Shown: in pieces, positions 1-52,921 of the stretch
How the letters are laid out: every line of letters begins with the position of its first letter
Numbering within the stretch: the stretch's first letter is position 1
Assembly (NCBI GenBank): GCA_017458625.1
Contig: JAFTAH010000152.1
Span: forward strand, 1 to 52,921
Direction of reading: 5' to 3'
Source of the DNA: Kiritimatiellia bacterium
Lineage (GTDB): Bacteria > Verrucomicrobiota > Kiritimatiellia > CAIQIC01 > Lenti-01
Length of the DNA stretch: 52,921 nt
Notes under the pieces: model-generated
Told to the model about the DNA's origin: nothing
Database searches by the model: none
Seen by the model: the letters and a program-made list of their open reading frames with translations, nothing else
Position numbers and translations under genes: made by a program

Positions 1-382
1 ACCGCTGCCGCTACGACGCGCCCAAAACGCCCTTCCAGAGGCTCTTGGATAAAGGCATCCTGACTCCGGAACAGGAGACGGCGCTGCGGGAATACCGCGA
101 CCGTCTCAGCGGCATGGAACTGTACCGGCGCGTGAGGAAACGCCTGCAGAGAATCCAGCGGCTCCAACGGGAATACGCCGCCGCGAAACTAATCTTGGCG
201 GGGGGTGCCCCGGGTTGTCCGGCCTTGCCGCTCCGCGGCACCCCTTGGGGGAGGGCGGTCCTGCGCCGGGCCACCCCCGGCCTTCCCACCCCCACCCCCT
301 CACAAGACAGAGAAAGGAGTGTCCAGTACTTGACCAACCAAAAACCACCGCCCTTCCTGAAGAGTGTCCTTTCTATTTGACA
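1..382. mobile_element. Right end of a transposon (partial)
   Basis: A transposase-like 3' end is followed by two direct repeats, GAGTGTCCAGTACTTGACCAA-like at about 317-337 and GAGTGTCCTTTCTATTTGACA-like at 362-382. Repeated binding sites near a terminus, with the outermost sequence ending in ACA (TGT on the other strand), are typical of Mu/Tn7/IS21-type DDE elements. The left part lies outside the window, so neither the family nor a target duplication can be confirmed. A GGGGTGCC/GGCACCCC inverted repeat lies between the conserved coding part and the terminus. Confidence 0.45.
3..380 (+). CDS. 3' end of a transposase / integrase-core protein (partial)
   Basis: The frame is open from the left edge and starts RCRYDAPKTPFQRLLDKGIL, followed by an Arg-rich helix (MELYRRVRKRLQRIQRLQREYA). 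A YDxPKTPYQRLL-like segment near the C-terminus is familiar from integrase-core transposases of the IS481/ISNCY type; this is recall of the family, not a search. Conserved-looking sequence stops near residue 65 and the remaining tail is Pro/Gly-rich and may be run-on. The gene is truncated by the window edge. It precedes the repeated terminal sequences of the element, consistent with a transposase at the right end. Confidence 0.5.
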   Translation, partial: RCRYDAPKTPFQRLLDKGILTPEQETALREYRDRLSGMELYRRVRKRLQRIQRLQREYAAAKLILAGGAPGCPALPLRGTPWGRAVLRRATPGLPTPTPSQDRERSVQYLTNQKPPPFLKSVLSI

Positions 383-547
383 AACTGGGCGTGTAATCCA
401 TGTTCTCCGTGGTTCGCCTTCTCTGGCCACTTCAAACAGGACTTCCGGAAATTGACGGTGGAGGGCAGTTTGGACTTGCGGGAGGGGGGTGAAGAGGCGA
501 GAATCGGGACGGAAAGGATACGGGCGGAAGAGATAAGAGATGGCGAA

Positions 548-790
548 ATGGGCAAGACTTCGTTCAAGGCGTTTTGCGTGGAATTCTACGCGGACCCTGT
601 CGGCAAGACGGGCCCCGAAGCCTGCGCCGCGTCCAAAGTCGCGCGCTCCGGCATCTCCGAGGGCGAGACCCTCGACCGCTTTTGCAAATCCGCGACGGCG
701 GAAAACCCCGCCGACGGGGGAAACGGCCTTTACGGGCAGTCCGCGCTTTTCATTTTCGGGCAATGTCCCGGGGAGTTGACCGTGGCGTGA
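548..790 (+). pseudogene. Possible decayed DUF3791-like small ORF
   Basis: An 80-codon frame begins MGKTSFKAFCVEFYA, which resembles the start of short DUF3791 proteins (xLKAFCIExYAxH...). The rest does not continue the family: the usual YEDLHGM-type C-terminus is missing. A weak purine-rich stretch lies upstream of the ATG. Between the transposon end (382) and hsdR (821) I see nothing else supportable. This may be a degraded remnant or chance; confidence is low. Confidence 0.22.
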
Positions 791-820
791 GTCCACCGCC
801 CCGCGCAAGGGAGTCCACCG

Positions 821-3598
821 ATGTCCAGCCAGGAAGCCAAAAGCATGTCGCCGGAAGAAAAAGCCAGGGTCAAAATCGACAGGCAGCTGACCGGCGCCGG
901 ATGGGACATCGTCTCGCGGGGCGAATACGTTCCCCAAAGCGCCTCCGCCGTCAAGGAAGCCCTGATGCGGGGCAACACCGAAAGCGATTACCTGCTTTTC
1001 GTGGACGACAAGGCCATCGCCGTCGTCGAGGCCAAGCGCGCAGAAAACCCTCTCGGCGAAGACGTCCAGGCGCAAGCCGAGGCCTACGCCCGCCACCCGC
1101 AAAGCTGGTACGGCCTGTGGTTCCCGGGCCAAATTCCCCTGGTCTATCTCGCCAACGGCCAAAAGATCTTCTTCAAGAACCTGTTGCAGCCGGACGCCGA
1201 CTACGTCGAGCTGCCGGAAATGCACTTCCCGAAGAAGATGCTGCAGCTGATTGGTAGGGCTTCCGAGTTCGGCGCCCTCCCGCGGCTCGACCCGCGCGGG
1301 CTGCGCGACTGCCAGTTCCGGGCGGAAACCGAATTCGAGAAATCCCTGAAAGCGGGCAACAAGAAGAGCCTGGCCGTGCTGGCGACCGGTTCCGGCAAGA
1401 CCTACCTCGCCTGCCTCGCCGCCTACCGTCTTTTGAACTACACCCCGGCCAAACGGGTCCTGTTCCTCGCGGACCGCAACAACCTGGCCCGCCAGGCGGA
1501 AAGCGAGTTCTGCACCTTCGACCGCACCGAAGGCCGGCGGGAAATGAGCTCACTCTATGAAATCAAGCGCCTGAAAAAGGACAAGGACATCCAGGCGGAC
1601 ATCGTGATTTCCACGATCCAGAAGCTGTTCGCCGTCCTGACGGGCCGCCCCCTGCCCGCCGGGGACGACGAGGACGCCGAAGACGAGCAAAACACGGCCG
1701 CCGAGGAAAAGGACGACCAGGACGCCGTCCGCCTCGGCGACGACCTGAAACTGCCGCCGGACCACTTCCAGCTCATCGTCGTCGACGAATGCCATCGCTC
1801 GATTTACGGCAAGTGGCGCGCCGTGCTGGACTATTTCTCCGGCGCCCGCGTCCTGGGCCTCACCGCCACGCCCACGCCCGAAGCCTACGCCTTTTTCGAC
1901 AACAACGTCATCGAAAAATACACCTACGACGATTCCGTCGTGGACGGCGTCAACGTTCCCTCCCGCGTCTACAGGATCAAGACCGAAGTCACGGAGCACG
2001 GCGGGGCGCTCCGGGAAGGCACGACGGTCGCGGAAACCTCGCGGAGGACAGGGAAGGAAGGCTTCTACGTGATGGAGGACCGGGTGGACTACGATTCCGC
2101 CCTCCTCGACCGTTCCGTCACCAACCCGGACCAGATACGAAAAGTCCTGGAGGCCTACAAGAAAGCCATCTACGACGAGCTCTACCCCGACCGCGAAAAG
2201 AAATGGGAATATGTCCCGAAAACGCTGGTTTTCGCCAAGGACGACCACCACGCCACGCAGATTGCCGAGGTCGCCGCGCAGGTGTTCGGCGAAGAGTTCG
2301 AGGGCGGCGCGGTGCCGGAACGCTTCGTTCAGAAAATCACCTACACCGCCGGGGACTCCAACGGCCTGATCCGCGACTTCCGGACGGAAAAGGATTTCCG
2401 CATCGCGGTCACCGTCACGCTGGTGGCGACCGGCACCGACGTGAAACCCCTGGAAGTCGTGTTGTTCATGAAGGACGTGCATTCCGACGTGCTCTACACG
2501 CAGATGAAGGGGCGAGGCTGCCGCGTCGTCGAAGACGACCGCCTGCGCGAGGCCACCCCCAACGCCACTACCAAGGATTGCTACTACATCGTGGATGCCG
2601 TAGGCGTGACGGAACACGAAATGTTCATCCCGAAAGCCGTCGCCGGCAACCGGAAGCCGGGCGTGTGCCCCCTTGAAGCCCTTCTGGAGCGCATGGCCCA
2701 CAACGAAACGAGCGACGACAATCTGTGGCTCCTCCGCGACTATTGCGCCACGATCCACCGCCGCTACGAAAACAACGCCCTTTTCGGCAGGCACCTCGAT
2801 TCCTTCATCGCCGAGTTCGGCTTTGCCCCGAAGACGGTCGCCTTCAGGATTCAGGAAGCCTTCGACCGCGGGTCGCTCCCCCCGTTCCGCGGCCCCTCGG
2901 ATCCGAACGCGGAGCGCATGGCGCTGGTTGCGGACCTCGTCGGCAACGTCCCGGCCCGCCGCAAGCTGCTGGAAATGCAGCGCGGCTACGTCGTGCGGAC
3001 CGAAAACGACCCCGACGAACTCATCTACGCGGGATTCTCCAAGGAGTCGGCCCGGACGTTCATCGAAAACTTCGAGCGCTGCCTGGACGAAAACAAGGAT
3101 TCCGTCGAAGCCCTCCGCATCCTCTACAACTCCGGCGACGCGGTCATCACGCACTCCATGCTGCTCGAACTGCGCGACCGCCTGCTTGCCGAAAACCGCC
3201 AATACGGCGTCTACCCGATCTGGAAAAATTACAAGGTCCTGGACGAAACCGGCGACGTCGACGAACTGGACGTCAAGACCAACGTCAACGCCCTCGCGAA
3301 CCTCATCCAGATCGTGCGTTTCGCGTTCGGAATCAACCGGAAGCTCTCCCCGCTGTCCAAGGGCTTTGCCCAGCGGTTCCACCTCTATTGCGGCCAGGCG
3401 CAGCGCGTCCTGACGGACGCCCAGCAGGAGATCATGCGCCAAATCGCCTCCTATGTCGTCGACGACGGCGCGCTCTCCGTGGCGGAACTGAACGAAATCG
3501 ACACCGACCTCTGGCGCCGCGGCGTGCTCGCCCTCTCCGCCCCCGGCCTCGCGGAAGAGATGCAATCCCTGGCAAGATTCCTCCTGAAAACGGCTTGA
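821..3598 (+). CDS. hsdR: Type I restriction endonuclease R subunit (HsdR, EcoEI-like)
   Basis: The 925-residue motor/nuclease subunit of a type I R-M system would translocate DNA with ATP hydrolysis and cut at a distance when joined to HsdM2S. An N-terminal PD-(D/E)xK-type site is visible around residues 55-72 (SDYLLFVDDKAIAVVEAK). The SF2 helicase core follows: Walker A ATGSGKTY at about 188-195, DECH box at about 322, the GLTATP motif after it, and the second RecA lobe with VATGTDVKPLE. The C-terminal third fits the EcoEI_R_C region. The ATG at 821 has AGGGAG 7 nt upstream. It is first in an operon with a GxxExxY gene, hsdM and hsdS. The stop is 6 nt before the first hairpin repeat. Confidence 0.93.
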   Translation: MSSQEAKSMSPEEKARVKIDRQLTGAGWDIVSRGEYVPQSASAVKEALMRGNTESDYLLFVDDKAIAVVEAKRAENPLGEDVQAQAEAYARHPQSWYGLWFPGQIPLVYLANGQKIFFKNLLQPDADYVELPEMHFPKKMLQLIGRASEFGALPRLDPRGLRDCQFRAETEFEKSLKAGNKKSLAVLATGSGKTYLACLAAYRLLNYTPAKRVLFLADRNNLARQAESEFCTFDRTEGRREMSSLYEIKRLKKDKDIQADIVISTIQKLFAVLTGRPLPAGDDEDAEDEQNTAAEEKDDQDAVRLGDDLKLPPDHFQLIVVDECHRSIYGKWRAVLDYFSGARVLGLTATPTPEAYAFFDNNVIEKYTYDDSVVDGVNVPSRVYRIKTEVTEHGGALREGTTVAETSRRTGKEGFYVMEDRVDYDSALLDRSVTNPDQIRKVLEAYKKAIYDELYPDREKKWEYVPKTLVFAKDDHHATQIAEVAAQVFGEEFEGGAVPERFVQKITYTAGDSNGLIRDFRTEKDFRIAVTVTLVATGTDVKPLEVVLFMKDVHSDVLYTQMKGRGCRVVEDDRLREATPNATTKDCYYIVDAVGVTEHEMFIPKAVAGNRKPGVCPLEALLERMAHNETSDDNLWLLRDYCATIHRRYENNALFGRHLDSFIAEFGFAPKTVAFRIQEAFDRGSLPPFRGPSDPNAERMALVADLVGNVPARRKLLEMQRGYVVRTENDPDELIYAGFSKESARTFIENFERCLDENKDSVEALRILYNSGDAVITHSMLLELRDRLLAENRQYGVYPIWKNYKVLDETGDVDELDVKTNVNALANLIQIVRFAFGINRKLSPLSKGFAQRFHLYCGQAQRVLTDAQQEIMRQIASYVVDDGALSVAELNEIDTDLWRRGVLALSAPGLAEEMQSLARFLLKTA

Positions 3599-3604
3599 AT
3601 ATTT

Positions 3605-3921
3605 GGAAACAACCATGACAACCTGTAAAACAACTTTTCCTTCACGGCGGGCAACGCCCGCCGACCAATGTTGTTTTTACCAGTTGTTTCCGTTGTTTCT
3701 TTGTCAATTATTGAAAAGGAAACAACCATGACAACGAATAAAAACAACTACCTTTTTCCGCCGCGCCAACTGCGCGGCGACAAGCAACATGTTGTTTTCA
3801 CAAGTTGTCCCAGTTGTTTCCCGCCAACCCCCACTGCAAGGGAAACAATCTCCTTCCCCGCCGCGCAGTTTGCGCGGCGCTCCCAAACATGTTGTTTTTA
3901 CTAGTTGTCTCCGTTGTTCCC
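3605..3921. repeat. Hairpin repeat array, three units between hsdR and the GxxExxY gene
   Basis: Three imperfect inverted repeats occur in tandem (about 3605-3700, 3718-3822, 3840-3921). Left arms read GGAAACAACCATGACAAC plus an A-rich CAAC tail; right arms end TTGTTTTTAC..GTTGTYYCCGTTGTTTCC, the reverse complement apart from a few bases. The centre of each unit is a small GC-rich hairpin that differs between units (CGGCGGGC/GCCCGCCG; CCGCGC/GCGCGG). The third unit has a shortened left arm. Two short frames are embedded: 3615-3731 (38 aa), whose TGA overlaps the ATG at 3728, and 3728-3904 (58 aa). I do not recognise the family. It is not CRISPR, and it lacks the GTTRRRY core of integron attC. 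Confidence 0.85.
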
Positions 3922-3942
3922 TCCCCCCAAAAATGAGTTTCC

Positions 3943-4380
3943 ATGAAGGATGCCGCTGAACTGAAAAAACACATTTATGACATTGTGGGCGCACTGCATT
4001 CCGTCCACGACGAGCTCGGACCCGGCGTCAACGAATACTGCTACCAGGAAGCCCTTTCGATGGAGTTGTCCGACAGGGGCATTCCGTTCGAGCGGGAAAA
4101 GGCCTTCCGGCCGCTGTACAAGGGGCGTCCGATGAATGCGGAATACCGCATCGATTTCCTCTGCAAGGGCGATGTCATCGTCGAATGCAAAGCCGTGGTG
4201 GCCTTGACGGCCACGCACCGGGCGCAACTCTTCAACTACATGCGGCTACTCAAGCTGCCGTGCGGAATCCTTGTCAACTTCTATCCCAAGTTCGCCACGA
4301 TTGAACGATACTTCTACGACGCGGACACCCAAGAAGTGCTGACCTCCGACGGAAAGCCCTTTCAAGAACGGCTTTTTCAA

Positions 4381-4395
<15 letters not shown>
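3943..4395 (+). CDS. GxxExxY protein (PD-(D/E)XK nuclease-like, PDDEXK_3)
   Basis: This 150-residue protein carries the signature motif G28-V-N-E31-Y-C-Y34 and a PD-(D/E)xK-like core, YRID71FLC...VIVE81CK83. GxxExxY proteins are a family of unknown function that often turns up inside other operons in environmental bacteria; nuclease activity is predicted from fold only. The ATG at 3943 follows a short spacer after the hairpin array. The stop TGA (4393-4395) overlaps an ATG at 4392 inside the next array, because the last codons GKQP-stop are the left arm of the repeat. A role in restriction or phage defence is inferred only from its position between hsdR and hsdM. Confidence 0.85.
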
Positions 4396-7563
<3,168 letters not shown>

Positions 7564-7576
7564 AAGGTGATAAGAT

Positions 7577-8140
7577 ATGTCCGATTCATACAATATCTTG
7601 GAAGATGCAGTTCGAGACATATTTGTGCGGACGGTCTGGTCGCACAAAATTCAGGAGAAACAGGCTGACATTTACCAAAAACAGTATAAATGCATGGAGA
7701 CGATAAACATTCTGTGCGCGTCACTGGCGTCAATCGGTATTCTTTCTTCCATTCGTCACGGAGAACTCTGGATAAAGATTATTTCTGCAGTTTTATCCTT
7801 TGCAACGGTATTCATCGGGACATACTTCAAGTCCTTTTCTCCAAACAAGCTGGCGAGGGTGCACAAAGAGACAGCAAACAAACTGCTGATTGTGCGGAAT
7901 GAATTTACCTGTCTGCTCACATCCATCAAGTTGAAGAACAAGTCCGTCGAAGAACTGGAGGACAGATACCGCGCGCTCATGGAGAAAGCGAATGAGGTTT
8001 ATAAGGACGCCTCGACAACCACGGATAAAGCAGTTGATCTGGCGAAGAAAGGCCTGCAAGTCAAGGGAGACAATACATTCTCAGAGGAAGAAATTGACTC
8101 GTACCTTCCAGCCGCATTACAGAAAGGAAACAGAAAATGA
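7577..8140 (+). CDS. SLATT-domain two-TM effector (CBASS-associated)
   Basis: This 187-residue protein has a short cytoplasmic N-terminus, two closely spaced hydrophobic helices at about 36-85 (NILCASLASIGILSS... and IISAVLSFATVFIGTYF), and a long charged C-terminal helical region. That layout fits SLATT (SMODS and SLOG-associating two-TM) proteins, predicted pore-forming effectors triggered by nucleotide messengers. It directly precedes a CD-NTase gene and overlaps it by ATGA, so they should form one unit. A GAAGGTGATAAG ribosome site precedes the ATG. Base composition is much more AT-rich than hsdRM. The family call rests on architecture and partner, not on a search. Confidence 0.75.
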   Translation: MSDSYNILEDAVRDIFVRTVWSHKIQEKQADIYQKQYKCMETINILCASLASIGILSSIRHGELWIKIISAVLSFATVFIGTYFKSFSPNKLARVHKETANKLLIVRNEFTCLLTSIKLKNKSVEELEDRYRALMEKANEVYKDASTTTDKAVDLAKKGLQVKGDNTFSEEEIDSYLPAALQKGNRK

Positions 8141-8946
8141 GTTGCCATATCACCAAACGCGGTGAAGTGATCCCGATGGGAACAAGGACAACCATATCCA
8201 ACCGCTATAAAACGATTACAAAAGCTGTTAACCGGGCGTTCTGGGATTCCACTAGTGATGTCGCACACAGCTTGTATGTGGGATCTTATGGACGCGGGAC
8301 AGCCGTCGATACCAGTGACATCGATATCCTCGTCGAGTTGCCAAAAGCAGAATATGAGCGCTTCGACCTTTGCAAGGGCAACGGGCAATCTCGTTTGTTG
8401 CAGGCCGTGAAGGAGGCAATACAAACCACATACTCCCAAACCGATATTCGCGCGGACGGGCAAGTTGTCAAGGTGTTGTTTGCAGACGGTATGAAGTTTG
8501 AAGTGTTGCCAGCGTTTCTTTCCACTGATTGGTACGGAAAAACAACATATAGCTACCCGGACAGCAATATGGGGGGAAACTGGAAATCCACAAACCCCAA
8601 AGCCGAACAGACCGCGATGAAGGACAAGAATACGTCAAGCCGTGGACTCCTTTTTGACATATGCAAGCACATGCGTTATGTGAGGGACGAATACTTCAGC
8701 AGCTACCATCTCTCAGGAATCGTAATCGACAGTTTTGCTTATCAAGCCATAGGCGACTGGAGTTGGACAGAGAATTCATCCGCAACTGCTGTTTCGGATG
8801 GCAGATTGGAACAAGCACACTACAATCACTATGCCAGCATCTACCGATTCGTCAGCCCAATCCGCGCGCCAGGTAGCAACGATTCCGTAAACCTGTCAGA
8901 CAGCAGAGATTGCCTTGCAAAGGTGCTCAACAAGATGATGCAATGA
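8137..8946 (+). CDS. SMODS / CD-NTase nucleotidyltransferase
   Basis: This 269-residue polymerase-beta-fold enzyme is predicted to make a cyclic or linear oligonucleotide messenger. It shows the hallmark G49-S50-YGRGT followed by D61-I-D63 (metal ligands), with a third acidic position at KFEVLPAF (about 126-133). Together with the overlapping upstream SLATT gene this is a minimal two-gene CBASS arrangement: no Cap2/Cap3 (E1/E2, JAB) or HORMA/TRIP13 genes are visible. The activating ligand and product are unknown. The gene is AT-rich relative to flanking chromosomal genes, suggesting transfer. Confidence 0.85.
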   Translation: MSCHITKRGEVIPMGTRTTISNRYKTITKAVNRAFWDSTSDVAHSLYVGSYGRGTAVDTSDIDILVELPKAEYERFDLCKGNGQSRLLQAVKEAIQTTYSQTDIRADGQVVKVLFADGMKFEVLPAFLSTDWYGKTTYSYPDSNMGGNWKSTNPKAEQTAMKDKNTSSRGLLFDICKHMRYVRDEYFSSYHLSGIVIDSFAYQAIGDWSWTENSSATAVSDGRLEQAHYNHYASIYRFVSPIRAPGSNDSVNLSDSRDCLAKVLNKMMQ

Positions 8947-9014
8947 TTGTAGTGGAACAAATGTGTTTTCGAATCTTTTCTATCTGCAATCAATTATAGA
9001 AAGAGAGGGTTATT

Positions 9015-11090
9015 ATGGGTTCAATTCACCAAGATGCCCAGCGGGCTTTTTTTGATAGCCATAAAAGCAATGCTGATTTAATCAAACTCTTTTTGTCCGG
9101 GTTTGATATTACAGCGGCTTACGAAAAACACGTGTCAAACACGACGGTATATGCGTATATCCTAAAACCTGAATCCTTTATGAAAGAGGCCTTTGGTTTT
9201 GAAAAAGATATACTCCTAATGTATTCACCATACAAAACAATGGAGCCTCGGGCGATTCAAGCTCTGGATGAATTGTTCCATCTTTATCCGTTTGTCGGTC
9301 GTGTTGACACACTGAACTGTTTTCTGTTGTCCGATGACAAAAACGTCGAAATATGGGTAAAAGAATCTGCAAATAGCGAAAACTTCAGAATAATCATCCC
9401 TTTTTCGAAAAATGAAATGTTGTCAAACAAGGGAAACACATGGTTTATTCGAAACAAACTAATAAAGTATTGTTTTGGGTTAGATTTGTTTGGCTATACT
9501 CTTCCGCTAAGTGACGACACATACTTTTTTGGCCGACAGCAGATAGTTGCCCATTATATCAACTCTATAAAACGTGGCGAAAATCGAGGTGTTTTCGGAT
9601 TGAGAAAAACAGGAAAGACTTCGCTGTTATATAAGATTAAGCGCATTGTTTCGGAACAGAAGATTGGAGAACTCTTTTTCTATGATTGCAAAATCCCCTC
9701 TTTCCGTAAGCTGCATTGGATCCAGTTTCTATATGAAATCTATTCGAACATTTGCAATCGCATAAATGTTTTGCCGAAGCGCGACGACGATGAGACAACG
9801 CTTATCCGCAATATGCGAACAGTGATAAAAGAGGCTGCGAATAAAGGGATCAAAATAATTCTCGTTTTTGATGAGATTGAATATGTTTCCTTTATCGCTC
9901 CGCTGGATGAGCATTGGAAGACTGAATTCGTCGATTTTTGGCAAACACTTTGGTCCATACAGAGTACCCATCGCAATTTGACATTTATTGTTTCAGGCGT
10001 AAATGCGAGTGTTACTGAAATTGATTCAATCGTAATTAACGGAAGGAGAATTCAGAATCCGTTGTTTGGAATAGTGCAATCCGAATACTTGAAAGGATTA
10101 ACGGAGGAAGAATGCAATTCCATGATAAAAACGCTGGGGAAGCGAATGGGGCTGAAATTCGAGCATGATGTTATCCGGCATATCTATGCACAGTATGGCG
10201 GCCATCCCATGCTTACTCGTCTTGCCTGTAGCAAGCTGAATATGTATTTTGAGGAAGCGAATCGCCCCGTCACGATTACCTTGCGTCATGCAGAACAACT
10301 ATTGCCAGATATTAATGCGGATCTTATTTACTATTTCAAACATGTTATTTCAGAGTTGCAAGAATTTTATCCAGATGAATACGATATGTTTGAAATGTTG
10401 GCTGTTGGTCAAATAGTCGATTACATGGAACTATCACAATCTGTGGAACTAACTAAGCACTTGTATGACTATGGACTGATAAATAACGAAGCGGGATATC
10501 CTAAAGTGAACCTTCCTGTTGCTGGCGATTTCGTTGCCTCTGAATTGGCAAAAAAGGAGCAGCGTCAGTCTGCGTATAAGCTGATTCCACCTGTGGACCG
10601 TTCAAAGTGGGTTGTTCGTCGAGCAAAGGCGATTACACAGGATTTGAGACAACTGGAGATTGCCATTTCTCAAGCGAATGGGTTGCCTAAACTTTTCGGC
10701 AATCATTCTTTCCCTGAAGCAGACAAACTACTTGAAATCCCGGTTGCAGATTCAGAAAGCAACTTTATTGCATTCACGAATATACTCAACAGATGTTTTG
10801 TTGAGTCCATGGAAAACTACGGGAAAGAAATAGGCAAAAATAACTATTTTTGGAACGATATTCGCATGGCCTACCCGGCATTGTTTGCGGTGTTATATCG
10901 GGCAAAAGTATATCGCCATTCTCAAGACCATCTAACACTAACCCCGCAGGTTAAAAAAGATTATGCTTCATTCCGAGCCGAAGACACTGCTGGAATTGCT
11001 GACCCCAAAGATCAATTATACGCAATTCAGCAAAAACTGCTTAATAGTCTTTGGGTTGCAATTCAGGTTGAAACGAACAAAATCATCTGA
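9015..11090 (+). CDS. Large P-loop ATPase of unknown function next to CBASS
   Basis: This 691-residue protein has an N-terminal region of about 170 residues that I do not recognise, a Walker A motif GLRKTGKTSL at about 195-204, Walker B ILVFDEIEYV at about 282-292, then a helical winged-helix-like region and a C-terminal alpha-rich extension. The NTPase part resembles STAND/AAA ATPases related to archaeal-type ATPases. An AAGAGAGGG ribosome site lies just before the ATG, and 68 bp separate it from the CD-NTase stop. It shares the AT-rich composition of the CBASS pair. It could be an extra component of that system or an independent defence ATPase; the sequence does not decide. Confidence 0.7.
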   Translation: MGSIHQDAQRAFFDSHKSNADLIKLFLSGFDITAAYEKHVSNTTVYAYILKPESFMKEAFGFEKDILLMYSPYKTMEPRAIQALDELFHLYPFVGRVDTLNCFLLSDDKNVEIWVKESANSENFRIIIPFSKNEMLSNKGNTWFIRNKLIKYCFGLDLFGYTLPLSDDTYFFGRQQIVAHYINSIKRGENRGVFGLRKTGKTSLLYKIKRIVSEQKIGELFFYDCKIPSFRKLHWIQFLYEIYSNICNRINVLPKRDDDETTLIRNMRTVIKEAANKGIKIILVFDEIEYVSFIAPLDEHWKTEFVDFWQTLWSIQSTHRNLTFIVSGVNASVTEIDSIVINGRRIQNPLFGIVQSEYLKGLTEEECNSMIKTLGKRMGLKFEHDVIRHIYAQYGGHPMLTRLACSKLNMYFEEANRPVTITLRHAEQLLPDINADLIYYFKHVISELQEFYPDEYDMFEMLAVGQIVDYMELSQSVELTKHLYDYGLINNEAGYPKVNLPVAGDFVASELAKKEQRQSAYKLIPPVDRSKWVVRRAKAITQDLRQLEIAISQANGLPKLFGNHSFPEADKLLEIPVADSESNFIAFTNILNRCFVESMENYGKEIGKNNYFWNDIRMAYPALFAVLYRAKVYRHSQDHLTLTPQVKKDYASFRAEDTAGIADPKDQLYAIQQKLLNSLWVAIQVETNKII

Positions 11091-11116
11091 TGATGCAAAA
11101 TAGATTCGGAAGATTT

Positions 11117-11172
11117 GAATACGAATTGTGGAACCTTGCAAAAAGAATTCCTCCGCCCAAAGGTTCGTATTC
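11117..11172. repeat. Inverted repeat after the ATPase gene
   Basis: GAATACGAA (11117-11125) and TTCGTATTC (11164-11172) are perfect reverse complements separated by 38 bp, with GGAACCTT/AAAGGTTC pairing partly inside. The rest of the 209-bp gap to the next gene holds no recognisable gene. It could be a weak terminator or mark the end of the AT-rich block, since composition returns to GC-rich soon after 11270. Confidence 0.45.
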
Positions 11173-11299
11173 TCTGCATTCTTCCCAATTGCTTGTGAGA
11201 CATCCCTTTCGCTCTCTTTCTTGGTGTTCCCGTCCTCAGGGCGAAGCAGCCGCCTCCCATCAGCTTTTCAATAGGTGAATTAATGTGCAAGGTGGACTC

Positions 11300-12847
11300 A
11301 TGACGTTTGACGAATTGAAAGCATTGGTGGCGGCGGGCGAAGGAGAAAGGCTCGAGCTGAAAGAGACGACCGGGCAACGTTCGGAAGCGTGCAGGGCGCT
11401 GTGCGCGTTTTTGAACAAGGACGGGGGATGCGTCGTGTTCGGTGCGACGGACAAGGCGGAAGTGCGCGGCTAGCAGGTGTCCGACAAGACGTTGCGGGAG
11501 TTGTCCGATGCGGTCGGCCGGTTTGAGCCTGCGGCGGACATCGTGACGGAGCGGGTGCCGGTCGGTAGGGGGCTGGAAGCCATCGTGTGCCGCGTGGAGA
11601 AGGGGAACGGACGGCCGTATGTGTGGGAGGGACGGGCGTACAAGCGGGTGCAATCGACAACGGTGGCCATGCCGCAGGAGGAATACGAGCGGATGCTTTC
11701 GGAACGCAAGGGCTTCCAGAGCGACTGGGAACTTCAAGTCAACCCGGCGCTGTCGATGGAGGATCTCGACCTGGAGGAAATCCGCAAGACGGCGCGCATG
11801 GGCGTCGGGGCGGGTAGGTTGCCGGAAACGACGGACACGGGGAACGCGAAGGCGTTGCTCGACGGGTTCAAGGTCCGGACGGGCGAGGGGCTGCGGAACG
11901 CGGCGGCCGTCTTGTTCTGCAAGCCCGACACGGATTACGCGCAATGCATGATGCGGCTGGCGCGGTTCAAGGGGACGGACAAAAGCCTGTTCATCGACAA
12001 CAAGCAGGTGACGGGGAACATCTTCCGGCTGCTGGACGCGGGGATGGCGTTTTGTTTCGACCATCTGGCGTTGTCGGGGCGGGTGGTGGGGTTGCTTCGG
12101 GAGGAACGGTTGGAGGTGCCGGTGGCCGCGTTGCGGGAAGCGTTGGTCAACGCCTTGGCCCATCGCCTGTATGTGCGGCGGGGGACATCGGTGTCGCTGG
12201 CCATTTACGACGACCGCGTCGAGATTGCCAATCCGGGGGCGTTCCCGCCCGGACGCACGTCCGAGGATTTCGAAAAGGGGACCGAGAGCGAACCCCGCAA
12301 TCCGGTCATCGCGCGGGTGCTGTATCTCCGCAAAATGCTCGAATCGTGGGGGCGCGGAATCAAGCTGATGGTGGACGAATGCGCCAAGGCGGGCTTGCCC
12401 AAGCCTCTCATCGGAAGCGACGGGAGGTTTGTGCGGGTGGTCTTTGCGCGGCCTCCTCGGATGGGGAAGACGTCGGAAGTGGCCGCAAAAGCCCCGGAAG
12501 TGGTGCCAAAAACTACCGAAGTGGCTTCAAACATGGTGGAAGCGGGGGGGGACACGGGCGAAATTGCGCTTGAAACTGCGCTTGAACTTGCGCTTAAAGC
12601 TGCGGGAAAGGAAATCTCGGGTAAGGTGTTCGCGCATTGCCTGCGGACATTGGAAGAGTTTTTGCGGCATCCCCGTGCGACTTTGGCGGAAGTGGCCGTA
12701 AGCGTCGGGGTTTCCGCGCGGACGGTCGACTCTTACGTGCGGTTGTTGCAGGACATCGGCATTCTCGAAAGGTCGGGGGCGCGTAAGGCCGGCAGTTGGC
12801 TTGTGACAAAGCGAATGGTGGTCGGCGGATCCAGAGACCAGACTTGA
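11300..12847 (+). pseudogene. AlbA_2 / HATPase_c_4 regulator interrupted by an in-frame amber codon
   Basis: The reading frame has an N-terminal Schlafen-AlbA_2 segment (RLELKETTGQ...GGCVVFGATDK), a HATPase-like region (LREALVNALAHRLY...IEIANPGAFPPG, WGRGIKLM) and a C-terminal winged-helix region. This is the layout of predicted transcriptional regulators annotated as ATP-binding/RNA-binding proteins. Codon 58 is TAG (11471-11473) in GGC-TAG-CAG-GTG-TCC, and the same frame continues for 458 codons. The family usually has GxQVSDKTLRE here, so a CAG-to-TAG change is the simplest explanation. The ATG at 11300 has AAGGTGG upstream. The downstream part could be re-initiated or read through; otherwise this is a pseudogene. 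Confidence 0.8.
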
Positions 12848-12909
12848 AGCAACAGGAATGGAATGAATGGACTGCCAGGTTTGACTGTGGCGTACGGGAG
12901 GGATGGAAG

Positions 12910-13992
12910 ATGAGGATTGTACGGGACGATGTGGCCAGGGCGGCGGCGGACGCCGTCGTGGACAGCGCTTGCGGGGAGGTGCGGGTCGGGGCCGGGGTGG
13001 ATTCGGCGGTGTTCGCGCGGGGGGGCAAGGAGCTGTGGGCGCGGCGGCAGGCGTTGGGGACCCTCGCGGCGGGGTCGGCGGTGGCGGTTCCGGCGACCCA
13101 GGGGATGCGGTGCCGCCAGGTGGTGTTCGTGGTGGTGCCGCCGCGCCGGGAAGGGGAGAAGGACGGCGGGGAGGCGGTCCTGCGGGAGTGCTACCGGGCG
13201 GCGCTGGAGGCGGCGCGGGGCGCGGGGTGCCGGTCGGTGTCGTTCCCGCTGCTGGGCGCGGGGCACCGGGGGTATCCGCCGGAGTCGGCGCTCCGGGCGG
13301 CGCTCGACGCGCTCGGCGCCGAGGAGGACGCGGGCGGGATGGCGTGTTCGCTGTGCCTGTATTCGACGGTGGCGGTGGGGTTGGCAAGCAGTCTGTTCGG
13401 GGAGGTCGAGGATTACCTCGGGGCGCATTTCCGGTCGGCGGAGGGCATCCGGCGGTCGATGGAGGAGGCCTGCGACGCGCTGGAGACGTGGGTCGAGGCG
13501 AGGCGGCCGTGGCCGGACGAGGAGGAGACGGGAGGCGAGGCTCTCGCCGCACCGTCCGCACCGCCGCCGCCGTCCAGACGTCGGCGCGGGCCTCTTCTCG
13601 GGGCGTTGCCGCCGGACTTGGACCGATTGCTGGCGAAGGGGACGGGGCCGGGGGTGGGCAAGGCGCTCATGGCGCTGATGAACCGCAAGCATTTCGACAA
13701 CCAGCGGCTGATCCTCAAGACCGGCATTTCGAAGCAGTTGCTGTCCAAAATCCAGAACGGCAAGCACGCCAAGGCACCCGACAAGCGATGGCTGCTGGCT
13801 TTTTCCGTGGCGCTCGGCCTGACGCTCGACGAGACGCGCGAGTTCCTGGCGACCGCCGGATACGCGCTTTCCCGCGCGAGCAAGACGGATGTCGTGGTGG
13901 AGTACTTCCTCGGCCGCGGGAATCCGCGCATCGAGGTGGTGGACGCCGCGCTGGCCTGTTGCGGGTTGCCGACGCTGTATCCCGACGAGTGA
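12910..13992 (+). CDS. Macro-domain protein with C-terminal HTH-like region
   Basis: This 360-residue protein has an N-terminal macro (ADP-ribose-binding) domain at about 1-160, with VVDSAC in place of the usual NAAN-type motif and the loop SFPLLGAGHRGYP near residue 115. A Pro/Arg-rich linker at about 210-235 follows. The C-terminal 110 residues (MNRKHFDNQRLILKTGISKQLLSKIQNG...) look like an Xre-type helix-turn-helix. Macro domains bind or hydrolyse ADP-ribose derivatives; which of these applies is not visible. The ATG at 12910 was chosen at the domain start. The next gene encodes a TerY-like vWA protein, a pairing I associate with tellurite/stress or defence loci. Confidence 0.8.
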   Translation: MRIVRDDVARAAADAVVDSACGEVRVGAGVDSAVFARGGKELWARRQALGTLAAGSAVAVPATQGMRCRQVVFVVVPPRREGEKDGGEAVLRECYRAALEAARGAGCRSVSFPLLGAGHRGYPPESALRAALDALGAEEDAGGMACSLCLYSTVAVGLASSLFGEVEDYLGAHFRSAEGIRRSMEEACDALETWVEARRPWPDEEETGGEALAAPSAPPPPSRRRRGPLLGALPPDLDRLLAKGTGPGVGKALMALMNRKHFDNQRLILKTGISKQLLSKIQNGKHAKAPDKRWLLAFSVALGLTLDETREFLATAGYALSRASKTDVVVEYFLGRGNPRIEVVDAALACCGLPTLYPDE

Positions 13993-13998
13993 GGGGGG

Positions 13999-14058
13999 GC
14001 GCCGCCGCGCCGCCGGCGCGGGCGGCGCAGTGAAAAGTGAAAAGTGAACAGTGAAAAG
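13999..14058. repeat. GC-rich palindrome followed by AGTGAAA heptad repeats
   Basis: GCGCCGCC (13999-14006) pairs with GGCGGCGC (14021-14028), with an inner GCGCC/GGCGC stem. Four 7-bp units follow (AGTGAAA, AGTGAAA, AGTGAAC, AGTGAAA; 14029-14056). It sits between the macro and vWA genes. The heptads resemble the GTTGAAA arrays of the prophage, and as there the 7-bp period places TGA in successive frames. Confidence 0.75.
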
Positions 14059-14153
14059 AGGGGGAGGGGATTGTCCACGGTCCGTTGACCCGGGCGGGCG
14101 CGATCCATGCAGAATGGGGGGCGTCGCAAGGATGCGGCGGAAAGGATGCAACG

Positions 14154-14852
14154 ATGAAAAACGCAAACGGCAAAAAGGGGAACGGCGGGCGCATGGCGGG
14201 GCGGAATCCGGAGCTGGCGGAACTGGTGTTCGTGCTGGACCGGTCGGGGTCGATGAGCGGGATGGAGCGCGCGGTGATCGACGGGTTCAACGAGCTGCTG
14301 GAGAAGCAGAAGCGGGCGCCGGGGCGGGCGCTGGTGTCGGTGGAGCTGTTCGACGACCGCTTCGACGTGGTGTACGACCGGGCGGAGCTGGGGCGGGTCC
14401 GGCCGCTGACGGAGCGGGAGTATTTCACGCGGGGATGCACGGCGCTGCTGGACGCGGTGGGGCGGGCCATCCGGCACATCGCGCGGAAGCAGCGGGAGGC
14501 GCGTCCGGCGGAGCGGCCGGGGCACACGCTGTTCGTCATCAACACCGACGGCCTCGAAAACGCCAGCCGGGAGTTCACGCGGGAGCGGATCCGGGAGATG
14601 GTGCGGGAGGAGGAGGGGCGGTACGGGTGGGAGTTCCTGTTCCTCGGCGCGAACATCGATTCCTACGCGGAGGCCGGGGCGCTGGGCATCCGCGCGGAAA
14701 TGACGTGCAATGTGGTGGCCGACGCGGGCGGCGTGGCGGCGAATTTCGGGAGCGTCGCGGAAGCGGCGGAGAGCCTGCGGGTCACCGGGACGGCGGGCCG
14801 CGCATGGCGCCGGCGGGTGGACGAGGACTACGCCCGGCGCGGGGGGGAATGA
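14154..14852 (+). CDS. vWA-domain protein (TerY-like)
   Basis: This 232-residue protein is a von Willebrand factor A domain with the MIDAS metal site D29-R-S31-G-S33. Later metal-site candidates are RGCTALLDAVG (about 97) and VINTDGLENAS (about 130). TerY-type vWA proteins bind metal ions and protein partners and occur in tellurite-resistance and stress modules. The ATG at 14154 has AAAGGA upstream; an internal start at Met14 is also possible. It probably shares function with the macro-domain gene, although the GC-rich palindrome and heptads separate them. No kinase/phosphatase partner of a TerY-P triad is visible. Confidence 0.85.
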   Translation: MKNANGKKGNGGRMAGRNPELAELVFVLDRSGSMSGMERAVIDGFNELLEKQKRAPGRALVSVELFDDRFDVVYDRAELGRVRPLTEREYFTRGCTALLDAVGRAIRHIARKQREARPAERPGHTLFVINTDGLENASREFTRERIREMVREEEGRYGWEFLFLGANIDSYAEAGALGIRAEMTCNVVADAGGVAANFGSVAEAAESLRVTGTAGRAWRRRVDEDYARRGGE

Positions 14853-14963
14853 ACGCGCGGCGGCGGAGAACCAGCAAAGCGGAACACGACAGGAGGCCAA
14901 CCCTGTGGCTGTTCACGAAACACGGAGTTCAGGGGTGTTCACTCGGCGGGCGTGTAGCCCTCC

Positions 14964-15097
14964 GGGGAGTTGTCGTTTTCCCTTGCGGCGCAAAAAGTTA
15001 CACGGCATGGAAGTCGAATTGTGCGGTTTTCCACGGCATGGAAACCGCTTTGTCCCCGTTGTCCCTGCCCTAGTGGCACAGGCGACCCGCCTGCGGG
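14964..15097. repeat. Dispersed repeat, copy 1 (GCGCAAAAAGTT...GGCATGGAA)
   Basis: Contains GGGGAGTTGTCGTTTT, GCGGCGCAAAAAGTTACAC, two GGCATGGAA units, TTTGTCCCCGTTG and a closing hairpin CAGGCGACCCGCCTG. The same series in the same order is at 16719-16817. This copy has one extra GGCATGGAA segment. No gene is visible in the 261-bp gap it occupies. Confidence 0.75.
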
Positions 15098-15113
15098 GGA
15101 GGGGAGGGGGGCG

Positions 15114-15623
15114 TCAATCCGCGCCGATGCCCTGGAGGATGCCGAGCATGCCGGTCGCAGCGATGTCGTCGATGATCTTGCCTTCGTCGTCGAAGACGTA
15201 GAAGTTCATGACGGACGTGGAGAACTTGCGGCCGTTGGGCTGGATGCCGGCGAAGGGCGCCTTGCCAGTGAAGGTGCCGGTGCAGGTCCACCGGACGGCG
15301 ACAGTCTTTTCGTCCGCCACCATGTCCTCCAGCTTCCACTGCACGTCGGGGAAGCTCGCGCGCATGAGCGAGACGACGGAGAGATACCCCTCCGCGCCGT
15401 GGAGCGGCTCGGGCGAGACGGGCGTCGCGAAGGCGGCCTTTTCGGAGATGAGCTCGCGGCCGAGCGCGAGGTCGTTCTCGTTGATGCATTTCTCGAAGCG
15501 GCGCATCGCCTCGCGGTTGCGATCGATTTTCCCGTCGCCGCCGCCGCAGGAGCATCCGGCGGCCAGCAGGAGCCCCGCCGCCAAGCACGCGGCGAGACGC
15601 AGTCCGTTTGCGAACTTCTTCAT
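15114..15623 (-). CDS. SnoaL-like (DUF4440/ester-cyclase-type) lipoprotein
   Basis: This 169-residue protein has a lipoprotein signal peptide (MKKFANGLRLAACLAAGLLL, then AAGC with the lipid cysteine at about 24). The mature part fits the SnoaL/NTF2-like fold: NREAMRRFEKCINENDLALGRELI..., FPDVQWKLEDMVADEKTVAVRWTCTGTFTGKAPFAGIQPNG. Related proteins include polyketide cyclases and many of unknown function. It is the last gene of a minus-strand set with a cupin and a MarR regulator; 47 bp separate it from the cupin stop. It is predicted to be anchored in a membrane; the substrate is unknown. Confidence 0.8.
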   Translation of the reverse strand: MKKFANGLRLAACLAAGLLLAAGCSCGGGDGKIDRNREAMRRFEKCINENDLALGRELISEKAAFATPVSPEPLHGAEGYLSVVSLMRASFPDVQWKLEDMVADEKTVAVRWTCTGTFTGKAPFAGIQPNGRKFSTSVMNFYVFDDEGKIIDDIAATGMLGILQGIGAD

Positions 15624-15670
15624 GGTCGGAGTCCTTTCCGTTTCCGTTTGCCGGGGTTTCGCGTGACGTG

Positions 15671-16120
15671 CTACCACTGGACCGGCCCGTCCAGGATCGT
15701 GCCGTCGGACGGGTTGACGGCGCCGGGGGCGGCGGCGACGTATTGGATGCAGAGCATCACGAGCGGCGCGTCGCCGGTGTTGCGGACCGCGCGCTTGCCC
15801 GCCGGGGAGACGCGGACCACGCTGCCCTCCTTCACGGGGATGTTGTGGCCGTCCACCTGGTATTCGCCGGTGCCGGAGAGGAAGAAGTAGAGCTCCTCGT
15901 GGTCCTTGTGGACGTGGTAGAAGCCGCCCTCCGTCCCGGGCGCGAACAACTGGAACGAGAAGTCCGCGCCGCCGGCCTTCACGGCCGCGCCGCCGAAGAC
16001 CTTGCCGGGGATTTTCACGCCGGGGCCGAGTTCGAGCACGTAGTCCGAGAGTTCCGCGAGGGGGCCAAGGTCGATGGCGGTGGCGTTGGGGAGGTCGGCG
16101 GTGGTTTTGATTTCTTTCAT
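15671..16120 (-). CDS. Cupin-domain protein
   Basis: This 149-residue single cupin has its first motif at about GGFYHVHKDHEELYFFLSGTGEY (two His and one Glu as likely metal ligands) and its second around VRVSPAGKRAVRNTGDAPL, where the usual His appears replaced. Small cupins bind metals and act as enzymes or sensors; the substrate cannot be told. The ATG overlaps the MarR stop codon (ATGA, 16117-16120), so translation is probably coupled. With the SnoaL-like protein it makes a small MarR-controlled operon, perhaps for detoxification or modification of a small molecule (inference). Confidence 0.83.
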   Translation of the reverse strand: MKEIKTTADLPNATAIDLGPLAELSDYVLELGPGVKIPGKVFGGAAVKAGGADFSFQLFAPGTEGGFYHVHKDHEELYFFLSGTGEYQVDGHNIPVKEGSVVRVSPAGKRAVRNTGDAPLVMLCIQYVAAAPGAVNPSDGTILDGPVQW

Positions 16121-16563
16121 GGTCGGGTCCTTTTGGGTTTGGGTTTGGTTTTCGGGGGGCGGGTGAAATTCGACAGGATGCCGGAAAGGGTGGTTTCGAG
16201 GCGGCGGGCGGCGGCGGGGGGGAGTCCGGCGTAGGCGCGGGCGGCGAGGCGGCGCGAAATCGACTCGAAGGCCGGGCGGAGTTTTTCGCCCTCCGGCGTC
16301 AGGCGCACGATCTGGCAGCGGGCGTCGAGGGGCGACGGCGCGCGGCGGACGAGCCCCATCCGTTCGAGCTTGCCGACGAGGACCGTCATGGTCGGCTTCG
16401 TGCGGCGGGCGAACTCGGCGAGCTCGTGCATCGTGGCCTCCTTCTGGCGGAAGAGGAGCGCGAGGACGTCGCCGTGCGACGGCACGACGCCTTTCAGCCC
16501 CGCCGCGGCGAGTTCGGCGGCGATCCACTTGTCCGCGGCCTCGTGGATGCGGGAAATCAACAT
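16117..16563 (-). CDS. MarR-family transcriptional regulator
   Basis: The winged-helix repressor has ATMHELAEFARRTKPTMTVLVGKLERMGLVRR (recognition helix and wing approach) and QIVRLTPEGEKLRPAFESI after it, the standard MarR order. I place the start at the ATG at 16563 (148 aa). A GTG at 16581 in the same frame is possible but would lie almost at the predicted transcription start. It is first in the operon, upstream of the cupin and SnoaL genes, and a palindrome in its promoter suggests autorepression. The C-terminal tail is Lys/Pro/Arg-rich. Confidence 0.88.
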   Translation of the reverse strand: MLISRIHEAADKWIAAELAAAGLKGVVPSHGDVLALLFRQKEATMHELAEFARRTKPTMTVLVGKLERMGLVRRAPSPLDARCQIVRLTPEGEKLRPAFESISRRLAARAYAGLPPAAARRLETTLSGILSNFTRPPKTKPKPKRTRP

Positions 16564-16589
16564 GATTGCATTGCGTTGCACGGGCGGGA

Positions 16590-16618
16590 CAATAAGTTAG
16601 ATGTCTAACAAATGTCAA
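16590..16618 (-). promoter_or_regulatory. MarR operon promoter with palindromic operator in the spacer
   Basis: On the minus strand a TTGACA -35 (16613-16618) is followed after 17 bp by TTATTG as -10 (16590-16595). The spacer is filled by GTTAGA-CA-TCTAAC (16596-16609), a 6-bp-arm palindrome of the MarR/OhrR operator type. A bound MarR dimer would block RNA polymerase, so autoregulation is likely. Confidence 0.75.
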
Positions 16619-16718
16619 GGAAAAACGGCGCATGGTTTTCAACCACTGGGTCCCGGTTTGCCGTCGCGCCCATTGCGCTCTCCTCCCGACGGCGCGGACG
16701 GAGCCGCGCCCTCCATGC

Positions 16719-16817
16719 GGGGGAGTCGTCGTTTTTGGTTGCAGCGCAAAAAGTTCCAAGGCATGGAAGGTACTTTTGTCCCCGTTGATCCCGGGGACGC
16801 AGGCGGCCCGCCTGCGG
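16719..16817. repeat. Dispersed repeat, copy 2 (GCGCAAAAAGTT...GGCATGGAA)
   Basis: Direct repeat of 14964-15097: GGGGGAGTCGTCGTTTTTGG, GCAGCGCAAAAAGTTCCAAG, GGCATGGAAGG, TTTTGTCCCCGTTG and a closing hairpin GCAGGCGGCCCGCCTGC. The two copies bracket the MarR-cupin-SnoaL operon in the same orientation. Confidence 0.75.
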
Positions 16818-17464
16818 AATGGCCCATCGCGGGCAGGCCGCCCGCGCCCTCAGGAAGGGGCTTGAAAGGGGGGGGAGGCCATTCCTTTTTGTTCTTTTGT
16901 GCAAAACCTCCGTGCTGCTGTCTCGCTGTGCCTCTGTGCGAGTTCTTCCCTCCCGCCTTGCTACCGCAATTACGCGCCGAAGAGTCACCCGAGCGGCACG
17001 GCGTAGCGCGTCGAGCCGAAGGGGTAAAGTCGAAGTCACCCGAATGCCATATCGTAATCTTTGCCTGTTTCTGAAAGGGATGCTGGGCAAGGTGGGGGCC
17101 GGTGAGGCCGAGATGGGGCGGGTCGCGCTCCGTTGCGACCGATTCCCCCTCTTCGAGCGCTTTTCGCCCGCAATGAATTGCGGTCCTCCCGCATAAGGCA
17201 AAATGCGTAAAATGGCTGGAAATAACGTGAAATCACGGCGAATTGGGGGGCGTGGGCGCCTGCGACGACTTGCGACGGGCGACTTGCGGGGAACGGGCGA
17301 CAGTCGGGCGGCAACGGCGGGGACACCGTTGCTCCAGCGGAGGGGAACAAGCGGCGGCGACGGAGCGCAACCCTTCCTGCAGGGGGCGGCAAGACGCGGG
17401 GAGGGGCATTTTGTCATTGCGTGGGGGAGGGGAACATGGCACGCTGGGGGCGAACGTGTGAGGC
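16818..17464. other. Non-coding gap before the metallophosphoesterase gene
   Basis: About 650 bp without a supportable gene. It includes CTGTGCCTCTGTGCGAG and GCGTCGAGCCGAAGGG, which look like decayed dispersed repeats, and is rich in short GC palindromes. Long frames on both strands here have no domain-like character. I see no tRNA or other structured RNA. Confidence 0.5.
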
Positions 17465-18610
17465 ATGATGGTTTTTCTGGCAATTGTTTTCATCTGGGGA
17501 GGATTGGGCGCCTGGCTGGCGTCGGGGTGGCTCTGCGCGGGGACGGGCCTGCGCTGGCGGCTGGGCGTTGGAGTCGTGTTGCTGGCGTGGGCGACGGCGT
17601 TCGCCTGGACGATGCTGTGGCAGCTCCGGACGGGCAACCGACTGCCTCGACCAGTCGACTTCGCGCTGTCGCTTTCTTTGCCGTGGTTTGTGTGGATGCC
17701 GTGTGTGTTCGGCCTTTTGGAAGTGCTACGGCTGCTGCGGCTGGCACCGGCGGGGATGCCGGGAAGGCGGATCTTCGGATTGTGCACGCTGGGGCTACTC
17801 GTGCTGCTGACGGCGTACGGAATGTGGAACGCGTCGCGGCCGCGCGTGACGGTCCACGAGCTTTTCATGGACAAGCTGAAGGGGCCGCTGGACGTGGTTG
17901 TCGTCTCGGACCTGCATCTGGGGAGTCCGTCGGCGCGGCTGGGCTTCATTCGGGCGGCGGCGGAGCAGGTGGAGGCCTTGCGACCGGACTTGGTGCTCAT
18001 GCCGGGGGACATCCTCGACTGGGCACCTGCCCCGCTGGCGGACGAGGCCCTGATGGCGCAGGTCGGGCGGTTCAGGGGCCGCTATGGGACGTTTGCCTGC
18101 GAGGGCAACCATGACATCTATGCCGGGGCGCTCCAGGATGTCGTCCGGCGGCTGGGGCAGCTCGGCATCGACCTGCTGCGGGATGAGGCCAAAACGGTGG
18201 AGACGCCGGCGGGGCCGGTGGTCATCGCGGGGCGTTCCTGGCCACGCGAGGAGCGGCATTTCGCCGGGAAAAATGTGGGCGGTCGTCCATCCGCGGCCGC
18301 GCTGTTCGCCTCGGTGCCGGACGAGGCCTTGCGCGTTATCCTGGACCACAGTCCGATGTTCTACAAGGAAGCAGTGGACGAGGCCGACCTGCAAGTCTCC
18401 GGGCATACCCACAACGGGCAGTTCTTTCCGGCCTCGCTGGCGGCGCAGCTGCTCTTCGACAATGCCTGGGGCGTGCTACGCACGAACCGGCTGACCCAGG
18501 TGACGACCTGCGGCCTCTCGACGTGGAGCGCGCCGGTCCGGCTGTCATCGTATCCGGAAATCATGCTGCTTCGGCTCACGCCTGCGGGTGCTGGCACTCC
18601 GGCGGAGTGA
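17465..18610 (+). CDS. Membrane-anchored metallophosphoesterase (YaeI-like)
   Basis: This 381-residue protein has four or so hydrophobic N-terminal segments (about 1-125) and a calcineurin-like phosphoesterase domain. The five metal-site motifs appear in order: SDLHLG (about 147), GDILDW (about 180), EGNHD (about 214), the DHS of VILDHSPMF (about 298) and SGHTHNGQFF (about 315). It should hydrolyse a phosphodiester or pyrophosphate; YaeI-like members have been linked to lipid substrates, but this one cannot be assigned. A GTGAGG ribosome site precedes the ATG. It lies upstream of ftsK on the same strand, separated by 136 bp. Confidence 0.88.
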   Translation: MMVFLAIVFIWGGLGAWLASGWLCAGTGLRWRLGVGVVLLAWATAFAWTMLWQLRTGNRLPRPVDFALSLSLPWFVWMPCVFGLLEVLRLLRLAPAGMPGRRIFGLCTLGLLVLLTAYGMWNASRPRVTVHELFMDKLKGPLDVVVVSDLHLGSPSARLGFIRAAAEQVEALRPDLVLMPGDILDWAPAPLADEALMAQVGRFRGRYGTFACEGNHDIYAGALQDVVRRLGQLGIDLLRDEAKTVETPAGPVVIAGRSWPREERHFAGKNVGGRPSAAALFASVPDEALRVILDHSPMFYKEAVDEADLQVSGHTHNGQFFPASLAAQLLFDNAWGVLRTNRLTQVTTCGLSTWSAPVRLSSYPEIMLLRLTPAGAGTPAE

Positions 18611-18734
18611 CGGGCCGTTTGGCGCAGGACCGCTATCCGCCGGTTGACCGGCCCGGATGCCTGGGGGACTTTTGCTGCTATTTCACGGAAATTTGCGCAG
18701 ATGAAAAAATGTGTTCGCCTGTACGAGGCGTGAC

Positions 18735-18743
18735 TGGTATAAT
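18735..18743 (+). promoter_or_regulatory. Extended -10 promoter for ftsK
   Basis: TGGTATAAT, a perfect TATAAT with an extended TG, lies just before the ftsK start codons (ATG at 18747 and 18753). No good -35 is seen. A start of transcription near 18750 would leave little or no leader, so either the mRNA is leaderless from 18753, the GTG at 18711 is the real start with a different promoter, or this box is coincidental. Confidence 0.45.
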
Positions 18744-18746
18744 CAA

Positions 18747-21700
18747 ATGTCTATGGCACGAAAGCAGAAAAGTCAGGGAACGGTGGTACATGGCGAGGTG
18801 GCAGGTGTCGCCTTGCAGGTGGCCTGGATATTGCTGTTGCTGGCACTGGCGTCGTATTCCTACCGCGATGTCCCCATGGGTGGGGCGTCGCCGCTCAACG
18901 ATCCGATGCAGAACTACATCGGGCCCGTCGGGGCGTATGTGGCCTGGGCCGTCTTCGAGCTGTTCGGCGTGGTCGGGTTCGTGCTGCCGCTCGGCATGGC
19001 CGTTGCCGGCATCCTCATCCTCTGGAAGGGCGGCGAGCGCCTGTGGCCGCGTCTGGTCTGGATGGGCGGCATGCTCCTGTCCCTCACCATCCTCGCGGAC
19101 ATGCAGGAAGGGGCCTGGCAGAACCTTCTTGCCAACAAGCTCAACATGGCGTCCATGCCGGGGGGCTGGCTGGGGCTGGGCCTCGGGCGCATGGGCTTGC
19201 AGCAGATCATCGGGCCCGTCGGCACCGCCCTGCTTGCCGTCGGCATCTTCCTGGTGGGGCTGTTCTTCGTGACGCAGACCCACCCGGCGGAACTCATTGC
19301 CCTGCTACGGGATGGCTTCAGCGGGTGGCGCGAGAAGCGCCGCGAGCGCAAGGAGGCCTCCCGCGCCCGGGAAGAGGAGTTCGCCAAGACCCAGGAGCGG
19401 ATTGAACGCGAGCGCCTCAAGACCGAGCGCGAGGAGCTCAAGAACGAGATCATGCGGCGTCGCGAGGAGGATCGCCAGCAGCGAGAGCTCGACCGCCAGC
19501 GCAAGGAGGAGGAGCGGGTCGCCCAGCAGCAGCAGCGCGAGCGGGAGCGGGTCGCCCAGCAGCAGCTCCGCGAAAAGGAACGCATCCGCAAGGCGCGCGA
19601 GGAGCAGATGCGCCAGATCGAAAAGGAACGCCAGGAGGCCGAGAAGAAGGCCGCCGAGGAGGCCGCCGCCGCCGCCGAGAAGGCCCGGCTGGAAGAATTG
19701 GAACGCGCCCGCCAGGAGGAGGAAGAGCGCCAGGCCCGGCTCAAGGCCGAGCAGGAGGAGAAGGCCAAGCGCTTGCGCGAAGAGGCTGAGAAACGCCGCC
19801 AGCAGAAGATCGCCGAGGAAGCCGCGGCCGCCGAGAAGGAGGCCGCCGATGCCGAGGCCGCCGCCGTCTCCCCGCCGCGCGACTGGGCCCTGCCGCCGCT
19901 CAGCTATCTCCAGCCCATTCCCGCCGATGCAGGCCAGTCGCGCACCAATGCCGACGAGCTCCAGAAGACCATTGCCACCATCGAGGACACGCTCCGCCAG
20001 TTCGGCATAGAGTCGAAGGTGACCCGTGTCGCCCAGGGGCCTGTCGTCACCCGCTACGAGCTGCTGCCGGCCGCCGACGTCAAGGTCGAGCGCATCGCGT
20101 CCTATGCCGGCAACATCACCCTCGCCCTGAAGGCCGAGAGCACACGTGTCCAGGCCCCGATTCCCGGCAAGGGCGTCGTCGGCATCGAGGTTCCCCACAA
20201 GAATCCCACCGCCGTCGTTCTGCGCCAGCTGCTGGAGAGTCCGGCCTGGGCCACCAGCAAGGCCAAGCTGCCCCTGGCCCTCGGGCTGGATCTGGGCGGC
20301 CAGGTTCTGATGGCGGACCTCGCCAAGCTTCCCCACATGCTGATTGCCGGCGCGACGGGCATGGGCAAGACCGTCTGCATGAACTCCCTCATCGCGGGCC
20401 TCCTGATGACGCGCACGCCCGAGCAGCTCCGCCTCATCCTGGTTGACCCGAAGATTGTCGAGTTTGCGGCCTATAACGGCCTGCCGCACCTCCTCACGCC
20501 GGTCATCACGGATGCGAAGAAGGTGAGCACGGCCCTGCAGTGGACGCTCAAGGAGATGGAACGCCGTTTCAAGCTCTTCCAGCGGGCCCGAGTCCGCGAT
20601 ATCGACGGCTTCAACAAGCGGGTCAAGGCTACCCAGCAGACCCTCTTCGACCCGGACGTGCCCGAAGCCGCCGCCGAAGCCGCCCAGGAGGCCTCCATTG
20701 CCCGCTCGCTCGGTGCCGACAGCGCCGCTACGCCCGTCGGCGATGCCCCCGCTGATGCGGCCGTCGCCACGGGGACCGCGCCCGGTTCCGCCAACGCCGC
20801 GCTCGCTCCGGCCGCCGTCCAGATGCTGGAGGCGGGCGAGTTCGCCCCCGACGCCATTGCCTCCGGCACGCCCGGAAGCGGGCATTCCCTGGCGGCGCAG
20901 GTTGCCGCTTCCGAAAACGCCAGGCACGCGGCTTCCGCCATGAGCCGCGTCATGGGCGAGGAAGACCAGGACGGCGAAGATCCCCTGCCCGACACGCTGC
21001 CGTACATCGTCATCATCGTCGACGAGCTGGCCGAGCTCATGGGCGTCGCCAAGAAGGAAATCGAGCCCATGATCCAGCGCATCACCCAGCTGGCGCGCGC
21101 GACGGGCATCCACATGATCCTGGCCACCCAGCGTCCGACCGTCAACATCATCACCGGTACCATCAAGGCCAACGTCCCGGGCCGCGTCGCGTTCAAGGTG
21201 GCCCAGAAGAACGATTCCCGCGTCATTCTCGACCAGGATGGCGCTGACGCTCTGGTGCCCAAGGGCGACATGCTGGTCATGACCGGCACCAGCAAGCTCG
21301 TCCGTGCCCAGGGGGCCTGGACCAAGGACGAGGAAATCCACGCCATCGCGGACTTCTGGAAACGCCAGGGCCAGCCGCAGTTCGACATGGGGCTCCAGAA
21401 GAAGATGCTCAAGGCGGGCAAGAAGAAGCACGGCGACGACGAGGACGACGACGAGGACGAGCCCAGCCGCAGTGGGGGGCGTGGCGTCGACGTGGACGCC
21501 AGCGACGACGACGAGGAGCTCGTCCATCAGGTGCTCGAGGTCATCCGGACCAAGAAGCGGGCCAGCACCTCGACCGTCCAGCGCGCTCTCTCCCTCGGCT
21601 ACACCCGTGCCGCCCGCATCATGGACCTGCTGGAGGAGCGTGGCTACATCGGCCCCTCCAAAGGTGCCGCCCCGCGTGACATCCTCTTCGACCTCAGCCA

Positions 21701-21806
21701 GCCCTTCGAGTGGGAGGAGAACTACGGGGTGCAGGAGGGCGACAACGACATGGATGTCGATGCCTTTGCCGACTCCACCGGCGATGGCGCCATGGACGAC
21801 GAGTGA
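18747..21806 (+). CDS. ftsK: DNA translocase FtsK/SpoIIIE
   Basis: This 1019-residue septal DNA pump is needed for chromosome dimer resolution and clearance. Four N-terminal membrane helices (about 15-185) precede a long Arg/Glu/Ala-rich coiled coil (about 200-370). The motor follows, with FtsK alpha/beta domains, Walker A GATGMGKT at about 535-542, and Walker [13 protein letters not shown] at about 753-764. An Ala/Asp-rich insert of about 120 residues (about 629-749) separates them. A C-terminal winged-helix gamma domain (about 920-980, [21 protein letters not shown]) should read polar DNA motifs. The start is ambiguous (ATG 18747 or 18753, or GTG 18711). Confidence 0.95.
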
Positions 21807-21832
21807 CGCCTCGTCACCGGACGGATGTCGTG

Positions 21833-24373
21833 ATGCTCAGGAAATACGAGGTCACCGGCATGAGCTGCGCCGCGTGCGTGGCCCATGTGGAAAAGGCTGC
21901 CCGCGCCGTGCCCGGCGTCACCGAATGTAGCGTGAACTTGCTTACGCGCTCGCTGCTGGTGCAAGGCGACCCGGCCCCCGGCGCCATCGAGGCCGCTGTG
22001 GCCGCTGCCGGCTATGGGGCCAGTCCCGTCCGCGATCATGCTGGGGCGGACCGCCTCCTTCGCGACAACGAAACACCTGTCCTCTGCCGCCGCCTGCTTA
22101 TTTCGATCCCGCCCTTCCTCGTCCTTTTCTACGGTCTGCTCGCGATGCTGTGGCCGGCGCAGTTCCCACTGCCCACCCGGCTGCACGAACCCCTTTCCGC
22201 CGGCTGCGTGCAAGGCCTTCTGGCCCTGTTCGTGGCGCTTGTGAACCGCAAGTTCTTCGTCTCGGGCTTCAAAGGGCTGGCGCACGGGACCCCCAACATG
22301 GATACCTTGGTCGCGCTGGGGGCCGGGGCCGCCTTGCTGAGCGGCTGCTGGCGCCTAGTCCAGAACCTGCTCCTGGCTCCGGATGCCCGCAATAGCATGT
22401 ATTCCTTTGATTCCGCCGCGATGATCCTGACGCTGGTGACGGTCGGCAAGTGGCTGGAGGCGAAGGCCCAGGGGCGTACCGCCAACGCCCTGGCCGCCCT
22501 GGTCCGCCTGACCCCGCGCACGGCCACGGTCGAGCGCGACGGCCAGGAAGCCGTCGTCCCTGCCGAGACCGTCCGCATCGGCGACATTTTTCTGGTGCGC
22601 CCGGGCGAGCAGATTCCCGTCGACGGCATTGTGCTGCCGGGTTCCTCCGGGGCCGTTGATGAAAGTGCGCTGACGGGCGAGAGCCTGCCCGTCGACAAGG
22701 CTTCAGGCGATGAGGTCGCCACCGCCACGCTCAACCAGAGCGGATTACTGCGCTGCCGGGCCACCCGCGTCGGCCAGGACACCACTCTCGCCCAGATTAT
22801 CCGGACGGTCGCCGATGCATCCGCCACCAAGGCTCCGGTCGCGCGCATGGCCGACAAGGTGGCTGGCGTCTTTGTCCCGATTGTGCTCTTGATTGCCTTG
22901 CTGACGCTGGCCGCCCAGCTGATTCTGGCGCACCTCGACTTCCTGGCTGCGCTAGAGTACGCCGTCTCCGTGCTGGTGGTCGCCTGTCCCTGTGCGTTGG
23001 GGCTGGCTACGCCGGTCGCCATCACGGTGGCCAGCGGTGCCGCCGCCCGCGCCGGCATTCTCTTCAAGACGGCGGCCGCCATCGAGGCTGCCGCTCGCGC
23101 CCGGATCGTCATGCTGGACAAGACCGGGACCCTCACCGAAGGCACCCCTCGCGTCACCGAGGTGCTGCCCGCCGAGTCCGCTCCCGGCCCGGATGGCCCA
23201 TCCCTGCTGGCTCTTGCCTATGGCCTTGAACGGTTTAGCGAGCATCCGCTGGCCAAGGCCATCGTGCAGCGGGCGCGCAACGAGGGGGTGACACCAATTG
23301 ACGTCCACGAGTGGCAGGCCTTGCCCGGGGCCGGCGTCCAGGCGCTGGATGCCGATGGCCACGTGCTCCGGGGCGGCTCGCTCGACCATGTTTCCAGCCA
23401 TGCCGATGTTTCCGCCGAGTTGCGGGGCCGCGCCGATGCCCTCGCCGCCCAGGGGTGCACCCCGCTCCTCTTCGCGCGAGATGCCCAGGCCCTCGGCATC
23501 GTCGCCGTCGCCGATGCGCTGCGTCCCGACGCGCCCGGTGCCGTGGTCGCCTTGCGCGACCTGGGACTTGCCACCGTCATGCTGACCGGCGACAACGCAC
23601 GTACTGCCCAGGCCATCGCCGCCGAGGCCGGCGTCGACCAGGTGGTTGCCGGCGTCCGCCCGCAGGGGAAGGCCGAGGCCGTGGCCGCCGCCTGTGCCAT
23701 TGCCCCCGCCATCATGGTGGGCGACGGCATCAACGACGCCCCGGCCCTCGCCCGGGCCGATGTCGGCATGGCCGTAGGCGCCGGTACCGATGTCGCCCTC
23801 GACGCCGCCGATGTCGTCTTCCTCCGCTCCCGGCCGCTCGACATCCCGGCCGCCGTCCGCCTCGCCCGCGCCAGCCTTCGGATCATCCGCCAGAACCTCT
23901 TCTGGGCGCTCTTCTACAACGCCTTGCTCATTCCCGTGGCCGCCGGACTCTGGGAGCCCATGTTTGGCTTCCACATGCATCCTGCCCTGGCCGCGGCCGC
24001 CATGGGGCTTTCCAGCCTGTTCGTGGTGACCAATGCCCTGCGTCTGGCCCATTTCGACTTCTATGGCCCAGACGACAGCCGCCATCCGGCTCCGCTTCCA
24101 CTTCCCAGCCTCCAGCCTTCCTCAACCTCGGCAAGTTCACCCCAAAACCAGGAGCTCCCCATGAAACAGACGGTTCACATTCAAGGCATGATGTGCGCCC
24201 ACTGTGAAGCCCACGTGATCCAGGCCCTCAAGGCCCTGCCCAGCGTCAGCGCCGTGACCGCCAGTCATGTCGACGGCACCGCCGTCCTGCTCGTCAGCCA
24301 TCCCATTCCCGAAGCCGACCTCCGCCGCGTCATTGAAGCCGCCGGCTACACCTTCGTCTCCGCCGCCATCTAG
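21833..24373 (+). CDS. copA: Copper-transporting P1B-type ATPase with HMA domains at both ends
   Basis: This 846-residue heavy-metal exporter has an N-terminal HMA with GMSCAAC (about 9-15), eight-helix P1B transporter topology, the TGES actuator motif, the membrane metal site CPC at about 385-387 (copper type), phosphorylation motif DKTGT at about 429, SEHPLAK at about 468, and GDGINDAP at about 629. After the last helices comes a Ser/Pro linker (about 755-775) and a second HMA with GMMCAHC at about 786-792, resembling CopZ. The ATG at 21833 (GTG 21830 also possible) lies 26 bp after the ftsK stop. The C-terminal HMA may also be made on its own (see internal start). Confidence 0.93.
24150..24163 (+). 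promoter_or_regulatory. Internal ribosome site and ATG before the C-terminal HMA domain of copA
   Basis: AGGAG (24150-24154) stands 6 nt before an in-frame ATG (24161) that begins [15 protein letters not shown], a complete CopZ-like domain of 70 residues ending at the copA stop. Elsewhere copA and copZ are separate genes, so this could be a fusion in which the chaperone start has been kept. Confidence 0.5.
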
Positions 24374-24508
24374 AGCGGTTTTCAAATTACTGTAGCCATT
24401 TGGCGGGCGGCTTCCGGAGGTGCGGCTTCCAGCCGCGCAATTCATTTGGGCGCGACAGGATGTCGCACCTCCGAACCTTGCGGCCACACATTTTCGCAAA
24501 ATGCTCTA
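24371..24508. repeat. TAGAGC-bounded palindromic element between copA and the MATE gene
   Basis: This 138-bp element begins TAGAGCGGTTTTC and ends GCAAAATGCTCTA, an inverted pair. Inside, GGAGGTGCGGCTTCC and its counterpart GTCGCACCTCC pair again. It fills the whole gap between two convergent genes. The left TAG is the copA stop codon and the right CTA is the MATE stop codon read on the minus strand. It resembles a small inverted-repeat (MITE/REP-like) element and could act as a two-way terminator. Confidence 0.75.
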
Positions 24509-25909
24509 GGCGTGGCGGGGGTGGAGGTGGTGGCGCTGCCAGCGGTGGAAGAGCCAGAGGGCGAAGAGGGCGCCGCTGCCTTCTCCGAAGATGATGGCGG
24601 TGGTGAGGGCGGAGAGGCCAAGGCAGTAGTCGAGGACAAACATGAAGGGGATGTAGAAGAGGAGCTCGCGGGCGCAGGCGTGGAGCATCGTGCCCGCGCC
24701 GTAGCCGACCGCCTGCATGCAGAAGGAGGTGTTGTAGTTGAGGAACTGGAGGGGCAAGGCCAGGCACCGGATGCGGAGGAAGCCCGCGGCCAGGGCCAGC
24801 GTGGCCAGGGCCGCCGCCGGGTCGACGTCGGCGCGCGCGTTGAGGAAGAGGCGGCAGACGAAGGGCGAGAAGAGCAGGAAGAGGGGCAGCGTCAGGCCGG
24901 CCGTCGCCAGACCCCAGCGACGGGTGGTCGCCAGCACGGCCTTCATGCGGGCGTGGTTGCCGGAGGCGTAGTTGTAGGCCACGAGGGGCAGCATGGCATG
25001 GCAGAGACCGATGTTGATGGCGTTGGGCAGGCGCTCGACCTTCATGACGATGCCCATGGCCGCCAGTTCCAGGTCCCCATGGGCGGCGGTCAGGGCGTTG
25101 AGGACGATGTTGGCGACGTCGAAGAGGGCGGTGAGTAGCGCGGAGGGAATGCCGACGCCGAAGAACGAGCGCAGTTCGGCCGCGCGGACATGGCGGAGCT
25201 GGCGCGGGTCCAGGCTGAGGGGGCTTTCGGAGGTGGCTCGGGCCATGGTGGCGACGAGGTAGGCGCAGGCGATGGTATTGGCCACGAGCGTCGCCAGGGC
25301 CGCGCCCAGCACCTCCAGGCCGTCGGGCAGGAGCACGAACATGAAGAGCGGGTCGAGGGCCACGTTGAGGAGGCCGCCCGCGCTGAGGCCGAAGCCGGCC
25401 TGCCGGGAGTAGCCGAGGTGTCGGAGCAGGTGCGCCGCCACCACCGAGAGGACGATGGGCAGGGTGCCGAGGACGACGACCCCCAGCACGTACTGGCGGG
25501 CGAAGCCCAGGGTGTGGGGCGAGGCACCCAGGAACGTCAGGATGGGGTCCAGGAACAGCCCGATGACCGACGAGTAGGCCAGCGAGACGGTCACGGCTCC
25601 CCAGAAGGCCAGCGCCGAGACGCCTTTGGCCTGGTCGGTGTGGCCGCCGCCCGCCAGTCGCGCGAGGAGGCTTCCGCCGCCAATCCCGAACAGGTTGCCG
25701 AGCGAGGCGGTCATCATGAAGATGGTGAAGGCGAGGGTGACGGCGGCGGTCTTGTAGGCGTCGCCGGTCTGCCCGATGAAGATGGCGTCGACCACGTTGT
25801 AGACGAGATTGACGAGCTGGCTGGCGATGGTCGGGATGGCCATCGTCCAGAGGGCGCGTCCCACCGGGAGCTCCTCTAAGAGCCGGCGTTTGTCCTCGGT
25901 GACGTGCAT
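24506..25909 (-). CDS. MATE-family efflux transporter
   Basis: This 467-residue inner-membrane antiporter has about twelve hydrophobic helices in two similar halves. The N-terminal MATE signature is clear: GRALWTMAIPTIASQLVNLVYNVVDAIFIGQ, followed by GIGGGSLLARLAG, a typical loop. Family members export cationic drugs or metabolites using Na+ or H+ gradients; the substrate here is unknown. The ATG at 25909 precedes the conserved N-terminus. The stop codon is part of the palindromic element shared with copA. mraY lies upstream on the same strand with a gap of about 70 bp. Confidence 0.92.
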   Translation of the reverse strand: MHVTEDKRRLLEELPVGRALWTMAIPTIASQLVNLVYNVVDAIFIGQTGDAYKTAAVTLAFTIFMMTASLGNLFGIGGGSLLARLAGGGHTDQAKGVSALAFWGAVTVSLAYSSVIGLFLDPILTFLGASPHTLGFARQYVLGVVVLGTLPIVLSVVAAHLLRHLGYSRQAGFGLSAGGLLNVALDPLFMFVLLPDGLEVLGAALATLVANTIACAYLVATMARATSESPLSLDPRQLRHVRAAELRSFFGVGIPSALLTALFDVANIVLNALTAAHGDLELAAMGIVMKVERLPNAINIGLCHAMLPLVAYNYASGNHARMKAVLATTRRWGLATAGLTLPLFLLFSPFVCRLFLNARADVDPAAALATLALAAGFLRIRCLALPLQFLNYNTSFCMQAVGYGAGTMLHACARELLFYIPFMFVLDYCLGLSALTTAIIFGEGSGALFALWLFHRWQRHHLHPRHA

Positions 25910-25980
25910 GGGGTTCGGGGCAGCCTGGCCGGGCGGGGCGGTGCGCGGCGTGGGGGACGGCGGGCAGGGGAGGGGAGAGG

Positions 25981-27144
25981 CTAGCGCACCTTGAGGGTGG
26001 CCAGCGCCAGCGCCGCGCAGATGAGCGACACGATCCAGAAGCGGATGACGACGGAGTTCTCGGCGGAGTCGGCGGAGCGTCCGGCGGCCTTGAGGTGCTG
26101 CTTGGAGATGATCTCGAAGTGGTGGTGGATGGGAGTCATGAGGAAAGGCCGACGCTCGGGGGGGAGTGTCTGGCCGGTGCGGCGGCGGTAGGTCTTGCAG
26201 GCGGCGCGCTGGATGATGACGGAGCCGGCCTCCGCCACGAAGACCAGCCCGGCCAGGAGGAGCAGGAGCTCGTGCTTGACCAGGGCCGGCAGGATGGCGA
26301 TGACGCCGCCGAGGGCCAGCGAGCCGGTGTCTCCCATGAAGACCTTGGCGGGATAGGCGTTCCACCACAGGAAGCCGCCGACGGCCCCCAGCAGCGCCGC
26401 GCAGAAGACCGCAAGCTCGTTGCTGCCCGTGATGGCCGGCAGGTGCAGGTAGGTGGCGAAGAGCGAGTGGCCCGCCAGGTAGGCCAGGACGAGGTAGGCC
26501 GAGAGCGTCGGCGCGTAGGTGCCGGCGGCCAGGCCGTCGAGGCCATCGGTGAGATTGACCGCGTTGGTCGCGCCCAGCATCAGCAGGAATACCAGCACCA
26601 GCTCGACGAGATGGGTCGGGTCGTGGAACAGCGGCTCCTTGAGAAACGGCAGATAGAGGTCGTCGATGTGCGGGGCCAGGGCAGGGATGGCGTTCATCCA
26701 GACGATGGCCACCAGCGCCCAGAAGGCCTGCAGGACGAGCTTGGCGCGTTCGGAGAGGCCGTCGGAGTTGTGGCGGCGGATCTTGAGCGCGTCGTCGAGC
26801 GCGCCGACTCCGCCCATGTAGAGGAGGGTGGCCAGAGCGAGGTGACATTGCGGGACGGTCGGCAGGCAGCAGAGGAGGGCCGACAGCGTGCAGGCCGTCA
26901 GGATGAGCAGGCCGCCCATGGTGGGGGTGCCGGCCTTGCCGCCGTGGTGGATGGCTTCCCATTCCTGGCCGGTGCGCTCCTGCTGTCCCAGCTTGAAGCG
27001 GTAGAGCGCGGAGATCATGCGGCGCCCGAACGCCAGGCAGAACAGGAACGCCAGGGCGGCGGCCAGGCCCGCGCGGAAGGTCGTGTAGCGGAAGATGTTG
27101 AGCCAGGTCAGGCGGTCGGAAAGGAGCGAGAGGTAGTAGAGCAT
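25981..27144 (-). CDS. mraY: Phospho-N-acetylmuramoyl-pentapeptide-transferase MraY
   Basis: This 387-residue, ten-helix membrane enzyme moves phospho-MurNAc-pentapeptide to undecaprenyl phosphate, making lipid I. Family motifs are visible: HHGGKAGTPTMGG near residue 70, NAVNLTDGLDGLAAG (catalytic Asp region, about 195), FMGDTGSLALGG (about 270) and TPIHHHFE (about 340). The ATG at 27144 matches the usual start (MLYYL...). It is normally inside the mur/dcw cluster; here no other cell-wall gene is adjacent, so the cluster appears dispersed. The prophage attachment site lies 47 bp upstream of its start. Confidence 0.95.
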   Translation of the reverse strand: MLYYLSLLSDRLTWLNIFRYTTFRAGLAAALAFLFCLAFGRRMISALYRFKLGQQERTGQEWEAIHHGGKAGTPTMGGLLILTACTLSALLCCLPTVPQCHLALATLLYMGGVGALDDALKIRRHNSDGLSERAKLVLQAFWALVAIVWMNAIPALAPHIDDLYLPFLKEPLFHDPTHLVELVLVFLLMLGATNAVNLTDGLDGLAAGTYAPTLSAYLVLAYLAGHSLFATYLHLPAITGSNELAVFCAALLGAVGGFLWWNAYPAKVFMGDTGSLALGGVIAILPALVKHELLLLLAGLVFVAEAGSVIIQRAACKTYRRRTGQTLPPERRPFLMTPIHHHFEIISKQHLKAAGRSADSAENSVVIRFWIVSLICAALALATLKVR

Positions 27145-27190
27145 GGCGTGAGTCGTTTCGGCGGAAAGCCTAGAAAAAAGTACAAAAAAA

Positions 27191-27240
27191 TGGTGGCGAG
27201 AACCGGGATCGAACCGGTGACACACGAATTTTCAGTCGGC
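27191..27240 (-). tRNA. 3' fragment of tRNA-Phe (GAA) = phage attachment site
   Basis: Read on the minus strand: anticodon loop CTGAAAA (GAA, Phe), 3' anticodon-stem strand TTCGT, T arm ACCGG-TTCGATC-CCGGT, acceptor strand TCTCGCC and ACCA end at 27191. The 5' half is missing, and the bases before the loop (GCCGA) do not pair properly with TTCGT, so homology ends in the anticodon stem at about 27237. This is the duplicated 3' piece left by integration; the intact gene should lie at the other end of the prophage. Confidence 0.88.
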
Positions 27241-28407
27241 GGCACGGTGCGTTTTCCGGGGAGTTTTTCCTTGTTTTGTCATTTGTGACAGATTGTGTGG
27301 CAGAATCGCCCAAAAATCGGCGGCGGAGGCCGGGGTGGCCAGGACGCGGTAATGGTTGAAAAGGGTGGTGACGTCGCGGAAGTGTCCCATGTCCATCGCG
27401 ACGGCGTGAGGGGGCGAACCTGCGGCCAGCGCGTAGGAGGCGAAGGTGTGCCGGGTGCCGTAGGGGATGAACTCGACGGAGGCGGCGTCAAAGATCGCAT
27501 GGATGTGGAGGTAGGCGGCCTTCCGTTTGTACGGGAGGAGCGGGAAGGCGGGCGGGCAGGCCTTGAGCCAGGCGGCGAGGGTGGGTCGGATGGGGGCGTA
27601 ATAGGAGCGGCGGAGCTTGTCGGATGCCGGGGAGACGAGGATTTGGGCGTGGGCCGCGTCGATGTCGGCGGGACGGAGTCGCTGGATGGCGCCGGGGCGG
27701 ATGCCGGTGAAGAAGGAGAGGTAGAGGTAGGGGAGGAAGCGGGGGGCGGTCTCGGCGGCGGCGTCGAGGATGGCGCGGACGGCGGCGGGGGAGTAGATGG
27801 AGGGAACGGAGGAGTCGGTGCGAGGCTTGGGGATGGCCGCCCAGGGGTTGCCGTCTGTGTAGCCGGCGCGGATCGCGAAGGACCAGAGCGCGCGGGCGAC
27901 GCGCCGGAGTCCGGCCGCGGTGGACGGCGTGAGGGCGGAGATGATGGGGGAGATGTCGGCGACGGCCACGGAGGCGATGGTGCGGCCGGAGATGGGTTCA
28001 AGCTTGTGGAGGTGGGTGACGTAGGACTCGATGGTCCGGGGGCGGCGGCCGGTGGAGCGGACGAGGGCGAGCCATTCGTCGGCGACGGCGGAGAGGAGGG
28101 GGGAGGTGTCGTGTCGGGCGGCCTTCCAGGCGTCGATGCCGAGGCGGACGGCCTCGGTGAGGGGCAGTCCGTCGGGGAGCATGTCGAGGGCGGCGCGGAG
28201 GGCGGCGAGGTCGGCCGGGCGGAAGGGTTGCGCGGAGGTCTGGCCGAGGCGGACGGACTCGATGGCGGTCTTCAGGGAGTCGAGGGAGGTGGAGGAGAGG
28301 CGCTTGCGGCCCGCCCCGCGGGCAAGCGGAACCGTGGCACGCCAGGTGCGGCCATCGTTCCAGACGTGGCTGTCGAGGTAGCGGAAGGATGTCTTCTGGC
28401 TGGGCAT
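27232..28407 (-). CDS. int: Phage tyrosine integrase
   Basis: This 391-residue site-specific recombinase has an N-terminal arm-binding region, a core-binding helical domain (about 90-190, LLSAVADEWLALVRSTGRRPRTIESYVTHL) and a catalytic domain with FFTGIRPGA (first Arg), YGTRHTFASYAL (HxxR box, with Gly-Thr preceding Arg and His after it), MGHFRDVTTLFNHYR (His and the Tyr nucleophile). The ATG at 28407 was chosen before the conserved region; upstream sequence in frame is heptad repeat. The stop codon TGA lies in the anticodon-loop sequence of the tRNA fragment, so the last residues depend on the attachment core. Confidence 0.93.
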   Translation of the reverse strand: MPSQKTSFRYLDSHVWNDGRTWRATVPLARGAGRKRLSSTSLDSLKTAIESVRLGQTSAQPFRPADLAALRAALDMLPDGLPLTEAVRLGIDAWKAARHDTSPLLSAVADEWLALVRSTGRRPRTIESYVTHLHKLEPISGRTIASVAVADISPIISALTPSTAAGLRRVARALWSFAIRAGYTDGNPWAAIPKPRTDSSVPSIYSPAAVRAILDAAAETAPRFLPYLYLSFFTGIRPGAIQRLRPADIDAAHAQILVSPASDKLRRSYYAPIRPTLAAWLKACPPAFPLLPYKRKAAYLHIHAIFDAASVEFIPYGTRHTFASYALAAGSPPHAVAMDMGHFRDVTTLFNHYRVLATPASAADFWAILPHNLSQMTKQGKTPRKTHRAAD

Positions 28408-28462
28408 GGCGGCGAGCGGCGAAGGAAGAGTGCCACGACGGCGGGGGATTGCAAGGAGAAAA

Positions 28463-28545
28463 GGTTGACGGTTGAAAAGTTGAAAAGTTGAAAGGTTGAA
28501 AAGTTGAAGGGGTGAAAGGGGGCCGCCCGGCGGAGCGGGCGGCGG
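28463..28545. repeat. GTTGAAA heptad array plus GC hairpin upstream of int
   Basis: About eight units of GTTGAAA/GGTTGAA-type heptads run from 28463 to 28519, followed by GCCGCCCG...CGGGCGGC, which can form a stable hairpin (about 28521-28545). It sits just upstream of the integrase start. The rest of the 500-bp gap to the antitoxin gene holds a G-rich tract, a terminator and no recognisable gene. Confidence 0.8.
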
Positions 28546-28673
28546 CAGAACCGGCAAGGGGATGGGAGGGGGTGTTGGGAAATGCAGAAAACTTGTCGCA
28601 ACTCGTCAGGGGAAGCGGGCCAAAGCGTGACTAGTTGTCACGGTTCAGGGGGTCAGGGCGTGCGGCGTGACAA

Positions 28674-28720
28674 GGGGGACCGGCGGGACGGGAGGGACGG
28701 GACGGACGGGACGGACCAGG
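28674..28720 (+). repeat. GGGACGGAC-type G-rich tandem tract
   Basis: Runs of GGGAC/GGGAG/GGAC occur about every five bases (GGCGGGACGGGAGGGACGGG and onward). The plus strand has several GGG runs close together and could form a G-quadruplex. No gene overlaps it convincingly. Confidence 0.5.
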
Positions 28721-28787
28721 CGCAAGGGGAAAAGCGGAGTGTGGCAAACGTATACGGCTGTTCGCAGTTGCATGAATGCTCTTTCGG

Positions 28788-28844
28788 AATAAAGCAACTG
28801 CCGCCCCCGTGAAGGGACGGCAGGCGCCCGTTCGCCGAAGCTAC
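28788..28844 (-). terminator. Terminator of the HigBA-like operon with conserved lead motif
   Basis: On the minus strand GTAGCTTCGGCGAACGGGCGC (28824-28844) leads into a hairpin with a ten-pair stem, CTGCCGTCCC with GGGGCGGCAG-type partner (28798-28823), then TTGCTTTATT. It lies after the antitoxin stop. The same lead motif precedes another hairpin at 29938-29992. Confidence 0.65.
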
Positions 28845-28910
28845 AAGGGGTCTCACAACGCCGGGGAGAGTAGCACACGGGCTTTCATGGCGTCAAGGCG
28901 CGAAAGGGTC

Positions 28911-29462
28911 TCACACCGGATGGAGGAGAGGAGATTCCGCCTCCTCGAAGACCTCCTCCCCCGGTCGGATGTCCGGGGCGATGGAAATCTTGGATTGCGT
29001 GTCCATGTATCGGAGGAGGAAGTTGAAGAGGACTTCGCCACGGAAGCGGCCGATGCCTTCGACGAGCTCCTTGTCGCCGGGGTCCTGGCGGGCGAGGTCT
29101 GCGAGCCTGGCGAGGTCGTGTCCGATGGCGATGACGCTTTGCTTGATTTTTGCGGCGGCGGGGAGGGATTCGTCGTCGAGCATGATGTGCATGGAGAGGC
29201 CGAGGCCGCCGAGGTAGCGGCGGACAGCTCCGATGGTGAGCTGGTCGTCGGTTCCGGCCTCCATGCGGTTCAGGGTGCTGGGGGAGATGCCCGCGCGGGC
29301 GGCGAGCTCGCGCTGGGAGAGGCCGCGTTCCACGCGAAGCCGTTCGAGTGCGCTGACGAGGGCGCAGCCTTCGTCGAGGCGCGCGACCTCCTTCCGAAGC
29401 CCGTCGGGGTCGCCGACGAGTTCGCCGAAGGCCTTGATGTCTTCTTCTTTCTTTGCGTTCAT
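28911..29462 (-). CDS. HigA-like antitoxin (Xre HTH)
   Basis: This 183-residue protein has a helix-turn-helix at about 40-75 (ALERLRVERGLSQRELAARAGISPSTLNRMEAG) and a long C-terminal extension ending in an acidic tail. The ATG at 29462 overlaps the toxin stop (TCAT, 29459-29462), so toxin and antitoxin are coupled with the toxin first, the HigBA order. It should neutralise the upstream RelE/HigB-type toxin and repress the shared promoter. The C-terminus is longer than in typical HigA and I do not recognise it. Confidence 0.8.
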   Translation of the reverse strand: MNAKKEEDIKAFGELVGDPDGLRKEVARLDEGCALVSALERLRVERGLSQRELAARAGISPSTLNRMEAGTDDQLTIGAVRRYLGGLGLSMHIMLDDESLPAAAKIKQSVIAIGHDLARLADLARQDPGDKELVEGIGRFRGEVLFNFLLRYMDTQSKISIAPDIRPGEEVFEEAESPLLHPV

Positions 29463-29809
29463 TTCGTTTCTCCTCCGAGGCCGGCGATGATTTTCCTGCA
29501 CATGTCGATGTCTCCGCGCTGCGTTTCCTTGCCTCCGATGCATAGGACGGACAGGGTTTCGCCGCGCACGCAGAAGTAAAGCCTGGTCTCCTTCGCGTGG
29601 GGGATGCCGGTCTGGCCGACGCGCCAGAGTCCGCCACCCTCGGAGCGGAGGAAGCCGAACTTCGCATTCTGGAACGGTACGCCTCCACGCAGGGTGTCGA
29701 GCAGCTTCATGGTGTTTCGGATGCACGATGCCGTCTCGGCAGGGTGCTTCCTGTTGTAAGCCTTGAAGCGGTTCGCGTTCGCCAGGGTGTTGTCGAGCGT
29801 CCAGGTCAT
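29459..29809 (-). CDS. HigB/RelE-type toxin
   Basis: This 116-residue protein has the compact RelE-like pattern: helical start (NRFKAYNRKHPAETASCIRNTMKLLDTL), then beta strands (FGFLRSEGGGLWRVGQTG, KETRLYFCVRGETLSVLCIGGK). Family members are mRNA interferases, usually ribosome-dependent; the family call is from pattern, not search. The ATG at 29809 follows a predicted promoter at about 29834-29861. It is the first gene of the pair with the HTH antitoxin. Confidence 0.75.
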   Translation of the reverse strand: MTWTLDNTLANANRFKAYNRKHPAETASCIRNTMKLLDTLRGGVPFQNAKFGFLRSEGGGLWRVGQTGIPHAKETRLYFCVRGETLSVLCIGGKETQRGDIDMCRKIIAGLGGETK

Positions 29810-29833
29810 GCCGTAATGCCTCTTGCGTGGGAC

Positions 29834-29861
29834 ATCTTACCCCTGTTCGCCTCAAATGCAA
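29834..29861 (-). promoter_or_regulatory. Promoter of the HigBA-like operon
   Basis: Minus strand: TTGCAT (29856-29861), 16-bp spacer, TAAGAT (29834-29839), about 25 bp before the toxin ATG. No clear palindromic operator is visible. Confidence 0.45.
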
Positions 29862-29937
29862 GACAAATACTAAAAAACTGTCCCATGGTTGAAGGCGTCC
29901 ACGTAGACAATGGTTCGGATTGGCATGGTGTCCTTTC

Positions 29938-29992
29938 AAAAAATACAGGGGCCGTCCCGAAGGACGACCCCGCGCCCTTTCGCCGAAGCTAC
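29938..29992 (-). terminator. Intrinsic terminator with conserved GTAGCTTCGGCGAA lead motif
   Basis: On the minus strand GTAGCTTCGGCGAAAGGGCGC (29972-29992) is followed by GGGGTCGTCC-TTCG-GGACGGCCCC (29948-29971) and TGTATTTTTT. This is a strong UUCG-loop hairpin plus U-tract after the DUF2335 operon. Confidence 0.85.
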
Positions 29993-30066
29993 CGGGGTGG
30001 TTGACGCCCCGAACATACCAGCCGAGAGGGCGGCTGGCAATGGGAAAAGAGGACGGGGGGGCGAGC

Positions 30067-30501
30067 CTATTGGTCAGCTGGCAAACGTTTTTTCCGGTCG
30101 GCGTAAAGGAAAAGGCCGACAAGGGATGCGAGAGAAGACCCCGACAAGATGGTGCCAGCCACGCTATGCCCTTCGATGATGACCCATGCGCCCGACACAA
30201 TCCCAACAAGTCCAAGGACAAAACCGAAGATTTGTCCGCGGCGGAGAAGGGAGTTTTTTGTTTCGACAATCGAGGTTTCCAGCCTGAGGCGGGTCGAACT
30301 CTGCGCTTCCGCCATGGCGAAAATTCGTTCGGCGCCTCCAGGGACACAGGCCCCATAGCGTTCCAGCTCTTCTGCCGGAGGGAGGGGGCCTGAATGGTAG
30401 GTTCGGACGGCCACGGCCCCGGGAATCGCAGGAGAGGACGGCTTTCTCGGAGCGGGAGGAAAGTCGCTCGGTGGTCGGTGGGTTTTGTTCCTATGGCTCA
30501 T
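30067..30501 (-). CDS. DUF2335 membrane protein
   Basis: This 144-residue protein has a Pro-rich N-terminus and the DUF2335 core: YHSGPLPPAEELERYGACVPGGAERIFAMAEAQ, a helix (RLRLETSIVETKNSLLRRGQ) and two membrane segments (FGFVLGLVGIVSGAWVIIEG; GTILSGSSLASLVGLFLY). The function is unknown; the family occurs in phages and genomic islands. Its start overlaps the end of the upstream small gene by 11 bp. A strong terminator lies about 75 bp past its stop. As a membrane protein in the lysogeny block it could be a lysogenic-conversion or exclusion gene (inference). Confidence 0.85.
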   Translation of the reverse strand: MSHRNKTHRPPSDFPPAPRKPSSPAIPGAVAVRTYHSGPLPPAEELERYGACVPGGAERIFAMAEAQSSTRLRLETSIVETKNSLLRRGQIFGFVLGLVGIVSGAWVIIEGHSVAGTILSGSSLASLVGLFLYADRKKRLPADQ

Positions 30502-30751
30502 CGGGGGCCGCCGGCAAAGGGGGGCGGGGCATCACGGCCAGGAAGTCGGAGCCGACGGCCGCCCAGTCTGATAGAAGGGCGATGGCGTCGGCGTCCTGCG
30601 CGGAGAGGCCGGGGAATGCATTTTCCGCGCAAACTCCGCCAATGTCCAGCACGGACCCCATTCCCGTAAGGAACGGATGATCGGGCAGCCATCCATGCCA
30701 ATACGGATGCCGGATGCGTGGAGGTTTTTCAAGTGTCGCCATTTCGCTCAT
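30491..30751 (-). CDS. Hypothetical protein upstream of DUF2335
   Basis: This 86-residue protein (MSEMATLEKPPRIRHPYWHG...) has no transmembrane segment and no motif I recognise. The centre is Asp/Ala-rich and helical (SAQDADAIALLSDWAAVGSD) and the C-terminus is Pro-rich. The ATG at 30751 is preferred; a longer frame starts upstream. It overlaps the DUF2335 gene by 11 bp, so the two are probably co-expressed. The 160 bp between it and hicA hold nothing recognisable. Confidence 0.6.
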   Translation of the reverse strand: MSEMATLEKPPRIRHPYWHGWLPDHPFLTGMGSVLDIGGVCAENAFPGLSAQDADAIALLSDWAAVGSDFLAVMPRPPLPAAPDEP

Positions 30752-30910
30752 GTCTGCACCACCGTTGACGCCCCTGACTATGCCGCGCGGGGGGGCGGAG
30801 GGCAAGGAAAATTGTCACGAGGGAGGGGAACACGGGACAAAACGGGGCGGGCGGGGAGGCGAAATCGCGGAATTTCAACGGATTTTCGCGCTGAAAATTT
30901 TTTGCAAAAT

Positions 30911-31114
30911 CTAGAGGTCCTTGGGGGTCATGCCGAGCTGGCGCATGATCTGGCGCTGGAGTCCGGCGGGGAGGTTGCCTTGGTGGCAGGGGATGGGAAG
31001 GTTGCGCGGGACTCCTGGCTTCTTGAAGATGTAGTGGCTGCCGTGGGCGCGGACAAGGACCCAGCCGCGGGCGCGGGCGGCGCGGCAGGCGTCGGCGAAG
31101 GTCCAGGGCTTCAC
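30911..31114 (-). CDS. hicA: HicA toxin
   Basis: This 67-residue mRNA interferase has the dsRBD-like HicA fold, with the catalytic His in VRAHGSHYIFKKPG and the typical end LPAGLQRQIMRQLGMTPKDL. It starts with GTG (31112-31114), which overlaps the hicB stop TGA, so translation is coupled. The order is hicB then hicA, the reverse of the E. coli pair but common in mobile elements. Confidence 0.88.
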   Translation of the reverse strand: MKPWTFADACRAARARGWVLVRAHGSHYIFKKPGVPRNLPIPCHQGNLPAGLQRQIMRQLGMTPKDL

Positions 31115-31443
31115 GGGCAGACGGGGAGGCGGGCGCGGCGGCGGTGGTTGCGTCGGCGGCGACGGGATTCGCCGGGGACTTCGACGACCATCTCGAATCT
31201 GCGGCCAGGGTCTTCCATCCAGTCCCAGGGGTCGTAACGGTAGAGGGGGACGTCGGGGTGGTCTTCGAGCTGGCTTTCGATGTAGGCTTCGGCGACCTCG
31301 CGGGCGTTGGCGTGGGCCTCGGCCAGGGTCCGCGCGTCGGTGGCGCAGCCGGGAAGGTAGGGAAACTCGATGGAATATACGTAGTCGCCGGACTTGTGGG
31401 GCCCGGGCTCCTTGTGTACGACGTACTCGACCTTGAACTTCAT
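31111..31443 (-). CDS. hicB: HicB antitoxin
   Basis: This 110-residue antitoxin has the partial RNase H-like HicB fold: YSIEFPYLPGCATDARTLAEAHANAREVAEAYIESQLEDH, the signature for the family. The usual C-terminal DNA-binding HTH/RHH domain is replaced by a short strongly basic tail (ESRRRRRNHRRRARLPVCP), so autoregulation may differ. The ATG at 31443 has GGAGAG upstream. It is followed directly by hicA through a GTGA overlap. Confidence 0.85.
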   Translation of the reverse strand: MKFKVEYVVHKEPGPHKSGDYVYSIEFPYLPGCATDARTLAEAHANAREVAEAYIESQLEDHPDVPLYRYDPWDWMEDPGRRFEMVVEVPGESRRRRRNHRRRARLPVCP

Positions 31444-31551
31444 GCTGCTCTCCTCGTGCGCCCAGAATCCTATCGCAGGGGAAGGTGCGGGGCAACTAGA
31501 AACGCGGGACAAGTAACGCGGGACAAGGGACGGGGGGGCGGGCGGAGCGGC

Positions 31552-32709
31552 TTATGAGAGGAAGGAGGTCTTGAAATCCTTGCAGAATGTGATCATCAAT
31601 TTGAAGAATGGAAGGGCGGTTTCCGCAGAAAACTGTTTCAATTCAAATATGTCGTGCATTGGAAGTTTTAGCACGACGTATTGGTTTTCTACCAGGGATG
31701 GCATATAGAAAATGTCGAGGAATGCGCCAATGCATGAGGTGACGGGGGTTTGTTCCATTTTTTTATGTCCAGGCCGGAAAAGCATATGAGCGGGGCGTCC
31801 GTGGACAAACGGATCAAAAAAAGAAACGCCCCAGTCGAAAAGCGAGCAACATTCTGCAAATCTTGGCGTTCCGTATTCATCCTGAAAAATGGACTTCGTA
31901 ATGTCGTTGTATATCATCTTGCGTACGTGTGGTTTTTCTTCGATGTTGGCCAGATGATCGGCAAGAACGAACATCAGTGGAACCAGGAAAATTGTTCCCG
32001 TATCTTTGTCGCCGAGCTTTGCCGCCTCCAGTAGCTCGCAAGCCTCATTATAGTATTTGCCGAAGAACAGAGCGAATTCCGACTCCTTGCCTTCCATGGG
32101 CGCCTTTGGGGCGTCGCTTGCGGGCTGGGAGGAGGGGGCGGGTAATGCCTTGCAAGCGCGAGAGAGGAGGGAGGAGAAAGCGGGAGCGGGGAAATTCCTG
32201 AAATAATTGTCGAGATTGGGGTCGTTGTCGGAAAACTTCTTGATGGTCTCTCTGACCTTCTCTCTCATCAGAGGCGCCTTCTTTTTCAGAATTCTCTGCT
32301 GTTTGTCCGTGTCATACGCCTGAAGATTTCCAGCGACCAGATGGTAGAACGCACAATAGGCTGACGCCAGATCCTCCCACGTTCCTTCACGGTTGCGCAA
32401 AATGAGCTCTGCAATCACCTCATCGGTGATGGTGTCGCGATCATTCGAAGCGTTGATGGCAATAGCAATGAAGCGCGCCTTCATTTCGTCCAGTTCGGGG
32501 TGGTTCCGCTTCAAGCCAAGGTAGTTTCTGGTCGAGAAGCAGCCAGGCATGAACCACGTTTCATCCAACGAAAGAAAACGGAATATGGACATAATCTTGA
32601 AGAAGATGAAATAAAAAGCGATTCCAGCTAAGATGCCGACAACAGCCCCGAAGGAATTGAGGATTGGAATTGAGGCGAGGAAGGCGAGGAGGGCTGCTAG
32701 AAAGTACAT
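31552..32709 (-). CDS. Membrane protein of unknown function in the lysogeny block
   Basis: This 385-residue protein has two N-terminal membrane segments (MYFLAALLAFLASIPIL; AVVGILAGIAFYFIFFKIMSIF) and a large soluble domain that I do not recognise. Base composition is clearly more AT-rich than the surrounding prophage, suggesting separate acquisition. It lies between hicBA and the repressor on the same strand. By position and topology it could be a superinfection-exclusion or lysogenic-conversion protein; no motif supports a precise role. Confidence 0.65.
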   Translation of the reverse strand: MYFLAALLAFLASIPILNSFGAVVGILAGIAFYFIFFKIMSIFRFLSLDETWFMPGCFSTRNYLGLKRNHPELDEMKARFIAIAINASNDRDTITDEVIAELILRNREGTWEDLASAYCAFYHLVAGNLQAYDTDKQQRILKKKAPLMREKVRETIKKFSDNDPNLDNYFRNFPAPAFSSLLSRACKALPAPSSQPASDAPKAPMEGKESEFALFFGKYYNEACELLEAAKLGDKDTGTIFLVPLMFVLADHLANIEEKPHVRKMIYNDITKSIFQDEYGTPRFAECCSLFDWGVSFFDPFVHGRPAHMLFRPGHKKMEQTPVTSCIGAFLDIFYMPSLVENQYVVLKLPMHDIFELKQFSAETALPFFKLMITFCKDFKTSFLS

Positions 32710-32737
32710 TTATTCACTCATGTGGTAGGGAACATAT

Positions 32738-33172
32738 TCATGATCCGTAAGGGGTGGGTGGGGCTGCGGCAAGCTGTGGGGCATCAGATGAAGACCGGCC
32801 GGCCTTCCCGCAGGAGAGGGCTTCGATGACGCGTTGCTGGCTCTCGATGATGGAGAGGAGGCGGGAGACCTCGGCATCGCGGACTGCGCCGCCGGTGCTG
32901 ACGGTGGAGTGGTTCGCCGCCACGGACCCGCCCGAGGCCGTCAGAGAGACGCCGGTGGAAGGCTCGTCCGTCAGGCCGAGAAGCCAGTCGGAGGACACGC
33001 CAGCGCTTTCGGCAATCTGGCATAAAGTTCTCAGGTCAGGTTCGCGTTCGCCAGTCTCATAACGCGAATAGGAGCCTTGTTTCAGTCCTAGTTTTTTCGC
33101 GAATTTCCCTTGATTTTCCTTGCCGCGCAACAATTTCAGTCGCGCCAAAAACGGGGCAAAATATTTTTTCAT
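32738..33172 (-). CDS. CI-like phage repressor (Xre HTH)
   Basis: This 144-residue protein has an N-terminal Xre helix-turn-helix at about 8-62 (GKFAKKLGLKQGSYSRYETGEREPDLRTLCQIAESAGVSSDWLLGL). A Ser/Ala-rich linker and a short helical end (VSRLLSIIESQQRVIEAL), perhaps for dimerisation, follow. No LexA-like self-cleaving protease is present, so induction cannot use classical CI cleavage. Its ribosome site (GGAG) lies inside the first operator-like repeat upstream, and it is divergent from the Cro-like gene. Confidence 0.83.
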   Translation of the reverse strand: MKKYFAPFLARLKLLRGKENQGKFAKKLGLKQGSYSRYETGEREPDLRTLCQIAESAGVSSDWLLGLTDEPSTGVSLTASGGSVAANHSTVSTGGAVRDAEVSRLLSIIESQQRVIEALSCGKAGRSSSDAPQLAAAPPTPYGS

Positions 33173-33174
33173 TT

Positions 33175-33219
33175 TTTCTCCATTTTGGTATTGACGCTTT
33201 CTCCACTTCGGTATATTCT
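33175..33219. promoter_or_regulatory. Divergent operator/promoter region between CI-like and Cro-like genes
   Basis: Two direct copies of TTTCTCCAyTTyGGTAT (33175-33191 and 33198-33214) are spaced 23 bp apart, about two helical turns. The first contains the palindrome CCA-TTT-TGG. TTGACG (33191-33196) with TATTCT 17 bp on (or TATATT 15 bp on) makes a rightward promoter overlapping both copies. The left copy covers the repressor's ribosome site. Confidence 0.72.
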
Positions 33220-33261
33220 TCGTCTCGTTACGGGCAACAAGTCACACGATAGAAGGCTACC

Positions 33262-33537
33262 ATGAAAGGCGGTATGATGCAAGAAGCGACAACGGGGCGG
33301 GGCGAGGTTCAGCAGGTGCGGAGGGTGATCTGGACCGGGGTCGGCGCAGCGGCTGCTGCGGCGCATGTCACGACGGCGCACATCAGCTATGTGCTGCGCG
33401 GGGAGCGTCCGGGGAGCGCGAAGGTGTGGGACGCCATCGAGGCGGTCGGGGTGCGGAACGGGCTGACGGGGAGGCTGGCGAAGAGGCCGCGGCGCGCGGG
33501 GCGCGGGGCGAAGCCGGTTGAAAGGTTGAAAGGTTGA
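33262..33537 (+). CDS. Cro-like small HTH protein
   Basis: This 91-residue protein has a likely helix-turn-helix (VGAAAAAAHVTTAHISYVLRGERPGSAKVWDAIEAVG) and a basic C-terminus. Being the first gene right of the operator region and divergent from the repressor, it is the natural Cro candidate. The last residues VERLKG-stop are encoded by the heptad array that follows. A GAAGG ribosome site precedes the ATG. Confidence 0.65.
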   Translation: MKGGMMQEATTGRGEVQQVRRVIWTGVGAAAAAAHVTTAHISYVLRGERPGSAKVWDAIEAVGVRNGLTGRLAKRPRRAGRGAKPVERLKG

Positions 33538-33560
33538 AAAGTTGAAAAGTTGAAAGGTTC
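33516..33560 (+). repeat. GTTGAAA heptad array
   Basis: About six 7-bp units (GGTTGAA AGGTTGAA AGTTGAA type) sit at the end of the Cro-like gene and supply its stop codon, TGA. The array ends in GGTTCCGAAG shortly before the ribosome site of the next gene. Confidence 0.8.
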
Positions 33561-33614
33561 CGAAGAACGGGACGACGAAACGACGAAATGAGACAAGAGA
33601 GAGAGGAGAAAGAG

Positions 33615-34418
33615 ATGAGCTGGACGCAAGTGATGATGCAGAGGCCGAGGTTGCTGAGGCGATTCGGGGATGTCGTGATCGACGTGAACGAGATCGTGAT
33701 GGTGCAGAACAATTCGGTGTGGCTGCGCACCGAAGGCGGAGCGCTGAAATGGTATGGCGTCGGTGGTGAGGCCGCCGACGCCATTCGGAGCTACTTTACT
33801 CCGGCTTCTGAGCGCAAGCACGAACAGTCTTCAGGCACTGCTGGTACAGTGCAAGAATCCTGTCGTTGTCAGCATTCTGATCGTTCTTCGTCAGAAGAAT
33901 CCGCAGAAGCTCAAGAGCGACTTCAAGATCGGTCATGCGTGGTCACCTCCTCTCCGGCGGAAGGGTCCGCCGGAGGGGAGGATGGCACGGGGGCGGAAGA
34001 GGGAGCAAGAGAGATGGCCGAGGAGGTGGGTTTTTGTGGCGAGAATGTAGAATGCAAGGTGGCTTGCATCCTCGAAGATGGAGTTCCAAGCGGGTTCTTC
34101 CTGGAAAAAGAATTCACCCCGCGCGTGTTTGCCCTGCATCAGCTTGAGGAGACGGGGGACATCAAAAAGACCATCGATGATTTGAAATCGATGGCGGTCA
34201 GATCGCCTCACAACTATTACGACTGTGGCGATCAGGTCATTTTCCACAAGGGGCTGCCTCACCCCTATAACGACGACAAATGTTGGGAGGCTGCCAAGTG
34301 GTTGGATGAGAACGCGGAGCGTCTGACGCTGATTCCGGGCAAATGCACTCGGGTTCGCCTCCCTAACGGCAATATCTGCCGGGAGTTGTTGAAGGGGTAT
34401 AAATGCTTGAAAGGTTGA
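33615..34418 (+). CDS. Phage early protein, possibly a fusion across an antisense gene
   Basis: This 267-residue frame has an N-terminal segment (about 1-60: RRFGDVVIDVNEIVMVQNNSVWLRTEGGALKWYGVGGEAADAIRSYF) like a small beta-rich phage protein. A low-complexity Ser/Glu-rich middle (about 60-135) follows, then a C-terminal domain (about 136-267) with several Cys. The middle coincides with a convincing small gene on the opposite strand (33796-33936), so the frame may be two genes joined by chance rather than one protein. The ATG at 33615 has GGAG upstream. The stop TGA is in a heptad repeat. Function unknown. Confidence 0.5.
   Translation: MSWTQVMMQRPRLLRRFGDVVIDVNEIVMVQNNSVWLRTEGGALKWYGVGGEAADAIRSYFTPASERKHEQSSGTAGTVQESCRCQHSDRSSSEESAEAQERLQDRSCVVTSSPAEGSAGGEDGTGAEEGAREMAEEVGFCGENVECKVACILEDGVPSGFFLEKEFTPRVFALHQLEETGDIKKTIDDLKSMAVRSPHNYYDCGDQVIFHKGLPHPYNDDKCWEAAKWLDENAERLTLIPGKCTRVRLPNGNICRELLKGYKCLKG
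33796..33936 (-). CDS. Small antisense ORF with a perfect ribosome site
   Basis: This 46-residue helical protein (MTDLEVALELLRILLTKNDQ...) ends ALYQQCLKTVRACAQKPE. On the minus strand the ATG is preceded at 6 nt by GGAGGTGA, an ideal Shine-Dalgarno sequence. It lies entirely inside the plus-strand frame 33615-34418, where that frame is low-complexity. No family recognised. Confidence 0.55.
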   Translation of the reverse strand: MTDLEVALELLRILLTKNDQNADNDRILALYQQCLKTVRACAQKPE

Positions 34419-34426
34419 AAAGTTCC
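34406..34426 (+). repeat. Short GTTGAAA heptad array
   Basis: Three units (CTTGAAA, GGTTGAA, AAGTT) cover the stop codon of the preceding gene and end in GTTCCGAGGAGG, the ribosome site of the next gene. Confidence 0.7.
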
Positions 34427-34439
34427 GAGGAGGAGAGAG

Positions 34440-34718
34440 ATGAGCGAGGATGCGGTTGAGTATGAGGCGGGAGTGGCGGAGCCGGAGTGGGAGGAGGGCG
34501 ACACGGCGAAAGGCGTGGCGTCGGAGGTGGCGGACCTGCGGAAGGCCGCCGAGAGGCTGGTGGCCCTCGCCGCCGGCGCGACGGCGGAGGCCGACGAGCG
34601 GATCCGCGAGGCCCAGGAGCTGCTGGCCGAGGCCGAAACCGTGAACGCCTGGGCGGACCGCGTGGAGAGGATGCTGACGGTGCATGAGACGGTTGAGCGC
34701 GCGCAGGGCGCGGGTTGA
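34440..34718 (+). CDS. Small acidic coiled-coil protein
   Basis: This 92-residue protein is rich in Ala/Glu, with a long helix likely to form a coiled coil (ASEVADLRKAAERLVALAAGATAEADERIREAQELLAEAETV). No enzymatic motif. GAGGAGGAGAGAG precedes the ATG. Its stop codon TGA is the first unit of the next heptad array. Function unknown. Confidence 0.6.
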   Translation: MSEDAVEYEAGVAEPEWEEGDTAKGVASEVADLRKAAERLVALAAGATAEADERIREAQELLAEAETVNAWADRVERMLTVHETVERAQGAG

Positions 34719-34747
34719 ACAGTTGAAAGGTTGAAAGGTTGAAAGGG
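34713..34747 (+). repeat. GTTGAAA heptad array
   Basis: About five units (GGTTGAAC, AGTTGAAA, GGTTGAAA...) begin at the stop of the preceding gene and end 10-15 bp before the ribosome site of the next. Confidence 0.8.
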
Positions 34748-34765
34748 CCGGAGAGGAGCGACGGG

Positions 34766-35110
34766 ATGATCACGCGGGAAGAGATCGAGATGATTGCGAC
34801 GGCGGTGGTGGAACGGCTGCGGGCGGGCGGCGGCGTGGGCGGCGCGGTCGCGTCGGGGGCAGACGAGATGCTGTCGGTGGACGAGGTTGCGGAGCGTATG
34901 GGGGTGACGCGGGGGCGGGTGTACCAGCTGCTGCATGACGGGGAGCTGCCGGGGGTGCGGATCGGGAAGCGTCAGCTGCGGGTGCCGGCCGGCGCTGCGA
35001 TGCGGGCGGTGGCCGGAGCGCAGGAGCGGCGGGTGAAGCTGGCGCGGTGGAAGAAGGGCCGGAAGGAGCGCGAGGCGCTGAAGGCGGCGGCGGTGGCGGT
35101 GCCGGGGTGA
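34766..35110 (+). CDS. Excisionase/MerR-like HTH DNA-binding protein
   Basis: This 114-residue protein has a central HTH_17-type domain at about 34-75 (MLSVDEVAERMGVTRGRVYQLLHDGELPGVRIGKRQLRVP), the form used by excisionases and small phage regulators. The C-terminal region is basic. It could assist excision or control early genes; the sequence does not choose. GGAG lies upstream, and the stop is joined to a heptad array. Confidence 0.75.
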   Translation: MITREEIEMIATAVVERLRAGGGVGGAVASGADEMLSVDEVAERMGVTRGRVYQLLHDGELPGVRIGKRQLRVPAGAAMRAVAGAQERRVKLARWKKGRKEREALKAAAVAVPG

Positions 35111-35173
35111 AAGGTTGAAAAGTTGAACGGTTGAAAAGTTGAAAAGTTGAACGGTTGAACGGTTGAAAGGTTC
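35106..35173 (+). repeat. Long GTTGAAA/GTTGAAC heptad array
   Basis: About nine 7-bp units alternate GTTGAAA and GTTGAAC with A or G separators. It starts at the stop of the HTH gene and runs to GGTTCTGGAGAGAGGAG, the next ribosome site. It is the longest such array in the window. Confidence 0.85.
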
Positions 35174-35192
35174 TGGAGAGAGGAGTGAAGCG

Positions 35193-35393
35193 ATGATGGC
35201 GATGGTGAACGTGGGCGCGGTGCTGGCGGAACGGGCTCGGAGGCAGGCGGAGATGGCGCGGAAGGAGGAGGCCAGGAAGCAGCGGCGTCGGGACATCGAG
35301 GATGCGGTGGCGTTCGCGGTGGCGCTCGGGCCGGTGGTGTTCTTCGCGGTCGCGTTCGTTTACGGGGCGGTGAAGTTGTGGCTGGGGCTGTAG
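35193..35393 (+). CDS. Small single-TM protein
   Basis: This 66-residue protein has a basic amphipathic N-terminal half (AERARRQAEMARKEEARKQRRR) and one C-terminal membrane helix (AVAFAVALGPVVFFAVAFVYGAVKLW). AGGAG precedes the ATG. Function unknown. Confidence 0.55.
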   Translation: MMAMVNVGAVLAERARRQAEMARKEEARKQRRRDIEDAVAFAVALGPVVFFAVAFVYGAVKLWLGL

Positions 35394-35845
35394 GCCCTGC
35401 CCACGCAATGGAATTAAGCGATGATGAACGAGAACTTGAAAGGGCTGCCGTCCGTGGGGTTCGCATCATTCCCCTGTCCAACAGCCATTCAGACGCCGCC
35501 TTACGGACGGGTGGCGGCGTCGCTTTCCCTTCCCCGAAGGTTCGGGGTTGGCCTCGCGGAGGCGCAAGTGCAATCCGCAAGGACATGGCGCGGAAGAACA
35601 ATCGTGGTTCCTCTGTGCGATCGCGCCACTAGGGCTCCCCGCGGACGGAGTGTCCGATGTCCGCATCCTTTTTGTGCGCGCCGTGGCCGACCGGGAACGA
35701 GACATGCCCGGCGGTGGCGAGCTGAGCAATTCAGTGACGTGGTGTCCTTTCACGTGCGGCGCGCACATTTTGATTTCCGCCGCGGGTGCGGCGGGTGAAC
35801 GAGAACGAAACGAACGAACTGAACGAACGAAGGAAAGGAAGCGGG
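35394..35845. other. 452-bp gap with hairpins, no clear gene
   Basis: A perfect 9-bp-arm hairpin GACGCCGCC...GGCGGCGTC (about 35491-35524) is followed by GCTTTCCC. GAACGAA-like tandem motifs stand at about 35795-35830 before the next gene. Short open frames exist but none has a credible ribosome site or domain. Confidence 0.5.
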
Positions 35846-36271
35846 ATGAACGCGACAATGGAGAGGACACGGGAGATGAAGGAGGCCTGGATGGAGGAGC
35901 ATCAGGGGGGCTGGTGCGACGGGACGCCCGCGGCGGAGGGGCTCTACAAAGGGGCGAAGGTGATCAATGTATTCGTGGGGCTGGGGATGCGGCGGAGGAA
36001 GTTCCAGTCGCAGGAGATCGAGGAGGTGGACCTGGTGGTGGTGCGGCTGGGTTGGCGGGACGGGGCCGGGGAGCCGTATCGGTATGAGACGGGGCCGATG
36101 AAAATCAGCTCGTCGCCGAGGAGCGCGCTGTGCCGCTTCCTGCGGGAGCTGCTGGGGCGGGAGGTGCGCGGGATCGTGCGCCCTGAGGGGCTGCGCAAGC
36201 TGAAGGGGATGCCGTGCCAGGTGACGGTGGGGGAGCGGCGCCGGGTCATTTCCGTGGTGAGGGCTTGGTGA
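35846..36271 (+). CDS. Phage early protein, hypothetical
   Basis: This 141-residue protein is beta-rich in the middle (INVFVGLGMRRRKFQSQEIEEVDLVVVRLGWRDGAGEPYRYETGPMKISSSPRSALCRFLREL) and ends with KLKGMPCQVTVGERRRVISVV. The layout resembles phage proteins predicted to have an OB fold and bind single-stranded DNA, but I cannot confirm this. GGAAAGGAAG lies before the ATG. It precedes the methyltransferase block. Confidence 0.55.
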   Translation: MNATMERTREMKEAWMEEHQGGWCDGTPAAEGLYKGAKVINVFVGLGMRRRKFQSQEIEEVDLVVVRLGWRDGAGEPYRYETGPMKISSSPRSALCRFLRELLGREVRGIVRPEGLRKLKGMPCQVTVGERRRVISVVRAW

Positions 36272-36317
36272 GGATGAATGAGGAGAGAGCGATGATGGGG
36301 AACGAGATTGCAAACAC

Positions 36318-36356
36318 GGCTGCCGGACAGGGACGTTCTTTCCGTCCTGTTCAGCC
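36318..36356 (+). terminator. Hairpin between early genes
   Basis: GGACAGGGACG pairs with CGTCCTGT around a TTCTTTC loop, flanked by GGCTG/CAGCC. No strong T-run follows, so it could be a weak terminator or an RNA-processing hairpin. Confidence 0.4.
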
Positions 36357-36413
36357 CCAGCGGGGCGGGGTGTCCGTGCGGAGCCCCGCACTTTTGGTGG
36401 CAAGGGACGGAGG

Positions 36414-36620
36414 ATGGACGCCGTGAAGCTGGGCGTGGTGTGTCTGCTGGGGGCCGGGTTCCTGTTTGGCTGGTTGGCGGCGGAGGGCGCGTTCGCGGTC
36501 ATCGAGTCTCACTGGCTGGAGCGGATCGAGGCCGCCGAGGCCCGCGCCGCACGCGCCGAGGAATGGGCCGAGGTCGTCGAGGAGGAGGCCAGGATGTGGG
36601 TGGCGGAGAGGGAGAGATGA
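36414..36620 (+). CDS. Small membrane protein upstream of the methyltransferase (spanin/holin-like shape)
   Basis: This 68-residue protein has one N-terminal membrane helix (VKLGVVCLLGAGFLFGWLAAEGAFAVI) and a charged helical C-terminus (LERIEAAEARAARAEEWAEVVEEEARMW). The shape fits many small phage membrane proteins, but the position among early genes argues against lysis. The stop TGA overlaps the methyltransferase ATG (ATGA). Confidence 0.6.
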   Translation: MDAVKLGVVCLLGAGFLFGWLAAEGAFAVIESHWLERIEAAEARAARAEEWAEVVEEEARMWVAERER

Positions 36621-37930
36621 GACGGACGTGCATCAACACCGTGGACCTCTTCTGCGGGGCCGGCGGAGCCAGCACCGGGATGGAGCTTGCCCTGGAAAGG
36701 CTGGGGCTTGTCCACAAAGGGCTCGCCATCAATCATTGGCAGGTGGCCGTGGACACCATGAAGGCGAACCATCCGGCCATCGACACGAAGCAGATGTCCG
36801 TCGAGGAGGCCGTGCCCGCCGACCTCGTTCCGGGCGGGGTCGTGGACCTGCTCTGGGCTAGTCCGTCCTGCACGCACCACTCCAGGGCGAAGGGCGGGAA
36901 GCCACGTAGCAACCAGCTCCGAGCGCAGCCTGAACTGATCCTGACGTGGCTTGACCAGCTTTTCGTCCGCCGCATCATCATCGAGAACGTCCCCGAGTTC
37001 GTCCAATGGGGGCCGCTGGGGCGCGACGGGCGGCCTCTCAAACGGAAGGAGGGGGCGTGCTTCGCTGCGTGGGTGGAGGGCATCCGTGCGCGGAACTACG
37101 AGGTGGAGTGGCGGATCGTCAACTGCGCCGACTATGGAGACGCGACGAGCCGGAAGCGGTTCTTCCTGAAAGCCGTGAGGAAGGGGTGCGGGCGGATTCG
37201 GTGGCCGGAGCCGACGCACGCGGAGAATCCGGAAACGGACCTTTGGGGCAAGAAGCTCAAGCGGTGGCGCGGAGTGAGGGAGTGCCTGGACCTGGAAGAC
37301 CTGGGGCGGAGCATCTACGGGCGGAAGACGCCTCTGTCCGAAAACACGTTGCGGAAGATTGCCGTCGGCATGGCGCAATACAACGGGATTTTCCTGATGG
37401 ACATGCTGGGGACGGACGGCAGCGAAGCGGACTACGCGCGGCGGTGCCACGGGCTGGAGGAACCTTTGCCGACCCAACACGCCGGGGGCAACCGTTGCGC
37501 CGTCGTCCGTCCGTTCATCGTCAGACTGAACCGGAATTGTTTTGCGGAAAGCGTTGACGAGCCTCTTTTCGCGGTGACGGCGGGCGGACAGCACCACGTT
37601 TTGTGTTCGCCGATGGTGCTTGACCATTTCCGCAACGGAGAGGTGACGGATGGGCGGGAGCCGCTTGGCGCGCAGACGACGCACGACCGTTTTTCGGTGG
37701 TGACGCCGGTTGTCGTGAAGGACGGGGACGGGCTTCCGCGGCTCCCGGACGGGCGGTATCTCGACATCCTCATTCGGATGCTCAAGCCGTCCGAACTGGC
37801 CGCCGCGCATTCGTTCCCGGAGGACTACAAGCTGACGGGGAACAGGACGGAACAGGTCAAGCAGATCGGGAACAGCGTGCCCGTCCGGACGGCGGCGGCC
37901 ATGTGCGAGGCGGACTTGAAATGCGCATGA
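36617..37930 (+). CDS. C5-cytosine DNA methyltransferase
   Basis: This 437-residue protein transfers a methyl group from AdoMet to cytosine C5. It has motif I DLFCGAGGAS at about 10-19, a catalytic-loop segment WASPSCTHHS at about 81-90 (Pro-Ser-Cys instead of the usual Pro-Cys), motif VI IIENVPEF at about 117, SRKRFF (motif VIII) and QIGNSVP (motif X) near the end. No restriction partner is adjacent, so it is probably an orphan phage methyltransferase that protects phage DNA from host restriction. It is coupled to the small upstream membrane gene. Confidence 0.93.
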   Translation: MRRTCINTVDLFCGAGGASTGMELALERLGLVHKGLAINHWQVAVDTMKANHPAIDTKQMSVEEAVPADLVPGGVVDLLWASPSCTHHSRAKGGKPRSNQLRAQPELILTWLDQLFVRRIIIENVPEFVQWGPLGRDGRPLKRKEGACFAAWVEGIRARNYEVEWRIVNCADYGDATSRKRFFLKAVRKGCGRIRWPEPTHAENPETDLWGKKLKRWRGVRECLDLEDLGRSIYGRKTPLSENTLRKIAVGMAQYNGIFLMDMLGTDGSEADYARRCHGLEEPLPTQHAGGNRCAVVRPFIVRLNRNCFAESVDEPLFAVTAGGQHHVLCSPMVLDHFRNGEVTDGREPLGAQTTHDRFSVVTPVVVKDGDGLPRLPDGRYLDILIRMLKPSELAAAHSFPEDYKLTGNRTEQVKQIGNSVPVRTAAAMCEADLKCA

Positions 37931-37991
37931 TTTCCGGCGGGCGTCCGCCGGGGAAGAGAAACAAAAAGAAACGAGAGAGAGAGGAGAGAGG

Positions 37992-38417
37992 ATGAGCGAA
38001 GAGAGGGACGGGATGTACGCGAAGGAAGATGAGAGGGTGGAGGGAATCGAGAGGGAGATGATGGCCGTCGCGGAACTGGTGGAACGCAACGAGGCGGAGA
38101 CGACCGTCGCCCAGGAACGCCAAAGCCGTGCTTCGGAGTTGCGGGGTTTTGCGGCGCGTATCGGCGCGGCGCGGAGGCGTGAGGCGCATGCGCTTGATAT
38201 CGCGAAATGGCGCGAGTGCCTGGACTTTTCGTCGCGCGCCCACCGCTCCGGCACCAGAATCTACAACATCATCAGAAGCGTCGGAAGCGGACGGCTGACG
38301 GCGGACGCCGCCCTGCATCAACTGGTGGAGGACTACCACGACTTGCGCGAGCTGGGCAAGGCCATAAGCGATTTTGCCTGCACGCTGAGGAAAGGAGGCG
38401 AGGGATGGCCGGAATGA
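37992..38417 (+). CDS. Hypothetical helical phage protein
   Basis: This 141-residue, mostly helical, charged protein (REMMAVAELVERNEAETTVAQERQSRASELRGFAARIGAARRREA) has no recognised domain. AGAGAGAGGAGAG precedes the ATG at 37992. It overlaps the next gene by 13 bp. It belongs to a run of tightly packed small early genes. Confidence 0.55.
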   Translation: MSEERDGMYAKEDERVEGIEREMMAVAELVERNEAETTVAQERQSRASELRGFAARIGAARRREAHALDIAKWRECLDFSSRAHRSGTRIYNIIRSVGSGRLTADAALHQLVEDYHDLRELGKAISDFACTLRKGGEGWPE

Positions 38418-38782
38418 ACGTATCCGGGAGCCTCCTCGGAAGCGGCATCGTGGTGCTGTCGTTGAAGGAGTACGAGGCGCGGGTGAAGGAGCTCGACTAT
38501 GCGTTCGAGCAGTTGAACGCGCATGAGGCGCAGAGCCGGCAGATGGCCGACGAAATCAAGGAGATGCGCGGCGAAGTCGAGGGTCTGAAACAAGACAAGG
38601 ACGCGACTTCCGACTACCTTGTTTCGTGCTTCGAGGCGCTGACCAAAATCAAGGCGATCGCCCAGGAAATCCTCGGCGCCGTGTCGGCCAGATACATGCA
38701 CGGAAAGGCGGCCGAAATCGAAAAGCTCTGTGACGACGGTCTCTTGAACCGGATCGAGAACAAGGAAGGAGAAGAAGGATGA
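38405..38782 (+). CDS. Hypothetical coiled-coil phage protein
   Basis: This 125-residue protein is predicted to be coiled coil in the middle (LKEYEARVKELDYAFEQLNAHEAQSRQMADEIKEMRGEVEGLKQDKD). The family is unknown. AGGAGGCGAGGG lies before the ATG at 38405. It overlaps the preceding gene and the next by ATGA-type overlap (38779-38782). Confidence 0.55.
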   Translation: MAGMNVSGSLLGSGIVVLSLKEYEARVKELDYAFEQLNAHEAQSRQMADEIKEMRGEVEGLKQDKDATSDYLVSCFEALTKIKAIAQEILGAVSARYMHGKAAEIEKLCDDGLLNRIENKEGEEG

Positions 38783-39411
38783 GCTTGAAGGATGACCGGG
38801 AGAGGATTCTGGCGCGGCTGGGGAAGCTGAAGGCCCTGGCGGATTTCGGGGCGGCCGGGGAGCGGGAGAATGCGAAGGCCGCCATGGAAAGGGTCGCGGA
38901 GAAGTATGGAATCGACCTGGACAATCTGAACGAGGAGAAGGAGACCGATTACGTGCTCGAGTTCAAGAGGGGGTGGCGGCTGGACCTGATCCGTCAGCTT
39001 GTCGGCCTGGGGAGGATCGAGTGGCATGGGTCCCTGGATGCGCCGCATTGCAATATCTATTTGCGCAGGCAGGGCGGGAAGGTCGCCTATTACTTCGTGC
39101 GCTGCACCGCGGCGCAATGGACGGAGCTCCGGGCGAAGTTCGACATCCTGGCACGTGATTACGAGAGGCAGCTGAGGCTTTTCTTCCGGGCCTTCCTGGA
39201 AGCGAACGACCTCCTTGTCCCCAGTGCTCCCGACGGCACTAAGCCGTCCGCGCAGGAGATCGCCGACGCGATGGATGCGCTGTCGATGGCGCAGGGGATC
39301 AAGAAGAGCTCGGTGCGCAAGCAGATCACAGCAACGAGGGGGCTGCTGGCGGAGGAGGGCGGCACGGCGGCCGCCCGGCAAAACGGCGACGGCGAGAAGG
39401 GAGTGGGATGA
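38779..39411 (+). CDS. DUF2786-like phage protein
   Basis: This 210-residue protein begins like DUF2786 (ERILARLGKLKALADFGAAGERENAKAAMERVAEKYGIDLDNL). A central mixed region follows with a basic segment typical of its C-terminal extension (VAYYFVRCTAAQWTELRAKFDILARDYERQLRLFFRAFLEAN). Function unknown. It is coupled to neighbours by 4-bp overlaps at both ends. Confidence 0.7.
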   Translation: MSLKDDRERILARLGKLKALADFGAAGERENAKAAMERVAEKYGIDLDNLNEEKETDYVLEFKRGWRLDLIRQLVGLGRIEWHGSLDAPHCNIYLRRQGGKVAYYFVRCTAAQWTELRAKFDILARDYERQLRLFFRAFLEANDLLVPSAPDGTKPSAQEIADAMDALSMAQGIKKSSVRKQITATRGLLAEEGGTAAARQNGDGEKGVG

Positions 39412-39707
39412 TGAGCGATTATGTTTTCACGATCGGCGAGAAGGATGAGTTGGGCTTCCGGGAGGTGAAAGCAGAGAGGGTGAATCCATGCCCGCTGTGT
39501 GGCGCGAAGCATGAGGACTACCACACACGCAATGTCTGGATATATGCGGTCAAGAGAGGCTCCTACTATACGGCCGGTATAAAGTGCATGAGCTGTGGAC
39601 TCAATATTGAACGGTGCACGGAGGATTTGCAGGGCGGGTCGTTCGAGGAATCCATCAGGATGGTCTTGTTTGCCTGGAACAAACGGGCACAGGAAGGAGG
39701 CGAGTGA
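39408..39707 (+). CDS. Lar-like restriction-alleviation zinc ribbon
   Basis: This 99-residue protein has two CxxC pairs, CPLCG (about 28) and CMSCG (about 64), followed by a conserved ending ESIRMVLFAWNKR. That is the pattern of Lar/zinc-ribbon phage proteins (...CPFCG...C..CG...A...WN.R). Lar moderates type I restriction in some phages; that role here is inferred. It is notable next to a host type I system in the same window. Confidence 0.72.
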   Translation: MMSDYVFTIGEKDELGFREVKAERVNPCPLCGAKHEDYHTRNVWIYAVKRGSYYTAGIKCMSCGLNIERCTEDLQGGSFEESIRMVLFAWNKRAQEGGE

Positions 39708-40030
39708 TGGGTGGAATGAGGTCGATTGGATGCCACATTGACGAGGCGGACCCGAACGTCCTGGTCGTCGCTGGGCTGGAGGGCGAGGTGAGGTATGAGT
39801 TTTCGACGGCGGTTGACGCCGCGAAGGCGGATGCTGCCGTGACGCGCGCGATGTTGGCGCTAGATCTCGCCCTCCTCCTCGAAGCCGGCGGAGCGGTGAA
39901 GGTGGGCCAGCCCGTGATCGGTCGCATGTGCGCGAACTGCGGTTCGCCAAGGAATCTGTGCGACGAACCGACCCGGACGGTGATGCACTTCTGCGAGAAC
40001 TGGACGGAGAAGAAGGAAGGGGGAGAGTGA
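39707..40030 (+). CDS. Hypothetical protein with Cys motif
   Basis: This 107-residue protein is mixed alpha/beta with MCANCGSPRNLC near the C-terminus, a possible half zinc site, then HFCENWTEKK. The family is unknown. Its ATG overlaps the preceding stop (TGATG), and its stop TGA overlaps the next ATG. Confidence 0.55.
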   Translation: MGGMRSIGCHIDEADPNVLVVAGLEGEVRYEFSTAVDAAKADAAVTRAMLALDLALLLEAGGAVKVGQPVIGRMCANCGSPRNLCDEPTRTVMHFCENWTEKKEGGE

Positions 40031-40320
40031 TGTCTTACGGAGTTTACACCGCAGACCTCAAGGGTGTGTCGTTGAGCGGGAAGTCGCTTGAGACCTGCCG
40101 CAGGTATTGCTATCCGGGACACGTTATTTGTGAGGAGAAAACGCGCAAATACGGGGTTGCCGTCGAAATAGAAATTCGATGGAAGTTCCTCGAAATGGCA
40201 TTCTGCCCGGTTTGGCAATATGTTGCCATTGGCCCGCTTTTTATCAGGTGGCGGAGCATGAAGCATACTTGGGCTGGCAAGATTGTGGAATCTGGAGACG
40301 AGGAAGGAGGCCGGCCGTGA
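40030..40320 (+). CDS. Hypothetical phage protein
   Basis: This 96-residue protein (MSYGVYTADLKGVSLSGKSL...) ends in Trp/Arg-rich sequence. No domain recognised. It is coupled to the preceding gene by TGATG and to the next by GTGA. Slightly more AT-rich than its neighbours. Confidence 0.5.
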   Translation: MSYGVYTADLKGVSLSGKSLETCRRYCYPGHVICEEKTRKYGVAVEIEIRWKFLEMAFCPVWQYVAIGPLFIRWRSMKHTWAGKIVESGDEEGGRP

Positions 40321-40715
40321 AGACAATGACGAGAAGTGAGTGCGCGGTGTTGTCGCTGGTGCTGAAGGGGGAGTGGTACGACATGATCGAACGCGGGGAG
40401 AAGAAGGAGGAGTATCGGGATGCGAAGGACTACTGGCTGAAGCGGTTTCACAACTGGCACCTGAACGTCAACGCGGCCTCGGCGCCTGTGGTCGAGTTCC
40501 GCCGTGGACACGTGAAGAACGCTCCGCGTATGGCGTTCTGGTGTCTTGGGTTGTCTACGGCAGCCGGCATGATGAGCTACGCCTACACGGACGAGCAGAG
40601 GCATCCCGAATGGGGGGAGCCAACATGGCCTCATTTTGTGATTCGGCTCGGGGGCCGGGTGGAGCTGGTGGACGACATGGGCGGCCGACGGAGCGGCCGC
40701 GGGCAAAACCCGTAG
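40317..40715 (+). CDS. ASCH-domain protein
   Basis: This 132-residue protein (GTG start, or ATG at 40326) shows the ASCH/PUA-like pattern: LSLVLKGEWYDMIERGEKKEEYRDAKDYWLKRF near the start, then VVEFRRGHV and MAFWCLGL strands. ASCH domains bind RNA or modified nucleotides. This could serve RNA handling or nucleotide-modification sensing. Start overlaps the previous stop. Confidence 0.8.
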   Translation: MKTMTRSECAVLSLVLKGEWYDMIERGEKKEEYRDAKDYWLKRFHNWHLNVNAASAPVVEFRRGHVKNAPRMAFWCLGLSTAAGMMSYAYTDEQRHPEWGEPTWPHFVIRLGGRVELVDDMGGRRSGRGQNP

Positions 40716-40736
40716 GGAAGGAAGCGAGGCGACAGC

Positions 40737-40877
40737 GTGAGCGTGAGCGATGTGGTGGCGATGGCGGCGTGTGGCGCGATTACGGGGGTGGTGATTGTGC
40801 TGGCTTGGGTGGCGGGGAGACATGCCGGGTATTGGGCGAGGGTTCAGGAAGAGAAAGACGCAAGAGGCATACGATGA
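40737..40877 (+). CDS. Small single-TM protein
   Basis: This 46-residue protein starts with GTG and is almost entirely one hydrophobic helix (VVAMAACGAITGVVIVLAWVAGRHAGYW) with a charged tail. GGAAGGAAGCGAGG precedes it, and its TGA overlaps the DUF5131 ATG. Function unknown. Confidence 0.55.
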   Translation: MSVSDVVAMAACGAITGVVIVLAWVAGRHAGYWARVQEEKDARGIR

Positions 40878-41650
40878 GCCAGCTGATTCAGTGGCCGAGG
40901 GCGAAGTACTGGGACAAGCCTTGGAATCCGGTGATCGGGTGCAAGCCCGTGTCTCCTGGGTGTGCCAATTGCTATGCAAGGGCGTTGGTCACGGGGCGGT
41001 GGAATTTGACGGGAATCTGTAGCCCGGATTTCACCCCCACATTCAAGCCAAAGAGCAAGATTCCGAAGCACGGCGTGATATTCTGCGGCAACATGACCGA
41101 CTTGTTCGGGGAGTGGGTGCGGACCATGCAAATTTTCGACTGGTTCTCAGAAATGTGGACCCATGGAAAGTGCGGCCCCGAGCCCAATCCTGCCACCTAT
41201 CTTTGGCTCACAAAGCGCGCTGGCAGATTGGGAGATTGCGTCTCCGACTACACGGAATGTCCAAACGCCTATTTCGGCGTCACGGCGGAGAGCTCGGGAT
41301 GGTTCGAGAAACGCATGTATGCGCTGGCATCGTCGTGCGCCGACATAAAGAAGGCAAGATGGTGGCTGTCCTGCGAGCCGCTTCTTGGGCCGATATGCCT
41401 TGCTCCCTGGACGAGACTTTTCGGCTGGGTCGTGGTGGGCTGCGAGAGCGGGCCGCGGCGGCGGCCGTGCAAGGTGGAGTGGGTGGAGAGCATCGTGGAG
41501 GAGTGTCGGAATGCGGGGGTGCCGGTGTTCGTGAAGCAGCTCGACATCGGCGGGAGGTGCGTGACGGACATCGAGAAGTTTCCGGAGCATCTGCGGATCC
41601 GTCAGTGCCCTGGTCGAAGAAGGGAAAGGAGTAGATATGCCGGTGAATAA
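40874..41650 (+). CDS. DUF5131 / phage Gp37-Gp68 family protein
   Basis: This 258-residue protein has the characteristic start W(N)PVIGCKPVSPGCANCYA, a Cys cluster like that of radical-SAM-related proteins. FCGNMTDLFG, the Trp-rich block YLWLTKRAGRL, WWLSCEPLLGPI and VVVGCESGPRRRP follow, all typical of the family. The function is unknown; some members sit with methyltransferases in phage genomes. ATG overlaps the preceding stop. The C-terminus overlaps the next gene by 14 bp. Confidence 0.9.
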   Translation: MSQLIQWPRAKYWDKPWNPVIGCKPVSPGCANCYARALVTGRWNLTGICSPDFTPTFKPKSKIPKHGVIFCGNMTDLFGEWVRTMQIFDWFSEMWTHGKCGPEPNPATYLWLTKRAGRLGDCVSDYTECPNAYFGVTAESSGWFEKRMYALASSCADIKKARWWLSCEPLLGPICLAPWTRLFGWVVVGCESGPRRRPCKVEWVESIVEECRNAGVPVFVKQLDIGGRCVTDIEKFPEHLRIRQCPGRRRERSRYAGE

Positions 41651-41852
41651 GAATAGGCCCGTGGGGCTGCGGTACGGGACATCGAGGAATGGGCGGCGCT
41701 GGTGGGTGTATCTGGGGACGGAGGTGCTGCATGAGGGGCGGGCGATGAACCGTCGGAATGCGCGGCAACGTGCGAAGGCGTGGATGGCGGACTGGCTGGC
41801 GGCGGAGGACCGGCGGTATCCGCCACAGGAGAAGAAGGAGGATAATCGATGA
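41637..41852 (+). CDS. Small basic protein, possibly AP2/arm-binding-like
   Basis: This 71-residue, strongly basic protein (GLRYGTSRNGRRWWVYLGTEVLHEGRAMNRRNARQRAKAWMADWLAAEDRR) has strand-strand-strand-helix order, the pattern of integrase arm-type or AP2-like DNA-binding domains. It ends four bases inside a gene for a recombinase catalytic domain that lacks such an N-terminal domain, so the two could act together. AGGAG precedes the ATG. Confidence 0.55.
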   Translation: MPVNKNRPVGLRYGTSRNGRRWWVYLGTEVLHEGRAMNRRNARQRAKAWMADWLAAEDRRYPPQEKKEDNR

Positions 41853-42478
41853 GTTCGATGGTGCCGTTCACGCGGGAGGAGCTGCGGGCGATCGGGGCGA
41901 CGTTCGCGGGGGGCACGAGCCTGGACAAGCGGGACCGTGCGCTGTTCGCGCTTGGTGTTTGCAGCCGGTGGCGGATCAGCGAGATGCTGGCGCTGCGGCG
42001 GCGGGACCTCCTGGACCAGGACGGGAAGGTGCGGCGGCATATCGAGATGCCGGGGCGGTTCACGAAAACGCAGAAGGCGAGTCGTCTGGACATCGGGGAG
42101 CACCTGGTGGGGATTCTGGCGGCGTGGCTGAAGGAGTGCGAGGCGTGGGGGTGCTGGCGGAGGGATGATCCGGCGTTTCCGAAGGAGGGGGCGCGGGTGG
42201 CGCTGGGTCGGAAAGCGGCGTGGAGGATGGTCAAGCGGCGGTGCGCGATGGCCGGGGTGCCGCAGGACCGCCACGGGACGCATAGTTTCAAGAAGACGGC
42301 GCTGGCAGTGGTCTACGAGCACTGGGTGGAGAAGGGCGACGCCGACGCGCTGCGGAAGACGCAGGCGTGGAGCGGCCATGCGAGCCTGGCGCAGCTTGAG
42401 GCGTATCTACGCGAGCTGCCTGGCGGCGTGTATTCGGTGGGGCAGGAGCTGGCGGCCGGAAATGCGGAGGAGCTGTGA
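41849..42478 (+). CDS. Tyrosine recombinase catalytic domain (second, not at the att site)
   Basis: This 209-residue protein covers only the catalytic half of a tyrosine recombinase. First Arg region is LGVCSRWRISEMLALRRRDL. The second box reads HGTHSFKKTALA, where HxxR appears as HxxK. WSGHASLAQLEAYL supplies the last His and the Tyr. No core-binding domain is present, and the small basic gene just upstream may substitute. It is in the early region, far from the attachment site, so it could be for resolution or regulation rather than integration. It overlaps neighbours by ATGA/GTGA. Confidence 0.78.
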   Translation: MSSMVPFTREELRAIGATFAGGTSLDKRDRALFALGVCSRWRISEMLALRRRDLLDQDGKVRRHIEMPGRFTKTQKASRLDIGEHLVGILAAWLKECEAWGCWRRDDPAFPKEGARVALGRKAAWRMVKRRCAMAGVPQDRHGTHSFKKTALAVVYEHWVEKGDADALRKTQAWSGHASLAQLEAYLRELPGGVYSVGQELAAGNAEEL

Positions 42479-42711
42479 GCAAGCTGACGTTTTCGACGAA
42501 GGAGGCTGCGGAGTTCGTGGGGATGGGCGAGGCCTATTTCAGGAGCTACGTGCGGAGGGGTTATGTGAGGAAGAAGCGGGGCTGCCATGACAACAACTGG
42601 CAGTTCACGCGGAAGGAGCTCGAACGGTTCGCGGAGGACCGCGTGAGCGTGGACGAGGAAGCCGGCGACGGGGAGGACGGGGCCGACGGGACGGACGAGG
42701 GGAAGGGTTGA
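42475..42711 (+). CDS. HTH protein, excisionase-like
   Basis: This 78-residue protein (GTG start overlapping the recombinase stop) has an HTH (FSTKEAAEFVGMGEAYFRSYVRRGYVRKKRGCHDNNWQFTRKELERFAEDR) of the excisionase/MerR type and an acidic Gly/Asp-rich tail. Coupling to the recombinase suggests a directionality factor or partner. The stop TGA is supplied by a heptad array. Confidence 0.7.
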   Translation: MSKLTFSTKEAAEFVGMGEAYFRSYVRRGYVRKKRGCHDNNWQFTRKELERFAEDRVSVDEEAGDGEDGADGTDEGKG

Positions 42712-42757
42712 AAGGTTGAACGGTTGAAGGGTTGAACAGTTGAAAGGTTGAAGGGTT
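42706..42757 (+). repeat. GTTGAAA/GTTGAAC/GTTGAAG heptad array
   Basis: Seven or so 7-bp units begin at the stop of the HTH gene and end in GGGTTCTGGGGGTTGGAGAG before the next ribosome site. Confidence 0.8.
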
Positions 42758-42785
42758 CTGGGGGTTGGAGAGAGAGAGGAGAGAG

Positions 42786-43685
42786 ATGAAGCTGCGGAAG
42801 GTGACAATCGAGATCGATGTGGCCCAGATTCTGGCGGACGCGTCGAACGTGGAGAAGGGACGGCAGTTCTCGAAGCTGCTGCGGGCGATGAGCTGCGGAG
42901 AGGCGAAGGCGGACGATCCGGCGTGGGTGCGGGAGGCTGTCGGGAAGGCCGCTGCGTTGCAGCGGGCGCACCTGCGAGGGGCCGAGGCCGCGAACAAAAG
43001 GCGAAGGGGATTTTGCGCTAAGGGCACAACTCCTAGCGACGCGCACAGCGTGACGCAGAGCGATGCGCACAGCGTGACGCAGAGCGTGACGCACAGCGAT
43101 GCGCACAGCGTGACGCAGAGCGTGACGCACAGCGATGCGCACAGCGTGACGCACAGCGTGACGCAGAGCGACATGCAGAGCGACACGCACAGCGTAGCGC
43201 ACAGCGTGACGCAGAGCGATACGCACAGCGTGACGCACAGCGTGGAAACGCCCAAAAAGGCCGAAAATCTCACGCGCGCGGGGTCTTTATTGAGCGAAAA
43301 CTCTAAGAATCTCTCTATCTCCCCCTTGAATAGTCCCCCTTCCTCCCTTCCGGGGATTGGCGAGGTCGGGGCGGGGGCGTCGGAGCCGTCGGTGGCGACG
43401 GTGCGCCAGATGCTGCAAGACCGGCTGTCGGTGCTGTTCCGGCGGCGTCCGACGACGCGGTGGAACGACGCGGAGAGGAAGGCGCTTGGCGAGATTGCGA
43501 AGCGTCCTGGGGTGGAGGAGGAGCTTGCGGAGATCGAGAGGCTGTATCGGAGCGGGTACAAATATCGCCGGAAGGACATCAAGACGCTGTTGAACAACTG
43601 GACTACTGAGCTGGACCGTGCGGCGGGATATTTTGGCCTGCGCGAGCCCAAGCGGAGTTTTGAGGAGCAGCTGGAAGATGCATGA
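42786..43685 (+). CDS. Phage replication-organiser-like protein with tetrapeptide repeats
   Basis: This 299-residue protein has an N-terminal part (about 1-75) like small phage replication proteins. It has 17 tetrapeptide repeats of the type S-(D/V)-(A/T/M)-(H/Q) at about 84-151. A C-terminal helical domain (about 200-299: TVRQMLQDRLSVLFRRRPTTRWNDAERKALGEIAKRPGVEEELAEIERLYR) resembles DnaD-like replisome organisers. The next gene is a DnaC-like ATPase, the usual partner. Its stop overlaps the next start by 8 bp. The replication role is inferred from this pairing. Confidence 0.65.
   Translation: MKLRKVTIEIDVAQILADASNVEKGRQFSKLLRAMSCGEAKADDPAWVREAVGKAAALQRAHLRGAEAANKRRRGFCAKGTTPSDAHSVTQSDAHSVTQSVTHSDAHSVTQSVTHSDAHSVTHSVTQSDMQSDTHSVAHSVTQSDTHSVTHSVETPKKAENLTRAGSLLSENSKNLSISPLNSPPSSLPGIGEVGAGASEPSVATVRQMLQDRLSVLFRRRPTTRWNDAERKALGEIAKRPGVEEELAEIERLYRSGYKYRRKDIKTLLNNWTTELDRAAGYFGLREPKRSFEEQLEDA
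43035..43238 (+). repeat. 12-bp coding minisatellite (17 units)
   Basis: Seventeen copies of AGCGTGACGCAG / AGCGATGCGCAC variants encode SVTQ/SDAH-type tetrapeptides inside the replication-like gene. The units mix in no fixed order, as expected for expansion and contraction by slippage or unequal exchange. The opposite strand is also open through the tract. Confidence 0.9.
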
Positions 43686-44352
43686 GACGAGGACATTACT
43701 GGCAGCGGGGCTGTCGCTGAAGACGGATCCACGGCGTCGGGAATTGGCGCCGGCGGTGATGGAGGAGCGGCTTCGGAAGGGGCGCGCGGCGCTACGTCGG
43801 ATGGGGTACGAGCTGACGGATGGGAACAGCGAGGCGGTGGATGCGATGCTGCGGTTTGCGGCGACGTTCTGCGCGGCGAAGCGAGGGGAATGCGACCTGC
43901 CGAGGCGCGGGGTGTACCTGTTCGGGCCGCCAGGCGTGGGAAAGAGCACGCTGGCCGAGGCTGTGGCGACGCGGATGTGCGGGATTCGCTGGAAGTCGGC
44001 GGCGGAGCTGGCGCGGCGGTACGCGGAGCGTCCGGCGTGGGCGCTCAACATCCTCGACCGCTGGGGATGGGACGACTTCACCGAGGTGGAGGAAACGCAC
44101 CTGGTGATCGACGACATCGGGAACATCGGCTCGTCGGCGCATTTCGGGAGGAGCCTGGACGGGGCCGAGATCATCCGGATGCGGCACGAGCAGCTGGTGC
44201 GGCATGGGACGCTGACGATTCTGACGGGTAACCTCGACGGCAAGGACGCGGTGGCGGCCTGGGCTGGCCCGCAGGCGTCGCGTCTGGCCGAGATGTGCGA
44301 TTGCGTCCAGATCGAGGGCATCGACCGCCGGAACGCGAGGAGGAGGCGGTGA
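43678..44352 (+). CDS. DnaC/IstB-like AAA+ ATPase (helicase loader)
   Basis: This 224-residue protein has Walker A GPPGVGKST at about 83-91, Walker B HLVIDDIGNIG at about 141-151, sensor-1-like TILTGNL at about 180 and a C-terminal Arg-rich segment. The order fits the DnaC/IstB/phage helicase-loader family. Preceding gene looks like a replisome organiser. It should load a replicative helicase at the phage origin. The ATG at 43678 overlaps the preceding stop; the stop overlaps the next GTG. Confidence 0.85.
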   Translation: MHETRTLLAAGLSLKTDPRRRELAPAVMEERLRKGRAALRRMGYELTDGNSEAVDAMLRFAATFCAAKRGECDLPRRGVYLFGPPGVGKSTLAEAVATRMCGIRWKSAAELARRYAERPAWALNILDRWGWDDFTEVEETHLVIDDIGNIGSSAHFGRSLDGAEIIRMRHEQLVRHGTLTILTGNLDGKDAVAAWAGPQASRLAEMCDCVQIEGIDRRNARRRR

Positions 44353-44711
44353 GGCATCAGGCGTCCATCGGAGAGCTGCGGGAGGCCTACGTTGAGGGGA
44401 TGGACGGCACGGAGGTCCGGGAATGGCAGCACCGCTGGGAGGCGGAGCACGGCGTGGAGGACATGCGGACGGCATATCCGCCGTATGTGATTGGGCGGGC
44501 GACGGCGCAGCGCTTAGGCATCAGCATTCTTTCCGCGTTCGGCGGGATGCGACTGAACGGGAAGGCGTATCGCTGGTGTCCGGCGTCGGGGTTTCTGCTG
44601 CGCGAGGACTTCTTCGACTGGATCGTCGAGAAGCTGAAGGAGTACCGCTCCGAGGAGCTGCGCGAGCGGAGACGCCTCCGCGCGGCCGGGGCGACGCTGC
44701 CGGGGTTGTGA
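44349..44711 (+). CDS. Hypothetical phage protein after the helicase loader
   Basis: This 120-residue protein with a GTG start overlapping the preceding stop contains WQHRWEAEHGVEDMRTAYPPYVIGRATAQRLGISILSAFGGMRLNGKAYRWCPASGFLLREDFFDWIVEKLKEY. No family recognised; Trp/Tyr-rich and probably globular. It is the last gene before the virion module. Confidence 0.55.
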   Translation: MRHQASIGELREAYVEGMDGTEVREWQHRWEAEHGVEDMRTAYPPYVIGRATAQRLGISILSAFGGMRLNGKAYRWCPASGFLLREDFFDWIVEKLKEYRSEELRERRRLRAAGATLPGL

Positions 44712-45093
44712 ATTGGTGCCGAACTACCGTTGAACGGTTGTTGAACTCCCTTGTTCCGTCGCCGGCCCGAAAAGGGTGGAACAAAACAGGCAAAGAACGA
44801 TTTGATGGGGGTCAAGGGGATGAAATGGTGGGGAAAACGCGCGAAAAGGGCCAAAAACGTCCAAAAAATGCCAGCGTAAAGAAATGGGCGACGTGCATTT
44901 TCGTCAATGCTGTATTGACAAATCCGCATTTTTGAAAGTCCAAAAAGGGGGTATTTTTGTACGCCTTTGGATTCGCGGGCGCGAAACGCGCGTAATATGG
45001 AAAGGCGAAAAATGGCCTTCCGAGAAAAAAGTGAAAAAAAGACTTGACGCGGCGTGTGGGGATGTGAGGGTCGTGCACGACAAGGGTTTGACG
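44712..45093. other. 382-bp gap between replication and virion modules
   Basis: It contains a decayed heptad motif with palindrome CCGTT-G-AACGG (44727-44746), a purine-rich tract and TTGACA at about 44917. The frame of the portal gene is open upstream but the sequence is low-complexity. No terminase gene is present although many phages carry one here. Confidence 0.55.
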
Positions 45094-47460
45094 ATGGCAG
45101 ATTTGATGGCAATAGTCGCGCCGGTTGCGAAAGAGCCGGAGGATCCGCTGGTTCTGGCGGGAGCGCCGGCACTGGACGGGTCGGACGCAGCACCGACGCC
45201 GGACGAGCTGGCGGCGGACGCGATCAGCGCGGACCTGGCGGGCCGGTTCCGTGCGGCGCAGGATTCGCGAAAGGAGATCGAGGCGTCGATGCTGGCGGAC
45301 CAGCGGCGGCGTCTGGGACAGTACTCTCCCGAGAAGCTGGCGAAGCTGACCAGGCAGGGCGGGAGCCGCGCGTTCGACCGCATCACGGAAGCGAAGTGCG
45401 CGGCGGCGGAAGGTAAGCTGGTGGAGATGCTGCTTTTGAGCCGCGGCCATCCGTGGCACGTGGAGGCTACTCCGATCCCCGACCTCACTCCGGAGCAGGA
45501 GGAGGAGATCGCGATGGAGCTGGCGCGGGAGATCGGGGAGGAGGCGCAGCAGTCGCCGATGGGCGGGGAGGATGTGGAGGCGCTGTTCCTGGAGCGCTGG
45601 AACGACGCGAAGGCGCGCTACGAGCGGAGGGTCAAGGAGAAGGCCGATGCGAGCGCCGCGCGGATGGAGAAGCAGATTTCGGACTACATGGAAGAAGGCG
45701 ACTGGCAAGGCGTCCTCGCGGATTTCATTTACGATTTTGTAACCTATCCGGTCGCGGGCATCATGGGGCCGATTCCGTACACGACGATGCGCGAGAAATG
45801 GACGGCGGACGGCGTGACGTGGGAGGATGACATGCAGGTCGGGTTCGAGCGCATGGACCCGTTCGGCATCTATCCGGCCGCCATGAGCGCGGAAGCTGGC
45901 GACGGGGACTTCTTCTACCGTCGCCTCATCCCCGACGACGCGGCGCTGGAGCTCGGGCGGATGAGCGGGGTGATTCCCGGCGCGTTCGAGAAGGCGTATG
46001 CGGCGCACGGCAAGATCGGGGACGGCGACGTGGACCAGCAGATTGCCGAAAGCGAGAACAACCAGGGCAAGACCGGCGACGTTTTCAACCCGGACAAGGG
46101 GCACGAGCTGGTGTACTGGTGGCACCGCATGACGCGGAAGGAGGCCGCCGGGGCCTGCCGCCGGGAGCTGGAGGAGGGGGAGCAGCCGGACGAGCGCATC
46201 CCGTACTACGGTCTCATGCTCAACGGCATCATCATCACCTGCGTGGAGAACTGGGACAGGAGTGGACGTCCGCAAGTCCACCTTTGCAGCTTCGAGAAGA
46301 AGCCGGGGACCATCTTCGGGGAAGGGATTTCGTCGCTGATGGCCGGGCCGCAGGCGAACCGGAACTCCAACCGCCGGGCGCTGAACACGAACAGCGACAT
46401 GAGCGCGCAGCCGGCCCGCGTGGTAAACAGCGAGCGGTTGCAGAATCCGGAGGCCGCGGGGACGGCGTTCCCCGGTCAGGTGTTCCTCGTGCGTAGCAGC
46501 GTGATTCCCGGCGACAACCAGCCCGCCGTCTCGTATCTGGAGACGCCGAACAACACGGGCGCGATCCTCGCCGCCATCAAGCAGACGGACCAGGACGCGG
46601 ACGACATCACGGGCGTGTTCCCGCAGGCCTACGGCAGCAACCGGCAGGTCGGCCCGGCGCAGACGCTGGGCGGCCTGCAGCTGCTGCGGGAGGACCAGGC
46701 GACGCGGCTGAAGCTAGGCGTCGTGCATATGGAGAAGTGCCTGCGGAGCTTCTTTACGGCGATGGCGCGGTTCATCATGGTGTTCGGGCCGCGGGATTGC
46801 TGGGGCGACCAGAAAGTCACGGTGCAGGGGCCGATTAAGCTGTATTTGGAAAGCGCGGCGTCGGACGTTTACGTGGCGGACATGGAGCTGCTCAAGACCT
46901 ACAAGGAGGAGATGGGCATTGCCATCCGGCCAGAGGCTTTCGTGCGGCTGGCCCGGAAGGTTTTCGAGACGCGGCGGGAGGATCCCGCGGACTACATGCT
47001 GACGGACGACGAGCTCCGCCAGGAGAAGGAGCGCATGGAGCAGGAGGCGGCGGCTTCCGCCGTCCCGCCGCAGGGCGCGGAGGTTCCGCCGGAAGGCGGC
47101 GAGGAGGCCGGCATTCCGCCCGGCGCGCCGCCGCTGGAGGACGTTCCGCCGCAGCAGGGCGCGGAGCTGCCGCCGGAAGAGGGCGCGGAAGCCCCCGCGG
47201 AGCCGCCCCCGCCGCAGGAGGATCCGCGAATGATCCAGGCGCAGGCGGCGCTTCTCCGCGCGCAGACGGCGGACCGGGCGCAGGCCGCCCGAGAGGACCT
47301 GGAACGGCGCAAGCTGCTGCTCGAGGAGACGAAGCTGGTGAGCCTGCTGCGCCTAGCACAGCGGAAGAACGCGGCGGAGGCCGCGGAACGCCGTAGCCGC
47401 ATCGAGGCGTCCACGTTCGGTGCGCTGGGGACGGTCGGCGGCACGGGAGGAGCGGCATGA
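45094..47460 (+). CDS. Portal protein (P22-like)
   Basis: This 788-residue protein would form the head vertex ring through which DNA passes. Long helical N-terminal region, then the portal core: IYDFVTYPVAGIMGPIPYTTMREKWTADGVTWEDDMQVGFERMDPFGIYPAA and PGTIFGEGISSLMAGPQANRNSNRRALNTN, DDITGVFPQAYGSN, all consistent with P22/podovirus portals. The C-terminus has a Pro/Glu-rich region (about 650-710) and a final coiled coil (about 715-775, MIQAQAALLRAQTADRAQAAREDLERRKLLLEETKL). The ATG at 45094 was chosen because upstream sequence is not portal-like. ATGA overlap with the next gene. Confidence 0.85.
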   Translation: MADLMAIVAPVAKEPEDPLVLAGAPALDGSDAAPTPDELAADAISADLAGRFRAAQDSRKEIEASMLADQRRRLGQYSPEKLAKLTRQGGSRAFDRITEAKCAAAEGKLVEMLLLSRGHPWHVEATPIPDLTPEQEEEIAMELAREIGEEAQQSPMGGEDVEALFLERWNDAKARYERRVKEKADASAARMEKQISDYMEEGDWQGVLADFIYDFVTYPVAGIMGPIPYTTMREKWTADGVTWEDDMQVGFERMDPFGIYPAAMSAEAGDGDFFYRRLIPDDAALELGRMSGVIPGAFEKAYAAHGKIGDGDVDQQIAESENNQGKTGDVFNPDKGHELVYWWHRMTRKEAAGACRRELEEGEQPDERIPYYGLMLNGIIITCVENWDRSGRPQVHLCSFEKKPGTIFGEGISSLMAGPQANRNSNRRALNTNSDMSAQPARVVNSERLQNPEAAGTAFPGQVFLVRSSVIPGDNQPAVSYLETPNNTGAILAAIKQTDQDADDITGVFPQAYGSNRQVGPAQTLGGLQLLREDQATRLKLGVVHMEKCLRSFFTAMARFIMVFGPRDCWGDQKVTVQGPIKLYLESAASDVYVADMELLKTYKEEMGIAIRPEAFVRLARKVFETRREDPADYMLTDDELRQEKERMEQEAAASAVPPQGAEVPPEGGEEAGIPPGAPPLEDVPPQQGAELPPEEGAEAPAEPPPPQEDPRMIQAQAALLRAQTADRAQAAREDLERRKLLLEETKLVSLLRLAQRKNAAEAAERRSRIEASTFGALGTVGGTGGAA

Positions 47461-47750
47461 GCACGAATTTCAACCCTTATCTGGCAAACGACGCGGAGCT
47501 GGAACGCGCAATCGTCGCGCTCCGGGCCGCGCGGCCGGGAGAGTTCGCCGTCCTCGTCTCTCGCCTGGAGGGGTGGCGGCGAAAGGCGTATCGGGCCGCG
47601 TGCGGGGCGGAGGGCCAGCAGTCGGACCGCTCTCTGGGCTCGTCGCTCGCCTTCGACGACCTGCTGGGGATGATCGCCGACGCCGATGGCGTCATCAAGG
47701 AGGAGAAGCAGCCCGAGGAGGAGAAGGAGGCTCCGCCATGGGACGAATGA
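47457..47750 (+). CDS. Hypothetical virion-module protein
   Basis: This 97-residue protein has helices (NDAELERAIVALRAARPGEFAVLVSRLEGWRRKAYRAAC) and a very acidic tail (EEKQPEEEKEAPPWDE). The family is unknown. Position directly after the portal suggests a head accessory factor. Confidence 0.55.
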   Translation: MSTNFNPYLANDAELERAIVALRAARPGEFAVLVSRLEGWRRKAYRAACGAEGQQSDRSLGSSLAFDDLLGMIADADGVIKEEKQPEEEKEAPPWDE

Positions 47751-47881
47751 CCACATCCATTTTTGCGACCGGGCCCCACGGCCCCGCCGCAGGAAAAACG
47801 GCCCCGCCTCGACCGGAGGAGACCTGGGCCGCAAACGCATCCGGGAACGTCCCGCCACACCTGCCGGTGACCTGGACGTAA
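47738..47881 (+). CDS. Small ORF between portal and scaffold
   Basis: A 47-codon frame (MGRMTTSIFATGPHGPAAGK...) has GGAGG 7 nt before its ATG and overlaps the preceding gene by 13 bp. No domain. The gap after it (to 47987) contains hairpins such as GACCCCTTCGGAGGCGTC and CCGGCCATCGCCGG and no gene. Confidence 0.4.
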   Translation: MGRMTTSIFATGPHGPAAGKTAPPRPEETWAANASGNVPPHLPVTWT

Positions 47882-47986
47882 GTAGGCAGACCCCTTCGGA
47901 GGCGTCTTCTCCGCGCTGTTTTCCGAGGGCACATAGCGCGGGGATGCGGCGTTCCGGCCATCGCCGGCGCGCCTAAAGGAAGAGAC

Positions 47987-49111
47987 ATGGAAGACAAGAC
48001 CCAAAGCCCCACAGACACCAAAGGTACGGACCCCACGCAGGGAATTCTCGACGGCGCGCCGCAGCTCGACAACGACGGAGGCCTGGTCACCCAGGACGCC
48101 CTCGATGCCGCTTCCGACGCCGCCCTGGAGAAGGCCCTGGCGGACCTCGAACGGGATGCCGTAGAGGGCCAGCCGCCGGATGACGACGGCAAGCCCGACG
48201 ACGGAACGCCCCCGGCGGATGCGAATCCCCCGGCGGACAAGCCCGCCGAGCCGCCGCCCGCCGCGCCGAAGGAGCCCACGGTGGAGGAACGGATCGCCGC
48301 CGCCCGCGAAGAAGCGCGGAAGGAGGCGATGCGCGAGGCCGCCGGACGATTCGGAAGCGAGAAGCAGGCCCTGCTCGCCCGCACCGCGGAACTGGAGGAG
48401 CAGCTGGGGAAGACCCGTCAGAAGCAGCCGACGTTCGACCCGGACGCGCCCATCACGGACGAGGACCGGATTGCCGTCGGCGGCGCGAACTGGAAGGACG
48501 ACTACACGACCGAGGACATCGACCGGGAGGTCCGGGAACGCCGTCGCAGCGTGGCGCATTTTGCCGCCCCGCTGGTCAACGCGGCCCTGGCCGCCGCGCA
48601 GAGCTCGGTTGCCGAGGAGCGACGCGTCGCGGAGCTCTTCGCCGCCGTGGACGCCGAAGTTCCGTCCGCCTCCGACCTGGACGCCAACGCGGAAACCAAT
48701 GGTTTCAAGGAGTACCTCGATGGCCGGATGCCGGGAACGGCGTCCACCCGCCGCGAGGTCGTCGATGACGCCATCCGCCGCTGCAAGCTGGGAATCCCCG
48801 GCGCGCTCGATGTTGCAAAGGAAGTCATTTCCTCCTGCTACAAGGGCTATCTGTCCGACACGTCGCCTTCCGCCGACAAAACCAAGTCAACCGCAACCAC
48901 AACCACGCCCGCTCCGAAGGCCCAGCCCGCCGTCGTGATGCCGAAGCTCCCGTCCGCCTCCGCAGGCGCCACCGCCCCTCGTCAGCAGAAGATGACGATG
49001 GAGCAGGTGCAAGCCTACCTGAAGAAGGCGGCCACCAAGGGAGAAGAGGTCTATCAACGTGCCCAGGCCTGGGTCGTGGAGCAGGCCGCAAGCGGGAACA
49101 TCGTCGGATAG
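47987..49111 (+). CDS. Scaffold-like capsid assembly protein
   Basis: This 374-residue protein is acidic and Pro/Asp-rich at the N-terminus (about 1-100). A coiled coil follows (about 105-145, EERIAAAREEARKEAMREAAGRFGSEKQALLARTAELEEQLGKT), then a helical body and a low-complexity Thr/Ala/Pro linker (about 295-330) before a C-terminal helix. It lies directly before the coat gene. Composition and position fit a scaffolding protein; no protease domain is seen. Confidence 0.7.
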   Translation: MEDKTQSPTDTKGTDPTQGILDGAPQLDNDGGLVTQDALDAASDAALEKALADLERDAVEGQPPDDDGKPDDGTPPADANPPADKPAEPPPAAPKEPTVEERIAAAREEARKEAMREAAGRFGSEKQALLARTAELEEQLGKTRQKQPTFDPDAPITDEDRIAVGGANWKDDYTTEDIDREVRERRRSVAHFAAPLVNAALAAAQSSVAEERRVAELFAAVDAEVPSASDLDANAETNGFKEYLDGRMPGTASTRREVVDDAIRRCKLGIPGALDVAKEVISSCYKGYLSDTSPSADKTKSTATTTTPAPKAQPAVVMPKLPSASAGATAPRQQKMTMEQVQAYLKKAATKGEEVYQRAQAWVVEQAASGNIVG

Positions 49112-49163
49112 GCCGACGGCCGTTCCCAGTCAACCAACAACCCCCGAACATCGGAGATAAATC

Positions 49164-50135
49164 ATGCCTGCTATCGAACGTGCAGCCGGCCACCCCAACT
49201 GGGTTGGCAAGCTCATCCCGGAGCATCTGTATGCTCCTCTCATCGACGCCCGCATCTACGCGGCGACGTGCCTGCCCCAGATCACCACCTCCAAGTACAA
49301 ACGCGAGGAGGCGATGGCGGTCAAGAACATCGGCGCGACCGTCCACGTGCAGCGCGCGCCCGTCATCCACACCCAGAAGTACGTCAAAGGGGGCGAGATC
49401 GAGATCGATCCCTCCATCGGCGACGGCTTCGAGCTGACCATCAACCGGGCCAACACCTGGAACAAGTTCCACGACCTCATCGACGCCACGGCCTCGCCGC
49501 ACAAGAATCTCACCAGCATCGAGCTCTCCGCCGCCGGCGACACCGAGGCGGTGGACATGGAGACCGAGTGCTTCGGCGAGTGGGCGAACTTCCCGGACGC
49601 GAACAACGTCGGCAACACCGCCGGCTTCCAGACGCACCAGCTCGTGCTGGGCACCATCGACCATCCGGTCATCCTCTCCAAGGACAACGCAGTCAGCTAC
49701 TTCATGCAGTTCGGCACGCTGTTCGACGAGGTGAACCTGACGGACCGCAACGGCACGCTGTCCGTCGTGATGCCGCCCGCCGCGTCCCTGCTGTTCCGCC
49801 AGTCGGCCCCGGTGATCGACTCCAGCCAGTCCGGCGTGAAGTCCTCGCTGCAGACCCGCCTGTTCCGCAAGAGCTATGAAGGTATCGGCGACCTGTACAC
49901 CTCGACGCTGCTGCCCTCGCCCGCGTCCGGCGTGTTCCCGATCCTCGCCCTCCGCGCGGACGGCCTGGCGTTCTTCGCGAAGAACCTGCAGACCCGCGCG
50001 AACCGCGAACTGGAAAAGACGTTCGGCACGCTCTCCAGCGGCGTCTACGTCTACGACTGGAACGTGATTCGGCCCGAGGCCATCGCCATCGGGTACGTCA
50101 AGCTGTCCATGCCGACCATCACCACGGAGCAATAA
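49164..50135 (+). CDS. Major capsid (coat) protein
   Basis: This 323-residue protein is of the P22 coat / HK97-fold kind in my reading: N-terminal PEHLYAPLIDARIYAATCLPQITTSKYKREEAMAVKNIGATVHVQRAPVIHTQKYVKGGEIEI, then GFELTINRANTWNKFHDLIDATASPHKN. Composition is even, with no low complexity. Position after the scaffold and the pattern of neighbours support the call. A GGAGAT ribosome site precedes the ATG. A 9-bp-arm hairpin follows the stop. Confidence 0.8.
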   Translation: MPAIERAAGHPNWVGKLIPEHLYAPLIDARIYAATCLPQITTSKYKREEAMAVKNIGATVHVQRAPVIHTQKYVKGGEIEIDPSIGDGFELTINRANTWNKFHDLIDATASPHKNLTSIELSAAGDTEAVDMETECFGEWANFPDANNVGNTAGFQTHQLVLGTIDHPVILSKDNAVSYFMQFGTLFDEVNLTDRNGTLSVVMPPAASLLFRQSAPVIDSSQSGVKSSLQTRLFRKSYEGIGDLYTSTLLPSPASGVFPILALRADGLAFFAKNLQTRANRELEKTFGTLSSGVYVYDWNVIRPEAIAIGYVKLSMPTITTEQ

Positions 50136-50142
50136 GCTGACA

Positions 50143-50197
50143 GACCGGGCGCGGGGAGGCGCCTCCCATCCCGCATCTCCGCCTCCTCCGCCCGGTC
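50143..50197 (+). terminator. Hairpin after the capsid gene
   Basis: GACCGGGCG (50143-50151) pairs perfectly with CGCCCGGTC (50189-50197), and GGGAGGCGCCTCCC forms an inner palindrome. CCTCTTCC follows, not a T-run, so it may be a partial terminator or mRNA-stability hairpin downstream of a highly expressed gene. Confidence 0.55.
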
Positions 50198-50237
50198 CCT
50201 CTTCCGACACCACACCACACCCCATAGGAATCACATC

Positions 50238-50690
50238 ATGAAAAAGAAACTGTTTGTCCTGGCTCTCGCCGCCGCCGTCGTCGCATCCATCGCGGTCGTG
50301 GCCGCCGAAATCGACCTCACCGACGGCGCGACTGGCGTCGGCATCAAGTCCGCCGACAAGGCGTTCGTCGTCTCGACGACCATCGACTTCGAGAAGACGA
50401 CCGTTGCCGCCGACGACACCGCCGTGCTGTTCGTCAAGCCCGCCGACTGCATCCTCGTGAACACGTGGGTGACCGGCGACTTCGCGACCGCCGTGGCGGT
50501 CAAGAAGATGCCGGCTTCCACCAACGTCTGGTCGAGCATCGGCAGCGTCACCGGCTCGGTGAGCTCGGCTGTCGCCGTGGCAGGGACCGTCCTGGACACG
50601 GAAGATGTCAAGATCGGCGCGACGTTCTCCGCCGCACCGACCAGCGGCGTCGTGACCGTGCACAGCCTGCTCTACCGCCTCGCGGAATAG
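50238..50690 (+). CDS. Virion-module protein with an N-terminal signal peptide
   Basis: This 150-residue protein begins with a clear Sec-type signal (MKKKLFVLALAAAVVASIAVV, then AAE). The mature part is Val/Ala/Thr-rich and beta-like (DLTDGATGVGIKSADKAFVVSTTIDFEKTTVAADDTAVLFVKPADC), like head-decoration proteins. A signal peptide is unusual for a protein that should assemble in the cytoplasm. No family recognised. Confidence 0.65.
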   Translation: MKKKLFVLALAAAVVASIAVVAAEIDLTDGATGVGIKSADKAFVVSTTIDFEKTTVAADDTAVLFVKPADCILVNTWVTGDFATAVAVKKMPASTNVWSSIGSVTGSVSSAVAVAGTVLDTEDVKIGATFSAAPTSGVVTVHSLLYRLAE

Positions 50691-50710
50691 CCCAGGAAAG
50701 GAACGACACC

Positions 50711-51040
50711 ATGGCAGCAAAAACCATCAACCGCGCAATGATGCGCAAGAAGGACGGGCGCATCATGCCCTACAGCGAAACGCTCATCGCCAAGCACCCC
50801 GGCGCATACGTCGAATGGTCCAAGGAGACGGGGGCGGCCGACCGGCCGCTCGTCGCCGCGAAGAACGAGACGCCCCTGCTGAAGGTGCCGGATCCCGGAC
50901 TGGCCCCCGCGCCGTCCGCCGCCGGCGTCGTCCTGCCCTCCGACATCGACCCGGACAACCCCGCCGACCCGGCCGCCGAGGCCGAGATGGCCGCGCGGCT
51001 CGCCGGGGCGAAGGCCGCCGCGCGCGGCAAGCGCAAGTAG
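50711..51040 (+). CDS. Hypothetical virion-module protein
   Basis: This 109-residue protein has an N-terminus with basic residues and KKDGRIMPYSETLIAKHPGAYVEW, a pattern seen in small head accessory proteins. The rest is Pro/Asp/Ala-rich with a basic end (KAAARGKRK). AGGAAAGGAA precedes the ATG. Function unknown. Confidence 0.6.
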   Translation: MAAKTINRAMMRKKDGRIMPYSETLIAKHPGAYVEWSKETGAADRPLVAAKNETPLLKVPDPGLAPAPSAAGVVLPSDIDPDNPADPAAEAEMAARLAGAKAAARGKRK

Positions 51041-51052
51041 GGGCCTCCGAAG

Positions 51053-51661
51053 ATGGCCGCCCGGAACGAAATCGTCGAGCTCGTCCGCGCCCGCCTGCGC
51101 GGCATCCCGGAACCTGCGGCGCGCGTCCACGTGCGGCGCGCGCTCGCGGAGGTCTGCCGCGACACCAAGGCGTGGACGTGCGACCTGACGGCGACGGTCC
51201 CGGACGGCCAGGAGGCCCCCGCTCGCGGTCCCGCCCTGCTGACGCTCTCCGAAATCCCCTTCGACGCGGACATTTTCGCGCTGCTGGGGGTGGAGGGCGT
51301 CACGCCGCGCGGCTCTGTCATGCCCCTGCCAGCCGAGGCGTTCCGGCTGCGCGGACCGGTCCTCGAAGACCCGCGATCTCTCTCCCGCGGCTATTCGTCC
51401 GTCCGCGTCCGCGTCGCCCTCGTGCCAAGGCTGGCGGGTCGCATCCTCGAAGAGGCGCCGGAGCCGCTGCTGAACCGCATCTCCGACCTCGTGACGGAGC
51501 TGGCGACGGCCTACGCCGCCGGCGAGACGCGAATGCCCTGGGCGGACCCGCAGCTGGCGCAGGCCTCCCTCTGGCGCTACCAGCGCGCCCTCGGACGCCA
51601 CAACGCCATCGCCATGCCGGAGCTCCGGCACTATCACGTCCTCCCCTCCATCGAAGAGTAG
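51053..51661 (+). CDS. Putative head-tail connector / adaptor-like protein
   Basis: This 202-residue protein (EIVELVRARLRGIPEPAARVHVRRALAEVCRDTKAWTCDLTATV) is helical at the N-terminus then beta-rich. The order portal-scaffold-coat-small-this-tail fits an adaptor or tail-completion protein, in line with P22 gp4-like sizes, but no motif proves it. A GCCTCCGAAG spacer precedes the ATG; the stop is 3 bp before the next gene. Confidence 0.55.
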   Translation: MAARNEIVELVRARLRGIPEPAARVHVRRALAEVCRDTKAWTCDLTATVPDGQEAPARGPALLTLSEIPFDADIFALLGVEGVTPRGSVMPLPAEAFRLRGPVLEDPRSLSRGYSSVRVRVALVPRLAGRILEEAPEPLLNRISDLVTELATAYAAGETRMPWADPQLAQASLWRYQRALGRHNAIAMPELRHYHVLPSIEE

Positions 51662-51664
51662 AGC

Positions 51665-52921
51665 ATGAAATCCATCCGCCTCTCCGCCTGCACCCTCCTC
51701 CTCCTCGCGTCCTGCGCCATGACGGGCGTCCAGGCCCTCGCGGCCACCGCCCGCGTCACCGTGGACGTGGGCAGCAAAGACATCGCATCCACAAACACTC
51801 TCGCCCTGGGCGAAAACGCCCTCGTTCTCGTCCGAAACCTCGGCGACAGCCAGCCCGCCGACCTCTTCGTCTCGCTCCATGACCGCCGCAACGGTGAAAT
51901 CCTAGCTGGTGCCTCCAACTTCGTCGCGGACATCCAAACGTCAGTTTGGACCAACTGGTCGTGGAGCGGGACATCTTCCGTCCCGTCCGTCGTCTCCTCG
52001 ACCGTCACCAACGCCATCGGCTATCTCCCGCTGGACACCACAAACCTGTTCGCCCGCTTCGCAGGCCTCCCGGTCACCGCGGAGCGGACGTTTATCCTCT
52101 CCGTCTACGATGCTTCCAATCGCTGGGTACTTGGCCAGGACGATATTTCCATCCGCAATTCCGCCCTCTGGTCCGCCCCGACCTCCTCGCCTTTCAAGTC
52201 CTTCCCCGATTACTTCCTCGATCTCCTCCGCGAGACTAATGCCGTCCTCTCTGCTGCCCTCTCTGCTCATATTTCGGACACGAACAACCCCCACAACGTG
52301 ACCGCGGCGCAGCTGGGCGCACTGACGGCCGAGTCAGACCCGCTTGCCCTTCCAGCAATCCAAGCTGCAAGCAATGCCCTAAGTTCCACCCTCTCCGCCC
52401 ATGTTTCCGACACCAATAATCCCCATCGTGTCACGCTTGAGCAGCTCAACCAGTCAGACGAACTTGGCACCCTCCTCTTCGCCTATGGTATCAACGCATG
52501 GCTCAACGAAGGCTTGAAGTACATCACCTGGACCGACCACCGTGTCGATCTCGAAAATGGCACCTTTTATGGGGCGTGGGATTTTTCGGACTATCCCCCC
52601 TCCTTCGATGGCGCCAGGCTGACTACCACCAACGACATCAATGCTGCGATGCGAGACATGGACGACGCCTTGTCCGCCGAATTCGAGTATCTTTTGGCCG
52701 CAATTCGCGCTACTTCCAACGCAATTCCCTCCGCCTCCGGCTTCCCACTAACCATCAACGCCGACTTCGCATCTTTCTCCGCGACCAATGTCGGCTCCAT
52801 CCAGCTCGCAGGCGCAACCAACGAGCTCGCCGTCGTGGACGGCAAGCTCAAGTACGGCGGCAAGTCCGTTGCAGGAGTCGCGAACCTCACTGCCGGACGC
52901 AATATCGAGCTGTCCACCAAC
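51665..52921 (+). CDS. Tail-fibre-like protein with export signal (partial, runs off the window)
   Basis: The frame is open to the last base (419 codons seen). It begins MKSIRLSACTLLLLASCAMT, a signal peptide with a possible lipobox LASC at about 17 and an alternative signal-peptidase I site at ALAA. Two copies of a (I/V)SDTNNPHxVTxxQL motif (about 200 and 250), found in many phage tail fibres, are present. The remainder is Ser/Thr/Asn-rich. Export signals on a tail fibre are unusual; a host-surface adhesin is an alternative. Confidence 0.75.
   Translation, partial: MKSIRLSACTLLLLASCAMTGVQALAATARVTVDVGSKDIASTNTLALGENALVLVRNLGDSQPADLFVSLHDRRNGEILAGASNFVADIQTSVWTNWSWSGTSSVPSVVSSTVTNAIGYLPLDTTNLFARFAGLPVTAERTFILSVYDASNRWVLGQDDISIRNSALWSAPTSSPFKSFPDYFLDLLRETNAVLSAALSAHISDTNNPHNVTAAQLGALTAESDPLALPAIQAASNALSSTLSAHVSDTNNPHRVTLEQLNQSDELGTLLFAYGINAWLNEGLKYITWTDHRVDLENGTFYGAWDFSDYPPSFDGARLTTTNDINAAMRDMDDALSAEFEYLLAAIRATSNAIPSASGFPLTINADFASFSATNVGSIQLAGATNELAVVDGKLKYGGKSVAGVANLTAGRNIELSTN

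Follow-up and report, generated by a model that had tools for sequence, protein, structure and literature searches.

The window analysed here is one whole contig (C111) of 52921 bases from a genome of 2.69 Mb, assembled in 165 contigs and 80% complete. Its first ∼27 kb look chromosomal and include a 96-bp tandem repeat at 4466-4724 (2.7 copies); the remainder, from ∼27.2 kb to the contig end, is a prophage whose right end is missing (Table 1). An integrase on contig C78, considered as that missing end, shared stretches of at most 16 bases with positions 24000-40000 of the window. The original prediction held that the prophage already possesses a complete integrase, and this is borne out by the full-length enzyme next to the MraY-like gene, in which both PF00589 and Phage_int_M are recognized; at its usual HxxR position this integrase reads, by eye, YGTRHTF, with Tyr where the first His would stand. 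Within the prophage, a three-gene operon carries a second site-specific recombinase of this temperate phage and is situated upstream of the DnaC-like gene and away from the terminase, unlike most of its relatives. Further downstream, the ORF at 42765-43685 contains a 12/36-bp tandem repeat (43042-43244), and its protein shows a repeated HSVTQSD-type stretch.

Table 1. Features of the prophage and of the three-gene operon, in positions of the window.
Feature	Position	Strand	Basis or remark
MraY-like gene	25984-27225		Adjoins the full-length integrase
Full-length prophage integrase	27235-28557	-	PF00589 (33 bits), Phage_int_M (22.3 bits); translation; ORF counted from its first start codon, the actual start probably being internal
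Repressor-like genes	32741-33172		Prophage
DNA methyltransferase	36308-37927		Prophage; followed by a phrog_2045 protein, then the three-gene operon
71-aa basic orphan protein	41637-41852	+	First operon gene; ORF, AAGGAG, coding base composition
209-aa tyrosine recombinase, catalytic domain only	41849-42478	+	PF00589, phrog_216, XerD/XerH, fold matches, alignments
Codon AAG, Lys148 at Arg-II of the HxxR box	42290-42292	+	Alignment with 34 comparators
78-aa HTH_17 DNA-binding protein (excisionase/MerR-like)	42475-42711	+	GTG start overlaps the recombinase stop
DnaC-like loader	43618-44349		Prophage, after the operon
Portal	44884-47457		Prophage
Major head protein	49164-50132		Prophage

That three genes lie at 41637-42711, each overlapping the next by 4 bp, proved exact; the junctions read ATGA and GTGA, and good ribosome-binding sites in the form of Shine-Dalgarno-like stretches accompany the genes for the 71-aa (AAGGAG), 209-aa (AGGAGG), and 78-aa (GGAGGAG) proteins. 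Third-position G+C contents of 0.79, 0.88, and 0.88 in the three ORFs in order, against second-position values of 0.51, 0.50, and 0.44, support real coding, and there is almost no intergenic space beside them.

The middle gene was correctly recognized from the outset as encoding a recombinase catalytic domain. The 209-aa protein matches PF00589 (E 1.4e-8, 35.2 bits against a gathering score of 27.1) and PHROG 216 (E 3e-18, profile positions 59-223 of 301), aligns with residues 128-277 alone of XerD, and has just 41 residues before Arg-I. An AlphaFold model built from an alignment of eight sequences (mean pLDDT 66.9) found XerH and Cre as its best fold matches (E about 1e-5), and XerA was also matched. 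The protein is thus a tyrosine recombinase catalytic domain alone, which shares fold and active site with P1 Cre, XerC/D, and XerH but lacks the core-binding domain that these enzymes possess. The accessible part of a published classification distinguishes simple (core-binding plus catalytic domain) and complex enzymes and does not describe a catalytic-only class there (PMC8138268); the 209-aa protein, with no core-binding domain, falls outside the simple class.

Phages and small plasmids commonly carry catalytic-only recombinases of 180-230 aa with no gene for a partner domain, and stand-alone recombinases of the same layout, 180-219 aa long, were found on small cyanobacterial plasmids (see below) and in phages of Streptococcus, Acetoanaerobium, Sporosarcina, Cellulophaga, Erythrobacter, and Synechococcus. 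Searches of the viral_contigs, phages (E 1e-3), and genome_contigs sets yielded no close relative of the window recombinase; in the phage database, raising E up to 10 gave four weak matches, and the nearest named relatives share ∼29% identity with it. A tree of 34 rows gave it no supported place. The PHROG 216 profile proved unsuitable for marking out the short family, having matches in 385 of 387 genomes, and a profile search over the class found matches in 333 of 345 genomes, nearly all of those listed being long Xer-like frames.

The related phage genes are located between replication and terminase genes, with a separate integrase also present. Streptococcus phages Javan565 and Javan623, Acetoanaerobium phage ANDSL2_ph1, Sporosarcina phage Lietuvens, and Cellulophaga phage phi46:1 encode 'integrases' of 180-186 aa that have the catalytic residues in common with the window protein and likewise miss the core-binding domain, and Javan565 and ANDSL2_ph1 have, as here, another annotated integrase in addition to the small gene. 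Contig L044 similarly combines a small gene with a second recombinase (PF00589 in a 371-aa protein, 9247-10359). In contrast to the window protein, the five phage proteins have Arg at Arg-II, show low identity to it (no match at E 1e-3), and, in all but phi46:1, are encoded close to the terminase. The best named matches are integrases of 182-219 aa from small cyanobacterial plasmids (Calothrix, Fischerella, Chondrocystis, Annamia, and Synechococcus PCC 7502), which reside on plasmids rather than in a prophage and whose annotation lists no overlapping downstream gene. These five plasmids measure 10-40 kb and two of them have ParA genes nearby; no demonstrated plasmid function of the recombinases was found in the material examined. 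Tyroviruses, phages of Bacillus, resemble the window prophage in carrying several recombinases in one temperate phage; according to the available portion of their description, they have three tyrosine recombinases, for which roles in integration and plasmid-prophage resolution were suggested from sequence alone, and their gp50, compared here by that description, differs in possessing an N-terminal integrase domain and a clear site with 11-bp inverted repeats (PMC9703825).

The active site was examined in an alignment of 35 rows, comprising the window protein and 34 comparators from phages, prophage-like loci, plasmids, and FimB/FimE; L127, a truncated frame missing the active-site columns, is excluded from the Arg-II count, and L120 is identical to Javan623, so that 33 of the 34 comparators are different. 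Arg-I (R42), H145, H177, and the nucleophile Y186 are kept in all 34. At position 148 (Arg-II) all 34 have Arg, and the window protein alone has Lys, which confirms that, as predicted, the HxxR box reads HSFK. The box (H145-S-F-K148-K149-T-A-L) aligns gap-free with HxxRKT of the phage relatives and as THSFKKTAL with THSFRRTAL of the cyanobacterial plasmid relatives, in which Arg-II is Arg; a misalignment, one of two ways in which the original reading could have failed, is thereby ruled out, and the other does not apply, no normal Arg being present near K148. Lys73 is matched by Lys in 22 of 34 comparators and falls in the strand-turn where the catalytic Lys usually sits. A minus-strand relative in another genome (L046, G117) has THSMRDTF, keeping Arg-II and placing Asp at the next, usually basic, position; that genome contains at least three short recombinases of this type.

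The residues expected of a tyrosine recombinase are therefore found at Arg-I, His, His/Trp, and the nucleophile Tyr, and at Arg-II alone Lys148 stands in for the expected residue. The accessible text of Rowley et al. (2015; PMC4499138) describes a minor fraction of the family with Lys at Arg-II, which makes the window protein a variant and does not exclude it, and further reports that Cre R292K, in which the same substitution was engineered, works reasonably well both in vivo and in vitro and that Flp R308K used water as the nucleophile on methylphosphonate substrates. The HxxK of the window recombinase is unusual, not unheard of, and is by itself no sign of a dead enzyme. With a suitable residue at every catalytic position and Lys tolerated at Arg-II, the 209-aa protein is predicted from its sequence very probably still to cut and rejoin DNA.

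The third gene had been described as an excisionase-like HTH, a reading that stands; the 78-aa protein is an HTH_17 protein (E 1.2e-6, 29.1 bits against a cut-off of 27) with weak matches to the excisionases phrog_66 (E 9.6e-6) and Tn916-Xis (E 0.0018), and an HTH_17 gene is a recurrent partner of catalytic-only recombinases in the phylum. Neighbours were inspected at 14 catalytic-only loci of the same phylum, the window included, with short-frame matches (≤254 aa) in G091 (two) and G052 (one) outside the inspection. Five of the 14 (the window, L006, L010, L019, and L045) have the start of an HTH_17 gene no more than ∼150 bp downstream of the recombinase and in the same orientation; in L006 it is joined to the recombinase by an overlap of the same kind (ATGA), and in L045 the match is weak (18.7 bits, under the gathering score). 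The other nine have no HTH_17 gene closely downstream: it is found ∼0.6 kb downstream in L008/L039 and L046, a weak one lies upstream in L007, and six have none close. From 64 HTH_17 matches in 12 genomes (∼49 Mb), hand arithmetic gives ∼0.003 as the value expected by chance, which is too low inasmuch as prophages probably have a higher HTH_17 background than genomes as a whole. The genes downstream of Javan565 and ANDSL2 gave no HTH_17 match. Close behind the recombinase, L010 has a terminase large subunit (Pfam GpA_ATPase) and L008 a GP3_package gene, and in L019 a putative terminase small subunit follows it, as read from the sequence, with no Pfam match.

The P1 Cre recombinase resolves multimers. 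We propose, at a little less than even confidence, that the operon similarly encodes a minimal recombinase which, together with its coupled HTH_17 protein, resolves multimers of the phage's own DNA. A catalytic domain with Xer/Cre chemistry would be made alongside the translationally coupled HTH_17 protein, which, possibly with the small basic protein too, would supply site recognition or synapsis; sites within the phage's own genome, in its circular or replicating form, would then be recombined, which amounts to multimer resolution, and integration would be left to the separate full-length integrase. Since the active site is kept and the core-binding domain lost, site choice must come from another source, and the HTH protein translated along with the recombinase suggests itself as a candidate; resolution appears the likeliest role because integration is covered by the full-length enzyme, relatives occur on small plasmids, and the operon has its place among replication genes. 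That the recombinase is active, forms a complex with its HTH partner, and acts in resolution we infer on these grounds, and the earlier suggestion of dimer resolution or inversion can be retained as a reasonable guess. Counting against resolution are the lack of a clear inverted repeat (see below), the scarcity of intergenic space, the distance of the operon from the terminase, the low identity to named relatives, the unsupported tree place, and the 9 of 14 loci with no HTH_17 gene closely downstream; furthermore, an integrated prophage has no obvious everyday need of multimer resolution.

A second reading, which we regard as unlikely, is that Lys at Arg-II marks a weak or dead enzyme kept for DNA binding, which with the HTH protein controls the early-to-late switch. 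The HTH neighbours would suit such a regulator, as would the position of related genes in several phages at the early/late junction, just upstream of the terminase, but the window operon is not at that junction, the rest of its active site, nucleophile Tyr included, is intact, the 34 same-family comparators have a full active site, and Cre, in the accessible text of PMC4499138, tolerates Lys at Arg-II.

Escherichia coli FimB (200 aa) and FimE (198 aa) are, like the window protein, the size of a catalytic domain, with 46 and 40 residues before Arg-I, and differ from it in having Arg at Arg-II (HxxRH); they invert fimS with accessory proteins. This common layout would fit a DNA invertase that flips a prophage or host segment, a role that seems quite improbable for the window protein. 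The prophage (27200-52921) was searched for inverted repeats with 5-9 bp spacers and compared with eight shuffles. Arms of 10 bp with no mismatch gave none (0-1 in shuffles); arms of 11 bp with one mismatch gave six against 0-4, the six representing three palindromes, of which two were scored at more than one spacing; and arms of 12 bp with two mismatches gave nine against 3-11. The search for inverted repeats targeted by the recombinase, a check suggested at the outset, thus showed them at or close to the level of chance: neither a crossover-like repeat or inverted core-site pair clearly above chance nor an invertible promoter or gene-end pair was seen in the part of the prophage on the contig, and an invertase target could lie in the right end that the contig lacks.

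Arrays of the GTTGAANN octamer, among them one directly behind the operon (42699-42752), were also considered as recombinase sites and rejected, the repeat being genome-wide, with 94 matches to three GTTGAANN units scattered across many contigs of the same genome. Within the window the prophage has five such arrays, all on the + strand (the others at 28471-28516, 33517-33554, 34714-34743, and 35106-35167), and the chromosomal 27 kb has none.

It is similarly doubtful that an ordinary HxxR recombinase acquired the Lys148 codon through faulty assembly or sequencing, or through a mutation confined to one strain. A single transition (AAG for AGG) would suffice, the assembly is fragmented, and no close relative able to confirm Lys148 was found in viral_contigs, phages or genome_contigs; against this, the flanking residues fit the plasmid relatives, the frame is otherwise intact, and other members of the family have Lys at Arg-II in the portion of PMC4499138 available.

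Very doubtful, too, is the possibility that the 78-aa HTH protein serves the full-length integrase as its excisionase and is linked to the small recombinase only by coincidence. The Tn916-Xis and phrog_66 matches of this HTH_17 protein agree with such a function, but its gene overlaps the recombinase gene and is ∼14 kb from the integrase, the overlap in L006 and the close HTH_17 neighbours in three further loci argue for a partnership with the recombinase, and a second HTH_17 gene in the early region (34739-35110, 123 aa) is a nearer candidate excisionase for the full-length enzyme.

For the 71-aa protein no relative was detected in Pfam (best match DUF7677, E 0.1), PHROG or further sequence searches, and it matched no PDB sequence. 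Its low-confidence model (pLDDT 61) is strand-strand-helix, an arrangement that we take to resemble arm-binding domains, but a fold search with it returned nothing meaningful (best E 1.9), so that it matches no known arm-binding family or fold; by eye, no counterpart of the gene was seen upstream of the other inspected loci. It is perhaps DNA-binding. The original prediction of a divided recombinase, with this protein as the missing half, is not supported, given that catalytic-only relatives of the same size stand alone, that the 71-aa protein has no detectable relative, and that its model differs from the absent core-binding domain, which is helical; likewise, the proposed co-occurrence of the three genes elsewhere extends to the HTH gene, which recurs, and not to the 71-aa gene, which was found nowhere else. 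A literally split integrase, in which arm-type DNA binding by the 71-aa protein and the catalytic protein together replace one longer enzyme, is highly unlikely despite the tight translational coupling of the two genes and the basic, predicted strand-strand-helix nature of the product, as the latter has no sequence or fold match, no similar gene precedes the other inspected recombinases, and it is the core-binding domain that is lacking in a protein whose equal-sized relatives stand alone.

The window recombinase is of a kind already known, and its variant features are the Lys at Arg-II, the HTH gene in an operon coupled by ATGA and GTGA, and the orphan basic gene. Catalytic-only recombinases are found beside an integrase in many temperate phages, and in small plasmids, annotated just as 'integrase', and a literature search conducted largely outside the subscription journals returned no study of those in phages or of their role. 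The recurrent HTH neighbour offers a way to test how a recombinase that lacks the usual clamp domain recognizes its site. It is conceivable, if on balance unlikely, that the operon encodes a two-part recombinase in which a catalytic subunit without core-binding domain takes its DNA recognition from the co-translated HTH_17 protein, with Lys at Arg-II natural in the lineage. A natural Lys at this position would provide, in a wild-type enzyme, the substitution that mutants of Cre and Flp have been used to study, and, were the two-part reading true, the choice of target could be changed by swapping the small HTH_17 partner.

Follow-up and report, generated by a model that had tools for sequence, protein, structure and literature searches.

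The usual view is that tailed-phage virions are complete before lysis, while still in the cytoplasm. Host Sec export is used by other phage proteins: the filamentous phage coat proteins pIII and pVIII are Sec-inserted, and signal-bearing or SAR endolysins and spanins are Sec-exported phage lysis proteins. PblA and PblB of Streptococcus phage SM1 are phage-encoded proteins that end on the lysogen surface, for which they need holin and lysin (PMC2920869). Among tailed phages, SU10 (Kuravirus) has the gene order capsid gp9, Ig-like gp10, adaptor gp11 and long tail fibre gp12 (PMC9509320), although gp10 is not seen in SU10 heads. Ig-like capsid cement proteins, usually without a signal and bound as trimers outside the capsid at its three-fold and quasi-three-fold axes, are known from Pam1, GP4 and KHP30/KHP40. 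In GP4 they lie as trimers on the outside of the capsid (PMC9698820).

The locus studied here lies at the right of a 52,921-base contig (C111, hereafter the window), from a genome bin of 2.69 Mb that is 80% complete. Its gene order and portal family are those of SU10 but, unlike in SU10, export signals are present on the proteins that correspond in position to gp10 and gp12. Virion proteins made with Sec signals recall the filamentous phages, whose virions are extruded from the membrane, whereas the window encodes a tailed dsDNA phage; its module holds tailed-phage portal and capsid genes and is not of the type with a filamentous single-transmembrane coat protein. PblA and PblB depend on holin and lysin for their surface location, and the exported lysis proteins, unlike the virion-type proteins of the window, are not virion parts. 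We found no published precedent for a signalled cement or fibre protein in a tailed phage in the open-access papers searched; what is new to that literature is to find three known elements, a cement protein, an SU10-like module and a Sec signal, together in a tailed phage and across several lineages.

The virion module and its two signalled proteins

Repressor and integrase matches identify the right part of the window as a temperate phage, with a DNA methyltransferase also encoded in the phage region (Table 1). By portal family (PF23899 cut-off, 30 bits) and gene order, the morphogenesis module is assigned to an SU10-like temperate phage. The capsid protein is 27% identical to that of Rhizobium phage RHph_TM3_14A (E 2e-17). 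The probable scaffold had no family match in Pfam or PHROG, and the adaptor-like protein matched only its PHROG family, with no match to Pfam SU10_adaptor. Both open reading frames of the original prediction are present as it described them, the second running for 419 codons with no stop until it is cut by the contig end.

Table 1. Features of the window, and signalled genes in the modules of loci L207 and L225
Feature	Position	Strand	Evidence or remark
Phage-type repressor	32738..33172	-	phrog_8 transcriptional regulator, E 6e-17; marks temperate phage; prophage left edge nearby
DNA methyltransferase	36308..37930	+	phrog_116, E 7e-64
Tyrosine-type integrase-like protein	41849..42478	+	phrog_216 integrase, E 3e-18
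Portal protein, SU10-like, without signal	44884..47460	+	PF23899 SU10_portal, 34.4 bits; phrog_332, E 7e-23
Probable scaffold	47987..49111	+	Gene order only: between portal and capsid genes
Major capsid protein, without signal	49164..50135	+	phrog_267, E 4.5e-6
Capsid cement (decoration) protein homologue with N-terminal Sec signal	50238..50690	+	Profile, fold and direct matches
Cement Sec signal peptide (predicted), 22-23 residues	50238..50303	+	Score 31.8; cleavage VVA22↓A or VAA23↓E
Cement mature N-terminus (predicted)			AEIDLTDGATGVGIK or EIDLTDGATGVGIK
Small protein without signal, encoded between the cement and adaptor genes	50711..51040	+	Gene call
Adaptor / head-completion-like protein, without signal	51053..51661	+	phrog_437 virion structural protein, E 1.2e-12
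Tail-fibre-like protein: signal, Ig-like base domain, helix, NPHN repeats	51665..52921	+	phrog_8147 tail fibre, E 7e-11
Fibre Sec signal (predicted), about 24-26 residues	51665..51742	+	Score 22.7; absent from signal-less homologues
L207 signalled adaptor	12550..13275	+
L207 signalled large protein	13285..15252	+
L225 (G067) signalled module genes	8367..8810, 12534..14315, 14380..15195, 15204..16001

The cement gene, which encodes 150 aa, starts with an ATG 102 bases past the end of the capsid gene, and an AGGA Shine–Dalgarno-like motif (50226–50229) stands eight bases before that ATG. Several lines identify its product as a capsid cement homologue, by sequence profile and predicted fold. Alone, it had no Pfam or PHROG match. 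Its predicted mature part directly matches signal-less relatives in two other phages (L101, E 9e-5; L024, E 4e-4), and post-capsid proteins of the surveyed loci link up into a single family of 119 members, the other signalled cement proteins among them. A 47-member profile of this family (A5) searched against the PDB matched only virion proteins of the cement kind: Pam1 cement (7eel_H, E 2e-7), KHP30 cement (7dn2_1, E 0.0024) and, weakly, GP4 (8h89_J, E 0.25). The window model, of moderate quality (pLDDT 70, TM about 0.5), ranked GP4 (2.1e-4), Pam1 (2.6e-4) and KHP40 (1e-3) first to third in Foldseek, with KHP30 fifth. The window protein thus shares with these Ig-like cement proteins a capsid-adjacent gene, a profile match and a predicted fold; they usually have no signal, whereas it and its homologues in five other lineages do.

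The second protein is identified from its sequence as a tail-fibre protein, with a conserved virion domain and fibre repeats. In the model, its base (residues ~30–165) is a beta-sandwich with pLDDT mostly 87–96, lower across an insert at 91–110, followed by a helix and then NPHN repeats that match phage tail-fibre families. A fold search with the base gave nothing significant. Besides the window, ten distinct phage loci in the alignment have the base domain (a further match, L030, was left out of the alignment); only the window and L115 place a signal before it, and 9 of the 11 homologues begin right at the domain.

Signals were called with a heuristic, rule-based score (n-region charge, hydrophobic core, −3/−1 rule) on which 13 known E. 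coli signals score 18.9–26.4. Of the two window proteins, the cement protein (31.8) lies above that range and the fibre (22.7) within it, whereas no other called window protein, the portal, capsid and adaptor proteins included, scored as a signal. Random N-termini with the protein's own body composition reached the observed score in 0 (cement) and 8 (fibre) of 20,000 trials, and shuffles of its own first 45 residues did so in 3 and 124 of 20,000. Both proteins have the basic n-region, uncharged hydrophobic core and small −3/−1 residues of Sec and signal peptidase I substrates, the cement N-terminus (MKKKLFVLALAAAVVASIAVVA↓AEID) being canonical. The original prediction had seen clear Sec-type signals on both proteins and proposed a signal-prediction check, and the scores and shuffle controls bear it out: both proteins are predicted to carry genuine Sec signals in front of a usually signal-less domain. 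In alignment-based AlphaFold models of the two proteins, the first ~25–29 residues have low confidence and lie outside the folded domains.

The possible lipobox that had also been proposed for the fibre is ambiguous. LASC at residues 14–17 (L14-A-S-C17) fits the lipoprotein consensus used ([LVI][ASTVI][GAS]C, placed where the hydrophobic core ends), but signal peptidase I sites that follow it (VQA24↓L and ALA26↓A) fit equally well and the L115 homologue has no cysteine at that position, so we regard the lipobox as possible and do not prefer it.

Signals across the cement family

Single-protein scans of viral contigs found no relatives of the window capsid and cement proteins, and at that sensitivity the cement protein had no relative in other genomes of the same class; a scan of genome contigs gave a single relative, in Verrucomicrobia bacterium UBA6056 (phylum Verrucomicrobiota, same class). 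Relatives were reached through the portal and capsid proteins across the class, and through capsid alignments. Among the ~197 distinct cement ORFs collected from 370 loci, signals occur in six lineages: the window, L032 (a prophage of G027, of the same bacterial class), L115, L366, L159, and L174 with L176, which are near-identical and counted as one. About 190 of the 196 distinct relatives have none. Single weak signals need care, because the survey used a heuristic score and let the start codon shift by up to 35 codons. A signal called on the L236 cement protein was rejected as a false positive from an internal Met, and the signalled post-capsid protein of L147, which did not link up with the cement family, was left uncounted.

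The position of the predicted cleavage is regular. It leaves 42–45 residues ahead of the conserved xxPAG motif in all six signalled cement proteins, compared with 39–45 residues, once Met is removed, in seven of the eight signal-less relatives in which the motif was found (nine were examined; the pattern had no match in L139 and matched an earlier position in L141). The predicted mature protein of L174 begins ATVDLT, the same as signal-less L101 after its Met; signal-less L145 reads ATVDRT after its Met. Cleavage is thus predicted to restore the N-terminus of signal-less relatives in 6/6 signalled lineages. One cement gene was found per signalled locus, so the virion, if decorated, would carry the signalled protein; the contigs are incomplete, and a second, signal-less copy could lie elsewhere.

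Export signals were, on this sequence evidence, most likely added to outer-virion proteins more than once. A supported capsid clade (SH-aLRT 98) unites L159 with L174, and each is signalled, with differing signal sequences. L115 is signalled and L024 is not, although their capsid proteins are 54% identical. On a quickly built capsid tree, no fewer than three signal changes are needed. Because an AU test, on data with long branches, does not reject a single signalled clade (p 0.42), we claim recurrence across lineages and give no firm count of gains.

In the window capsid clade, 37 of 452 genes downstream of the capsid gene were signalled; the comparison group had 8 of 514 (Fisher p 8e-7, a value that ignores kinship among the phages), and the first post-capsid gene was signalled in 7/80 versus 0/74 (the seven include L147, which is not a cement homologue, and the near-identical L174 and L176). 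In three unrelated contigs (the window, L115 and L366), both the cement protein and a downstream protein are signalled; the latter is fibre-like in L115, and in L366 it had no detectable homology to the fibre base and no PHROG match. The two signals are not obligately coupled, because in L032, L159 and L174 the cement protein is signalled and the fibre-base protein is not. L032 also has a signalled Tail_Collar protein (PF07484, E 9e-19; phrog_523, E 1.5e-26), L207 a signalled SU10 adaptor (PF24175, E 3e-19; phrog_399, E 9e-13), and L147 and L161 have large signalled proteins that contain LamG; the signalled proteins are mainly virion-exterior ones. The claim that virion-type proteins here have export signals is upheld by the cement homology, the fibre base domain and repeats, and the repeated occurrence in other phages, and that recurrence makes chance or mis-annotation unlikely.

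Possible fates of the signalled proteins

Three fates had been offered for the two proteins: display on the lysogen surface, receptor masking, or loading during passage through the envelope. The cleavage register slightly favours the last, because processing is predicted to restore a normal cement protein. We tentatively favour, over surface display or a non-functional signal, a sequence of events in which capsid, portal, scaffold and DNA packaging would be kept cytoplasmic while mature cement and fibre would be moved by Sec into the periplasm, cut by signal peptidase to give their usual N-terminus and retained in that compartment; once lysis opens the inner membrane, they would bind to the exterior of filled heads and tails. 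Parts that are outermost, sticky or able to bind surfaces would in this way stay clear of assembly and of the host cytoplasm until the phage is released, a benefit that must be optional because most relatives do without signals. The signalled adaptor of L207 fits such export poorly, because adaptors are neck components expected to work at packaging and normally close the filled head. Disulphide-dependent folding was considered as a general cause of export and is unlikely: the mature window proteins have one (cement) and no (fibre) cysteines, and signalled post-capsid proteins average 1.4 cysteines compared with about 1.0 in unsignalled ones. Extending the favoured reading, it is possible, if doubtful, that a set of tailed phages, at least some with Verrucomicrobiota as hosts, make DNA-filled heads in the cytoplasm and add, outside the inner membrane, a Sec-exported outer layer made of cement and fibres and in some cases of the adaptor and further neck or tail proteins.

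An alternative that we consider somewhat unlikely is that the proteins act at the envelope or surface, in receptor masking, superinfection exclusion or adhesion, and belong to the virion little or not at all. PblA and PblB set a precedent for phage proteins on the lysogen surface, reached via holin and lysin (PMC2920869), many Tail_Collar proteins of this class are Sec-exported and encoded away from any obvious phage module, and the possible fibre lipobox would suit an envelope location. Against these stand the position of the genes inside a morphogenesis module in canonical order, the sole cement gene found at the locus with cleavage restoring its normal N-terminus, and the lack of any obvious receptor-mask use for a capsid cement. 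It is unlikely, too, that the signal is present and most of the protein nevertheless stays cytoplasmic through fast folding, inefficient export or an internal start, as might be suggested by the many relatives made without a signal and by a GTG at codon 20 of the cement gene (50295), which would give MAAEIDLT, near the signal-less relatives. Such a form would explain normal assembly of adaptor and cement, but a Shine–Dalgarno motif precedes the ATG and none precedes the GTG, strong signals with good cleavage sites would hardly recur if they served no use, and L159 and L174 retain signals despite their differing sequences.

By their length the hydrophobic cores could cross a membrane, and an uncleaved N-terminal anchor could tether heads and tails there during assembly or release; good small-residue −3/−1 sites in all the signalled proteins make this improbable. 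An artefact of wrong start codons or chance hydrophobic N-termini is the least credible explanation: start calls are predicted and the score is heuristic, but six signalled lineages in one homologous family, 0/74 signalled first post-capsid genes in the comparison group, the cleavage register and the shuffle controls largely refute it. Signal peptides on phage structural genes should not be dismissed as annotation errors. Returning to the favoured reading of periplasmic holding and attachment at lysis, the recurrent cement signals with regeneration of the N-terminus would mean either virion completion outside the cytoplasm, as it proposes, or a second envelope job for structural proteins.

Further signalled proteins in the surveyed phages

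In L207, the adaptor and the next large protein both start with Sec-type signals (Table 1), and the latter is related to signal-less proteins of 675–1192 aa in other phages. In L225, a phage-like module of the same class with a more distant capsid protein, four genes are signalled: the one immediately ahead of the capsid gene and three that lie downstream. Signalled proteins of 763–965 aa in L162, L188 and L202 occupy the same position and have a homologous N-terminal domain (E about 1e-75), which makes them a second signalled fibre-like family.

Small signalled proteins (~117–122 aa) occur shortly after the cement gene in L142, L148, L151, L161, L298, L300 and L301, all in one capsid clade, and several of them end alike, in ..AY or GY. 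In the comparison group, L053, L055, L059, L061, L063, L064, L097, L112 and L118 share a structural-module protein of 250–500 aa, encoded ~2.4–3.7 kb past the capsid gene, with a weakly signal-like hydrophobic N-terminus (scores 18.6–24.4).

Secreted Tail_Collar proteins of ~340 aa were seen at G000:C149, G000:C21 and about 17 other loci of the class (within L375–L397), with the layout signal, YQGVLRDAQG, collar. These proteins, common in the class, look like surface or secreted proteins of the host, and they are a possible source of signalled fibre genes.
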